NCBI GenBank assembly: GCA_016858145.1
Contig: JAEHOE010000161.1
Coordinates: forward strand, 1-64,000
Direction of reading: 5' to 3'
From: Edaphochlamys debaryana
Lineage: Eukaryota > Chlorophyta > Chlorophyceae > Chlamydomonadales
Length of the DNA stretch: 64,000 nt
Each line of letters begins with the position of its first letter. Position 1 is the first letter of the stretch. The position numbers and the translations under genes are program-made. This document shows, piece after piece, positions 1-64,000 of this stretch. The notes under the pieces are model-generated. The model did not search any database. It was not told where the DNA came from and saw nothing but the letters and a program-made list of their open reading frames with translations.

Positions 1-447
1 CCTAAACCCTATACCCTAAACCTAACCAAACCCTAACCTAAACCCTAAACCCTAAAACCCTAACCCAAACCCTAAACCCTAAAACCCTAAACCCTAAACC
101 CTAAACCCTAAACCCTAAACCCTAAACCCTAAACCCTAAACCCTAACACCTAAACCCTAACAACCTAAACCCTAAACCCCTAAACCCCTAAACCCTAAAC
201 CCTAAACCCGTAAACCCTAAACCCTAAACCCTAACCCTAAACCCTAAAACCCTAAACCCTAAACCCTAAACCCTAAACCCTAAACCCTAAACCCTAAACC
301 CTAAACCCTAAACCCTAAACCCTAAACCCTAAACCCTAAACCCTAAACCCTAAACCCTAAACCCTAAACCCTAAACCCTAAAAACCCTAAACCCTAAACC
401 CTAAACCCTAAAACCCTAAACCCCTAAACCCTAAACCCTACCCTAAA
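1..447. repeat. terminal telomere, CCCTAAA repeats
   Basis: The first 447 bases are almost entirely CCCTAAA units, the C-rich strand of the TTTAGGG telomere, in the orientation expected at a left chromosome end. The outer ~250 bp contain degenerate units (CCTAACC, CCCCTAAA, CCCGTAAA, extra A); the inner part is more regular. The last units before the junction at 448 are again irregular (CCCTACCCTAAAA). This repeat is typical of plants and of Chlorella-like green algae. Confidence 0.97.
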
Positions 448-773
448 AGTGCAGGTCGTTGAGGTGCCCCTAGTCCTTGCCCCCCTAACGGTGCAGAGTG
501 GTCTAGCTGAACGAAGAGTGCGGTGTTGTGGCCAGGGCGTGACGGCAATGCGCCTCGGGTCCGGATTGGGTGCAAGCATTGGGACGTGCATGCGGCTCGG
601 GACCAGCACCGATCGGCAAGTCGGCCTCGCGCGACCAACGCTCCATACGCCGACCCATACGTTGCGCACCACTGCAAGCCAGACTGCCGGAGCGGCCGCA
701 TTTTGCTACTCGGCATACGGGCAAGCTTGGCTAGCGTTGTTTGGCGACCCTTAGGCGTAAATAGCTAGACAAA
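448..773. other. intergenic stretch next to healed telomere
   Basis: 326 bp between the telomere junction and the start of the first gene. It is the mirror of 16598-16923. It contains only part of what is a divergent promoter in the right arm, because the copy ends at 448. No gene seen. Confidence 0.6.
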
Positions 774-1360
774 ATGATCGGATTGCGCAAGAAGGCCTCA
801 AAGGCCGTGGGTGCCGCTCTGGCGCTCATCCCGGGTGGCAATGCCGGCCTCGCCGTCAAGGTGGCGCTGGGCGTTGCCTTCGCTTTCTGGTGGACCAGTG
901 GGCCAGGAGCAGAGGAAGAGAGGTGAGGCGGATTGTGTGATGGCCGTAAGAGAGGGATACGCGGTGGGGTCTTGGAGGGGGGAGCGTGGTGGCAGGTCTC
1001 GTTGAGGCGCCGGCCGCTTCAACCACGAAACTAGCCTGACCCAGATCTCCGGCTGTGCTTCTTCGCTCAGTGTCCACAAAGGTTCATAAGGGTGCGAGGA
1101 GCACAGGATTGTCAGCCGTCATAGCAGGGGTGCGCCGGCCCGCTGACCTGCACGGCACCCCACCCGTTCCCGTTCCCCCGCTGGCCCCCAGCGACCACAA
1201 GGCCCAGCAGGAGCCCGACCGGCGCTCGCAGTACACCCGGCACTACGCCTTCAAGGGCCGGGGGCGCAAGGAGTTTCTGCGATCCGACATGAAGGACGAC
1301 GTGAACGAGCTGGTCTTCACCCGCTCGGCGGCCGGCGTCAAGCAGGCGCTGCAGCTCTGA
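774..1360 (+). CDS. small single-membrane-span protein, unknown function (left copy)
   Basis: Two exons, 774-922 and 1192-1360, give 105 residues. I infer the donor AG|GTGAGG and an acceptor after a C-rich tract ending CCCCCAG; the phases match (2+1). Residues about 11-40 are hydrophobic with Gly and Ala and end in a Phe-Trp-Trp patch, which looks like one membrane span after a basic N-terminus (MIGLRKKASK). The C-terminal half is charged, with many Arg, Lys and Asp. This resembles accessory subunits of organelle membrane complexes only in general style; I do not recognise the family. The ATG at 774 follows AAA. This copy keeps just 326 bp of upstream sequence before the telomere. An alternative acceptor at about 1128 would lengthen the middle. 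Confidence 0.6.
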
Positions 1361-4192
1361 GCGGGGCCGACCGGGAGATGGGAGGCGAGGGGGCGGCGGG
1401 AGTAAAGGAGGCAGCGGCCGGTGCGACATAGCGCCTGGCCCTCCCCTCCTGGTCCCCCTCGCCTACCCTGGCCGACTGCCCCACGCCTTGGCGGTCCGGG
1501 ATCCCGGGCCAGGCGTGCGGCGGGATGCAGTCAGAGTATCTGTGGTTGATTGTAGGGCTAGTTGCAAGTTTGGGCTGGCTTGGTCGGCCTTGCTGGGGTA
1601 GCGCGGCGATGGTCGGGCTCGGACGTCGGAACCCCAGCTTCTTGTTGGGTGGGCCGCGCTGGTGGTCCTGTGGTGTGGGCCAGGAGTTGTGCTCGTGAGT
1701 AGTGCTGGGAGCGCGCCTCCGGTTCGCGGGCACGCGTCCCATGTGCGGGCGCGTTGTGTGCGTGCGCCCAGGTGGCCCGGACGAGGTGAACGGGAGCAGC
1801 GCTATGGGGAGCCGTGTGGCTGCGGGCGCAGGGCGCTGGCCCTGTGGCCATGCTCCAGCTCCCGCGGGGAAGGCGGGGAGGCGCTCCCGGTTGGCTGTCA
1901 GGGTGCTGATGAGTGCCCCGCAGAGTATGGGTGCAGTCTTGGACTTTGCGGCTGCCGTGGCTTGGACTGGGGCCGCTGCGATGCTGGGTACCGTCCTGCG
2001 GGCGCCGGGAAGGGTGAATGCCAGACCACTGCGGCCCTTCATGGTTGGGGGCTGGGTGCGTGGACCGGATGACGGATGACCGGGCGACGATTGTAGGGGT
2101 TGAGGTGGAGTGGGGCGGGGCTGGAAGGCGTTAGGAAGCTTGATGCGCATTTGCTGTGGGGCGGGTCTTGTGCGGAGCGAGATGGTCATGCGCAGCGCAG
2201 GGCAGGGGCTGGTCAGCAGTGATCACTGGTTCGCCCCATATCTAAGGACGCTGTGAAAAAAATGTACACGCACAAAATTCGGGGGTTTGCGGGCCTCTCG
2301 CGCCCTGCCGATGCGTGCGTGCGGTAGCTGAATATGCCCGCTATAGCTGATCTCATTTTCTCGTGCAGGCTCGTGCCCTGGAGGAAGCGCGCCTTGGTGC
2401 CCTCGCGACCTGGGGGGCGTGCTCCGCCGCGCGGGCCTCTCGCAGCCTGCCACCAGCTTCAGTATTTACATGGATGGCTGATCTACACCATGCAGCGACT
2501 GCGAGGTCGCGAGGGCAGCGCAAGAGCAAGAGCGACTGATGTTCGGCCTCGGTTTGGGAGCACCGTTTCTCACGACTAGTGTCTTCATCGCGCTACGCTG
2601 TTCAAGATGTGCTGTGCGGTTACGCGAGCGGCCTAGCTCTGAAAAGTGTGTGTTACATGGTGGGAATCTTCGCGCCCCAGCGCTTCCGGGCTGCGCCTGT
2701 GGTCGCTTCAATAACAATGAGCATCAGAACTGCGATCGCGACAGGTCGCAGTGGATAGGCAGAAGCGTGTCGGCCCCGCAGAGCACTTGACGACAGCACC
2801 CCCCGCAGTGCCCCCCCCCCTGCCCCCCCCCTGTTTGTGGGGTGGGGGGTGCCATAACAGCTGTGCTGTCCGCAGATAGGGAGCGCAGGGGCTGAGTTGC
2901 AGGGGGCTGCTAGTATGCTCTGTCCAGCTCACCCTGGCGCCGTGTTGTTATCATCACTGGGTGCCGTTTCCTGTTGGCCATTACAGCAGACTCCTCAGCG
3001 CTAGAGCGCTGACTTTCTCTCTGACACAGCACGGGGTTCAGGAGCCGACGCTGACTCCAGCCGTCCAGGGCAATAGACGGAGTTTATGGAGACCTGGGAA
3101 TGCCACCTGCACGCCACGGCGGGGCCAGTGACGCGTGCGCAAGTCAGTCGGCAACGACAGTCAAAGGGGTCCGCCGACGCCCGATGCCACGGCCACGGCT
3201 TCAACATACGAATGATCCCCGAAGGTAACACAGGCCCCATCGACTGCGTGGGTGGGCCTGCTCAGCTCGTTGCTTGATCCGTTGCATCACCGGCTGGGGG
3301 GGCGTTGCTTGATCCGTCGCATTACTGGCTGGGGGGCCAGACTCGGCTAGCTCCATGCCGCAGCAATCCCAATGGCTACTTGTCATCAAGGTGGCGGCGT
3401 GATAGCGTGCAGGCAGCGAGGCCGTCTTTCTATTTGCCGCGGCTTGGAGCCGTATGCGCGCATCACACTCAGGCGTTAGGGCGTCGCTACGGTGATGTTC
3501 TCATGTACGATTTGCCCTGACCCGAGTGCGCCGCAGAACTCCCGTTCGCCCCTACAGCCCTACTCAGTCGTTTGGAGCAAGATCTAAGAAAGCTAGGGAG
3601 CGGCAACGGCCCCCGCTGCGGCTGACGGGCAGCCGATGCCGAGGCAGACCAGGGCAGCTGAGGGCGGGGTGGGCGGGGTGGGCCGGGGGAAGACGGGCAA
3701 CGGGCGTGCAGAAACCGCGACGACGGGGGCGCAGACCTCTCTCTGTGTAACATTGTTATGACCCTAGGTCAACAGTGGGCCCAGTGGCTGGCCGTCGCAA
3801 GTTGTGAGTGGCCCGCCGGCTTACTTCGGGGCGCTCACCGATTTGCAGACGTTACATTCGGGATGAGCCCCTTGACTCTCGCTGCCTACATAAGCCGCTA
3901 CCTCTACGCTGTTACACCACTGCCACTCCTGCGAAGTCGTGCACCTCAACGCCACAGAACACAACCGTGAACCCCAGTCTCGGCATTTGCCCCGCCGTGT
4001 AGCTCAGCACCCCGCGGGATTCTTGAGACACATCCAGGTCAGCACTTTGCAGTTCAATTAAGGCCGCAGAAGACCTCGCCCGCCGCAGAAGCGGGGCTCG
4101 GAGCTCGCAATGCACCGGAATAATTCTCGGCACCGAGCTTCCAGGAGCGCGGGTTAACTGATCACAGCTGTGTGGCACTGTACGCAGGAGCC
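1361..4192. other. gene-poor subtelomeric stretch (left copy)
   Basis: 2.8 kb with no exon series or protein family that I recognise. It holds a pair of 35 bp direct repeats near 3268-3337 and a C-run/G-run block near 2806-2850. A long proline-rich minus-strand reading frame (1338-2189) overlaps the 3' exon of the preceding gene antisense and looks like an effect of base composition. Confidence 0.5.
3268..3337. repeat. two 35 bp direct repeats (left copy)
   Basis: Copies at 3268-3302 and 3303-3337 both read CGTTGCTTGATCCGT, then a slightly diverged middle, then GGCTGGGGGG. They abut with no spacer. Confidence 0.85.
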
Positions 4193-5357
4193 ATGGCCGT
4201 CGCTCTTCGCCAGTCCTGCGCCGTCGCCTCGGTCCCGACCTCCCGGCGTGTGGCTGTGGTGGTCCGTGCCTCCGCTGGCCAGATCAACCCCTCCATCCGC
4301 AAGGTGCGCTGGGGGCCTGCAGTGGCAAGGGGGTCGGAAGGCAGGCGCTGAGCGGTGAACGGCCTGCGATATAGTTGTGTCCTGTGGGGTTTGGCAAGCA
4401 CGCCTGCCAGGCGGGTTTTGAGGCTCCAGTGTGGTTGCGCCGCTCGGCTCGGGGTCCAGTCCTCGGCGTGTACAATGAAGGACCCCCCTGGGGTCACAGC
4501 GCTGAACACTGCACCCAAGTGGCCCACCTCACGGGCTTGCACCCTGCAAGCCAAAACGCAAGTCCATGTCGTGACTCGCACTGGCTGCGGTCAGGTCCCC
4601 TGACCGCACGCAGCCGCGGGGCCGGCTCAGCCCTGCCCCGGGCTGGCTTGCGACATTCGGCCTTCTCCCAGCTGTGACCCCCACGCTCCCCCTCCCCCCA
4701 TGGTCCCCTCAGTCCGAGGAGAAGGTGGCTGACATCATCAAGGTGGCCAACGTGCCCAAGCCCAAGGCCGTGTTCTGCAGGTGCTGGAGGGCGGACGCCT
4801 CCAAGGTGGGTGGGCGGAGAGGGGGGCGGTGAGGGGTGCTTGGGGGCAAGCCAGGGTCTGTGACGAGCAGCCACAAGAGGAGCTCACTTGGGAGTTTCAG
4901 CTTCAAGCGTGTTGCACCTGCCGTTAGGGACTGGAGTGGGAGGGCTGCTGTCACTAGGGCCTGCGTCACGTTGCTCCGCCCCCACGCTCCTCCCTCTTCA
5001 ACCCCCGCCTGTGCAGTTCCCTTACTGCGACGGCTCCCACGTAAAGTGAGTTTTGGAGGCGGGGGGGCTCATGGGGGCTCGGTCGGCTTGGGAAGCAGCA
5101 GGCAGGTTTGCCACGATGTGGGTAGGGGCGCGTTCGAGGACCAGCTCTGCGGGTAGGCATGTTGGCGGCCCTGCTCACCTGTGTGCGGGAAGCTAGGGCC
5201 TAGCGCATGATCTGGTTGTGACCTCCCGCTGGTGCTCAGCGGCTGTAGTGCGCATCCTCACCTGGCCCCTTGCCCCTTCTGCCGCCCGCCTGCACACAGG
5301 CACAACAAGGAGACTGGCGACAATGTGGGCCCCCTTGTCATCGACTCCACCCCTTGA
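4193..5357 (+). CDS. NEET: NEET-type CDGSH iron-sulfur protein (left copy)
   Basis: Four exons (4193-4303, 4713-4805, 5017-5045, 5300-5357) give 96 residues. The CDGSH domain is complete: Cys59 and Cys61 (FCRCW), then Cys72 and His76 (YCDGSH), the 3Cys-1His ligand set for a [2Fe-2S] cluster. The block INPSIRK, the end HVKHNKETGDNVGPLV and the total length are as in plant NEET (Arabidopsis At5g51720). Family members act in iron/ROS handling in chloroplasts and mitochondria. The first ~30 residues (Ser, Val, Arg rich, ending VVVRAS) look like an organelle transit peptide. All splice phases match. A TGTAA motif lies 250 bp after the stop. An identical mirrored copy lies at 12014-13178, so the gene is present twice. 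Confidence 0.93.
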
Positions 5358-5909
5358 AGGGCCGAGGGCGGCAATCCTAAGGCAGGCAGACTAAAATGGT
5401 GCCAGAAGTGTCCTCCTTGGCAGTTGATGTGATCCCTCAGGTGTCATATTTGTGTTCTGCGTGTGAGGTTGGCAAACACACTTTGGTGACATTGCTGTGA
5501 GTGCACGGGTCATTGCCCTACACCCAGCCATGATGGAACGGGTCTCATGTTGAGCCACATTGCGAACCTGCATTTGAGAACTTCAACACAATCACCGGAC
5601 AGGATCTGTAACAAGAGTGATGATACTGTTCTAGTCTGCCGCCTTACATGATGCCCTGATGTCGGTGAGCCCGCTTGGTGACGCAACCCGGCTCAGCTAC
5701 AGGCATGCGCTATCCGCCAAAAGGGTTGTCCGAGGCAGATACCGCCCCCCACCCCTATGAGCTTTGTGCCGAGTGCTATTAGCAGCTGTGCTGTCGACAA
5801 TCTAGCATGCCTTCGTGGACAGCGATCCACGTGGGGGCACTTGGGGCCTGAGCACCCAACACCAGGTTCACGTCGTCACTCAGTAGCGTCAGCGCGATAG
5901 CCTCCCCAG
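5358..5909. other. NEET 3' flank, no gene seen (left copy)
   Basis: About 550 bp of more AT-balanced sequence between the NEET stop and the first recognisable exon of the glycosyltransferase relic. The N-terminal half expected of a GT77 gene is not here. Confidence 0.45.
5607..5611 (+). terminator. possible polyadenylation signal of NEET gene
   Basis: TGTAA, the usual poly(A) signal of chlorophyte green algae, lies 250 bp past the NEET stop codon. The mirrored motif is at 11760-11764. This is a short motif, so the support is weak. Confidence 0.35.
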
Positions 5910-7906
5910 GTACTCTGAACGCACGGTCAAGTCGTGGACGTGTGGCTTGACACCTTCAACAAAGGTGGGGGGGAGGCGGAAGGGAGGGGGGGCAACGGGG
6001 CGAGGCGGAAGGGAAGGGGCGGAGGAGGGAGAGGCGGAAGGGAAGGGGCGGAGTGTGTCCAGGATGTGGGCCATCAGAGGGGAGTGCCAGGGCCAGCTCG
6101 TGCCCGCTTTACCTAGGGGGACGGGAAGCCCCCCAACCCCCCTCCCTCCGTCTCCCCCCTCCCCCCCCCAGACCCCGAGTACTGAGGTTCGAAAGCTTTC
6201 ATCGACCTCGCCCGCACCGGCTGGGACCCCGTGGCCAAGGTGGGGGGTTGGGGTGTGGGGTGGGCGGGGTGACCCTTACTGCCTCCGTCTCGAGCCAGGT
6301 GCTGGGCTGGGAGAAAGACAGCGTCACGCTCCCCCCCCTCTCCCACCCCCCAGGTGCACCCCGACAACAAGCGGGTGTTCATGGGCTACAACGACACCCT
6401 GGCGGTGGGGGTGCTGCCCATGGCATCGTTCTCGGGATGGGTGGGCGGGGCGGGGCGGGGTGGGGTGGGGTGGAATGGAGGGGGGTTAACGGGTACGGGT
6501 CCTGGGGTTAGGGCGCGGGGCTGACGGCAGGGCATGCGTGTGGCAGTGCAGCTGGCAGGGACTGGAGGGCAGCAGGAGAGAGCTTGCAGGCACCCCGACC
6601 CGTGACCATGAGGGCATGCGTGTGGCAGTGCAGCAGAGGCGGGTAGCGAGTTCAGGACAACACCGCGTCCGTCTCAGGGTGGGGCCTTCCGCCTGTTTCC
6701 TGAGCCGAGAGCCTCCTGACAACTGTGGGCGCCCTCCCCCCCCTGCCCTCCCCTGCCCTCCCCTGCAGCGGCCACACCTTCTACGTCCAGCGCCTGTACG
6801 AGGTGGGGGGGGGGGGGACTGTGCGGCCCGGCAGGCTGTGATCTGGGAGTTGGGCCTAGCAAACATGGGAAGGCGGTCCACCCAGGCGAAGGTGTGCGCT
6901 GCTCAGCTCTGCGGCAGGCAGGCCTGCCCAGACCCCGAGTCCTAGCCCTTGTGCCCTGGCCGATCCCCATGGCCGCTCCTGCCACCCTCCCACCCTCGTA
7001 CACCCAACACCCACGTCATCGCCCCCCCCAGGTCCAGCGCGTGCCCCTGTACGCGGTGCACTGCACCTTCCAGTACGGAGCCAACCGGGGCAAGCGCAAC
7101 CGGCTGAGGGAGGCGCAGCTCTTGGCCGACCCGCCCGAGTACTGGACGGGTGCGTGCGTGCCCCCTCGGAGGGCGGGGAGCGCCCCTCAGCACCCCACCC
7201 CACCGCATCCCACCCAACCCTCCGGCCCCCCTGCGCCCGCGTTCACACTCACGCACCCCCCGACCGGCCCCCTGCCCCCCCCAGGCGACTCTTACATCAG
7301 CATGCGTGGATGGAGCTGCACCGGGTGCCCTCCCAACACATGAGAGGAGCACTCGGCGCGGAACAACAGCCAGATGAAGGTGTGTGGGGGGGGAGGTAGG
7401 CGGGGGCGGTAGGGGGGGAGGTGGAGGCTCCCGAGTGCATGGTGGCACTGTGCTTCGGAGGGCTGCGTGAGGCGTGGGACTGGGGGGGTATGACCTTCGC
7501 CTCCTCTTTCCCCCCCCCCTCCCCCCCCCCCCAGCGCTACCACTTCCGCGGCCTGGACATGCAGCTGGAGGCGGTGAGGGGGCGGCCAGGGGGGGCGGGA
7601 GGGGTGGGGTCGGGAGGCACTGAGGGAGGTGGCTTGACCCGTCAGGAGCCTTTCTGGGGCACCTGAGCCTACCGCGAACCTGGCGCTTGGGCTTTTGATC
7701 GGTCGACGGTTGTTGGAGCCTAGGCAGCGGCGCCTTAGCTGACTGCAGGGCCGCCAGCGCAGGCGTCATGGAGGACCTGACGCGGCCCTTTGGTGTGCCC
7801 CCTTGATACATGCCTCTTGCTCCCCCTCAGTTCTGGCCCACGCTGCGCGTGGCAGCGGTGACCAACCGCTCCGTCATTATCCCCAAGCTCGCGTGCTGCT
7901 GCGACA
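5910..7906 (+). pseudogene. GT77-family (XEG113-like) glycosyltransferase relic (left copy)
   Basis: Eight exon-like blocks follow the C-terminal part of plant/algal GT77 nucleotide-sugar transferases, the family of extensin arabinosyltransferases such as XEG113. They include VVDVWLDTFNK (5931-5963), GWDPVAK, GVLPMASF, GHTFYVQRLYE, PLYAVHCTFQYG with GKRNRLREAQ and DPPEYW (about 7030-7146), MKRYHFRGLDMQLEA and FWPTLRVAAVTNRSVIIPKL (7831-7890). Most splice phases match. The frame holds three TGA stops: near 5916, in the second exon after DPEY, and at 7341-7343 before EEHSARNN. The last exon ends at a good GT donor (7907), but no further exon exists before the minisatellite. The 5' half of a normal gene is missing too. 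I infer a dead gene cut off by the chromosome end. Confidence 0.8.
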
Positions 7907-8226
7907 AGTGAGGGGGCGGGGCCAAGGAGGGGAGAGAAGGGCAGGGTGGAGGGCAAGATTTGGAGGGTGCTGAGCAACAGGGGTTGAGGGTATTGCCGGC
8001 AGCTCGAGTTGGCAGGAACGTGAGTGATACAACTTGAGCATTGTGGGAACGACAGCTGGAAAAGAGACCAGAACTGCCTGCTTGAGGCCCAAGTCCAAAC
8101 CGCCCCCCCTCCTTTCCGCCTCAGGTACTGGACTGAGCTTGATAAGTGCAGGGTGCCAGGTACTTGGAAGGGGTGACATATCATACACATCAATGAGGGG
8201 GGAATACGAGTAATGATGATATAGGA
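7907..8226. other. subtelomeric spacer (left copy)
   Basis: 320 bp between the last glycosyltransferase exon and the minisatellite. No gene seen. Confidence 0.5.
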
Positions 8227-8594
8227 GAGAGGGGGCGATACGTAACGACAGGGAGCGATACGTAACGAGAGGGGGGTGATACGTAACGAGAGGGGGGTGA
8301 TACGTAACGAGAGGGGGGTGAGATGTAACGAGAGGGGGGCGATACGTACCACGAGGGGGGCGATACGTGACGACAGGGGGCGATACGTGATGACAGGAGG
8401 GTGATACGTAACTAGAGGGGGGTGATACGTAACGAGGGGGGGGGGAGATATGTAACGACAGGGGGCGATACGTAACGAGAGGGGGGTGATACGTAACGAG
8501 AGGGGACGAGAGGGGGCTATACGTAACGAGAGTGGGAGATACGTAACGAGAGGGGGCGTTACGTAACGAGGGGGGGGGGCGGGGGCGATATGTA
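8227..8594. repeat. TACGTA minisatellite (left copy)
   Basis: About 16-17 tandem units of roughly 19-21 bp with consensus GATACGTAACGAGAGGGGG. Each unit carries the palindrome TACGTA and a run of 4-9 G. Units vary by point changes (TACGTG, TATGTA, ATGTAA) and G-run length. The array lies directly against the internal telomere tract. Confidence 0.93.
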
Positions 8595-8600
8595 GGGAAA

Positions 8601-8684
8601 GGGTTAGGGTTAGGGTTTTAGGGTTTAGGGTTTAGGGTTTAGGGTTTAGGGTTTAGGGGGTTAGGGGTTTAGGGTTTAGGGTTT
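8601..8684. repeat. internal telomere tract, TTTAGGG orientation
   Basis: About 84 bp of G-strand telomere repeat run from 8601 to the palindrome centre. It begins with two TTAGGG variants, then mostly regular TTTAGGG units, with two expanded-G units near 8655-8668. It meets its exact mirror image at the centre. Confidence 0.95.
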
Positions 8685-8768
8685 AAACCCTAAACCCTAA
8701 ACCCCTAACCCCCTAAACCCTAAACCCTAAACCCTAAACCCTAAACCCTAAAACCCTAACCCTAACCC
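8685..8768. repeat. internal telomere tract, CCCTAAA orientation
   Basis: This is the mirror of 8601-8684, including every variant unit, joined head to head. The centre reads GGGTTTAAACCC with no spacer. In this orientation the tract is what would cap the right-arm chromosome if the left arm were absent. It is much shorter than the terminal 447 bp tract. Confidence 0.95.
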
Positions 8769-8774
8769 TTTCCC

Positions 8775-9143
8775 TACATATCGCCCCCCCCCCCCCCCCC
8801 TCGTTACGTAACGCCCCCTCTCGTTACGTATCTCCCACTCTCGTTACGTATAGCCCCCTCTCGTCCCCTCTCGTTACGTATCACCCCCCTCTCGTTACGT
8901 ATCGCCCCCTGTCGTTACATATCTCCCCCCCCCCTCGTTACGTATCACCCCCCTCTCGTTACGTATCACCCTCCTGTCATCACGTATCGCCCCCTGTCGT
9001 CACGTATCGCCCCCCTCGTGGTACGTATCGCCCCCCTCTCGTTACATCTCACCCCCCTCTCGTTACGTATCACCCCCCTCTCGTTACGTATCACCCCCCT
9101 CTCGTTACGTATCGCTCCCTGTCGTTACGTATCGCCCCCTCTC
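8775..9143. repeat. TACGTA minisatellite (right copy)
   Basis: Mirror image of the array at 8227-8594, with the same unit order and variants. The only difference noticed is in the innermost C-run next to the telomere, where a G in the left copy is C here and the run is one base longer. Confidence 0.93.
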
Positions 9144-9463
9144 TCCTATATCATCATTACTCGTATTCCCCCCTCATTGATGTGTATGATATGTCACCCC
9201 TTCCAAGTACCTGGCACCCTGCACTTATCAAGCTCAGTCCAGTACCTGAGGCGGAAAGGAGGGGGGGCGGTTTGGACTTGGGCCTCAAGCAGGCAGTTCT
9301 GGTCTCTTTTCCAGCTGTCGTTCCCACAATGCTCAAGTTGTATCACTCACGTTCCTGCCAACTCGAGCTGCCGGCAATACCCTCAACCCCTGTTGCTCAG
9401 CACCCTCCAAATCTTGCCCTCCACCCTGCCCTTCTCTCCCCTCCTTGGCCCCGCCCCCTCACT
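9144..9463. other. subtelomeric spacer (right copy)
   Basis: Mirror of 7907-8226. No gene seen. Confidence 0.5.
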
Positions 9464-11461
9464 TGTCGCAGCAGCACGCGAGCTTGGGGATAATGACGGA
9501 GCGGTTGGTCACCGCTGCCACGCGCAGCGTGGGCCAGAACTGAGGGGGAGCAAGAGGCATGTATCAAGGGGGCACACCAAAGGGCCGCGTCAGGTCCTCC
9601 ATGACGCCTGCGCTGGCGGCCCTGCAGTCAGCTAAGGCGCCGCTGCCTAGGCTCCAACAACCGTCGACCGATCAAAAGCCCAAGCGCCAGGTTCGCGGTA
9701 GGCTCAGGTGCCCCAGAAAGGCTCCTGACGGGTCAAGCCACCTCCCTCAGTGCCTCCCGACCCCACCCCTCCCGCCCCCCCTGGCCGCCCCCTCACCGCC
9801 TCCAGCTGCATGTCCAGGCCGCGGAAGTGGTAGCGCTGGGGGGGGGGGGGGGGGGGGGGGGAAAGAGGAGGCGAAGGTCATACCCCCCCAGTCCCACGCC
9901 TCACGCAGCCCTCCGAAGCACAGTGCCACCATGCACTCGGGAGCCTCCACCTCCCCCCCTACCGCCCCCGCCTACCTCCCCCCCCACACACCTTCATCTG
10001 GCTGTTGTTCCGCGCCGAGTGCTCCTCTCATGTGTTGGGAGGGCACCCGGTGCAGCTCCATCCACGCATGCTGATGTAAGAGTCGCCTGGGGGGGGCAGG
10101 GGGCCGGTCGGGGGGTGCGTGAGTGTGAACGCGGGCGCAGGGGGGCCGGAGGGTTGGGTGGGATGCGGTGGGGTGGGGTGCTGAGGGGCGCTCCCCGCCC
10201 TCCGAGGGGGCACGCACGCACCCGTCCAGTACTCGGGCGGGTCGGCCAAGAGCTGCGCCTCCCTCAGCCGGTTGCGCTTGCCCCGGTTGGCTCCGTACTG
10301 GAAGGTGCAGTGCACCGCGTACAGGGGCACGCGCTGGACCTGGGGGGGGCGATGACGTGGGTGTTGGGTGTACGAGGGTGGGAGGGTGGCAGGAGCGGCC
10401 ATGGGGATCGGCCAGGGCACAAGGGCTAGGACTCGGGGTCTGGGCAGGCCTGCCTGCCGCAGAGCTGAGCAGCGCACACCTTCGCCTGGGTGGACCGCCT
10501 TCCCATGTTTGCTAGGCCCAACTCCCAGATCACAGCCTGCCGGGCCGCACAGTCCCCCCCCCCCCCACCTCGTACAGGCGCTGGACGTAGAAGGTGTGGC
10601 CGCTGCAGGGGAGGGCAGGGGAGGGCAGGGGGGGGAGGGCGCCCACAGTTGTCAGGAGGCTCTCGGCTCAGGAAACAGGCGGAAGGCCCCACCCTGAGAC
10701 GGACGCGGTGTTGTCCTGAACTCGCTACCCGCCTCTGCTGCACTGCCACACGCATGCCCTCATGGTCACGGGTCGGGGTGCCTGCAAGCTCTCTCCTGCT
10801 GCCCTCCAGTCCCTGCCAGCTGCACTGCCACACGCATGCCCTGCCGTCAGCCCCGCGCCCTAACCCCAGGACCCGTACCCGTTAACCCCCCTCCATTCCA
10901 CCCCACCCCACCCCGCCCCGCCCCGCCCACCCATCCCGAGAACGATGCCATGGGCAGCACCCCCACCGCCAGGGTGTCGTTGTAGCCCATGAACACCCGC
11001 TTGTTGTCGGGGTGCACCTGGGGGGTGGGAGAGGGGGGGGAGCGTGACGCTGTCTTTCTCCCAGCCCAGCACCTGGCTCGAGACGGAGGCAGTAAGGGTC
11101 ACCCCGCCCACCCCACACCCCAACCCCCCACCTTGGCCACGGGGTCCCAGCCGGTGCGGGCGAGGTCGATGAAAGCTTTCGAACCTCAGTACTCGGGGTC
11201 TGGGGGGGGGAGGGGGGAGACGGAGGGAGGGGGGTTGGGGGGCTTCCCGTCCCCCTAGGTAAAGCGGGCACGAGCTGGCCCTGGCACTCCCCTCTGATGG
11301 CCCACATCCTGGACACACTCCGCCCCTTCCCTTCCGCCTCTCCCTCCTCCGCCCCTTCCCTTCCGCCTCGCCCCGTTGCCCCCCCTCCCTTCCGCCTCCC
11401 CCCCACCTTTGTTGAAGGTGTCAAGCCACACGTCCACGACTTGACCGTGCGTTCAGAGTAC
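9464..11461 (-). pseudogene. GT77-family glycosyltransferase relic (right copy)
   Basis: Mirror of the relic at 5910-7906, reading toward the palindrome centre. It carries the same conserved blocks (for example FWPTLRVAAVTNRS near the centre-proximal end and TFQYG with DPPEYW near 10224-10340) and the same TGA interruptions. In this orientation the gene runs off the original chromosome end: the 3' part would lie beyond the telomere at 8685. The loss therefore probably came from terminal truncation of an ancestral gene before the inverted duplication, since both arms share it. Confidence 0.8.
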
Positions 11462-12013
11462 CTGGGGAGGCTATCGCGCTGACGCTACTGAGTGACGACG
11501 TGAACCTGGTGTTGGGTGCTCAGGCCCCAAGTGCCCCCACGTGGATCGCTGTCCACGAAGGCATGCTAGATTGTCGACAGCACAGCTGCTAATAGCACTC
11601 GGCACAAAGCTCATAGGGGTGGGGGGCGGTATCTGCCTCGGACAACCCTTTTGGCGGATAGCGCATGCCTGTAGCTGAGCCGGGTTGCGTCACCAAGCGG
11701 GCTCACCGACATCAGGGCATCATGTAAGGCGGCAGACTAGAACAGTATCATCACTCTTGTTACAGATCCTGTCCGGTGATTGTGTTGAAGTTCTCAAATG
11801 CAGGTTCGCAATGTGGCTCAACATGAGACCCGTTCCATCATGGCTGGGTGTAGGGCAATGACCCGTGCACTCACAGCAATGTCACCAAAGTGTGTTTGCC
11901 AACCTCACACGCAGAACACAAATATGACACCTGAGGGATCACATCAACTGCCAAGGAGGACACTTCTGGCACCATTTTAGTCTGCCTGCCTTAGGATTGC
12001 CGCCCTCGGCCCT
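11462..12013. other. NEET 3' flank (right copy)
   Basis: Mirror of 5358-5909. It includes the mirrored TGTAA motif at 11760-11764 and no recognised gene. Confidence 0.45.
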
Positions 12014-13178
12014 TCAAGGGGTGGAGTCGATGACAAGGGGGCCCACATTGTCGCCAGTCTCCTTGTTGTGCCTGTGTGCAGGCGGGCGGCAGAAGGGGCA
12101 AGGGGCCAGGTGAGGATGCGCACTACAGCCGCTGAGCACCAGCGGGAGGTCACAACCAGATCATGCGCTAGGCCCTAGCTTCCCGCACACAGGTGAGCAG
12201 GGCCGCCAACATGCCTACCCGCAGAGCTGGTCCTCGAACGCGCCCCTACCCACATCGTGGCAAACCTGCCTGCTGCTTCCCAAGCCGACCGAGCCCCCAT
12301 GAGCCCCCCCGCCTCCAAAACTCACTTTACGTGGGAGCCGTCGCAGTAAGGGAACTGCACAGGCGGGGGTTGAAGAGGGAGGAGCGTGGGGGCGGAGCAA
12401 CGTGACGCAGGCCCTAGTGACAGCAGCCCTCCCACTCCAGTCCCTAACGGCAGGTGCAACACGCTTGAAGCTGAAACTCCCAAGTGAGCTCCTCTTGTGG
12501 CTGCTCGTCACAGACCCTGGCTTGCCCCCAAGCACCCCTCACCGCCCCCCTCTCCGCCCACCCACCTTGGAGGCGTCCGCCCTCCAGCACCTGCAGAACA
12601 CGGCCTTGGGCTTGGGCACGTTGGCCACCTTGATGATGTCAGCCACCTTCTCCTCGGACTGAGGGGACCATGGGGGGAGGGGGAGCGTGGGGGTCACAGC
12701 TGGGAGAAGGCCGAATGTCGCAAGCCAGCCCGGGGCAGGGCTGAGCCGGCCCCGCGGCTGCGTGCGGTCAGGGGACCTGACCGCAGCCAGTGCGAGTCAC
12801 GACATGGACTTGCGTTTTGGCTTGCAGGGTGCAAGCCCGTGAGGTGGGCCACTTGGGTGCAGTGTTCAGCGCTGTGACCCCAGGGGGGTCCTTCATTGTA
12901 CACGCCGAGGACTGGACCCCGAGCCGAGCGGCGCAACCACACTGGAGCCTCAAAACCCGCCTGGCAGGCGTGCTTGCCAAACCCCACAGGACACAACTAT
13001 ATCGCAGGCCGTTCACCGCTCAGCGCCTGCCTTCCGACCCCCTTGCCACTGCAGGCCCCCAGCGCACCTTGCGGATGGAGGGGTTGATCTGGCCAGCGGA
13101 GGCACGGACCACCACAGCCACACGCCGGGAGGTCGGGACCGAGGCGACGGCGCAGGACTGGCGAAGAGCGACGGCCAT
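12014..13178 (-). CDS. NEET: NEET-type CDGSH iron-sulfur protein (right copy)
   Basis: Mirror of the gene at 4193-5357, with exons at 13068-13178, 12566-12658, 12326-12354 and 12014-12071. It encodes the same 96-residue protein with a predicted transit peptide and the four cluster ligands Cys59, Cys61, Cys72 and His76. This copy sits in the arm joined to unique chromosome sequence and is probably the ancestral locus. Reading frame and splice sites are intact, so both copies could be expressed. Confidence 0.93.
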
Positions 13179-16010
13179 GGCTCCTGCGTACAGTGCCACA
13201 CAGCTGTGATCAGTTAACCCGCGCTCCTGGAAGCTCGGTGCCGAGAATTATTCCGGTGCATTGCGAGCTCCGAGCCCCGCTTCTGCGGCGGGCGAGGTCT
13301 TCTGCGGCCTTAATTGAACTGCAAAGTGCTGACCTGGATGTGTCTCAAGAATCCCGCGGGGTGCTGAGCTACACGGCGGGGCAAATGCCGAGACTGGGGT
13401 TCACGGTTGTGTTCTGTGGCGTTGAGGTGCACGACTTCGCAGGAGTGGCAGTGGTGTAACAGCGTAGAGGTAGCGGCTTATGTAGGCAGCGAGAGTCAAG
13501 GGGCTCATCCCGAATGTAACGTCTGCAAATCGGTGAGCGCCCCGAAGTAAGCCGGCGGGCCACTCACAACTTGCGACGGCCAGCCACTGGGCCCACTGTT
13601 GACCTAGGGTCATAACAATGTTACACAGAGAGAGGTCTGCGCCCCCGTCGTCGCGGTTTCTGCACGCCCGTTGCCCGTCTTCCCCCGGCCCACCCCGCCC
13701 ACCCCGCCCTCAGCTGCCCTGGTCTGCCTCGGCATCGGCTGCCCGTCAGCCGCAGCGGGGGCCGTTGCCGCTCCCTAGCTTTCTTAGATCTTGCTCCAAA
13801 CGACTGAGTAGGGCTGTAGGGGCGAACGGGAGTTCTGCGGCGCACTCGGGTCAGGGCAAATCGTACATGAGAACATCACCGTAGCGACGCCCTAACGCCT
13901 GAGTGTGATGCGCGCATACGGCTCCAAGCCGCGGCAAATAGAAAGACGGCCTCGCTGCCTGCACGCTATCACGCCGCCACCTTGATGACAAGTAGCCATT
14001 GGGATTGCTGCGGCATGGAGCTAGCCGAGTCTGGCCCCCCAGCCAGTAATGCGACGGATCAAGCAACGCCCCCCCAGCCGGTGATGCAACGGATCAAGCA
14101 ACGAGCTGAGCAGGCCCACCCACGCAGTCGATGGGGCCTGTGTTACCTTCGGGGATCATTCGTATGTTGAAGCCGTGGCCGTGGCATCGGGCGTCGGCGG
14201 ACCCCTTTGACTGTCGTTGCCGACTGACTTGCGCACGCGTCACTGGCCCCGCCGTGGCGTGCAGGTGGCATTCCCAGGTCTCCATAAACTCCGTCTATTG
14301 CCCTGGACGGCTGGAGTCAGCGTCGGCTCCTGAACCCCGTGCTGTGTCAGAGAGAAAGTCAGCGCTCTAGCGCTGAGGAGTCTGCTGTAATGGCCAACAG
14401 GAAACGGCACCCAGTGATGATAACAACACGGCGCCAGGGTGAGCTGGACAGAGCATACTAGCAGCCCCCTGCAACTCAGCCCCTGCGCTCCCTATCTGCG
14501 GACAGCACAGCTGTTATGGCACCCCCCACCCCACAAACAGGGGGGGGGCAGGGGGGGGGGCACTGCGGGGGGTGCTGTCGTCAAGTGCTCTGCGGGGCCG
14601 ACACGCTTCTGCCTATCCACTGCGACCTGTCGCGATCGCAGTTCTGATGCTCATTGTTATTGAAGCGACCACAGGCGCAGCCCGGAAGCGCTGGGGCGCG
14701 AAGATTCCCACCATGTAACACACACTTTTCAGAGCTAGGCCGCTCGCGTAACCGCACAGCACATCTTGAACAGCGTAGCGCGATGAAGACACTAGTCGTG
14801 AGAAACGGTGCTCCCAAACCGAGGCCGAACATCAGTCGCTCTTGCTCTTGCGCTGCCCTCGCGACCTCGCAGTCGCTGCATGGTGTAGATCAGCCATCCA
14901 TGTAAATACTGAAGCTGGTGGCAGGCTGCGAGAGGCCCGCGCGGCGGAGCACGCCCCCCAGGTCGCGAGGGCACCAAGGCGCGCTTCCTCCAGGGCACGA
15001 GCCTGCACGAGAAAATGAGATCAGCTATAGCGGGCATATTCAGCTACCGCACGCACGCATCGGCAGGGCGCGAGAGGCCCGCAAACCCCCGAATTTTGTG
15101 CGTGTACATTTTTTTCACAGCGTCCTTAGATATGGGGCGAACCAGTGATCACTGCTGACCAGCCCCTGCCCTGCGCTGCGCATGACCATCTCGCTCCGCA
15201 CAAGACCCGCCCCACAGCAAATGCGCATCAAGCTTCCTAACGCCTTCCAGCCCCGCCCCACTCCACCTCAACCCCTACAATCGTCGCCCGGTCATCCGTC
15301 ATCCGGTCCACGCACCCAGCCCCCAACCATGAAGGGCCGCAGTGGTCTGGCATTCACCCTTCCCGGCGCCCGCAGGACGGTACCCAGCATCGCAGCGGCC
15401 CCAGTCCAAGCCACGGCAGCCGCAAAGTCCAAGACTGCACCCATACTCTGCGGGGCACTCATCAGCACCCTGACAGCCAACCGGGAGCGCCTCCCCGCCT
15501 TCCCCGCGGGAGCTGGAGCATGGCCACAGGGCCAGCGCCCTGCGCCCGCAGCCACACGGCTCCCCATAGCGCTGCTCCCGTTCACCTCGTCCGGGCCACC
15601 TGGGCGCACGCACACAACGCGCCCGCACATGGGACGCGTGCCCGCGAACCGGAGGCGCGCTCCCAGCACTACTCACGAGCACAACTCCTGGCCCACACCA
15701 CAGGACCACCAGCGCGGCCCACCCAACAAGAAGCTGGGGTTCCGACGTCCGAGCCCGACCATCGCCGCGCTACCCCAGCAAGGCCGACCAAGCCAGCCCA
15801 AACTTGCAACTAGCCCTACAATCAACCACAGATACTCTGACTGCATCCCGCCGCACGCCTGGCCCGGGATCCCGGACCGCCAAGGCGTGGGGCAGTCGGC
15901 CAGGGTAGGCGAGGGGGACCAGGAGGGGAGGGCCAGGCGCTATGTCGCACCGGCCGCTGCCTCCTTTACTCCCGCCGCCCCCTCGCCTCCCATCTCCCGG
16001 TCGGCCCCGC
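13179..16010. other. gene-poor subtelomeric stretch (right copy)
   Basis: Mirror of 1361-4192, with no recognised gene. A 283-codon plus-strand frame (15182-16033) is proline- and arginine-rich with no family resemblance and overlaps an exon on the other strand, so I do not call it. Confidence 0.5.
14034..14103. repeat. two 35 bp direct repeats (right copy)
   Basis: Mirror of the repeat pair at 3268-3337. Confidence 0.85.
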
Positions 16011-16597
16011 TCAGAGCTGCAGCGCCTGCTTGACGCCGGCCGCCGAGCGGGTGAAGACCAGCTCGTTCACGTCGTCCTTCATGTCGGATCGCAGAAACTC
16101 CTTGCGCCCCCGGCCCTTGAAGGCGTAGTGCCGGGTGTACTGCGAGCGCCGGTCGGGCTCCTGCTGGGCCTTGTGGTCGCTGGGGGCCAGCGGGGGAACG
16201 GGAACGGGTGGGGTGCCGTGCAGGTCAGCGGGCCGGCGCACCCCTGCTATGACGGCTGACAATCCTGTGCTCCTCGCACCCTTATGAACCTTTGTGGACA
16301 CTGAGCGAAGAAGCACAGCCGGAGATCTGGGTCAGGCTAGTTTCGTGGTTGAAGCGGCCGGCGCCTCAACGAGACCTGCCACCACGCTCCCCCCTCCAAG
16401 ACCCCACCGCGTATCCCTCTCTTACGGCCATCACACAATCCGCCTCACCTCTCTTCCTCTGCTCCTGGCCCACTGGTCCACCAGAAAGCGAAGGCAACGC
16501 CCAGCGCCACCTTGACGGCGAGGCCGGCATTGCCACCCGGGATGAGCGCCAGAGCGGCACCCACGGCCTTTGAGGCCTTCTTGCGCAATCCGATCAT
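16011..16597 (-). CDS. small single-membrane-span protein, unknown function (right copy)
   Basis: Mirror of the gene at 774-1360 (exons 16449-16597 and 16011-16179). It predicts the same 105-residue protein: basic N-terminus, one Gly/Ala-rich hydrophobic span ending in Phe-Trp-Trp, then a charged tail. Unlike the left copy it keeps its full upstream region, which it shares divergently with CYP97A starting at 17049. Confidence 0.6.
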
Positions 16598-17048
16598 TTT
16601 GTCTAGCTATTTACGCCTAAGGGTCGCCAAACAACGCTAGCCAAGCTTGCCCGTATGCCGAGTAGCAAAATGCGGCCGCTCCGGCAGTCTGGCTTGCAGT
16701 GGTGCGCAACGTATGGGTCGGCGTATGGAGCGTTGGTCGCGCGAGGCCGACTTGCCGATCGGTGCTGGTCCCGAGCCGCATGCACGTCCCAATGCTTGCA
16801 CCCAATCCGGACCCGAGGCGCATTGCCGTCACGCCCTGGCCACAACACCGCACTCTTCGTTCAGCTAGACCACTCTGCACCGTTAGGGGGGCAAGGACTA
16901 GGGGCACCTCAACGACCTGCACTCTCCGCTCGATACCAGCCAAAGGAATTCGTCGGCGGTAACTTTGTGTGCTGTGAGCCAATTGCCCCCAGCCGGCGCA
17001 CGTGAGCCTTAGTTGACGACGGTCTGATAGTTACCTGGTACAGGCGCA
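16598..17048. promoter_or_regulatory. divergent promoter region split by duplication breakpoint
   Basis: 451 bp separate the start codons of the small membrane protein gene (-, 16597) and CYP97A (+, 17049), so both promoters must lie here. Palindrome homology ends at 16923, inside this interval and 125 bp before the CYP97A start codon. The left copy of the membrane protein gene therefore has 326 bp of this region. No clear TATA box was seen. Confidence 0.6.
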
Positions 17049-20000
17049 ATGCAGCAGCAACGCAGCGTTCTGGGCGGCCATGGCCAGCCTCGTGTGGCGC
17101 CGCGCTGCCCGCTCCGCCACGCGGCTGTGCAACGTTGCAAGTCGGTCGTGCGTGCGGAGCCGCCCAAGCCGTCGGGGTCAACAGCTGACGAGGAAAAGGG
17201 GTTGTTGGGGATTCTGCCTCTGGCTGCAAAGGGTCAGAACCTCGACGCACGCATCCAGTCGGGCGAGTTTACTGACTCTGGCTCTACCAAGGAGCGCCTG
17301 ACACGGCCCCTTCGCCAGGCGCTGGCCAAGGAACCTGTCGTCGGTAAGACGGGTGATGGCGCGGGTTTTGCGGGACGAGTGGCTCGCGCCGCACGTCTTG
17401 AGCCCCACAACGCCATTCATGGCATAGCTCTGCCTTCTATAGACGAGCTGGCTATGTGTATGGCGCAACACCTGCTGCGTCGCGCGCACGGTACCGGCAC
17501 GCGCGTTCTGTACCTCCGTCGTGACACACGCCCCCGTGCGCCTTGCGGGCGCCGCACCTCAGTGTGCGCCCCTCACGGATTGTTGCGTGACGCACCATCG
17601 ACTCCTGCACAAGTGTTTAGCGCTCATTACTGTTGCCGCCTGCACGCGTGGTACCCCGCCCCTAGCTGGGCGCAGCCCGCCTCTGCTGCCTGACGCAGCC
17701 AGCCGCTGTATGCGTCTCGTCCCGAACCTGACCTTCCCCCGTCTCCTCTCCCCTTGCCCCCAATCCCTCGTTGCCCCCTCGCAGGCCGCTCCCTGGCCAT
17801 GACGCTGGCGGACCTCGGCCGGCAGTGGCGCGCGGCGGCGGCCAAGCGCATGCCCGAGGTGGGTCAACGGAGGGGGCCGGAGGGAAGGGCAGGGAGGGGA
17901 ACGGCGGGCGGGGAGGTGCCTCCAGCCTCCCATGGGTGGGCAGTGGTCTGCGACGGAGCCTTGGCGCGGGTATGCACGGCGCTTGTGACATGGCAGTGCC
18001 GCGCGTCCTCCGCCTGCTGCCGCTGGTGTGAGCGAGGCAGTCATGGTTTGTCGGTGTGGAGCGGACCAGCGGCTGTGGGGTCAGCCGCGGTACCAGGACT
18101 GGGAGCAGCAAACACCACCGACCTTAAAGCCTCAGCCAGGTCAGACAGCAGGCAGCCATGCGCCCCCGCCATGAGCCCCAAGCACCTACAAGACTTATAT
18201 GGCTTGGGGGCAGCAGGTTGTACCCAGTGCTGCTGGGCCACGGGCACAGCCAGTCACTGGCCGGTTCTGGCCGCAAGCACGGAGCCATGGGCTGCCGCGT
18301 CGCTCCCGGCAAGCCCCGCAGCCTAGACGCTACTCTGCTGCCTCTCTGCGTCTCCCACTGCGCCCGCACGCCTTGGCACGGTGTGCGGCGGCCCGCGTGG
18401 ATTCGTCATGAAGGCCGCACTTGCAAGCGCAGGCCCCCCTCTTCCCTTCAACCGGCTCCCCCTGCTGACTACTCCATCGACACCCTCCGGCCCTGCCCCC
18501 CCCCCTCCCCCCAGGCCCGCGGCGACATCCGCGAGATTGTGGGGCAGCCCGTGTTCGTGCCGCTCTACAAGCTCTTCCTGGTGTACGGCAAGATCTTCCG
18601 GCTGAGCTTCGGCCCCAAGTCGTTCGTCATCATCTCGGACCCCGCCTACGCCAAGCAGATCCTGCTCAGCAACGCGGACAAGTACTCCAAGGGGCTGCTC
18701 AGCGAGATCCTGGACTTCGTCATGGGCACGGTGGGGGGGGGGGGCGGGGAGGGCGGGAGCGGGGCAGGGACAGCGCGTCGGGGAAGGGTCCCTGCGGCCC
18801 GTGGGTGCCGGCCTTGGGAGCGAGCCAGAGAGACCGGGGAACAGCTGGAGTTGTGTTCGCAATCACCCTTGCGCGTTGTTGCTAGGCACTGGCGGCTACT
18901 GGGGGCTGGGGCGTAGGGAGCGTGTGTCTCACCTTGCCCGCCCCCGCCTCCGACCCCCCAGGGCCTCATCCCCGCTGACGGCGACATCTGGAAGGCCCGC
19001 CGCCGCGCGGTGGTCCCCGCGCTGCACCGCAAGTGAGCGCTGGGCAGCGGCGGGGGGCGGGGAAGACGGAGCCGACGGCAGGCGTGCCGCTGCTCGCACC
19101 TTGGGGTCTGCGCATAGATCGCTCCCAGCGCTGAGGGAGGCTCAGGCGTGCTGCAGGACGGCGGCTTGAGGCCCCTGCGCTTACGGTTCCCCCCGTCTCT
19201 CCCTCCCTTCCTCCCCCCTCCACCCCCCCCCCCAGGTACGTTGCCTCCATGGTGCGCATGTTCGGGGAATGCACGGTGCACGGCACCGGCACCCTGGACC
19301 GCTACGCGGCCAGCGGCGAGGGCCTGGACATGGAGAACTACTTTTCCCGCCTGGCGCTGGACATCATTGGCAAGGCCGTGTTCAACTACGACTTCGACTC
19401 GCTCACGCACGACGACCCGGTCATCAAGGTGGGGGGCACTGGGGGGGAGAGGTATGGAGGGGGAGGGCCCAGCGGCAGGGCGAGAGGGGATTTGCAGCTG
19501 GGCTCTGTGGACAGCGACGTGGGTGGGGCGGGGCGGGCGGGGGTCGCTCGCCCTTGGCCGGCCCTCGCTCCGACAGGTGCAGCGTACTTCCAAGCCCCCA
19601 CGCTCGAGCGAGCCCACACGCCCCTGCCACCCACCCCACCCTCCCCCCAGGCCGTGTACGTGCTGCTGCGCGAGGCCGAGCACCGCTCCACCGCCCCCAT
19701 CGCCTACTGGAACATCCCCGGCGTCGCGCTGCTGGTGCCCCGGCAGCGGCGCTGCCAGGAGGCGCTGGTGGTTGTGAACGACTGCCTGGACGGCCTCATC
19801 GACAAGTGCAAGCAGCTGGTGGGCAGGCAGGGGGGGGACAGGGTTGAGAGGGAGCCGACTTCAGCGTCGTCCTGCGAGTCCGTAAGCCCCTGACCTGCGG
19901 TTGACGCCAGTCCCCCGCCCCTCCTTCCCTCGCCCTCCCTTGCCCCCTCACCCCCCTCCGCCCCCCAGGTCCAGGAGGAGGACATTCAGTTCAGCGAGGA

Positions 20001-21641
20001 GTTCCTGTCGGACCGCGACCCCTCCATCCTGCACTTCCTGCTGGCCTCGGGCGACAACATCTCGTCCAAGCAGCTGCGCGACGACCTCATGACGCTGCTC
20101 ATCGCGGGCCACGAGACCACCGCCGCCGTGCTGACGTGGACCATGCACATCCTGTCGCAGCACCCCGAGGCCACGCAGCGCATCCGTGAGGAGGTGCGGG
20201 GGGGGGAGGGGGAACGGGAGAGGAGAGGCGGGGAAGCGCAGGGAGGATCGGGCTGGGTGAGAGGGGTGGCGTACTCGGCATCGTGGGCGCGACGCTCTTG
20301 TGACCCCCCTCCCCCGCTGTGCGCCTGACGCACTTCCCACCCCCCTTCACCCCCGCCCCGCCCCCCCTCCCAGGTCGACGAGGTGCTGGGCGACCGCCTG
20401 CCCACCATGGAGGACTTCGCCCGCCTGCGCTACACCACCCGCGTCATCAACGAGTCCATGCGCCTCTACCCGCAGCCGCCCGTGCTCATCCGCAGGGCGC
20501 TCGAGGTGCGCAGGCGGGCGGGGGAGATGGGGCCAGGCGGCAGGGCAGTGGGGCCGACAAGTTGGGGGCCACCGGGACGCTGCACGGTCTTGGTTACGCC
20601 CTGCGCGCTGCGTGACAGTCGTGTCACTTACCCGAGTTCGCTCCTGATCCCCCCCTCCGCCTCCCTCCCTCCCTCCACCCCCCCAGGACGACACGTTTGA
20701 CCAGTACGTGGTGCCGCAGGGCTCGGACATCTTCATCTCGGTGTGGAACCTGCACCGCTCCCCCGCGCTCTGGGACGAGCCGGAGAAGTTCAAGCCCGAG
20801 CGGTGGGCGGGGGCGCGGGGCGGGACCGGGGGTCCGGGGCTCGGGACCGGGGCGCCAGCGGGTGGTCAAGCGCGGGCGCCTGGAGCTAGGACTGCGCAGG
20901 AGGGGTCTGGGGTCAGTCCCTGGGGCCCAGGCCGTGTTCCGCGCCCCGCCGTCTGATGCTGGGCTCGCATGGCGGTGCCCTGCCGCAGGTTCGGCCCGAT
21001 CGAGGGCCCCATCCCCAACGAGGTGACGGAGAGCTTCTCCTACCTGCCCTTCGGCGGCGGCCGGCGCAAGTGCATCGGCGACCAGTTCGCTCTGTTCGAG
21101 GCGGTGACGGCGCTGTCAATGCTGCTGCGGCGGTACGACTTCACGGTGGACACGCGCAAGCCGCCCGTGGGCATGACCACCGGTGAGCGAGCACGCGGGC
21201 GGAGGGCAAAAAGGGGGTACACGGCGAGCAGGGGGCCGAGGTTGAACGGTGCTAGGGGATGCACAGAAAGTGCATGCGTAGCCCTTTGGGTCAAGGCATT
21301 GCGAGCGGCACAGCGCTTACACTTGCGGACTTGCCCCTTCCCCCGCTGCAGGCGCCACCATCCACACCACCAACGGGCTGTGGATGACGGTGAAGCGGCG
21401 GGACATGTCCGGAGTGGCGCCCTCGCACTCGGCGGGGGCGCAGCAGGCGGCGCCCAGGCCGGAGCCGGCGCTGGCCATGGCCGCCGCCGCCACGGCGCAG
21501 CCCTCGCCCGCCTCTGGGGCCGCTGCGCCCGCGGAGGCCGCCAGCGGAGGCTGCCCCTTCGCGGCCGCCGTTAAGGCGATGACGGGGGCGGTGGCGACGA
21601 CGCCCGCAACGCCCCCGGGCCCCACGGCGCAGGGCGCGTAA
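17049..21641 (+). CDS. CYP97A: cytochrome P450 CYP97A, carotenoid beta-ring hydroxylase (LUT5-like)
   Basis: Eleven exons: 17049-17343, 17785-17858, 18515-18730, 18962-19032, 19236-19428, 19651-19818, 19969-20193, 20374-20505, 20687-20802, 20989-21182, 21352-21641. The product is 657 residues and every splice phase agrees. Arabidopsis CYP97A3/LUT5 blocks are seen throughout ([50 protein letters not shown]). The oxygen-binding helix is AGHETTAA (about 385-392), the ExxR motif ESMR (441-444), and the heme loop [19 protein letters not shown] has the ligand near Cys525. CYP97A hydroxylates the beta ring of alpha- and beta-carotene in plastids, on the way to lutein and zeaxanthin. The N-terminus is Arg/Ala/Ser-rich and ends VVRAE, fitting a chloroplast transit peptide. 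The last exon adds about 75 Ala/Pro-rich residues after the conserved end. The ATG at 17049 is the first in frame. Confidence 0.96.
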
Positions 21642-22916
21642 ACGGAGACGGGGGCACGGGCGTAGGCATGAGCGGTCTAGGCAGATGTGGGTAGTATGTG
21701 CAGGCTGGGCGGGGCGGTGGGGCATGGGGCTTGGCGGGGGACCGCGCGGGCAGCGGTCATGCGGCTCGGCGCAGCACGGATTGGTGCAAAGCACGAGTGT
21801 TTTCCGAGTGATCCCGCCACGGCTGGTCCCCTGAAGATGGGGGTGGGGGGTGGGGGCCAGCAGTGCTGGGACGAGGGTGAGCGAGAGTGCCGAGAGCGCG
21901 TGCACAGGCGAGGTACTGAGAGGAGTGATCGAGAGGACTGCATGTGCGGCTGCGCACCCATTCAGCGTTGGTCCGTCTGCGTGACTTTTGTAGATTATGG
22001 TAGCGGGCGACCGCTTGTCCTAGACGTCGTGTGAAGCTCGTGTGTAGCAAGTATGCCGTGTTTTGACGCACCGGAGGGCAGGCTGCCGGCTGCGGAGCGC
22101 TCAGGCGCTGTTGGCGGGCCTTGCTGTATGACTCCCCTGGGGGCCGTGGTTGTGGCAGCGGGCGAAGCGGCGCGGATTGCGTTGTTGTGGGTGCATGCCA
22201 CAGCCCGCGCAGGCGGCTGTGACAAGGACTGGCGTTGGGCGGCAGCTTGCAGCGGTGTGCAGAGACATGCCGAAATGGCTGTTCGAGGTGCACGGGTGTG
22301 TACCGGTTTGCTGCGTCCAGATGTGTGAGTTGTTCTGCAGTGCTGTCAACTTTAAATGTGCTTTCCACCGGCCCCTGTCTGAGCATGTGGGGCAGCCCGC
22401 CTGAAAGCCGCTGGTGCAGTCTGCGCAGGCACCCAGCCAGCGCTCCCGGATGCAACCCTTCTGGGCCCCTGGACTGGCTTCAGGCTTAAACCAGCTCTCA
22501 CATCCTGAAGAACATCCCACGCGCGGACAGCCGTGCCGTCTCTACGCTGCATTAACGGAGCCCTTCGCACACCGAGTCCTTACCCATTCTTGCCCGCCCA
22601 GCGGCTCCTGCAATGCCCTGTTCACTTCTCGACACAGATGAACACTCCGTACTCCTCAGGTTAATTGCATGCTCCCAAGCGGTCTCAGCGCGGGAAAGCT
22701 TTCTCGCAATCTACAGTCAGCACCTGCCCCCACCCGTCTTCAGCCCCCAAGGTCCGCTCTTGAGACCCGACATTACTTCAAAGCCTCACCGTCCCAGGGA
22801 CCTACAACCCGGCCCCCTCCCTGCACCTTGCATTGGCCCAGAACCCATCCCTGCCTGGCTCCACGCTCCTCGCCCCGACCCCCTCAGCCCCCTCCCTCCC
22901 AGCGCCCCGCCGCCCC
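21642..22916. other. intergenic, convergent gene ends
   Basis: 1.27 kb between the stops of CYP97A (+) and the EF-hand-like gene (-). It should hold both 3' untranslated regions. No further gene recognised. Confidence 0.55.
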
Positions 22917-24306
22917 TCATAGCTCGTAGTAGCGCTCCGGCGGGTCCACGGTGCAGGAAAAGGCGATGTAGTTGATGAACTCGGGCTTGTCCTCATGCCG
23001 GAACTTGGACACCAGCAGGGCCGACTCCTCGTCGCTCACCACCCAGTCCAGCTTAGTGGTCAGGACCTGCGGAGGGGGTGCGGGGTGGGGGCTCAGACAA
23101 CCGCCCGCCCGGCTGCCCAGGCCCCTGACGTCGCCAAGGTAAGCCACCACCCCATCCCGCTCTGACGGGCTGCGCTGTACCGGTGCACGCTGTGCCTTTC
23201 AACCAGTACCCCGAGGGAGAAGTCGCCGCCCGCCTTGTTCGCATACGACAGCCCTCTTCTCCGCTTCATGCACCAAGCAGCCATGCGCACCTGCCGGAAC
23301 TGGGGCGCTGTTACGTGCCCGAACAGCTTTGCCGAGTTGTCGTCCGACGCCGCATCATCGAAGAATGCCTGCGCAACAAGAGGATGTCGAGGAGGAGCCG
23401 GAGATGTGGGCGTCAGCCTGTCAGGGCGTCATTCCGGACTTGGGACGGTGACCAGGCGCTCAGCGCCGCCGACCCTGGCCGCCACCTGCCGGCCCTGACA
23501 CGTGACCGGCCTGGTGCCGTCACCCGCTCCCCCCTCTGAATCCAGCCCCCCCCCCCCGCACCTTGACTGGCTGCCCCCGCTTGGACACGATGTCGGCCAG
23601 GCGCGTGATGACCTCGGTGCACTTGGCCTCGTCCGCGGCCCGCGGCAGCACCCGGCTGGAGCGCAGGTACCGCGTGCGGTCCAGCAGGTCAGCGGGCTCC
23701 GGTGGTACCTCCACCAGCGGGTCCTTCTCTAGGTGCTGCGGATCGAGGATCCAGCGGAGTGGGGGGCTTTTGGTGAGCGATACGCCGTAGGGAAAGGCCG
23801 TCGCCCGACTTGAGCCCAGGACGAGGTTGGGGGGCGAGGGGGCAGGGGGGCAGCTCACCGGTATCGTGAACACCAGCTCCAGCTCGTGCAGGAATGTCCG
23901 GTAGTCCACCATCGTGAGGGTGGGGTCGCGTTGTACCTTGTAGGTCTCGCAAATGATCTCCAGCTCCTTGGGAGTCAGGAACCGGTCGATGCCGGCCATG
24001 CTGCGCAGGCACGTCCCATAGAACGTCAGGCAGTGCTTCCGGAGAATCAAAAGACGGACAATCACAGCCGCGCGACGTTGTTGCGTCGTGCGGGTGCGCG
24101 CAGAGCGTGCATGCCCTCCGCCATGCTTCCAGCCGAGGCTCTAAGTCCCACCTGAGAGCCGTTCGGAAGTGGTTGGGGTGCACATAGCCCGAGTTGAGCT
24201 TGTCAAAGTCCATGATGAAGTCCTTGCAGCGCACGCGGTTCTTGTAGACGTGCTGCTTAAGCCGCCGCATAGCGGTATCAAGCGTGATTTCTGGAGCCGC
24301 TGGCAT
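22917..24306 (-). CDS. EF-hand-like protein with degenerate loop
   Basis: Five exons on the minus strand (24152-24306, 23859-24000, 23562-23735, 23291-23368, 22917-23066) give 232 residues with matching phases. The first exon carries CKDFIMDFDKLNSGYV (residues 27-42), an EF-hand-like helix and loop. The loop read as Asp35...Gly40 has Leu at position 3 and His at position 12 in place of Asp/Asn and Glu, so calcium binding is doubtful. A second helix-rich segment, LTPKELEIICETYKV, follows. The end (WVVSDEESALLVSKF, then EFINYIAFSCTVDPPERYYEL) resembles EF-hand proteins found in algae and protists. Partner and role are unknown. I chose the acceptor before MAGIDRF because it is the only one in phase. 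Confidence 0.75.
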
Positions 24307-26870
24307 GGTTGCTATTAGGAAAGGCGCGACGCTAGTTGGCGGAGTGGCGGATGTTTGCGTCGACTTAGTAGTGTCTCTCGCTCTTGAACCTGTCTGTGTC
24401 GCTAGTTACGGCAACTGGTCAGTTTTGTGTACACGCGGTATGGAGGGAACGGTAGGAGGTGCTGTAGTTGAGGTCGCTGGATTGGCCCGCTCTAAGGCCT
24501 GTCGCGTCGAGCGTCCTCACTTGCCACGACGTTTGTTGTATGCAGACGAGCTGCCGGTGCACAGGCAAGTTTTTAGGCACGTTGTTTGCATCCTGCGTAC
24601 ACCGCGCGCAGGTGCCCTTGCCCCGCTGCGCCTTCCTCGCGGGAGTTCTCGGGGAAGCAGGAACAGCCAGGGAGCAGCCCCCCTCGCCCTCACTCCTCAC
24701 CGACCTTCGCCGGCTCCCACTCTTGCCCACCTATCCCTTTGCTGCCATGTGTACTCGTGCTCCCCACATGCCTTGATTGCCCCCAAGCTACCGTCGCCTC
24801 CACTTGCGACGAGGGCGGGTGCGCCTCGCCCAGCCCACGGCCCACCCAGCCGCGGCCAGAGCCAGAGCTGTCACCCGTCGTCGCACTTCGGCAAGGAGCC
24901 TTTGCCCCTCGACTGTTTCGCGTCTCCCCACTTGCGCTCAACTATCATTCCCAAGCCCCAGGTGGCTAAGTGCAGCCTCCGCCATACCCACGGACGATGC
25001 CATCCAGCGATCCAGGGAAGAGCAGGGGTGGGGAAGAGGGGCTGAGACATGAGAGAGAAGCTCCATTCGGCCCCTGCTCCCTGTCGCCTGTCGATCACTT
25101 GCCGCCGCTTCTGTCCTGCTCCCCTGCGGGGTTTCGCCTGGCCTTCCCCGGGGCCCGGGTGTGCCCTGTGTGCTTCGTTGTTGTTACACGGACACGGGCA
25201 TCAGCCGTGAACTCCGATGCGGGCCGTTGCCCCTTTACCTTCCCGGCTGCCCTCCCTCCCATAGCCCTTACAAACTACAGGTGCCATCGCCACCGTGGCA
25301 ATGGATACCGAACAAGCAACCTGCGCGGCCAGACCTTCCTTAGCAGGAGTACTGTGTCCACTGCGAGGCCTGCCAGCACCTCTCTGGCACCGCATTTCCG
25401 CCCTACCCCAATCACTCCTGGTGACGATCCCCCACGCCCCAGCGTTGAACCTGCCGCGCCAGCAATAAGACAGCGACAAGGTGTGTCTGTCCTCCTCAGG
25501 ACAGGGAAAAGGGCTAAGCCCCAAACCCCGCGAGGCCGGGCAGCACTGGGGCCGCGCACTCAAGCACTGAGCCCCACAGCGCCAGCAAAAGTTCCATCTG
25601 TGGACCCCACACGTTGAGCATTGCCGCGTAAGGAGCCATGCAGTAGTCCATCACCGTGTGTGCCGCGTGCCGTTATCAACGCCGTGTTCAGCAGTATCAA
25701 GCGTCTGGCGATGCCACGTTGCCACAAGTTGCAGGCAAGTCCCTTGAGACCCCACCCCAACACCACTGCATGATTGCGCGTCCGCATGGCCCGCAGGCCG
25801 TAGCCAAGGCCCATGTCCACGGTGCCGGCAGCTGAGGCGAGTGCAATCTGCACACCGCAGGGCCCCCGGGCGGGACCCGGCCGCCAGCAGGATCACCAAC
25901 AGCAGGATCACCAACAAAAGGAATCATTGCCCACTGCACACTTCACAACGATCACCCACCATGCCGTGTCATCATTTTGGCACCATCAACTGCTGCAACC
26001 CCCCCTTCACCGCGCGTGCCGGTGGATCATTCTGGCGCCAGGCACGGCAATGTCCATGCCCCCCACCCCCACCCCCTGTGGGACCGACGCAGCCCACTGA
26101 CCAACGCCCCCAAACCAAACCACGATGGCTGCCCTGGTGTCCTGAGCTAGATGGCAGCTCAGCACAGTGCACAGCCCCCTTGGGACCTTCAGCTTGGCAG
26201 CACACAATGACGCCCCCCGCTCTGCTCACAGCCTCCGCCTCCTGCTCCGCCTACCCAGCGCCCGGCACCAGCAGTTGTTCACTGCCCGCTCACGCCTCCA
26301 CAGTCTGCGGAACGCCGCCTCAATACAGTCACCGCAGCTCCTCAGCTTCGCCGGCAGCTTTTGCATAGACATACTTGCAGGCCAATTCGAAGAATTGCTC
26401 AGTGCTTGTCCCTGCCTTCCTGGCCCCAACCTTGATCGATGAACAAGAAATCCCACAGGTGCTTGTGCTCCCGAGCTCTTCAAGCAAAAAAACGTTGCCG
26501 CCACATCGCAGCCCGGGTGGCTCAGCGCCTCTGGCAGCGCCTCGGGGCAAAACGCACCATGGCAGGGACAGTAACTCATACGAAGCAAGGGCTCACTGCG
26601 TCGGGGCGTGGCCCCGCCAAAATCTGCGGCAATCGCCGCCGAACTCAACCTCCCCAGCGCACCCCCTGGCGTCATTGTGATCATTCTAGACAGGTCACAG
26701 CGGTACCGGCACTGCGCAGACCCTCGTTCCTTGCACGAGGATCCAGCCCCGGGCCTGGCCTGCACGAATCTCCGATCAATGGACCACTGCCGAAAGCTGC
26801 GAGCTCGACCCAAGTAACCGAGTGGACCGCAGTAACAGTAATGCCCACCCCCCGCCCCTGCCCCTGCCCC
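24307..26870. other. 2.5 kb without recognisable gene
   Basis: Between the start of the EF-hand-like gene and the stop of the giant monooxygenase gene. Several frames of 100-350 codons are open on the plus strand, but they lack family resemblance and consistent intron structure. A short direct repeat of AGGATCACCAACA-type sequence lies at about 25887-25915. Long untranslated regions or a fast-evolving gene remain possible. Confidence 0.45.
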
Positions 26871-26980
26871 TCATGGCGCCTCCGCCTCCTCCTGGATGCA
26901 GTGCAGCGTGGAGGCGTCGGCGGGGTTGAGCGACAGGTGCCGGCTGGCGGCGCGCAGCCGCCCCTGCGCCCCCGCCCCGC

Positions 26981-27012
<32 letters not shown>

Positions 27013-27970
27013 GCCGCGTGTCCCTGCAGCAGCAGCAGCTGCGCCACGTACTGCTGCTGCTGCGCCGCCGCCGCCGCCAGCAGCTGCTGGTGCTGCGACA
27101 GCCACGCGGCGGCGGTGGCGGCGTCCGAGCCGGCCTCACCGCCGCCGGCCGCTGCCGCTGCTGCAGCTGCGTGCTCGAGCAGCTCGGCGGCGGCGGGGGA
27201 GGCACCCGCCGCCAGGCCCGCCCAGCCGGGGCCCAGGTTCGAGCGTGGAGCGAAGCTGCTGCCGCTGCGCGGTCGCGGCTGCGACGCCGGCCCCTGCCCC
27301 AGGTGTGGAGGCGCCTCAGAGCCGAGCCCAAATGCGTGCGGCCCGTGGCAGCTGCGCGCCTGCAGCAGGATGTCGCCCCCGTCGCGGGGGAGGCTGTTGG
27401 ACAGAGGGGCGCCGGCGGGGGCGGGGCCGCTGCGGGGGGCGCCGTCGCAGCCCAGCGGCATGCGGCCGGCCAGGTCTGAGGGCCGGGTGGCGGAGGAGGT
27501 GAGGAAGTGCTGCAGCGAGCGGGGGGCGCTGCGGGGGGCCGTGCGGGGGCCGTTGCCGGCGGCGGGCCGGGCGCTGGCGGCGGGGGGCAGGTCGCCGGAG
27601 TCGGAGGCGAGGGCGGGGGCGGGGGCGGGCAGCGCCTCACCGAACTGCACCGCGGGGCGCAGGGAGCGGCGGAGGGAGGGGGCGCGCAGGGCCTGGGGCG
27701 AGGTGGCGCCCTCGCCGCCCCGCTCAGCCTGGCAGTTGCCCTCGGCGGACACCCCGCCCTCGCCCCCAGCCTCCAGCTCCGACGTCTCCAGCCGCACCAG
27801 CGCACCACTGGTGTTGACCCCCCCCTCCGCCCCAGCGGCCTCGTCACCCTCGCGCCCGGCGCCCGCCCAGCGCTCGGCGGCCAACACGCTGGGGCGCCGG
27901 GCGGTGGCGCTCAGAGCCTGGGCCCGCCTCTGCGCCCTCAGCACCGCCTCTGCCGCCGACACCGCCGCCG

Positions 27971-28008
<38 letters not shown>

Positions 28009-31000
28009 GCCGCCGCCGCCGCCGCGCTGGCCAGCTGCGGCTGCTGCTGCTGCGGCTGCACGCCGAATCCCAGCGCCGGGGAGGAGCCCTGCAGCGCCGC
28101 CAGCGCCAGCGCCCGCATGGGGCCAGCGTCCTCGCCCCCCTGCCAGGCGCCCGGCCCGCTGCCTCCGCTCAGGCCGTGGCTGGCCCCGGTGCCCAGCAGG
28201 CTGGCCCCGCCCCCGCTGCCCCCGCCCAGGCTGCTGCTGCCGCCGCCGCCGACCGGGCCCCCCGAGCAGTCGCTGGCTCTCATGAGGGAGGCGCTCGAGG
28301 GCCCCTGCGCCTGAGTGCGCGAGGCAGGGCGCGAGCGGGCCCCGGACAGGGGCGAGAGGGCCGGGCCCTGCGCGCCCGACTGGCGGTGGGAGGACGCGGC
28401 GGACGGGGGCCCCTGGTGGCCCTCACTGGGCCCGGCGGGGCCCTCCGTGGCCGCCAGGGAGTACTTGGGGTAGGGGTGCAGCGCTACGTGCATGGCCCAC
28501 GGCTCAGCCTCCACCCCGCCGCCACCTCCGCCCAGGCCCGCGCCAAAGCCGCCGTTGGCCGCGGCCATCTCCGCCGCCTCCGCCGCCGCCTGCTGGTCGG
28601 CCTGCCGTACGGCGCTGGTGGGCAGCAGCTCCGCGGGTCCTGCGCTGCCCGGGCCCCCGCGCGCCCAGCGGCGCTCCCGGATGAGGGCGGCCGCGGAGGC
28701 GCACAGAGCGTCCACCAGCGCCGAGGAGGCGGCGGCCGCGGGGGTGGCGGCGGCGCCGGGGCCAGGGCCGGAGGAGCCGCCGTGCTGCGAGGCGGGGCCG
28801 CTGGGGCCCGGGGCGTGCAGCATGGACCCCGCGGTGGAGGCCTGGCGCAGCGAGTGCGCGCGCCGCACGCCCGGCCCCGGGCCGCCCGCGGAGCCGCCCG
28901 CGGGGCCCAGCAGCGCCGCCGACTCCGATTCCCCCAGCTGCGCTGAGGAGGGCGGGCGGGCCGCGCCCTGTCGGGTGCTGCGGCGCCGGGTGCCGCCCAG
29001 CATGGAGCGGGAGGAGAGCAGGTCGTCCGCCAGGCCCCGGGTGCTGCTGTAGGAGGCGGGGCCGGCCACTGCAAGGGAGGCAGGGGTTCGGCAGACGGGT
29101 GTGGGGAAGGGAGTGATGACGGGGGCGTGCGAGGAGTGAGGCGGTAAGATGCATGCCTGGAGCTAGGCAGGCAGTCGGGTGCAGCCGTGGGCCCCTTTCG
29201 GGCGTGTTGTGGGTCATCAGCCTCAGCATCTACGGCCCCTTTCCCTGGCCGCGCCCCACCCCCCCGCCCCCCTCACCCGCGCCGCTGTTGTCCGCCATGA
29301 TGTCAAGGGTGGACAGACTCACGCCCCCGGCCCCGCCGCCCATGCCGCCCACAGGGCCGGGCGCCGCCAGGCCCAGCCCCAGCGAGGCGGCGCGCGAGTG
29401 CGGGCCGCTGCCGGGGCCGTGCATGCCGGGGCCCGTGGCGCCGCGGCTGAGGCCCGCCAGCAGCATAGCGGCGGGCTCCACCGCCCGCGCCCCGCCCAGG
29501 CCCGTGGCCGTCACTGCGCGCGGGGGCAGGGGGGGCGCCAGGTCCAGGGAGGAGCGGGCCGTGCCCATGCCCTCGCCCTCGCCCGGACCCGTGCCCGTGC
29601 CCGCACCACCCCCCGCCAGCGCCTCCAGCTGGCCCCAGGCGCCCGCGTGCTGGGAGGCGGCCGCCGCCAGCGCCGCCATGGCCGCACCCGCATCGAACGA
29701 GTGCAGCAGCGCGGGGCTGAGGCCGCCCGGGTGCAGGGCGGCGTGGGCGTGGGCGTGGGGGTAGGCGTGGGGGTGTGGGTAGGCGAAGCCCGGGTAGGGC
29801 AGCGCTGCGCCCACGAAGCCCACCCCGGCGCTGTAGGGCCGGCGCACGCCGCTGGCGCTGGGGCTGGGCGCGAGGCCGGCGCTGGGTGCGGGGCTGGCCC
29901 CCAGGCCCAGCAGCTCCAGCTGGCCCAGGCCCAGGCCGCTGTAGGCGCTGGGGCGACGGTGCTGGCGGGAGGTCGAGGGCGCGCCCACGGAGGCGGAGGC
30001 GTGCGAGGGCGAGGGCCGGGAGGTGGCGCTGAGCTCCAGCAGCGCGTGCAGGGGCCGCCCGGGGCACGCGGCGCCGCTGCGGCCTGCGTGGACGCCTGCG
30101 TGACCGCCCGGCCCTGGTCCCGGCCCCGGCCCCACCACGCCGTCGGCCGCTGCCGCCTTGAGCACAGAGCGGGTGCGGCGGCGGGCGGCGGCCACGGCGG
30201 CGGCCAGGGGCGACGCCGACCGCTGCGGCTGCAGACCCTGGCGCTGCGCCGCAGCCACCCGCCCGGCTCCCGGCGCCGCCTCGTCCTCCGAGCCCCCCTC
30301 CGAGTCGCTGCGGTACAGGGCGGCGGTGGGCATGGCGTCGTTGGCGCACACCGCCCCCACCGGGAGGGCGCCGCCGCCCTCGCCGGGTGGCTGAAGCACC
30401 CGCCGCGGCCCGGGGCCCGCCGGGCCTGGTGCGCCCAGGTCCGCAGCCGCCAGGCAGCGGGGGGGCGAGATGAGGACGTGGGCCCCAGTTAAGGAGGAGC
30501 TCAGGAGCGAGGGAGCACCCTGCGGGGGGCCCGAGTCAGCCCCGGCCCCTGTCAAGCCCCCCGAGTCCGCCCCTCCGTGGCCCCGGCCGGTGCGGTTGCG
30601 GTGCGGCCCGTCCACGACTTCGGCCATGCTGCGGGTAGGGGAGGCCAGGGGTATCCGTCAGTAGGGAGTATGAGGTCAGGGGGGAAGCCGGCAAACCACC
30701 GGGCCCAAGATCTGGCCATCGGGGCCCCACACAGAGGACGACCTAACGTGCCCAACCCAGATAGAGGGCACGCTCGCATCCCTCTCTCCCACCCTCGCTG
30801 CTGCCCTCGCCTCACCCGTCGCAGCTGAGCAGCTGGATGCCGCCCCCCGCTCGCCGCGTGTTGGCCGCCGCCCCCACCGCCACCACGCCGCCGCTGCAGC
30901 CCAGCAGCTCGGAGCCCGCGGCCGCACAGCCCTCCCCGGCGGCGCCCAGGAGGCCCGAGCCGCTGCTGTCGCTGTGCAGGCGGCCGGGGCCGGAGGCGGG

Positions 31001-34000
31001 TGCGGCAGGGGGCAGCGAGGCCGCCAATGCGCTCATGAGCCGGGCGGGGCCGGCGCTGGGCTCGCGCCGCGGCCGTGGGGGGCGGTCGGGCGGCTGGCCG
31101 GCAGCGGAGGCGGAGGCCGAGGCTGGGGCGGCGGGCGGTGGGCTGGCGGAGGTGGAATGCGGGGCGGCCGCGGAGGCAGCCCGGCCGCGCAGGGAGAAGC
31201 CCGCCAGCGCCTGAGCCTGAGCCAGGCCGGGCCGCGCGCCGACAGCCGCGGAGGGAAACCCGCCGCTGCCCGCCCCCTCGGTCCAGCCGGTGCCGGTGCC
31301 GGTGGCGGTGCTCACGCCGAGACCCGCGCCGGCCCCCTCCAGCGGGCGGCCCAGGGCGTCGTACAGCACCTGCGTGCTGAGGCCCGCGGTCGTGGTCTCC
31401 GCCTCCGTCTCCGTCTCCATCCCCGCGTCCGCCTCTCCACCCTCGGCCTCAGCCATGCCGTGTCCGTCGCGTGGCGTGCTCCCCCGCACGGGCAGCACAG
31501 CGCTGATGGCGCCCCCCGCCGTGTCCAGCAGGCAGGCGCCGGTGCTGCTGCCCTGCGGGCCCTCCGCGCCGGCGCCCCCCTCCGCAACGCCCTCCAGGCC
31601 CTCAGCGGTGGACAGTATGCTGGGGATGCTGGCGCCGGCCGGGAGGCTTCGGGAGGCCGCGGGCCGGGACAGGCCGCCAGAGCCCACAACTACGGAACCA
31701 GCCGACAGGCGCGACACGGGCGGAGAGGCCAGCATTGGCGGAGAGGGCAGCAGCGGGGGCGGGGCGGCGGGGCCGTGCAGGGACAGGGGCGAGGCAGTGC
31801 GGGCGCCGGGGCTGGGCTCGTGCGGCCATGGCCGCGGCAGGTCCAGGCTGGAGCGCTGGGAAGGGAACTTGCGGGGGCGGCCCGGCACGCCCGCGGCTGC
31901 CGCCGCCGCCAGCATCGCCGCGGGGGCGGTCTCTATGAGGACCCTGCCGCCCCTGCCCCCGAGCCCCCCACTGGAGGCGCTGGGGCTGCCGTCCACCGGC
32001 CCCGCCCCCGCGCCCTCACTGCCCTCGCCCAGCCCGTACGCCGCCGCCAGCGCCGCCAGTCGCTCGGGCGTGACGTGGCCGCCGCTGCCGGCGGAGAGCG
32101 CATGCAGAGCCAGGCGCTGGGCGGCGGCGGCCTGCAGCGCGGCGGCGGCGGCGGCAGTGGCGGCTTGGCCCTGCGCGCCGGCCAGGTTCAGGTTGAGGGC
32201 CGAGTTGCGGCGGCTGCCTAGCGCCGCCAGGGCCGCGGCAGAGGCGCTGGCCGAGCCGGCCCGGGCTGAGGGCGCCGCGGGCCCGCCAAAGTACACCTCT
32301 GCTTGTGCGGCCGCTGCGTAGGCCGCCAGCTGCGCGGCGTCCGATAGCGAGACAAGGTCGAAGGCGGTGGAGGAGGAGGCGCGGCTGCCGCCCGAGCCCA
32401 GCAGCGGCGAGGCGGTCATGGACACGCGCCGCGCGGCCGCCACCGCCGCCGTCGCCGCCGAGGCCGCGTTCGCCGCCGCCACGCCCCCGGACGCGCTCAT
32501 GCGCACGGCCCCTGCGCTGCGCATGGCCCCGGCGGTGCGGCTGGTGTAGTCCGTGACGCTGCTGCGGCTGGCGCCGAGGGAGGGGTCGGCGGGCAGCGGC
32601 GAGGGCAGCAGCGCGGGCAGCGCAGCCGCCAGGCCCCCGCCCGGCTGCCCGCCCGACATGCTCAGGTGGCGGCTGGGTGCGCCCCCATTCCCCGGCCCCA
32701 GCAGCGCCCGGTCCCCCGCCGCCAGCCCGTGCTGCAGCTGCAGCCCCACCAGCTGGTCCTCGGGGGTGGGGCCGGCGGGGGGAGGCGCGGAGGAGGCGTC
32801 CTCGGATGCCGGCGGAAGGGACACGCGGGGTGAGCCGGGGTTGCTGCCGGCGCCCTCGCGTGCTGCGGCGCTCAGCAGGCGGCGCAGCGAGCGGCCCGCG
32901 CCCAGGCCGGAGCGGCGGGGCGCGGGGCTGGCAGCGGCGCAGGAGCCGTCGGAGGCGCGGTGCTCGGGCAGCGCCTGCCTGGCGAGGCGCGCGGGGGAGT
33001 GGGGGTTGCTGGATGCCGAGGTGCGGGCGAAGGGCAGCAGCGAGCGCATGGAGGCGCCCGCGGCGGCGGTGAGGGAGCGGGAGGACTGCGTGAGGCGGCT
33101 GCGGGCGCCCAGGGACTGGCGCGCGCGGGAGGCCAGGGAGGCGGCCAGGGCGCTGGCGGCGTGCGGGCTGGAGGGGCAGGCGGGCGAGGAGGCGCCAGAG
33201 GCGGAGGTGCGCTCCGCCGCCTCCAGGCCGCCCGTGCCGTGGCGCCGCAGGCCCGCGTCCGCGCTGTGGGGGCTGTCGGTGCAGGGGCCGGTGCAGGTGC
33301 CGGGGGCGCCCTGCTGGGTGTCGGCCTGCGGGAGCAGCGGCGTGGAGCGCTGCATGCGCAGGGGCCCCAGCTGCGAGGCGCCGGGGGCCTCCCGCCTGCC
33401 GCCCCCTGCCGTGCCCCCCGACTGCGACTGCGGCGCCAGGCTGCGCTCGGAGCGGGTGCGGCGGTTGCGCAGCAGCAGCAGCGACAGGGAGCGGGGCGTG
33501 GTGGCGGCGGCGGCGGCGGAGCTGAAGGACGCATCAGCGGCGGCGTCAGCGGCGGCGGCGTGGCTCGAGCCCGCCCCCCGCCACACTACGAAGGACCTCG
33601 CCGCCAGCCCCAGCCCCAGCATGCCGGCCAGCAGGCCCCCGGGGCCGCTGCGGGGGGCGCGCTCCGGGCCCAGCATCTGCCCAGCGCTGCGCGCCTTGTG
33701 CGGCAGCCTGGGGCTGCGGGGGCTGCGGGGCGAGCCGGGCGCTGAGGAGACCGCAACGTCAGAGGTGCCGCCCCCAGACGCCTCGCCGTCCACACCTTCG
33801 TGCACACGGGACAGCGGTGTGGCCCGCCCCGCAGAGCCGGACGCGCCGGACGGGGGCCCCCCCGGCACCCGCGCCTGCCCCGAGCGGCCCCAGCTCAGGC
33901 CCCCCGGCACCCGCCCCGAGCTCCCGCGCGCGTCCCAGTCGCACTCGGCGCTGCTCACGCCGCCGCCGCGGGTGGCGGCCCGCCCCGACGGGACCCCCAA

Positions 34001-36987
34001 GGCGCCGCTGCTGCGGGGTCGCGCGGTCGGCTCGGGGCCGGGGTCGTCCATCTCCTCCCCCTCCTCCTCCGTGCCCGTCTCCGCGTCCAGCCCCGCCTCA
34101 AACGCATCCGACGGGGGCAAGGACACGATCCCGCCCGCCCGCCTGCGCGCCTCCACCTCGGCCTCCGAGTCCGCCTCGCCAGCCTGCTGCCGCCGGGCCG
34201 TGGCGCTGCCCCCTGCGCCCCCCGCCGTGTGGGCCGCCATCCAGCGCCGCAGCCCCGTCAGGCTGCCCAGCCGGCCCCCGCCCGTGGCGCTGCGGGCGCT
34301 GCGGGTGGGGCCGGCGGTGGCGGCAGTGGGAGCGTGGGCCGGGCCTGCGCTGACGCTCTTGGCGCGGTGTGCGTGCGGGTGAGGGGGCGAAGTCATGAGG
34401 AAGGACCAGGAGGCGGAGCCGGCGCGCCGCACCGCCGACAGCAGGCGGGGCACCGAGGGGCCGCTGAGCGCTCCGGCAGACGTGCGGTCTCCGCAGCCCG
34501 GCCCTGCAGCCGCACACTCAATGGGCGCCCAGCCAAACAGCTCAGCGAAGAGCGCCCGCCCCTCCTGATCCGATACGGCGCCAGGCGCAGCCCAAGCAAG
34601 CGCGTGGGGCGAGTGGGGCGAGGGCAGCAGCCCAGAGGGGCCGGAGGAGACGGCGGCACTCGAGGTGCAACAGGCGAGGCCCATGGCGCCGCCCACGCCA
34701 CCGCGCGCCGTCCAGGCGGGCAGCCCCAGGTCCCTCAGCAGCTGCCCGTGGTAGTCCCGCGCGTGCAGCATTAGTGCCCCCGGCCGCCCCGGGCCGGCCG
34801 GCAGTGGCCCCCCCGCGCGCCACGCCTCCTGCGCCGCCACGTCTGCGTGCATGGCGGCGGGGGCGGGGGGGCGCAGGGCCCCGGACAGCAGCGCCGCCAG
34901 CCACACGGCCTGCAGCGCACTGGTCAGGCAGCGGTCGGGGGTGTCCACCTGGGGGGCGGGGGGGAGGGGCCGCAGGCAGGGAGGTGAGAAAGTGAGGGCG
35001 ATGTGGCACGGACACAAGCCGGCCCCTGACACATGCCCCGTCTGCACCAGAGGCCTACCCCCACACACTCCCCCACACACTTTCCTTGCCCTCCCCGGCT
35101 GCACCCCCCCCATCGATGCCGGGTCGGGACCGGGTCGGGACCGTTGCTTAGGGGTTTCGGGTTTGCCTGGGGCTTCTTCCCCGCGGCCTGTCTGCTCACA
35201 ACTGCACTTTTATGTATCACACGCCCACCCTACGCATCCTAAACACACACACAGCCACACCCCCGCCTGCACCGCCCCCCGCTCACCTCCGCCCCCAGGA
35301 TGGCCAGGTTGCGCATGTCGGGCGGCAGGCAGTGCCGGTACAGGTACGGCCACTCGCCCGGGCCCTCCGCGCCTCCGCCTCCTCCACCACCGCCCCCGGG
35401 CGCCTGCACCGCGCCCAGCCCCCCCACCGGCCCCTGCGCCCCCGCGCCCCCGCTCAGCCGCTCCGCCAGCGCGGGCTCCAGGAAGTCGTAGGCGTTACGG
35501 AAGCCCGTGGCGTAGAGCAGCAGCTCGGCGGGGGGCAGGCGGCGGCCGCCCGCCAGCACCAGCGCCCCCGCCTCGAAGTGGGTCGGCCGCCCCTCCACCA
35601 GCTCCACGCGCCCCGTGGACACCAGCAGACGGAAGATGGGGTCCTCCGCCCCACCGCACGCAGACCGCCCCGCAGCCGCCAGCTCGGCCAGGGCAGCGCG
35701 GGCGGCGGCGGACCGGCCCCGCTTGGGCGCGTGTCGGCGCCAGAAGAGCGCCCGCAGCGGCGCGGCGGCTGCGTAGGCGGCCCGGCGCGAGGCGGTCGCT
35801 GCGTAGTAGGGCGGCACCAGGGCCGCGGCCATGCGCCCCGAGGCGCTGGGGCCCAGCGCGGAGGCCAGCTTGGCGGTCAGCTGGTGGCAGTGCTGGGAGG
35901 GGGAGGGGGGGGGAGGAGGCAGAGGGAGGTTCAACGAGGGTGCTGCGGCCAGAGCGCCCGTACGCGGGTAGGCGCAGCACGACCAGCGCCGCTGTGCAAG
36001 GTCACCTTTCCGCTCCTCATCGCTACCGGTACTGCGCCTCCCAGAGCAGCACCAACCCCTCCGATTTCCCCCAACATCAACCGCTCTCTTCGCCCTCACC
36101 TGCTCGCACACGTGCAGCACGCGGCCCGCGCCCCGCCCCACCACCAGGTCCACGATCACACCCGCCACCGCCGCGCCGCCGCCCACGACCACCGCGGTCC
36201 CGCCCCGCACGCTGGCGGGGCAGGCCGCCCCCCCGCCGCCCCCGGCCAGGTAGTGTTTCACGTGCATCTGCACGCCGCCGAAGGAGGCGCAGCCCTGCGT
36301 GGGGAGTACGGGTGTGGGCCACGCGGGCGTGAGGGGCGTGGGTGGCTGGGTGGGCCGTGAGGGAGGGCCCCGGCGATGGCGTACAGCAGTAGTTGTGTTG
36401 GTTTCACGCCTCTCACCGGCAGGGTTGGCACCCAGGGCGTGCGCTGTCGGCCAGTCGCCAGCACGACATAATCGGCGCTCAGGCTGGAGACTTGACCCGT
36501 TCCATTGTCTCGGTACAGAGCTGAGTACTGGCCATTCTCAGTGCGTCTCAACTGCAACAGGCGCTGCGATAGATGGAGCCGTTGCTTCAAGGACTCGCTT
36601 GCCGACAGGTTCCGCTCCATGAACAACGCGCATGCCGCGAATCCCGCAGCAACAACGCTGCTTTCTCGTGGTGAATCCTTGGCTGCGAGCTGCGAGTCGG
36701 CGAAGGGCACCGCTGCCGAACTTCCGCCATAGCAGCTGTGCGCACACTGCGCGTTTTCGTTTTCGCCTGCAGGGAGAGAAACCGCTCATGATACTGGGTC
36801 CAAGCGTAGCAAGCCCCGCCACGGCGCTGGTCGGCGTTTCAGGCGAATGTCCATCCTGGACGGGATGCGCACCTCCTATAGCGGGGTGCTCATCTAGCAC
36901 CACGACGTCCAGGCCCACATCCGTGAGCGCCTTGAGGGCGTGTAAGCCGCTGGCGCCGGCACCCACGACCAAGACTTGCCATGGCAT
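26871..36987 (-). CDS. flavin-containing monooxygenase with ~2,500-residue low-complexity tail
   Basis: Seven exons (36873-36987, 36417-36766, 36100-36294, 35287-35892, 30816-34948, 29277-30628, 26871-29068) join in phase to 2,982 residues. The head is a class B flavoprotein monooxygenase: FAD fold VLVVGAGASGLHALKAL from residue 5, the FMO signature FxGxxxHxxxY as FGGVQMHVKHY (about 160-170), a second dinucleotide fold VVVGGGAAVAGVIVDLV (about 190-206), and YATGFRNAYDFLEP (about 347). Such enzymes oxygenate N, S or C atoms with NADPH and O2; the substrate is unknown. The FMO-like part ends by about residue 550. The rest is Ser, Gly, Ala, Pro and Arg rich, apparently disordered, with acidic runs, poly-Ala and poly-Gln. 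Exons 5-7 are linked by exact donor/acceptor phases (2+1, 1+2), so I read them as one gene. A separate downstream gene cannot be excluded without RNA data. Confidence 0.75.
27972..28006. repeat. (CTG)11 microsatellite, polyglutamine in giant FMO
   Basis: Eleven CTG units on the plus strand read as CAG on the coding strand and encode a run of Gln in the last exon of the monooxygenase gene. More CTG/GCC-rich stretches flank it (27015-27090, 28035-28055). Confidence 0.9.
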
Positions 36988-38812
36988 GGTCCTGCTACCG
37001 CGCTACGTTCTAGGAGGGGCGCAGCATCGTCTTGTCATCTTGGGCACATGTGTGTGTAGCAGCGCCCGGTGTGACCGAGTAAAGATATTCTTCGGCGACG
37101 GCGTTTGTAATGCGGACGAAAACTGCCGGGTACGTCTTTGGCAGGGCCACCTGGCTCGCCCCAGCCGCATCTGTGAACTCATCTTTTAAAACACTCACAA
37201 GGCGTGCTGGCCGGAGAAAAACCAGGTTTGAAAGAAAGTGTAAAGTGCGCTACGGCCCGCGTCCACACCTGGCTTCCGGTTGGCTTGGCCGGTGTGGCTG
37301 TAGGGTCACCGTCCGGGCTAGCAATGTAGGTTTCAGTCGATGATCTTCACAAGCCGACTTGGTACGCGGGGAAGGCGATGGGGGCAGTTCCTGCAAATCT
37401 GCCCAGCAGTGGGCTTGAGGCTGCCATCCTTTGCAATCACCGTATGAAGAGCGCCACGTTGGCGTCGCGAGTGAGCCGACCTGAAGCTGGTCGCGAATGG
37501 GTTTGCGTTCCGCGGCTCGGGCGACGCACGCCCCTTGTCCCCGACGGTCCCACCGCGCTTGGCCCTCGCCCGCTCCGCACCAGGAGCTCCGCACTCGCAA
37601 CTGTGCACCCCTGTGAGTCATCTCTCCCGCCAGATGCGCGTTCAGGTTTTAGGCGGTTAGGCAGGCACGCCACTGTTGAGGGGGGAAGGTCGCTTGCAGC
37701 CCCGCAGTGCCCGAACGTGCCGGCTGCACCCACCGGTTCTGGCCTCCCTCCCTTTCCGTAACTCGCGTGTGAAGGGCTGCTCGCATGAGCCTGGGAGTCT
37801 CAGGCGCGGTAGTTAGCCGGCCGGCCTTAGATACGGAACCGAAAGCCCGTGTGCCCGTAACTCGTGTGTGTGTCCACCCGCGAGACCCTTGCCTCCTTGC
37901 CCTCGCAGTCCTTCCCTTTCCACAGGCGACGACGAAACTTAGGTAGGGTGCCCACAGGTCTGCGTAGTTTGCGACACACGCCCTACGCCCTAACGCCCAC
38001 AAAACGGCGCCTCGCGCTATGTTGATGTCTCCTACCCATCCGAGTTTAGAAGTTGCCACCTTGCGGCATGGAGACCGCTGATTGAATTCTAGGACTGCTG
38101 GGTCCTCCTACCACGAGGGGAGGGGGGGGCAAAACATTAGGGCCCGGCACATGCCCTGCGGGTTTAGGAGGTCAGCATCTTGTCCCGTTACTTTATTTGC
38201 TCACATGGGTTGGCACTCTTCCTACGTGCGTGCTGGTTGTGGGAGTTGGGCTCTACGTGAACTGTCATGGCACCGGGGACCCGATGAGGCGAGGACAGGC
38301 GGGCGCCGGGGGGGGGCGACCGGCAGGCGCAGGGGGCTGCTTCCGCCGGGGTGCTGCGCCGGTGCCAGGCCGCCGGACGCGCGTGCAGCTGGGGCGGCCC
38401 ACTCAGTCGCTTGCAGGTGAGAGCACCACCAAGCCTCGATCGGGACGTGTAACACTGCGCAAATTGCCAGCATCAGCCGGGCCCTCCCTCCTGCACCTCG
38501 CCACCGCACGCCCGGCCCCCGCTGCCGCAGCCAGTGCTTGCGTAGCCCCCCCCTCCCGCCCCGGAGCGAGCTGCTCTGCGCGCCCCCCCCCCCAGTCCCC
38601 CCCCTGGGCCGCACCAGCCCGCTCGGCGCACTGCCGCCACACCCCACCCACTGCACCAGGGGCCCCGCCGCATCGCCGCCTACGATACCCCGCAGCACCC
38701 GCCCGGCACCCCCCAATTGTTGTGTATGCTGCCCACACCCTCGAGTCACGCAGCCTCCGCCTTGGGGCCTCCAGGGCCCTGACATCGTCCTTCGCCTCGC
38801 ATCCCTCCCTCC
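36988..38812. other. intergenic, nothing recognised
   Basis: 1.8 kb upstream of the monooxygenase start and downstream of the stop of the next gene. Base composition is more balanced near 37000-38100, fitting promoter or untranslated sequence. No family-like exon seen on either strand. Confidence 0.45.
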
Positions 38813-41800
38813 TCACTCAGCTTCCGCCTTCTCCCCCTCCGCCTTCTCCCCCTCCGCCCCCTTCCCCTCCGCCTCCTTGCCTCCCCCCTCCGCCGTCCCC
38901 CCCTGCTCCAGGTTCACCTCCACCGCCAGCCACTTGTGGTCCGAGGCGGTGTACTCCTGGTTGCCCATGGCCCGGGACACCACCGCCGCGTGGCGCAGCA
39001 GCACCCAGTCCAGCTTGCCTGGGGGGGGGGGGAGGGTGAGGAGGGTGAGAAGAGGGTGAGGAGCGTGAAAGGGAGGCCGAAGGAAAACCGGATTGCAATC
39101 CCGCCCCGCCCCGCCCTTCCACGGACGGGTTCGTCGACGAAAGCAGCGACTGGGGTCGTCGGTCTGTCCCCCTTGTCCGCACACATCGAACAGCCCCCTT
39201 CCGCCCCCCCCCTTCCGGCCCCACCCGTCATGAGCCGCTGGCCCAGGTAGCGGTACTTGACGTGGTCGAACGTGATGTCGTGCCGGGAGTCCCACGGGTC
39301 TGGGGGGGAGGGGGGAGGGGCAGGCAGGGTGTCAGTCAGCGCAGCCGTGGGGTGGCCACAGGCGGGTGCCTCCGTGGGATGCCCCCCGAGCGGAGTCTCT
39401 TCCCCTGCCCCCTCTCCGCCCTCCTCCCCTCCCCCCCCCCCTCACCGCTGTACCCCGGATTGACCAGGTCCCGGCACACCGCCTCGGGGAGGCCCTGCCG
39501 CCGCGCCCACTCGTTCAGGGGGGCGGGGTCTGGGGGGCGGGGCCGGGAGAAAGAGCGATGCCGCATGGAGGACAGCAGGGGCGCTGCAGCACCGGCACCC
39601 CGCACAGCCCGCACTTGCCGCCCCGGCCAGGCCCCGCCTCCACACCCATACCCTGCCCTCTCGCCTCCCCCCACCTCCCCCACGCACCTGTCACCCTCAG
39701 CACCCGGTGGTCCAGCAGCTCCGCCTCGAACCAGCCCAGCGAGGCCCAGCGCAGGTGGTCGTTGCAGTAGTGGGGGGACAGCTGGGGGTGTGTGAGGGGG
39801 AGGGAGGGGTCGTTGCGTGTGGAGGTGCACACCGCCGAGCCGGTGCGGAGGGCTCCGTGGTGTCCGCGTGGCGAGGGTTGCTGAGGCTGGGAGTGGCGTA
39901 GGCAGCGGCGGCCGTGCGCTACCCCTAAGCACTAGTATTAAGCAGGTAACAGATCCGGCCAGGGTGGAAGAGGGGGGTCAAACGCCCTCGGCCCACTGCC
40001 TATCTCGTATGAGCGTCAGCGCCCCGCCTGCGGCCCGGCTGCCGCCCCTCCCCCCTGCCGCCTCACGACGCCCACTCCCTCCTCCCAACCGTAACCGCTG
40101 TGCGCTCTCCCCCTTGCCCCCCCCCCTCCCCCCCTCCCCCACCCACCCGCGCCACCCCGTTGGCCAGCGTATTGAGGTCCCCCATCAGCGCAGCGGCCAG
40201 CGGCTTGGGGGGCCCCCCTGCGCCCCCCGCCCGCTCCGCCTGCTGGCGCGTGTCGCGGAAGAGGTCCGACAGCTGAGCCATGCGGGCCAGGGCGCCGCAG
40301 AAGCACTGGGGGGGTGGGGGGGTGGGGGGGTGGGGGGGTGGGGGGGTGGGGGGATGGGGGGTGGGGGGGAGGCCGGAGGGTGCACTACTGTGGAAGGATT
40401 GGGGCAGGGGAACGTTGGGGGCAGGGTATGAGGGGTGAGGGGGTGCTGAGGCGATGCACGAGGCGCTCTGCTGGTGTGTAGCTTACCGACGGCCCATGAT
40501 CACGCACCCCCGTGCTCCCCAAGGCTCCCCGCGAAACGTGTCGGCCCGCCCCCCACCTCCACATGCCCCCCCATCCGCCCTAGCGCGGCCCCCCCGTCCA
40601 GGGCCTCCAGCCCTCCCCCTCTTCCGCGCCTCCCCCCCGCCCCCGCCGCCCCCACCCCTTCCCACCTCCAGGTGTGCGCTGTACACCAGCAGGGGCCCCT
40701 GCGGAGTGGCGATGGTGGCGGCGGTGGTCACCCGCCGCCCCTTGCGCGGCTCCCTCGCCGCCAGCTTGTGCGGCTGCTGGGGGGGCGGCAGCTCCCAGTC
40801 GATGGGGTGGGTGGTGTGCTCCACGCAGCGGGCCTGGGGGGGGGGAGGGGGGATGGGAGGGGGGGACTGGGAGGGGGGATGAGAGGAGCCAGAGGAAGCC
40901 CTGAGCTGGAGAGGGCAGGCCGCTGAGGAACCCCCGCCCCCCCTGCGCGAGCCAGGCGGTCGCCGCGATAAGGCCTCGGGTAGCCGGGGTTCAGTGTGGC
41001 GGGGTGGGCTCGCCCCCTTGCCTGAAGCCTCCCCTGCCTCCATCCCTTCCCCGCCCTCGTCGGCCCTCTCTTCCGTCCCCTCCCCCCCCACACCTCAATG
41101 ATGTCGTACTTGGACAGGATGGCGTTGCCGTGCACCCCCCCGCCCTGAGCGTCGGCGGCCCTCAGGGGGGAGTGGATCTCCTCAAACTCAGCCACGAAGG
41201 CTGGGGGTAGGGGGGGGGGAAGAGAGGGACAGAGCAAGCAGTTGGTCACCACGGCACGGCTGCCGCCCCCAAACGGCTGCCCCCGCGCGGCTGCCACTGT
41301 CGGAGTGCGCCGCGCCCCGGCCGCAGTGGCGGCCACCCGCCAGGGCACCGCCGTCCCTCCAGCCACCCACCGCCCGGGGCCATGCGCCCTGGCCGCCTCT
41401 GCCTCTCCCCCCTTTACCCCCCCTCCCCCCCGCCCTGCAGCCCCCCGCCGTCCCCCCCCCACACACCCACACCCACCGTACGCCAGCCCCAGGGCCTGCG
41501 CTATGGCCCGGCCCGTGTCCACCCAGCCGCTGCGCTCGCAGTGGATGTCGATCTCCTGGGGGGGGAGGGGCGAGGGGGGGTTACGGGAGGCGGTACGGGG
41601 CAGGGGGAGGGGGTGAGGGCTGTGCGCTCGCAGACGCTCGGCTCCGGTTGAGGCCTTGGCACCTCGTGAACGCCTCCGTAGCCCCGAGTCGGCGGTGCCG
41701 CTTGCCAGAGCCACCCGCCCTCTGTCCATCACATGTGCAGAGGAGCAGCTGCTAGATCGCCGGCCCCTCGCCAACACCCTTCCACTCTTTTCCTGGCCCC

Positions 41801-42190
41801 TCCCTCCCCTCCCTCCATCTTCCCCCTCCCCCCCAACCTGCAGCGCCAGTACGTCTGCGTCCAGCGCCCGCAGCTCAGCGATGATGGCGTCCAGCTTGTA
41901 GCCCCGCTCGATGTTCCACTTGGGGGCGGGGGGGAGGGGCAACAGCAGGGGGAAGGTATCAAGAGTGGTCCGTGGGGGCCAGGCGGGACGAGAGCGCCTG
42001 GCTGGTGTGTGGGCTTCACCCGCCCCACTCGAAGGGCAGCTCAGGGCACCTGCAGCAGCTTGATGGGCCGGTCCTTGGGCGGCACGGGCCGCTCGCCCGC
42101 TGGGGGCCGAAAGTCCAGCAGCAGCACCTCGGCCGGCTTGGGCAGCGGCTCGGGAGGCGTGCGGGGCGGGGTGTAGGTCGCCGCGGCCAT
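38813..42190 (-). CDS. endonuclease/exonuclease/phosphatase (EEP) superfamily protein
   Basis: Ten exons on the minus strand (42050-42190, 41838-41918, 41477-41555, 41094-41200, 40666-40833, 40147-40305, 39688-39781, 39446-39529, 39225-39299, 38813-39018) give 397 residues with consistent phases. The metal-dependent EEP fold shows its usual motifs in order: WNIERG (48-53), LQEID with catalytic Glu75, GNAILSKYD, VYSAHLE, MGDLNT (Asp235, Asn237), and near the end KLDWVLL and SDHKWLAVEV (Ser355-His357). Family members cut DNA, RNA or phosphoesters; the substrate here is not deducible. The final ~30 residues are a Glu/Lys/Gly/Ala-rich repeat tail of the type KAEGE. It is transcribed divergently from BIOF across 520 bp. 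Confidence 0.88.
40306..40380. repeat. (GGGGGGGT)n tract in EEP intron
   Basis: About eight tandem units of 6-7 G plus T/A at the 3' end of the intron before the exon at 40147-40305. On the coding strand this is the C-rich tract leading to the CAG acceptor. On the plus strand it is a strong potential G-quadruplex. Confidence 0.85.
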
Positions 42191-42710
42191 GGCGCCCCGA
42201 GATGCGAGCTGGTTTGCCGCGCCGAAACGGGTTGGTCGCTGCGCGTGCTCCGCAAAGCTAGGCTGCTACCACGTGTGTAAGCACGTCACTGGCAACGCGG
42301 AGGCTGTATAGAGCCCGCTTTGGGCTGATATCTGGGCGCCAGGGGATGGAGCTGTCGGAAAGGGTTACGCGAGTCGGTCAGGCTCACAGAAGCTGCTCTA
42401 ATTGCTGTGTTTGCATCTGTACACGGCTAGCAGCGCAGAGCTGAACACACAGAGTGCTGGGGGCGATGCGGTTGGTCGCGATTGTGCAAGTGCCCAACGC
42501 TTCGGTCGCGCACAACCCCGCGCCACACCACATAGAGAGGGCTCGAGCTATGGACACACCCATACTCTCGACATAGTGCTCGCGCTCTCCTCCAAACCCT
42601 AGCTCGGCGGCGCAGGAATCCCTGAACGGGTGCAAGTGCACAAGCCGCGACGCGTTCGGTCTCCAGCCACGCCAGCCACGCCAACTGCCTGGGGGTCCTG
42701 GAGGTCCGTC
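42191..42710. promoter_or_regulatory. divergent promoter region EEP / BIOF
   Basis: 520 bp between the start codons of the EEP gene (-) and BIOF (+). More AT-balanced than the flanking coding sequence. No specific element recognised. Confidence 0.5.
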
Positions 42711-45700
42711 ATGGCGTCAGCGAGCGCTGGCGGTGGCGCCGGGGGCGGTCGCGAGTGGGATGACTGGCTGCATGCGTCGCTGAGTGGGCTCCGCAGCGCC
42801 CAGCTGCTGCGCACGCTGCGGCCCACGGTGCCGCTCATGTCTTCATCCGAGGTGGGGGGGAAAGGGGGGGGGGGCTGTTGGGAGGAAAAGGGGGATGCTG
42901 GGGGCCAACATGCAGGACTGGGTGCAGGGTCGGGGAGGAGGCCCGGGGAGGGGACGGGAGGGAGTGGGTGGGTGGCTGCCGCTGTTCATCCGCGCCCCCT
43001 CGTACCCGACCGGTCCACTCCGCGCCCCCCCCACCTCTTCCCCATCTCGCCCCCCTTCCCACTCCTTCCCCACCTCTGCCCCCCCACCCCACCCCCACCC
43101 CCAGGCCCTCATCTACTCCGCCGACCTGGACGCATGGGCGCAGGGCCGCGACCCCGCCGTGGCGCACTGGGGGCACTGCTGCACGCCCCCCCCGGGGGCC
43201 CTGACGGGGCTCCTGACAGGGGGCGGGCCCAGCGGGGGGGCGGCGGCGGTGCTGCAGCAGGGGCCGGGGGCAGGGCCCGGCCCCTCCCTCCCCTCCCCCG
43301 GCCCCCTGTCCCGGCTGCGGCTCTTCTCGCTCAACGACTACCTGGGCCTGGGGGCGCACCCCGAGGTGGCGGCGGCGGCGGCGAGGGCAGCGCTGGCGGT
43401 GGGTGGCGGGGAAGAGCAGGGGACAGGGGCCGGGGGGGGTGGAGCTGGGGGGGGGGGGTCTGCGCGCCTGCTGCAGGAGGGCATGCCCCTTACCTGATCC
43501 CCCCCCCCCTGCACCCCGCCCCCCCCCAGGCCGGCATGGGCCCCCGCGCCTCCGCCCTGGTGGCCGGCTACACGCACTGCCACCGGCAGCTGGAGGAGGC
43601 GCTGGCGGAGCTCAAGGTGTGTGGGGGGGGAGGGGGGCTTGGGTGGGGGGGGCCCTGTCCTTATGTGAATACCGCTCCCGCCCTTCCCTGCCTGCCCTCA
43701 CCCCCCTGAAGCCACCCTCCCCCGTCCCCCCCTCCCTCCCTCCCGCCCTCCCGCCCTCCCCCCCCCCCCAGGGCACCGAGGACTGCCTGCTGTTCCCCAC
43801 GGGCTTCGCGGCCAACCTGTCGCTGCTCACAACAGTGGCGGCGGCGGCGGGGGCGGCGGGTGGGGGGGGATGGGGAAGAAAGGGGTTTTTTGGGGAAAGG
43901 GGCTTTGCGGGGGACGGGGACTGAGCTCCTGTGGGGAAGGGCCGGGCCGCGGGCCTGCTCCGCGCGGCCAGAGTCTGCGTGCTGCGAGCTCTGCAGGCGG
44001 GTGGCGACCGGACACCCTTCGCACCGCCTCCCGTTCCCCCCGCCTGCTCCCGCTGATGCACCCGCCTCCCCCCCACCCCATCGTCCCCACCCCATACCCC
44101 CCCCCCCACCCCAGGCTCCTCCGCCTCCCCCCCTCCCGGCCACCCCCCCGTGGCGGTGTTCAGTGATGAGCTCAACCACGCATCCATCATCGACGGAGCG
44201 CGGCTGGCGGCGAGGGGGGCGGGGGGCGCCGCGGGGGCATCGGGGCAGGGGCAGGGGGGCGGTGGCGGTGCGGCGCTGCACGTGTACCGCCACAACGACC
44301 TGGGGCACCTGGAGGTGAGTGTGTTTAGGATGCGTACGGGGTGAGTGTGTGGGGGGACGGGCGGGTTAAGGGAGGGAGGGAGGGAGAGGGAGGGGAGTGA
44401 ACAGAGGGGGGGAGTTGCGTCCTTCCGGGACGGAGGGACGGCCGCTGAGGTCGAGGCACGTGGCAGCTGTTGGTCCTTGTTGGCTGGTCGCCCCGAGGTC
44501 ATCCTTGCTCCCGCTGCTGCCCCTGCCCTGCCCTTCACCTCGCCCTCCAAACCCCTCCCCCCCCAGGAGCTGCTGTCCGCCACCCCCCCCGGCGTGCGCT
44601 GCCTGGTGGTGACGGACTCACTCTTCTCAATGGACGGAGACTTCGCGGACCTACGGGTGGGGGGTGGGGGGAGGGGGGGGGAAGGGGGGGAGTCCGCGGA
44701 CCTGCGGGGCGAGGGGGGGGGGGGGGGGAAGGTAAAGCCCTGAGGCGCTGGTGGGGCTCTCACGTACAAGGGAGGCAGTGCTGACGCAGCCAGGGTGCGC
44801 TCCCCCAGCTGGGCAGCCCCTACAGCCCCCGTTCAGCTTCCTCACACCCTCCCACACACACCTCCTCCCTCCCCCATCTCTCCCCCCCTCCCGCCCCCCA
44901 GGGCCTGGCCGCCCTCAAGGCCCGCCGCCCCTTCCTCCTGGCGCTGGACGAGGCGCACGCGACCCTGGTGGCGGGGGAGCGGGGGGGGGGCGCGGCGGAG
45001 GCGGCGGGGGTGGCGGACCAGGTGGGGGGGGGGGGGGGCGGCAGGCAGGGTGGTCTGCGGGGGAGAGGGCTGCAGGGGAGCGCGGGGGAGTTGGGGTGCA
45101 GCGGCCCGGAGGGGGGGCGCTGATGCGGGGTGGGGTGGCCTGGGCCAACCCGTGCGGCAGCCCCGGCGGCACACACGCCCCCTTGTTCCCTTCTTGCTAG
45201 ACCAGCCCGCTCACCTTCAGTGCCCTTGCCCTGCCACCCCCCTACCCCCTACCCCCAACCCCTTACCCCCAACCCCTAACCCCCCCCCCAGGTGGACCTG
45301 CACATCGGCACGCTGTCCAAGGCCGCGGGCTGCCTGGGCGGCTTCGCGGCCTGCACCCGGGGCTTCAAGCAGCTGCTGCTCAACAGGGGGAGGGCCTACG
45401 TCTACTCCACGGCGCTGCCGCTGCCCGTGGTGGAGGCGGCGGGGGCGGCGCTGAGGGTGGCGGCCAGGCAAGGGGGGGAAGGGGGGGGGGACTGACGGGG
45501 GGAGAGAGGGTGTTGCTTCTGAGCGGGACTGGAGTTGTGGACTGTGCAGGAGGGCCGCAATGGGGGGGGGGTCAAGGTTGGGTTCGGGGCTTGGCCTGCT
45601 GCCGCTGTCTGCTGTTCAAGTTCCATGTGCAGACTCCCACTTGTGCTGCCCTCTTCTCCTATCCACTTCCCCCCCTCCACTTTTCAGGGAGCCCTGGCGG

Positions 45701-46317
45701 CGGCGGCACGTGTGGTCCCTGGTGGAGCGCCTGGGCCGGGGCCTGGGGGTGCCCGCGCTGAGCCCCGTGGTGCCCCTGGTGCTGGGGCCCGAGGGGCCCA
45801 CGCTGGAGCTGGCGGCGCGGCTGCTGCGGGCGGGGCTGCACGTGCCGCCCATCCGCCCGCCCACGGTGCCGCAGGGGACGTGCAGGTGCGTGGGGGCCAG
45901 CAGCGGAGGGGGTGGCGGGCGAGATGGCGGGGGGGTGGGGGGGGAAGAGCGCCGAGGTTGGGGAAGGGCAGGGAAGTTGGTGTGGGATGCGGGCGCCTGG
46001 GGAGCAGCCATAAAGGCCCAGCCCAACCCCTGACTTGATGGACACCCCCTTCCCGACTCGTCCAACCCCCACCCCTCCCCAGGCTGCGCGTGAGCCTCTC
46101 CGCCGCCCACTCGTACGCTGACGTGGACGAGCTGGTGGGCCTGGTTCGGGCCTCGGGGGTCCCGCTGCTGACGCTGCCGCACCTGCAGGACCCGCGCGCG
46201 GCGCTGCCGGGGGGCCCGGGGTCGGCGGGGGGCGGGGAGGGCGCGGTGCCGCTGAGTGCGGGGGAGCTGATGCGGGCGGGGCTGGGGCGGGGGGCGGGCG
46301 TGCAGAGCAGGCTGTGA
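42711..46317 (+). CDS. BIOF: 8-amino-7-oxononanoate synthase (KAPA synthase), biotin synthesis
   Basis: Ten exons (42711-42851, 43105-43398, 43530-43616, 43772-43859, 44115-44314, 44567-44656, 44902-45021, 45292-45467, 45688-45885, 46083-46317) give 542 residues. The enzyme joins pimeloyl-CoA (or -ACP) and L-alanine with PLP, the first committed step of biotin synthesis. Plant BIOF landmarks: FSLNDYLGLGAHP, FPTGFAANLSLL, FSDELNHASIIDGARLA, VVTDSLFSMDGDFADL, DEAHAT, and the PLP lysine in GTLSKAAGC (Lys350), then IRPPTVPQGTCRLRVSLSAAH. The C-terminus is Ser-Arg-Leu, a canonical type 1 peroxisomal signal, as expected for the peroxisomal plant enzyme. The intron after exon 8 starts GC (CCAG|GCAAGG), and phase and homology demand it. 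Gly/Ala-rich insertions (about 100-115, 245-260) look lineage specific. Confidence 0.96.
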
Positions 46318-46636
46318 GGCGCGGGAAGGGCGCGGGTGGAGGGGGAAGAGGCGGGGGTCGCTCAGCGGCAAGCGTGGAGTGGGTGCGACTTCCTTGCACG
46401 GCATCGTGAGCTTGAGTACATGCAGACGTGTGATCATACAACCGCGACCGCTGTAAGCTCGTGAGCTCCTGTTTCCTTCCTGTTCCCGCCTTGCACATCC
46501 CCATTTTGCGCGGTTTTGCGAGTTGGCCAGAAACATGCATGATGCTGCGCTGAGAAGCACAAAACCAGCTAGCCGCAGCTAATAAACAGGCGTCCGGTCA
46601 TCATCATAAGCAGGCGCATCGCGATTGTCGGCAAGC
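46318..46636. other. BIOF to sulfotransferase spacer
   Basis: 319 bp between two genes on the same strand. It contains the likely BIOF poly(A) signal TGTAA at 46452 and must contain the sulfotransferase promoter. No further gene seen. Confidence 0.6.
46452..46456 (+). terminator. polyadenylation signal of BIOF
   Basis: TGTAA, the green-algal poly(A) motif, lies 135 bp after the BIOF stop, in the usual distance range. Confidence 0.5.
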
Positions 46637-49600
46637 ATGCTGCAGGCGGACCCCGCAAAGCCTGTTCAGCCCGCAACCGCTAGCGCTGCTGATGGCAAGA
46701 GTGAAGCGGGGCCCGGCGCCGGCCCCAGCGCCGCAGAGGCTGTGGAGCTGGACCCCTGCGGGCTGCCGCTGCCCCCCTACGCCTACTCCCCCCGCCACCG
46801 CTGGGCGGTCAAGATGAACTTCCTCAGCGGTGAGGGGGAGGCAGGGGACGCGGCGGATATGAGGTGCAAGAGAGGGGGGGCAGGCCACGAGCTGCGTGTG
46901 GGGCAGACTGCGCAGTGCGGAGGCGTCTGGTAGCTTAGGGCGTGGGCGCAGTGGGAGGGGAGTCCACAACGGTCCGCCCTCCCCACCTCCACTGCTTCCC
47001 CCTGACCCCCCCCCCCGCCCCAGGCATCACTCTGGGCCCCTGGCTGCGGCTGCTGTGGGCGCACTGGCGGGACATCGAGTGGCGGACCTACCCGCACCGG
47101 GTGGGGGGGGGGGGTTGAGGAACCGGTGGGGCTGCATGCCGTAGTCTGGGCCTTCCGGTGGGGATACAACTTGAAAGTGCGCAGGCCACCACGCCCGGAC
47201 CCTGCTCTTCACACCGAGCCTCCTCCTCCCCCCCCCCCCCCCTCCCCCAGGTGCTGTTCCTGTCCCTCATGGCGCTCCTCAACACAGCGCTGGCGGCCGT
47301 GGAGTGGTGGGGAGGGGGAGGGGGGAGGAGAAGGGCAGGGAACGGAGGAAGGCGAAACGGAAGGGGGGCGAGGGACGAGCCCCATGTCCTCTTCCCGCTC
47401 CCCCTTCGCCCTTTCTCAGCAGCAGTCGCCCTCCGTAGCCCCCCTCCCTCCTCCCCGCTGCCCGCCCCTCCCTCTCCACCACAACCCCCCCTCCCCTCCC
47501 CCCCCCCACCCCAAAGGCTGCTCCACGGCCGCTCCCTGTCCGCCCAGGCGCTGCACCCCGAGCCGCTCTTCGTGCTGGGCCACCCCCGCTCGGGCACCAC
47601 GCACCTGCACAACCTGCTGGCGATGGACCCGAGGTTCGCCTTCGCGGACACCTGGGCGGCGGGTGGGGGGGAGGGGGGGCAAGGGGGGGAGCGGGGAGGG
47701 GGCGGAGGGGACGGAGGGCAGGGCGGGGCAGGGCACTGGGGGGGAAGGGGAGTGAGGGCGGCACATATCGTGGTCCTCACGGGGGATGCATAGCTTGCCT
47801 ACCTCTGCCGTATTACCACCAGCGGGGGGTGATCCACCCCCCTTCGTCTCCCCCTCCCCTCCTCCCCCAGGCTTCCCCGCCTCCTTCCTGTTCCTGTCCC
47901 CCTGCCGCGCCCTGCTGCGGCCCCTGCTGGACCCCCGGCGGCCCATGGACGCAATGGCGCTCAGCTGGGAGCTGCCGGCGGTGGGGAGGGGGTGGGGGAG
48001 GGGGTTGGGCTGGGGTTGGTTGGGGCTGAGCAGGACCACGCCTGCAGGCCCATGCCGCAGCCCCTGGCAGCCCGTGCCTCCCTTGCTCACGTCCCTTCCC
48101 ATGTTCTGACGCCCAGTTCCACACGCCCGGTTCCATACGTACTGCACATCTGCTCAAGAGCAGGCCTGCCCCCTCACCTGACCCCCTCCCCCGCCTATCC
48201 TCCCCCCCCCCTGTCAGGAGGACGAGATCGCCGTGTCCCAGCTGGCGGGGGGCGCCTCCCCCTACACAGCCCTGGTGCTGCCCCGGCGCTGGAGGGGGCG
48301 GGGGCGGGGGGGGCTGAGGGAGTGCGTGCGGTTCGGCATGGGGGCGGCCGGAGCGGCGGGGGCGGGGGCGGGGGAAGGGACGGAAGGCGGGGTGGCGGCG
48401 GGCACAGGGCCGTCCCCCAACGCTTCCTCCGCCGCCCCCGCCGCCCCCTCCGCCCCCTCCGTGCCCGCCCCCTCCGACCCCTGGCTGGCGGCTGCCTTCG
48501 AGCGCTGGCTGGGGGCCTTCACCTGGTTCGCAAGGAAGGTGGGGGGGGGAGGGAGGGTCCTTGACAAGTAGTACACGGGTAGTGGTGCCGTACACTGCAG
48601 CATGCTCACCGGCCTGCCTCCACCCCCCCACCCCCCCAGATCACGTACGCGCACGTGTACCGCAGCCGGCAGCGGCAGCGGCAGGCGGGTGGAACCTCTC
48701 CCGCCCCCCCGCCCCCCCTGCTGCTCAAGAGCCCGGTGCACACCGGCCGCCTGTCGCTGCTTCTGGCGCTGTTCCCGCGGGCGAGGTTCGTGTTCGTGCA
48801 CCGGCACCCGCTGGAGGTGGGGGAGGAGAGGGGGGAGAGCGTGCGTGGAGGGGGGGAGGGCAGTGGGAGAGAATTGAGGGGCAGGCGGCGGACCGGGCGC
48901 TCAAGAGGGTGAGGGGGTCCTGCTGGGTTGGGGGGACTCTGTGCAGGGCCAGCCCTGGGGGGGCCGGGGTAGTGCGTCGCCAGCGCTGCGGGTGCTGGGA
49001 GGGGCGAGGGTGCAGCAAGGAGCCAGAAGCGGTGCTCGGTCTGTTGCGAAGAGGGATGGCAGCCCTCCCTGCCGTCAGCCCTGCCACCCCTCCCACTCCC
49101 TTCACCCCTCCCCCCCCAGACCTTCCAGTCCGCTGCCCACATGGCGCAGACCTACTACTGGTGGGGGGGGGGGGGGGTTAGGAGGGGGGTAGGAGGAGGG
49201 GAGGAGGAGGGAATAAGGAGGGGAGGAGGAGGGGAGGAGGGGCGTGGAGTTCAGGGGGGCCCAGGCCCCGGGGCCCACGCAGGCCGCCCGCTCGTCCCGG
49301 GGCTCCTGTGCAGCTGCCTGCGGTACCGTACCCTAGGCCCCGCGGCCGCCTGTTGGCACGCCAGCTGGTTGCCCCCCTCCCGCCCCCCGCCTCCCCCGCC
49401 CCACCCCCAGGTACACCTACCTGCAGGCGAGGGCTGGGGCCAGGGGGGGCCCATGCCCGGGGGTGGGGCACTCTGGGGGGGCCCGGAGCGGGCTTGGCCC
49501 ACTGCACCTGCGCCGGGCTCGGTGCGCGACCCGGGAGGCTGCGCCTGCGCGGACTCCAGGCGCCCAACCCAGCCCCGACCCCTAGCGGTACCTCCCCAAC

Positions 49601-50891
49601 CTCCTTCTATCCCCCTTCCAACCCCCCTTCCCCCCCCCAGACCCCCTCCGACGCCACCATCAATGACTTCATCATGGACCAGTACGACCTGCTGCACGGG
49701 TGGGGGGCGGGGGAGAGGGGGAAGAGCAGGGGGGGGAAGGGGCAGATCCGATGCGGTCCGTCGCTCCAGGGGGGTGGCGGGGGTTGGGGAGAGTGCGGTT
49801 GGTGCAAGGGCGGGCGACGGCGGGGGCAGTGCTGGCACCAGCGCATTCCTGGTCCGCTGTGCAGGGCTCCTTACATCAACCACCCCTGCGGCGCCCCTCC
49901 CCCTCCTCCCACGCCACCCCCCCCCACCCCCCCCACTCCCTTCCCCCACCCCCCCCAGCTCCTACCTGGCCGAGCGCCACCTGGTCCCCCCCGGCCGCCT
50001 GCTGGAGCTGCCCTTTGCGGAGCTGGAGGCGGACCCCCTGGGGGCGCTGGGGAGGGTGTACGAGGCGTTCGGGTGGGGCCTGAAGTGGTGGGGGGGGGCG
50101 GGGGGGGGGGCGGGGGGGGGGGCTCCGGGGTGGGTGGTGGTCAGTGAGGTCAGGGCGTTGGGGCGTGGCCGCGCCGGGCTGCTGCTTGCCCCATGGGAGG
50201 AAACGTGTGTGGCTATATCTCTACCGCTGTGCCTCCCAGTCCCCTGCTACTCACCGCTCTCCCCGTGCCTCGCCTTGCCCTACCCATTCCGCCCCCCTCC
50301 CCCTTTCCCCCCCTCCTCAGCTGGTCGGAGCAGTACAGGCAAGCAGGCACATGAGGGGGGGAGGGGCATGAGGCGGGCGGGCAAGGGGGGGCGTGTGTGG
50401 AGAGCGCTGCTCGGCCTAGGGCTCGCGGGCCCACAGCGAGGAGCGGCCCAGTGCCCAGTGACAGGGCCGTGGGGGCCTCGAGCCCGGCTGCGGGGCTGCC
50501 TGCCGGCACAAGTCAGCTCGCGAGGCCGCGGGCCGCAAGCAATTGCTCCACGCCTGTACCCACGCCTGCCCCTCGCCCCCTTCCCCCCTTTCCTCCCCCC
50601 CCCCCCCCACACACACTCAGCTCGCTGCTCCCCGCCTGGCGCCCCTACCTGGCCTCGCTGGCTGACTTCCGGCGGAACCACTTCAACACGTGCGGGGGAA
50701 GGACAGGGGCGGGGAGTGGGAGACTGGGCTCAAGGTTTGGCGGAGCTCGGGCTCGGATGGGATACTGCGGCCCCCCTGAACCCTTACCCCTCCCTAACCC
50801 CCCCCCCTGCCCCCCCAGGCTGTCCCCCCAGGTGGAGGCGGTGGTGCGGCAGCGCTGGGCGCAGTCCTTCCGGGCCTTTGGTTACACATGA
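46637..50891 (+). CDS. P-loop sulfotransferase family protein
   Basis: Fourteen exons: 46637-46829, 47024-47100, 47251-47306, 47517-47662, 47871-47980, 48218-48538, 48640-48816, 49120-49160, 49411-49426, 49641-49699, 49959-50072, 50321-50338, 50621-50689, 50819-50891. The product is 489 residues and all phases agree. The PAPS 5'-phosphosulfate loop is FVLGHPRSGTTHLHNLL (about 127-143), followed by MDPRFAFADTW as in Sulfotransferase_3-type proteins. The 3'-phosphate region is KSPVHTGRLSLLLALFPRA then FVFVHRHP (about 332-358). A hydrophobic stretch (91-109, VLFLSLMALLNTALAAVEW) before the catalytic domain could anchor it in a membrane, as in Golgi sulfotransferases. The acceptor substrate is unknown. 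Exons 9 and 12 are only 16 and 18 bp and each is followed by a GC donor; at exon 9 an extended exon with a later GT donor is an alternative. Confidence 0.88.
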
Positions 50892-51522
50892 GGGGGGGCG
50901 AGGGGAGGGGAGAGGGGAGGGGACCGAGGAGGAGAAAGGGGGCTCCAGGAAAGGGAGAGGGGCCCCAGGCATCCAACACGTATGCGGGGGTGGGGGGTGG
51001 CGGTGGGGGAAGGCGCACGGACCTCTGGCAGCGTGGCAGGGCTTCATCGGTTGTATTGGGATTGCCACACCCGTGTGCGGTGCGAAGGGTTAGAAGTTAG
51101 TCAACGAAGCATAAGCGCTCGGAGGCGCGAGGGGACTGAGGGCTCGAGGCACCCGGAGCGGCCCTCTGAGCAACGCATACCTGTGAGGATCTAGACCCCG
51201 CGCCCCCTGCGACAGAGGAGTGAGTGAGTTACCGTACATCAGCGCCGCCATACAGCCACGGAAGGGTGACAGGGACGGGCACACGCATGGGTGGGGGCAC
51301 CTGCTCTTAGCGCTTCGAGACCCGGGAGAAGAGGAGGTGGAGCACAGCAGGCATGCTTGCTTGCATCGCGAGCTGCGACGTCTGCTCACAGGCACCACCG
51401 GCAGGCCTCAAACCGATAGTTTTTTTAAGGGAAGGGCCTGTAACACAGCCCATAGGAGTGTCCGAACTTGCTCCCACGTCTCTGTAAGTCTGCAAGGACA
51501 CGCCGAAGCCCTGGACTGAAGC
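50892..51522. other. intergenic, no gene seen
   Basis: 630 bp between the sulfotransferase stop and the next start on the same strand. A TGTAA at 51439 could serve the sulfotransferase transcript, though it is far downstream (about 550 bp). Confidence 0.5.
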
Positions 51523-54053
51523 ATGCAGCCCGGCCACGATGCCTCTCCGGATGCCTCCCGCGTTTGGGTTCCAGACTACGTGGCGCGCATCGCTTCTTTC
51601 CTGGAGCCCAACTATGCCGTATGCCTGAGGCTCGTCAGCAAGGCCACGGCGCTGCAGTTCGCGGACCCATCCGGTGGCATGCCGACCCTCCGCCTCTCGC
51701 AGCGGGTCCCCGCCTGGGCCTTCCAGCAGCGCTGGGCTCCGCAGGGCTCCTGCCGGACGCTGTCTAGAGCCAAGCGGCTGGAGCTGATGGGGCTGACGGC
51801 CCGCAGCGACGACGTCGCGAACCTAGATCTGGCGCTCGCAGTATCTGGCGTGCCATTCGACCCCCTCAAGCTTTTCGTCGCAGCAGCAGCTGCGGGTGCG
51901 CTCCACAGCTGCCACTTTCTCGCGGATCGCTACGGCGCCCGAGCGCCGTATTGGGGGTTGGCCGCGTCCGCCGCCGCGCAGCACGGGCACGGGGCGGTGG
52001 CTGCCTTCTGCCTGGATCGCTGCGGGGGGGCCGCAGCCCGGGCTGCGGTGGCGTGGTCGGCCGCCCAGGGCGCCGCCCGGGGGGGCCACGTGGGCCTCAT
52101 GGACGCACTGCTGGCGGCGGCGGGGGCGGCGGAGGCGGCGCTAAGGCAGCGGAACCAGGGCGGCGAGGACTTGTTGGACTCATCCTCCTCTGATGAGCAG
52201 GAGGACGCGGAGGATGACGACCATGACGACCGGGGCGCCCGGCTGCTGCTGGCGGCGCTGTGCGGCTGCGGCCTGGCCACCGTGCTGCGGCTGCAGGCGG
52301 CGGACCCGGGGGGGGCGGGGGCGCTGGGGGCCTGGGCCGAGGGGGAGCTGCTGGAGGCCATGGGGGAGGCGCTGTACGGCACCGGCCCCGACTGGTACGA
52401 CAAGGCCGAGCTCGTCCTGGCGGCGGACCCCGAGGTGAACCACTCGCTGTGCTACGAGTTTGACGGCTGGGGCCCGGTGCCCGCGGACGTGGTGCCGCGG
52501 CTCGAGTGGCTGCGGGACCACGGCTTCCCGCTGGCTTCCAAGCTGGCGCTCGAAGCGGTGGTGGGTGCGCCCTGCGATGCGTGCTGTGGTTTACATGGGT
52601 GTGCGCGGCGCTGCTCCTCCAGTTCCTGTTCTTGGGCTGATGAGACGCATAGCATGGTGCACGGGGACTGGACTGGAGTGAGGCAGACTGCCTCTTGCAA
52701 GGTCGCTTGCAGCGGAGCCTCGCGCAAGCCCTGGGGCGGGGGCGGGGCCCCTTGCCGGCACCCACCCGCCGCCCCCATGCACCTGCCCCCGCCCCAGGCG
52801 CGCACCGGCAGCGCCGCGGCCCTGCGGTGGCTGCTGGCGCAGGGGGCGGTAGCGGACCGCTGGTGCCGCAGCAGCATACCGCTCGGCGCCGTGCGGAGGG
52901 GGGACGTGGCCCTGCTCGAGGTCGTGCGGCAGGTGGGGTGGGTCCTGTGCTCCCAGGGGCCGTGCGGCGTGGTCAGTGGGGTGGGGCTGGATGGGATCGG
53001 GGCGGGGCACGCACGGTGAAGCGCTGAGGGCGCCGTAGCTCTTTGCGCGCCCACTTAGCATCCCGCTCGGCCACAGGCCCCGCAGTCCCGCAAGAGATAA
53101 CCGCACAACCGCTCTCGCCGGGCATCTGCATCCGCGACCCATGCAAGCACTGCAGCCCTGCTATGCCCCGCGCAGGCGGGCTGGGACCTGGACGCGACTG
53201 CCCTCGCGGAGGCCGCCGCCGCCCACGGCCACGTGCCCGTACTGGACTGGGTCTGGCGCTCCTTCGGATGGGACGCCCAGCCGCCCAGCGGCCCCGGCCC
53301 CGGCCACGGCCCCCGCCCCGGCCTGACCGACGCGGCCGTGTGCAGCGCGTGCGGCTCCGGCTCCCTGGAGGCCATGCGCTGGGTGCGGGGGCGCCGGGGG
53401 CAGGGGCAGGGGCAGGCGGAGGGCCAGGGGCTGCCGGCGGCCGCGTGGACGACGGCGGCGCTGTCGGGGTGCGAGGCGGCTCTGGAGCTGCTGGGGGAGT
53501 GGGCCTGCCCGGTGCCGGTGAGGGCAGGGGGGTGCGGGGGCGGGGCGTTGCCACCAGAGGGGCTGTTGGGGCGCCTGGGAGCGGGCAGCGCGGGGGTGCA
53601 GGCAGGGCGCGCGGCAGTGAGTGCGGGGGCGCTCAGCACTTCCGAACTTGATGCGCACCACGGGTGACGGAAGGACGGCGATGCGGGCCCCAGCCCGCTT
53701 GCTGACCTGTGCCTCGCTCCGCCCCCGCCCCCCTGTCCCCGCAGGCCAACGGGGAGCCGTACCTGGAGGTCGCCCGGCAGGAGGGGCCCATGTGGGGCCT
53801 CTTCCCGCTGCTGAGCCGCCTGGGGCTGCCCCTGGGCCCCCCGGGCTGCCGCCTGTTCGCCCGCTGCGTGGACTGCGGGGCGCCGCTGCCCACCCTGCGC
53901 TGGCTGCGGGCGGAGGGCTGCCCGGTGGAGGACTGGGCGCAGGCGGAGCGGAACGCGGCGGGCCGGGGGCGGTACGGGGATGCGGCGGAGGTGCTGGCGT
54001 GGGTGCGGGAGCAGCGGGCTGTGGCGGAGGGGTCCGGGGCTGAGGGGGCGTAG
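51523..54053 (+). CDS. F-box-like / ankyrin-type repeat protein
   Basis: Four exons (51523-52560, 52798-52932, 53176-53517, 53745-54053), all phase 0, give 607 residues. The N-terminus VPDYVARIASFLEPNYAVCLRLVSKAT (about 16-42) reads like a divergent F-box or F-box-like helix set. The body is a series of ankyrin-like units of the kind AARGGHVGLMDALLAA, ALRWLLAQGAVAD, GSLEAMRWVRGRRG and PLPTLRWLRAEGCPVEDW. It also carries an acidic linker of Ser, Asp and Glu (about 223-240). Such proteins are numerous in green algae and usually mediate protein contacts; an adaptor role in ubiquitin ligation is only inference. A TGTAA lies at 54448. The last 180 bp of coding sequence recur at 56242-56422. Confidence 0.82.
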
Positions 54054-55108
54054 TCGCGTGCGCGTGTGCAGCGGTTGCCTTAGGCATGCTGGGTAGGACC
54101 TTGGGACCTCGGTGCTTCTAGGGTTAAGCGGCGGCCACACCGCCGGGTGTTGGGGCCGGTGTGTTGAGCGAGAGGGCATCGGGCATGGTGCTGGGGCGTG
54201 GGTGGCCAGGGAGTGGGTTTAGACCCAATCTCGTCCCCCCCCGCGGCCGCGGGAGCTTTTGGATCCTCACACGTGGAGTGCGGAAGGAGTGACCCCTTTG
54301 TCGCAAGAACTGCGCGGTATCTTCGGTGTGCTATGGCACGTTTCCGTGTGGCGCTTGACACTCTTACAGAGAAAGGATAACCTAAGTCCTTGGTGTGCCC
54401 CGTCTCTGGCCCTACTAGCGGAGCGTGCGGGTTGCTGGGTCAACACCTGTAACATCTCTCCGTAGGACTCGCCAGTCTGCCAGCAGTTCCGGGCTCAACT
54501 CAGCAACAGCAACCAACAGCAAACCAGTTTCTGGCATACTAGCCGTGATCAGCAGCATCCAAGTGCACATCGCCCGTGCAGACCGTTACGTGTACGTTCG
54601 GGCCCCGGCGTATTGACCGCCCAGCTGCTTCCAGCGGCATACCCCATGCTCAGCACCCTCACGCGGTGCTCATCTCCGCGTGCGGCAGCACGTAAGCTCG
54701 CCGAGTCACCCTGCACCTCAATCCACCCCAAACTGCCCCGACAACTGCCCCACATGCGCACAACCGTCCCGGAGCTCTACGCTGACACACCGCCCTGCCC
54801 CTGAACCTCTCCTCACGCCAACCGCGCCAGTCAGGACAAGGGCCAGCGCCGCCCAGGCACGTGCGACACCACCGCTCCCGCCTGCAATGGCTCCCTGGGG
54901 CCTTTTCAATAGCTCAAGTTTTCCACCCTGTGGGGCGGACGGGAGGGTGGCGGTGAGGGACACGACTCCGCACAATGTGCGCACGGCCTCTCACACCCCG
55001 CACACAAACCCACAACTTCACCCCAGGAATGAAGTGGCCTGGCAAGCTCCTGAGCTGTTGCAACGCCCAGGAGTCCCGTCATTGTCTCCGTCGTTGCCCA
55101 GAAGACAA
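54054..55108. other. intergenic, duplicated flank
   Basis: About 1 kb that holds the ankyrin-gene 3' flank and sequence shared in islands with 56423-58050. No gene recognised. Confidence 0.5.
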
Positions 55109-55866
55109 TCAGCATAATTCACCTCGTTCCGACAGGAAGCGTGCAAGGGGAAAGGCAGCGCCTCCAAAGAGCAAGCCAATGCTCGCAATCTGCGCCAGAG
55201 GGGGGGGGGGGAAGCATGCTCGTATCAGGGGCTGCCGTGTAAGCCAGGGAAAGAGCGCGGCAGAAAGCCAGCTTAAGCATATAGATGCGGAACCAAAAGC
55301 CCGAGCCGAAGCCCAATGCCCAATGCCCGAACCCATGTCGGCTGGAGCCGGAGTGCCCGACAACACGACCACCAAGCGAAGCCCGACCCCGCGTGCACGC
55401 ACTGTCAGGTTTTCACGGCGCAGCGCCTCGACTTTAGAGCTCAGCGCCTTGATCTCCGCGTCCTTCGCCGCGAGCAGTGCCTGGTCCTCCGGGCTCAGCG
55501 CCCACAGCTGCTGCACTTGCGGTCCCTCGGCCTCGCGGAGGGCGGAGGGGGTCTGCGCAGGACGGCAGGGGGGGCGGGGGGGAGAAGGGGGAGAGGAGTC
55601 ACGGGGAAGGGGGGGCTGGGCGAAGGGGCGGCGGGGGCCCCGCAGCGAGGCCGTCCGAGCGGCTGCGTGTGGCGAAGGCGGTGTGCCTGCACCCTACCTC
55701 AGCACCCTACCGCGGGGATCGCTGTGACCGCGTACGCCTCAGCAGCACACGGTGCCGCGCACAGCCCCGAGACGCCCACAAATACCGCCGCAGCCGCACA
55801 TGTCGCGACAACCGCAACGGTCGCGCTGCCTGAGCCGTCAAGCTTGTTGGCCATGGAGGCTGCCAT
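55109..55866 (-). CDS. small coiled-coil/membrane protein, paralogue A (possibly decayed)
   Basis: Two exons (55711-55866 and 55109-55552) give about 199 residues. It is clearly related to the gene at 58051-58733: both share LRMAASMA, a Val/Ala-rich hydrophobic stretch, then in exon 2 EGPQVQQLWALSPED against KGPQVQQLWVLSAAE. Residues about 72-105 (LLAAKDAEIKALSSKVEALR) look like a coiled coil. The ATG that aligns with the start of the paralogue is followed after four codons by TGA, so I start at the internal ATG at 55866. After the coiled coil the frame differs from the paralogue, and a YML-type membrane segment appears only in another frame, suggesting a frameshift. Function unknown; it may be a pseudogene. 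Confidence 0.5.
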
Positions 55867-56241
55867 GCGAAGCGGGCGCCGCTGCAGCACCCGCTGCGGC
55901 GCGAGACTACGCCGTCACTGCGTGTCCATCATACTACACGTCGCACGGCTCGCACGCAGAGAGAGAGCAGTTGGTATAGTTGGTTGGAAATGATTGCGGT
56001 GTGGGCGGACCTAGGGCTTCCCCTTGCGCCGGACGACGTGGCGGGGGGCCGGGGGCCGTGGCGAGTGCTGCCGCATGTGCGATAGTTCGGACTGCGCATG
56101 TCCCCGAGGCACTGGCCAAAGCTGAAGTGCAGTTCTCAGCGAAGCCGGGAACGGAGTGTCTTATGAGGGGAGAACCGTGGAGCGCGGAAGCGGCCGCGCA
56201 GGTGCTGGCCGTGGGTGCCCGCGCCTGCTCGGGTGTGGCAG
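55867..56241. other. flank between duplication units
   Basis: 375 bp upstream of paralogue A and before the second unit. No gene seen. Confidence 0.45.
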
Positions 56242-56422
56242 CTGCGGGGCGCCGCTGCCCACCCTGCGCTGGCTGCGGGCGGAGGGCTGCCCGGTGGAGG
56301 ACTGGGCGCAGGCGGAGCGGAACGCGGCGGGCCGGGGGCGGTACGGGGACGCGGCGGAGGTGCTGGCGTGGGTGCGGGAGCAGCGGGCTGTGGCGGAGGG
56401 GTCCGGGGCTGAGGGGGCGTAG
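56242..56422 (+). pseudogene. 3' fragment of the ankyrin-type gene
   Basis: From CTGCGGGGCGCCGCTG onward this is almost base-identical to 53873-54053. It encodes CGAPLPTLRWLRAEGCPVED through VAEGSGAEGA and a TAG stop. Nothing upstream matches the rest of the gene, so it is an orphan last-exon fragment created by the tandem duplication. A short open frame extends upstream to 56156 by chance. Confidence 0.85.
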
Positions 56423-58050
56423 CCGCGTGCGCGTGTGCAGCGGTTGCTTGCAGGCGTGCTGGGCCGGTCGCGGGAGGTGAAGGTGGGATTGGGTGCCTTG
56501 GGGGCTCGGTGCCTGGGGGGGCTCGGTGCTTCTATCCAGGGTTGAGCGGCGGCCGCACCGCTTGCTGGGGCCAGGATGTTGAAAGAGAGGATCGGGCGTG
56601 GTGCCAAGTTCTGGGGCGTGGGTGGCCAGGGAGTTATGTTAGAAGGCCAGGAGCCCCCTGTAACACGCAAGGCCGTGCTGACTCTTCCAGGCTAAGCGGC
56701 TCTCCACGCTCTGCACAAGCAAGGGCGGCCCTCAGGCTCACCCCACCCAGCCCTCACGCCACCCGCATGCTCCGGCGCTGAACAGCATCTCTAGCGGCCC
56801 CCAGGCCCTGTGCATGCGTGCTGCAAGGTTCCTAGGACGGCCATCTTCCATCCACTCTCTGTAACCCTCCGCAAGTTGGGGCCGAGAGAGGGGGGCCCAA
56901 ACCCCCTGCGGGATTTCATCAGGGTCACGCCTGGATAAAAGCGTGACCGCGCACCTGCTGCCACGGCAGGCGGCACCCCGTCCACCGCCACCTGATTGCC
57001 CCCCGGATTGCCGCTATGCCCCTGTGACGGGCAGACGACCACGTGTGCCGTACGGTCGTACAGGGGCCCCGCCGCACGGTTGTGCCGCCGAGCCTCCACC
57101 GGCATCGGCCATCTGCCCCAAGCGTCCCTGCCCCGCGTTCGTGCCGCCCACCTTCCTGCCACCCGCCAGTCGGAAGAGCTGCTGCGCCCACGCCCCCATG
57201 CCTCCAATTTCACAAGCCAGCTCCGCGCACCCTGATCCCTCGACCTACCCCACTCCCCTCCCAAGTTTGGAGGCGAGCTCTTCTCCATGCATGCATCCTG
57301 TGCGGCTTCCTATCCCCTCCATCCGTTCGCACAGCACACGCCACGCTCAGCACCCTTACGCAATGCTCATCGCCGCATGCTGCAGCACGTGGGCTCCCGG
57401 GGTCTCCCCGCTCCTCAAGCCCAGCATACCGGTCCCTCCCCCTGCCCCTGCCCCCTGAGCCCCCAACTCCACAAGCGCATCCCGGCCGCCATCCCCATCC
57501 CCCAAACAGCAGGCTCTCCTTGCGCTTGCCACGCCAGCCAGGACACCACCGCCGCCCAGGCATGTGCGACTCGTGCGACGCCACCGCTCCTGCCTGGCTC
57601 TCGCTGCCTGCGGTGTGGCGGCTGCCAGCCCCCGAGCTCCTCGCCTTCACTCCCAGAAGCCTTCCGTGAGTATGAAGCTGTGGGGTCGGGCGGAGGCGGG
57701 CGGGCGGCGGTGAGGCGGAGCCACCCAGGGGCGTCACAAGCGGGGCAGCGCGGGGCAGGCGCCCGTGGGGCGGGTGCGCTCGAGCACAGCACGCAGCACA
57801 GGGGGGCGGGGGCAGGGCATGACGAGGCACCGTGCAGGCGGCCTTGACCCTCCCACACACACATCCACAACGCGTCTCACACCAGATCTGTGATGGCCCG
57901 GACCAGCTGCGTAGCTGGGGCGATGCCCAGGATCGCCATTGCCTCCGTGACCGGCTGCCTCCACAGGACGAGGGCCAGCACCGGCCCCCAGACCAACATC
58001 TGCACCAGCGGCTTGCGCAACTGCGTGTGGATGGGGCAAAGCCAACGAAC
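56423..58050. other. intergenic, duplicated flank
   Basis: 1.6 kb corresponding in islands to 54054-55108 but longer. A TGTAA occurs at 56659. No gene recognised. Confidence 0.45.
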
Positions 58051-58733
58051 TCATTTGCGTGCTACCAGCTTGTACGCACGCAAGAGCATATAGAAGCCGC
58101 ATGCAGCGATTGAGCAAGTCAACCCGTGCAATGCATGCGCGCCAGCCGGGGAGCGTGCCTTCATTTCTTGCGTCCCCTGCCTCAGCCCGTCCAGTCCACG
58201 CACCGCCTTGTTCCTCTCACTCAGCGCCTTGGTCGCCTCCGCCTCCTCCTCCGCCGCCTCCGCCTCCTCTGCCGCGCTCAGCACCCACAGCTGCTGCACC
58301 TGCGGTCCCTTGGCCTCGTGGAGGGCGGGGGCGGTCTGCGGGGGGGGGGAGGGGGAGGGAGAGGAGTCACGGGGAAGGGGGGGCTGGGCGAAGGGGCGGC
58401 GGGGGCTCAGCAGCAAGGCCGCCCAAGCGGCACAACGAGGGGCTCCGCAGCACCCGAGCTGCGTCGGATGGCGAAGGCGGTTTGCTCGCGTTGAATGCCC
58501 ACCGGGAATGCGCCATCGTAGATCGCCGTGGCCGTGTGCGCCTCGGCAGCGGCACACGGTACCGTGTAGAGTGTCGACATGCCCACTATCATCGCCGCAG
58601 CCGCGCCTGTCGCGACAATCGCAGCAGTCGGGCTGCCATGGCCGGCCTTGTCGGCCATCGAGGCTGCCATGCGAAGCGGGCGCCGCTGCAACACGCGCTG
58701 CGGCGCGCGACTGCGCCAGGCCAGCCGGTCCAT
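58051..58733 (-). CDS. small coiled-coil/membrane protein, paralogue B
   Basis: Two exons (58503-58733 and 58051-58335, both phase 0) give 171 residues. The N-terminus MDRLAWRSRAPQRVLQRRPL is strongly basic and could be an organelle targeting sequence. A hydrophobic Ala/Val/Ile stretch (about 38-52) follows. Exon 2 has QVQQLWVLSAAEEAEAAEEE and ALSERNKAVRGLDGLRQ, a Glu/Ala-rich likely coiled coil. The protein ends in a second hydrophobic segment, ITCSIA-like then FYMLLRAYKLVARK. Two membrane spans around a coiled coil would fit, but the family is not recognised. It is the intact member of the pair with 55109-55866. Confidence 0.62.
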
Positions 58734-59914
58734 CGTGCTAGACGACGCGCGGCTAGCCGCACGCATGCTGACTTGCTTCGTAGCCGTTGCGCAATGTAGA
58801 TCTGACGTCCGGGTGGGACACCCGAAGGTCTGCGGGCGAAATTTTGTGAGTGCAGTCGCGTGCCGCTTTGGTAGCGGAGGTTGCGGCCGCGGGCTAGGGC
58901 TAGGGCTTTCCGAGATCGGCTCAACCGAGACACGGGTCGACGGGACTTGCATTGGGGAGCAGGCCCGCGGCCCCCCGCCCCGAAACCACTGCGCCGCTGG
59001 GTCGCGGGCGGCACGGGAGGCCGCGGGGGGAGGGAAAGGAGGGGCAGAATGCAGCATGCATGGGCACGCAAGGCACGCTGTGAAACGGGTCTTGGTCCAG
59101 CAGAAATTTACCCCCGTGGTCCCAACGCTGTAGCCGATCCTGTGTTGCCGAGCGAACTTCAGCCCACAGCTCTGGCCCTGCACTTCCTGCCGCCGGCGGC
59201 CGCAGGGGCAGGGCGGCGACGCATCTGTCTTTCAGCCTTACAGCTCAGGGCGCACGGCCCCGCACACCCTTGCGGTCGAGGCCCTTTCCGGCCCCTGCAC
59301 TCTCTCGCACCATCCAGCCGGCACACACACCATCAAGGCACCGGGAGGGCTGACCACGCCCCGCCTCGGTACAAAATCGGGAAGCGCTTCTGGTCAGCCC
59401 CCAATCAGTTTCTCATCAGGGCGCCCCGCCCCTGTGCCCCCCGCGCAGGCCCCTGGCGCCAAGAACCTAGAACGCTGCTACCCCCCTTCCCCCACTGCGT
59501 CCCTCCGAGTGCTCTCATTCGTTGCTTGGTCCGCGGTCACAGCCCTGGGCTGCCTATCTCCACACACGCTACCAGTCGGCTGGCCGCCCGGCGGTTTCAA
59601 TGAATGCCCTGCCCCCGTCAAGCCTGCTCTTCCCAGTTCAGCGGCCCACGGCGCGTCGGCCGCCCTGCCGGCCCAGCGCTCTGCACCTCCTGTGTTTCCC
59701 TCCACCCCCCGGTGCAAGTACAGCTGCCGAGGGCCGTCGCCCCATGCCTACACAGCCATTGTCACCACTCTGCCCCCCTGCCCTCTCCCCTCACGTACGC
59801 CGAGGCGAGCCCACGCCACGTCGGCGCCGCCCCGTCGCAATCCAACGCAGCAGTCCGGCCGCAGTCCGGTTTGAATTCCGGTCCGGCCACAGTCCGTCCG
59901 TGCAGTCCGGCCGC
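58734..59914. other. intergenic, no gene recognised
   Basis: 1.2 kb between paralogue B and the stop of HCF244. It has GGCTAGGGCTAGGGCT near 58894, a telomere-like but imperfect motif. No family-like coding sequence. Confidence 0.45.
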
Positions 59915-62900
59915 TTACACGTAGAAGTTGGTCCGGTCCGACGTGGCGCCCACCTCCTTGAGCTTCTTCAGGATGCGGCTGAAGTACTCCTGTCGTACGA
60001 TACGGCAGGGGGGAGGTGCGGCCACGTAAGGCACTGAAGGTGAGCCTCGGCCATCAGAGCTCAGACACGCCGCGCCCAAAGCACCGAACGCCCGCCAACC
60101 ACACCCAAGGCACACCCATCGCACACCCCTTCTCCTCCCTCAATGCATCCACCCGCCTGCTCCCCCCCCCCCACACACCTGCAGGTAGTCCTCCAGCCCC
60201 GTGACGCTGCCCGGGTCCAGCTCCAGCAGGCGGTACGTCTCCGCCATGTCCGAGGACCAGGTGTCGTTGTTGGACAGCACCTCGGCAAAGGCCTGGGGAG
60301 GGAGGGGGGAGGAGAGGGATTGGGGGGTCAGTGCGTGGCTCGGCAGTCGAGGTCGGCAGCAGCCACACCCCTACACTTCTCTAGTAGGGTGCGACCGCCC
60401 CTCGCGCAGCTGGGCACCGGCAGCCTCGGGAAAGCACCCGTACCGAGCTAAACCCCTTGCCCCTTGAAGCCGGTCCTGTAAAAGGCGGCACAGAGCCCCA
60501 CAACCTTCGGCCATCTCCTTGCTCTGTCCCTTCTCCTCCCCTTCCCCCTCCCCTCCACCCCCCCTCCCCTTATCCCCCCCTCACCAGGCGGTCCGCGGCG
60601 TCCGAGGCCCACTGCAGCGAGCGCAGCACGGAGCGGGTGCGCTTGAGCAGCCACGTGGGGACAGTCGTCACCTGGGGGGGAAGGGGGGGGCCGGGTAGCA
60701 GTCAGCGCTCGAGCACAAGATATAAGGCAACAAGCGGGGCTGAACCAGGCGCATCTAACACTATATTCTCGTTGCCAATGTCTCTCGCCTCCGTGTAGCT
60801 CCCCCTCCCCGCAAGCCGCAAGCCACCGGGCCCCATCACCGACGCCGGTTCCTCCCCTCCCCCCCCTCACGTTTGCGTTGGTGTTGGCCATCTTCTCGCA
60901 CAGCTCAATCACCTCCCGGGTGGTCCAGGCCTTGGGGCCAGACAGGGTCAGCGTGCGGCGGGAGGCGGCCTCCACACTGGGGGGGGAGGGGGGGAGCAGG
61001 GGAGCGGGGCGCGGGTCAGCTCGCTTGTCGCAATCACTGAGTCGAGTCATCAGGGGCGAGGCCTGCCTCCCGTGCCGCCGCTGCCGAGCTCGGGGACATC
61101 CCCCAGCGCCGCACCCGCAATCCCACAACGCTCGTTCACTGCTGGGCTCTCACACCCCCACCCCACCGCTCTACCCACATCACTCCCTAACCCGACCCCC
61201 CCCCCACCCCCCACCAATCCTCCCCCCCCCCTCACCGCAGCGCCGCCATGGTCATCTTGGCCACGTCCGTGCTGTCCAGGTAGGCGGTGCGCGTGTCGTC
61301 GTTGGTGCCCCACACCGCGCGGTCCTCCAGGATGGGCACCGCGTAGTTGCCAATCACGGCCTTTGGGGGGGGAGGGGGGGGGAGGGGGAGGGGGTCAGGG
61401 CGGGAGGCGAGAGCGGTCCAAAGCTTGGAGGCATGGAGGCACCGCCGCACACCGGACGCAACCCCGTGCCACCAGCCCCGCCGTTGGCGTGTTCTCGTGA
61501 TGCACCGAGCTCGGTCACACAAATTCTTCTCCCCTTCCCCGCCCAGCGCTGCTCCCCCACGTGCTCTCCCCCCCCCCCCACAGACACACCTGGTGGAAGC
61601 CGCACAGCCTAAAGACCGTGTAGTCCAGCCCCGAGGAGCCCAGGAACTTCTCGGTGGCGGACTTGATGTTCATCAGGGGCACTGGGGGGGAGGGGAGGGG
61701 AGGGGGGAGACGGGGAAGAGAGGGTTGGAGGCAGTGTGCAGCTGGTCGGGGTGTGCGGATGCTGGGGAGGGGGGGTGGAGCTTGGGGCCTGCCGCCTCCG
61801 GGCAGCAGGCTGCATGCCAGGGCCCCGGGGCGCAGCGGCACTCCCCGCGACTGCCGCAGCCGCCCACGTCTATCCCCGCGGAGTGCCCTCTCATTCCTCG
61901 AACCCATCACCCCGCGGTCCGCTGGCCGAGAGGGGACTGCGCCGCGTCATGGCGCGCGGGTGTGTCTAGGGGTCAGCACCGCTGCGTCTCTCGCTCCACT
62001 TCCCCCCCAAACCCCCAGCTGCACCCTAGCTCTGCAGCTGACCCACACCCCGCCCCCTCAAGCCCTCCCCCACACACCCAAACCCTGCACCCCCCCCCTT
62101 GCCTCCATTACCCCCCCCCCCGCCTCACCCTGCGGGTGCTTATCGCAGTCGTAGATGGAGAAGAAGACGTAGCGGGAGATGCCCATAGCCTGGGGGGAGG
62201 GGAGGGGGGGAGGAGCAGGTTAGAGGAGGCGGTTGGCGGAGGAGGTGGGGAGCAGGGTGGAGGAGGCATGATGGAGGGTTCTGCGCCCAAACTGCCCTGC
62301 CCCGGCCCTCTTCCTAGCCTTGCCCTGTACATCCCCTCCTCCCCTCGTGCTCCTTTCCCCCACCCTCGCCAACCTCCCTTGCGAGCCTCACCTGAGCGGC
62401 CTGGATGAGGGCGACCTTGCCCTCCCAGTCCACCTTGCGCGTCGACTCCTCTGGCCGGGCGGTGGCGCAGTCGATGACCGTGCTCACGCCCACCAGGCAG
62501 GCGGGGATAGACGAGGGGTCGGTGAGGTCACCCTGCAGCCATAGCAGCGCGAAACCGGGTCAGCGAGCGATCAGCGACGATCGACGCATGTGGGCACGAG
62601 GTTTCCGTCCACAGAAACTCACGTTGACGACCTTGGCGCCCCAGTCGCGAAGGAAATCGGCGGGGTTCATACGAGGGCGGACCAGGCAGCGCACGTCGTA
62701 GCCATCGTCCAGTGCGCGACGCACAATCTGACGACCGAGCGTGCCGGTGCCACCGACAACCAGCACCGAGTTCTTCGGCACAGGTGTCCCGCCAGAAACC
62801 GCAGCTGCGGTGGCGTCCGCGAAGACGCGCACGCGCGTGGAGCGGCTCACTGCGGGGGGCGAGGAGGAGCTCGGCGTGTGTGGCTGGGGTCGAGAGTACC

Positions 62901-63046
62901 CTATCGCGGTCAAGTCTCCAGCAAAGCTGCGTGTCCCTAGCTCTGTCGCCTTACACACCTGATGCCCGCAGGGGCAGGGCCGCAGCCCGGCCGCTCCGCA
63001 TGTGCAGACGCTGACCCGCGACACCCGAACGAAGCTGTTGCTGCAT
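59915..63046 (-). CDS. HCF244: HCF244, Ycf39-like chloroplast factor for psbA translation / PSII assembly
   Basis: Ten exons on the minus strand (62959-63046, 62623-62849, 62392-62532, 62129-62189, 61590-61681, 61236-61360, 60871-60976, 60585-60671, 60179-60292, 59915-59989) give 371 residues; all phases agree. It follows Arabidopsis HCF244 (At4g35250) end to end: atypical short-chain dehydrogenase fold [19 protein letters not shown] (about 59-77), [92 protein letters not shown], and the end [14 protein letters not shown]. In plants, with cyanobacterial Ycf39 as relative, it works at the thylakoid membrane in D1 synthesis and delivery of chlorophyll to D1. The first ~45 residues are Arg/Ala/Ser-rich and lack acidic residues, a chloroplast transit peptide. 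Slightly shorter than the plant protein. Confidence 0.97.
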
Positions 63047-64000
63047 CTTTACGCTGTGGTGCAGCGACTGGTACGTGTGTCGGAGTTGAGCGCGACTACC
63101 TAATGTGTGTGGGCTGGCTCGAGGAGTAGGGGATTGGCCCTTGGCCCCATCGCGGGAAGCTCGGTTTCCGTGGCTGGAAGCGCCCGGCCACACGCGCAGC
63201 TGACCGGCCCTCGCCCCGCACGCGACCGAACAACGAGTTAAACAACAACCCATATGCTGCGGAGCCCGGTTCAGGCAGGTCGTGCGGCTCGCCAGCCGGA
63301 GGGCCGTGTGTGGTCTCGGCGTTTGGGCCGCGAGCCCGTCCACTCCCCGGTCCGGACGGCCGGGGCGCAAGTCCTCCCCTCGCCGCGGCCGGTCCCGTCG
63401 CAACCCGCCGCCCCCAAGTCCCACCTGCCCTGATATACCCGTGCATGGCCTTACACGGCAAGGAGCGGAGCCAGGTGCAACCGGCAACCGCATGCTGTCC
63501 GTTGGCTCGGGATACGGTCGCCCTGTGCTTCTGCCTCCCTGAGCCTGGGACGGCCCTGCGCTCCCCAGCAATCCCTCACGGTACGGTGGCGGCGAAGGAC
63601 CGCACGGGTGTGCACGCGCCAAGCGCCAACCATGCACAAGCCCCGCCAAGCCCAATGCCCCGCGCGGCCCAGTGTGGACGGAGCACACTGCACTCAGCTC
63701 CCGCCCCGCCACCGGCCGCCAGGCCCGGCACCTCCCTTCCCGAATCCCGAGGGGGCCCCGCTCCCAGTCCCGCTCCCAGCTCCCATGCGCAGGTGCTCCT
63801 GACGCTCTCCCGGCCTTGAGCTGCCCCTCCCCTTCCGTCCCGTCGCTCTAAGGTGTAGTCCCTGCCCCTCCCGTCCCGGCTCCGAGGGAGCCAGGGCCCC
63901 TCGCTCAATGCCAGCGATCGGCCGCATATGCTGCCGTTGCGCCTTCCCACGGTGACTTGATTCACGAGGGATCCGTTGCCTCTACGTTCCCTCAGCTATG
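63047..64000. other. upstream region at window edge
   Basis: 954 bp upstream of HCF244 reaching the window end. It should include the HCF244 promoter. Open frames on both strands lack any family resemblance, so I call no gene. Confidence 0.45.

What the first reader, a model, noticed from the sequence alone, without database searches (positions are those of the whole stretch)
448..16923. 16.5 kb near-perfect palindrome with a telomere-telomere junction at its centre
The two 8.24 kb arms are reverse complements, with the differences found limited to homopolymer lengths and one base inside such a run. The centre is TTTAGGG repeat meeting CCCTAAA repeat. The whole structure is capped by a third telomere tract at 1-447. 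This is what a breakage-fusion-bridge event would leave: a chromosome end fuses to its sister, the dicentric breaks, and the break is healed by telomere addition. A simple fold-back assembly error would explain the mirror but not the new telomere placed at a different point from the mirrored sequence.
Basis: partly seen in the sequence, partly recalled or inferred. Interest (0 to 1): 0.92.

Follow-up and report, generated by a model that had tools for sequence, protein, structure and literature searches.

The report
Healed mirror-image chromosome end in alga
One chromosome end of a green alga appears to have fused to its own mirror copy, broken again 8 kb further in and been re-capped with a new telomere, which if real is a base-level natural record of a chromosome breakage-and-repair cycle; an assembly fold-back is not excluded without the raw reads.

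Summary
The palindrome is real in the sequence: arms 448-8684 and 8685-16923 (8,237 and 8,239 bp) differ at three sites and meet without a spacer at GGGTTT|AAACCC. The window starts contig C161 of an assembly whose statistics match the published Edaphochlamys debaryana genome (PacBio, Canu). The centre looks like a former chromosome end: a gene end, a TACGTAAC minisatellite, then telomere repeat; the same gene-minisatellite order occurs on C196 and C321. At 447/448 outward-facing telomere repeat joins the mirrored sequence. "Terminal inverted duplication healed by telomere addition" explains all junctions at once. A plain fold-back artefact does not explain the cap, its orientation, or central tracts of about 84 bp per side when six other assembled ends have about 365-845 bp. 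Another end (C56) independently looks like telomere healing on AGGG. Raw reads could not be examined. A new, unusually complete example of a known kind.

The parts
1..447 (+). Outer (new) telomere tract, CCCTAAA orientation, contig start
   Evidence: 77% of bases in canonical CCCTAAA units
447..448 (.). Junction X': telomere joined to mirrored sequence (CCCTAAA|AGTGCAGGTCG); native counterpart reads GCGGAG|AGTGCAGGTCG
448..8684 (+). Left arm of the palindrome (8,237 bp)
774..923 (+). Presumed first exon (end approximate) of an uncharacterised gene, ATG 326 bp from the new telomere; mirrored with ATG at 16597 (-)
   Evidence: joined pieces gave no Pfam match
7831..7911 (+). 3' end of a nucleotide-diphospho-sugar-transferase-like gene (FWPTLRVAAVTNRSVIIPKLACCCDK stop), pointing to the centre; mirrored at 9459-9539 (-)
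   Evidence: PF03407 only weak, E 0.021, 15.2 bits against cut-off 22
8225..8576 (+). TACGTAAC minisatellite, about 21-bp unit
8601..8684 (+). Left central telomere tract, 84 bp, TTTAGGG
8684..8685 (.). Centre of the palindrome, GGGTTT|AAACCC, no spacer
8685..8769 (+). Right central telomere tract, CCCTAAA; presumed former chromosome end
8794..9143 (+). Mirrored minisatellite
8685..16923 (+). Right arm (8,239 bp), presumed original copy, continuous with the chromosome
12017..13178 (-). CDGSH iron-sulfur (NEET-like) gene in the right arm, four exon pieces joined by eye; mirrored about 4193-5354 (+)
   Evidence: PF09360, E 1.7e-9, 38.2 bits against cut-off 29.5; positions
16923..16924 (.). Junction X: end of mirrored sequence, start of sequence present once
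17049..21571 (+). Cytochrome P450 gene, first ATG about 125 bp beyond X (extent approximate; CYP97-like is recalled, not tested)
   Evidence: PF00067, E 1.4e-11 for 20969-21571; 18158-18913 only E 0.0012, below cut-off; 19249-19890 no match; ATG and haem-motif positions

Best explanation
A real terminal inverted duplication. The original end of this chromosome was the right arm, ending in telomere at 8685. Its telomere became very short (about 84 bp), and the end was joined to a copy of itself, through a fold-back hairpin or the sister chromatid, at GGGTTT|AAACCC, giving after replication a two-centromere mirror chromosome. That broke at the point mirrored at 16923, and telomerase capped the broken end with TTTAGGG repeat (1-447). 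Shown by the assembled sequence: the mirror, the centre, the cap and its orientation, the subtelomere-like surroundings of the centre. Inferred: short telomere as the cause, the dicentric, the bridge break, telomerase as the healer.
For: Arms identical but for 3 sites, zero spacer. The cap starts exactly where mirroring stops and faces outward; in the searches made, the sequence at X was found only in the two arms of C161. Central tracts of 84-85 bp per side against about 365-845 bp at six other telomere-ended contigs (limits set by eye). The centre side carries a gene end plus minisatellite that occur in the same order on C196 and C321; C196 continues outward into satellite shared with the telomere ends of C128 and C56. 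Probable telomere healing elsewhere: C56's telomere cuts into a block 99.8% identical to one in C128, at an AGGG seed. The junction is the TTTAGGG form of the human inward fusion TTAGGGTTAACCCTAA, where self-complementary TA is the microhomology (PMC10762111 passages).
Against: No raw reads or depth. The exact symmetry of the centre is also what a read fold-back gives, and sister fusions in human cells were mostly asymmetric (PMC4864465 section 8). The cap is at the contig end, where coverage is usually low (general knowledge). The seed at X is at most a single T. The word 'palindrom' does not occur in the main text of the genome paper. The minisatellite also occurs at an internal place on C157, so it does not by itself prove a chromosome end.
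Confidence: 0.62

Rival explanations
1. Assembly or library artefact: a fold-back (missed-adapter or hairpin) read of an ordinary chromosome end was kept by the assembler, and a telomere sequence was joined to its far end by a second error.
For: The matching published assembly is PacBio with Canu 1.7.1 (PMC8226300 section 19). Palindromic long reads are a known artefact after whole-genome amplification (abstract of PMC6218980 in a search listing); missed-adapter reads are recalled. Zero spacer and near-identical arms are typical.
Against: Needs two unrelated errors. The cap faces outward; ligating a natural end to a sheared fragment would give the opposite orientation (inference). A mirrored ordinary end should carry two full telomeres at its centre, not about 84 bp each.
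Confidence: 0.22
2. Fold-back synthesis without a bridge: the eroded end looped back and primed copying of its own chromosome for 8.2 kb; the new end then detached and was capped by telomerase. No two-centromere chromosome is needed.
For: Explains a perfectly symmetric centre better than joining of two sister ends. Hairpin fold-back at telomeres is proposed in PMC10762111 (passages) and synthesis-driven palindromes after telomere loss in PMC4981268 (abstract and passages).
Against: G-strand repeat pairs with itself only through TA (inference), so priming is weak; the end product does not distinguish it from a broken dicentric.
Confidence: 0.13
3. Two coexisting molecules: the normal chromosome end plus a small acentric fragment capped at both ends, merged by the assembler.
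For: Would give both junctions at X from single-copy sources.
Against: TTTAGGG and CCCTAAA ends do not overlap, so merging still needs a fold-back read; an acentric fragment should be lost; no other contig held a near-identical copy of the two arm stretches searched, 448-2447 (apart from its dispersed repeat) and 7700-8600.
Confidence: 0.03

Closest known systems
Breakage-fusion-bridge cycle ended by telomere healing (McClintock; human terminal inverted duplications with neo-telomeres, PMC2292745, passages seen)
   Same: Terminal inverted duplication; new telomere on non-telomeric DNA at the break
   Different: The human cases were read by karyotype and probes; here old telomere, mirror and new cap are all seen in one sequence, and the duplicated piece is only 8.2 kb
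Sister-chromatid telomere fusions in human cells (PMC4864465, section 8 and passages)
   Same: Head-to-head fusion of one chromosome end, microhomology
   Different: Those are mostly asymmetric; this centre is symmetric to the base
Inward telomere fusions TTAGGGTTAACCCTAA in cancer (PMC10762111, passages)
   Same: Equivalent TA-overlap junction; hairpin fold-back proposed
Palindromes in yeast without telomere maintenance (PMC4981268, abstract and passages)
   Same: End loss followed by a large palindrome
   Different: Yeast palindromes form at short inverted repeats after telomeres are lost; here the telomere is the centre and the far end is capped
Sister-chromatid fusion of an accessory chromosome in Zymoseptoria tritici (PMC3681731, passages)
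   Same: Natural event in a eukaryotic microbe, fusion in a subtelomeric region expected to start a bridge cycle
   Different: Attributed there to recombination between inverted repeats; no telomere-centred junction in the passages seen

Membership tests
Breakage-fusion-bridge product | Terminal inverted duplication with the old end at the centre | tested here: met
   (in the assembled sequence)
Breakage-fusion-bridge product | Break away from the fusion point, stabilised by a new cap | tested here: met
   447/448, (in the assembled sequence; not in reads)
Breakage-fusion-bridge product | Dicentric intermediate and anaphase bridge | not testable with these tools
   needs cytology or derived lines
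Breakage-fusion-bridge product | Doubled copy number of the arm in reads | not testable with these tools
   no reads held
Sister-chromatid telomere fusion (two separately processed ends) | Unequal loss on the two sides (typical in PMC4864465) | tested here: not met
   equal to the base; so not filed as this
De novo telomere addition (healing) | Telomere repeat joined directly to non-telomeric DNA, usually with a short seed | tested here: met
   direct join at X, seed one T at most; comparison case C56: AGGG
Long-read fold-back artefact | Arm ends at the read or adapter end, nothing new beyond it | tested here: not met
   447-bp outward telomere lies beyond the arm
Long-read fold-back artefact | Found on single chimeric reads only | not testable with these tools
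   no reads held

The most novel reading that the evidence does not exclude
A short, plant-type telomere closed on itself as a hairpin (strand to strand, or by the two-base TA overlap), so that replication produced a base-perfect palindrome, and the chromosome was rescued by telomere addition 8.2 kb inward: a complete, natural, single-cycle record of telomere hairpin closure and healing in an alga.
Probability: 0.3. Interest if true: 0.68.

Novelty: new member of a known kind. Interest (0 to 1): 0.52.

Why it matters
If real, the result of every step of a chromosome-end crisis and its repair is readable at single-base level in one natural genome (haploid, by recall), with the duplicated genes (a CDGSH iron-sulfur gene, a sugar-transferase-like gene and at least one more) and the break about 125 bp upstream of a P450 gene. 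It would make the question whether short telomeres fuse by sister joining or by hairpin closure testable in an alga with plant-type telomeres. If it is an artefact, a published reference genome carries about 8 kb of false duplicate sequence at this end.

Tried and rejected
Idea that the outer side (448) is the native subtelomere and the centre an insertion: rejected, since the block next to the centre is the one shared with C196 and C321, while the 2 kb next to 448 matched only the two arms and a dispersed repeat of about 220 bp (39 of 41 matches). Idea that the centre is one of the short head-to-head telomere insertions as at C9, C63 and C92: rejected, those loci hold no exact inverted 25-mers in about 1.5-kb flanks. 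The same 25-mer check on the ends of six other telomere contigs also gave none, but it is blind to mirrors of the C161 type, since C161's own first 1.9 kb (L077) gave none either; the genome-wide search of end pieces is the better control, and it covered five of six ends, with C128's piece lost in satellite. Dating: one substitution between two arms of 8,237 bp gives about 6x10^4 generations at an assumed 1e-9 per site and 6x10^5 at 1e-10; arm-to-arm conversion or a residual sequencing error makes this only a hint of youth. Rfam: no match in the window at gathering scores. Pfam: five of the eight open pieces tried gave no match. Literature: 9 searches; the rows listed (several lists capped at 10-20 of more) showed no paper titled or abstracted as a breakage-fusion-bridge product in this species; a Chlorella minichromosome paper is recalled, and one search did not bring it up.

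Full report
What is there. The window is bases 1-64000 of contig C161 (260,556 bp) in an assembly of 141.9 Mb and 502 contigs. Size, telomere repeat TTTAGGG and the length of contig number 56 (726,162 bp, against a published L50 of 56 and N50 of 0.73 Mb) match the Edaphochlamys debaryana assembly of Craig et al. 2021 (PMC8226300; sections 8 and 19 and passages seen), although that table gives 527 contigs and 142.14 Mb. That assembly was built from PacBio reads with Canu 1.7.1, Arrow and Pilon. The paper says that 15 contigs end in TTTAGGG repeat; my pattern met seven such contig ends: C56, C76, C128, C161, C212, C236 and C289.

The mirror. Arms 448-8684 and 8685-16923 are confirmed, without a spacer. 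No 25-mer of 16924-64000 has its reverse complement there (0 of 47,053), against 16,489 of 16,899 in 1-16923.

The centre looks like an old chromosome end. Going towards the centre, each arm has the 3' end of a sugar-transferase-like gene (FWPTLRVAAVTNRSVIIPKLAC), a TACGTAAC minisatellite and then 84-85 bp of telomere repeat. Contigs C196 and C321 carry the same gene end followed by the same kind of minisatellite. On C196 the block lies at 157.5-158.5 kb, and from 166.8 kb to the contig end at 175,451 follow sequences shared with the telomere ends of C56 and C128, so the block points to the end there. On C321 it points to the contig start. C157 has the minisatellite at an internal place, and weak matches on C91 and C135 cover other parts of the query, so the element is not confined to ends.

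The outer cap. The tract 1-447 reads CCCTAAA towards the arm, so it faces outward as a chromosome end should. It joins the arm exactly where mirroring stops: CACT|TTTAGGG in the healed copy, CACT|CTCCGC in the native one. Of 41 matches to the 2 kb next to this junction, two are the arms and 39 hit only a dispersed repeat of about 220 bp. A 3-kb query across X found the X region itself only in C161.

Tract lengths. The six other telomere-ended contigs have assembled tracts of roughly 365 to 845 bp (limits set by eye); the cap has 447 bp; the central tracts have 84-85 bp per side. A fold-back copy of an ordinary end would show two full-length tracts. Very short tracts at a fusion point are expected of an eroded end (established knowledge).

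Probable telomere healing elsewhere in this assembly. The sequence beside the C56 telomere is 99.8% identical over 543 bp to a block in C128, which runs on outward for about 850 bp before its own telomere. In C56 the telomere begins inside that block, sharing CCCT with it (AGGG read outward), a four-base telomere-like seed. So capping of truncated ends seems not to be peculiar to C161.

How the fusion may have happened. GGGTTT|AAACCC is what two ends in GGGTTTA-3' give when they overlap by TA (own derivation). The human counterpart TTAGGGTTAACCCTAA is listed first among inward fusions in ALT cancers (14% of pure ones, tied with a second at 14%), and a hairpin fold-back is among the mechanisms proposed (PMC10762111, passages). 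In human cells sister-chromatid fusions show marked asymmetry (PMC4864465, section 8). The exact symmetry here therefore argues for hairpin closure over joining of two separately processed sisters, or else for an artefact. I cannot separate these without reads.

Why I favour a real event. One history explains all three junctions; the artefact needs a fold-back of an atypically short end plus an outward-facing telomere joined by chance at the mirror's limit. Why I stay cautious: the cap is at a contig end; no reads or depth could be examined; symmetric centres are characteristic of palindromic reads (PMC6218980 on amplified DNA, abstract in a search listing only; missed-adapter reads recalled); and longer stretches of other contig ends could not be fetched. 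The 25-mer check of other ends found nothing but cannot see a mirror of this type, as C161's own start shows.

Gene content. Each arm carries a CDGSH iron-sulfur gene (PF09360, E 1.7e-9, exon pieces joined by eye), a sugar-transferase-like gene (PF03407, E 0.021, below its cut-off) and an uncharacterised gene whose ATG lies 326 bp from the new telomere (no Pfam match). The break lies about 125 bp upstream of the first ATG of a P450 gene (PF00067: E 1.4e-11 for 20969-21571, E 0.0012 and below cut-off for 18158-18913). That it is CYP97-like is recalled only.

Verdict. Observation confirmed with one small correction. Interpretation partly supported: a healed terminal inverted duplication is the best reading; the exact route is open.

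Noticed in passing
L084:1100-1700 (G000:C276:45243-45843): A TTTAGGG tract of about 100 bp separates satellite arrays in opposite orientation (about 77-79% alike, up to 87% over a short piece): looks like another, non-palindromic end-to-end fusion with one telomere retained.
   Followed up: partly
L069 and L073 (C56 and C128 ends): C56's telomere sits inside a block that runs on for about 850 bp in C128: probable independent telomere healing at an AGGG seed.
   Followed up: yes
L051, L052-L063, L064 (C9:1629173, C63:670980-676771, C92:193397): Short head-to-head telomere-repeat insertions inside non-telomeric DNA, apparently with short flanking duplications at C92 and C9, and present four times in a satellite region at C63.
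   Followed up: partly
L002 (C27:670250-673277): A short interstitial TTTAGGG tract lies just inside the right arm's edge of a 405-bp inverted repeat (99%), between its arms; a second 188-bp inverted repeat lies beside it.
   Followed up: no
L001 (C21:8005-8038): A 34-bp interstitial CCCTAAA tract about 8 kb from a contig start that carries the subtelomeric satellite.
   Followed up: no
window 28001-36000: GC content rises to about 79%, against about 67-73% in the 4-kb steps from 16 kb on.
   Followed up: no
window 2229-2447 and its mirror: A repeat of about 220 bp in each arm has 39 further matches in the genome (82-100% identical, some partial), probably a piece of a mobile element.
   Followed up: no
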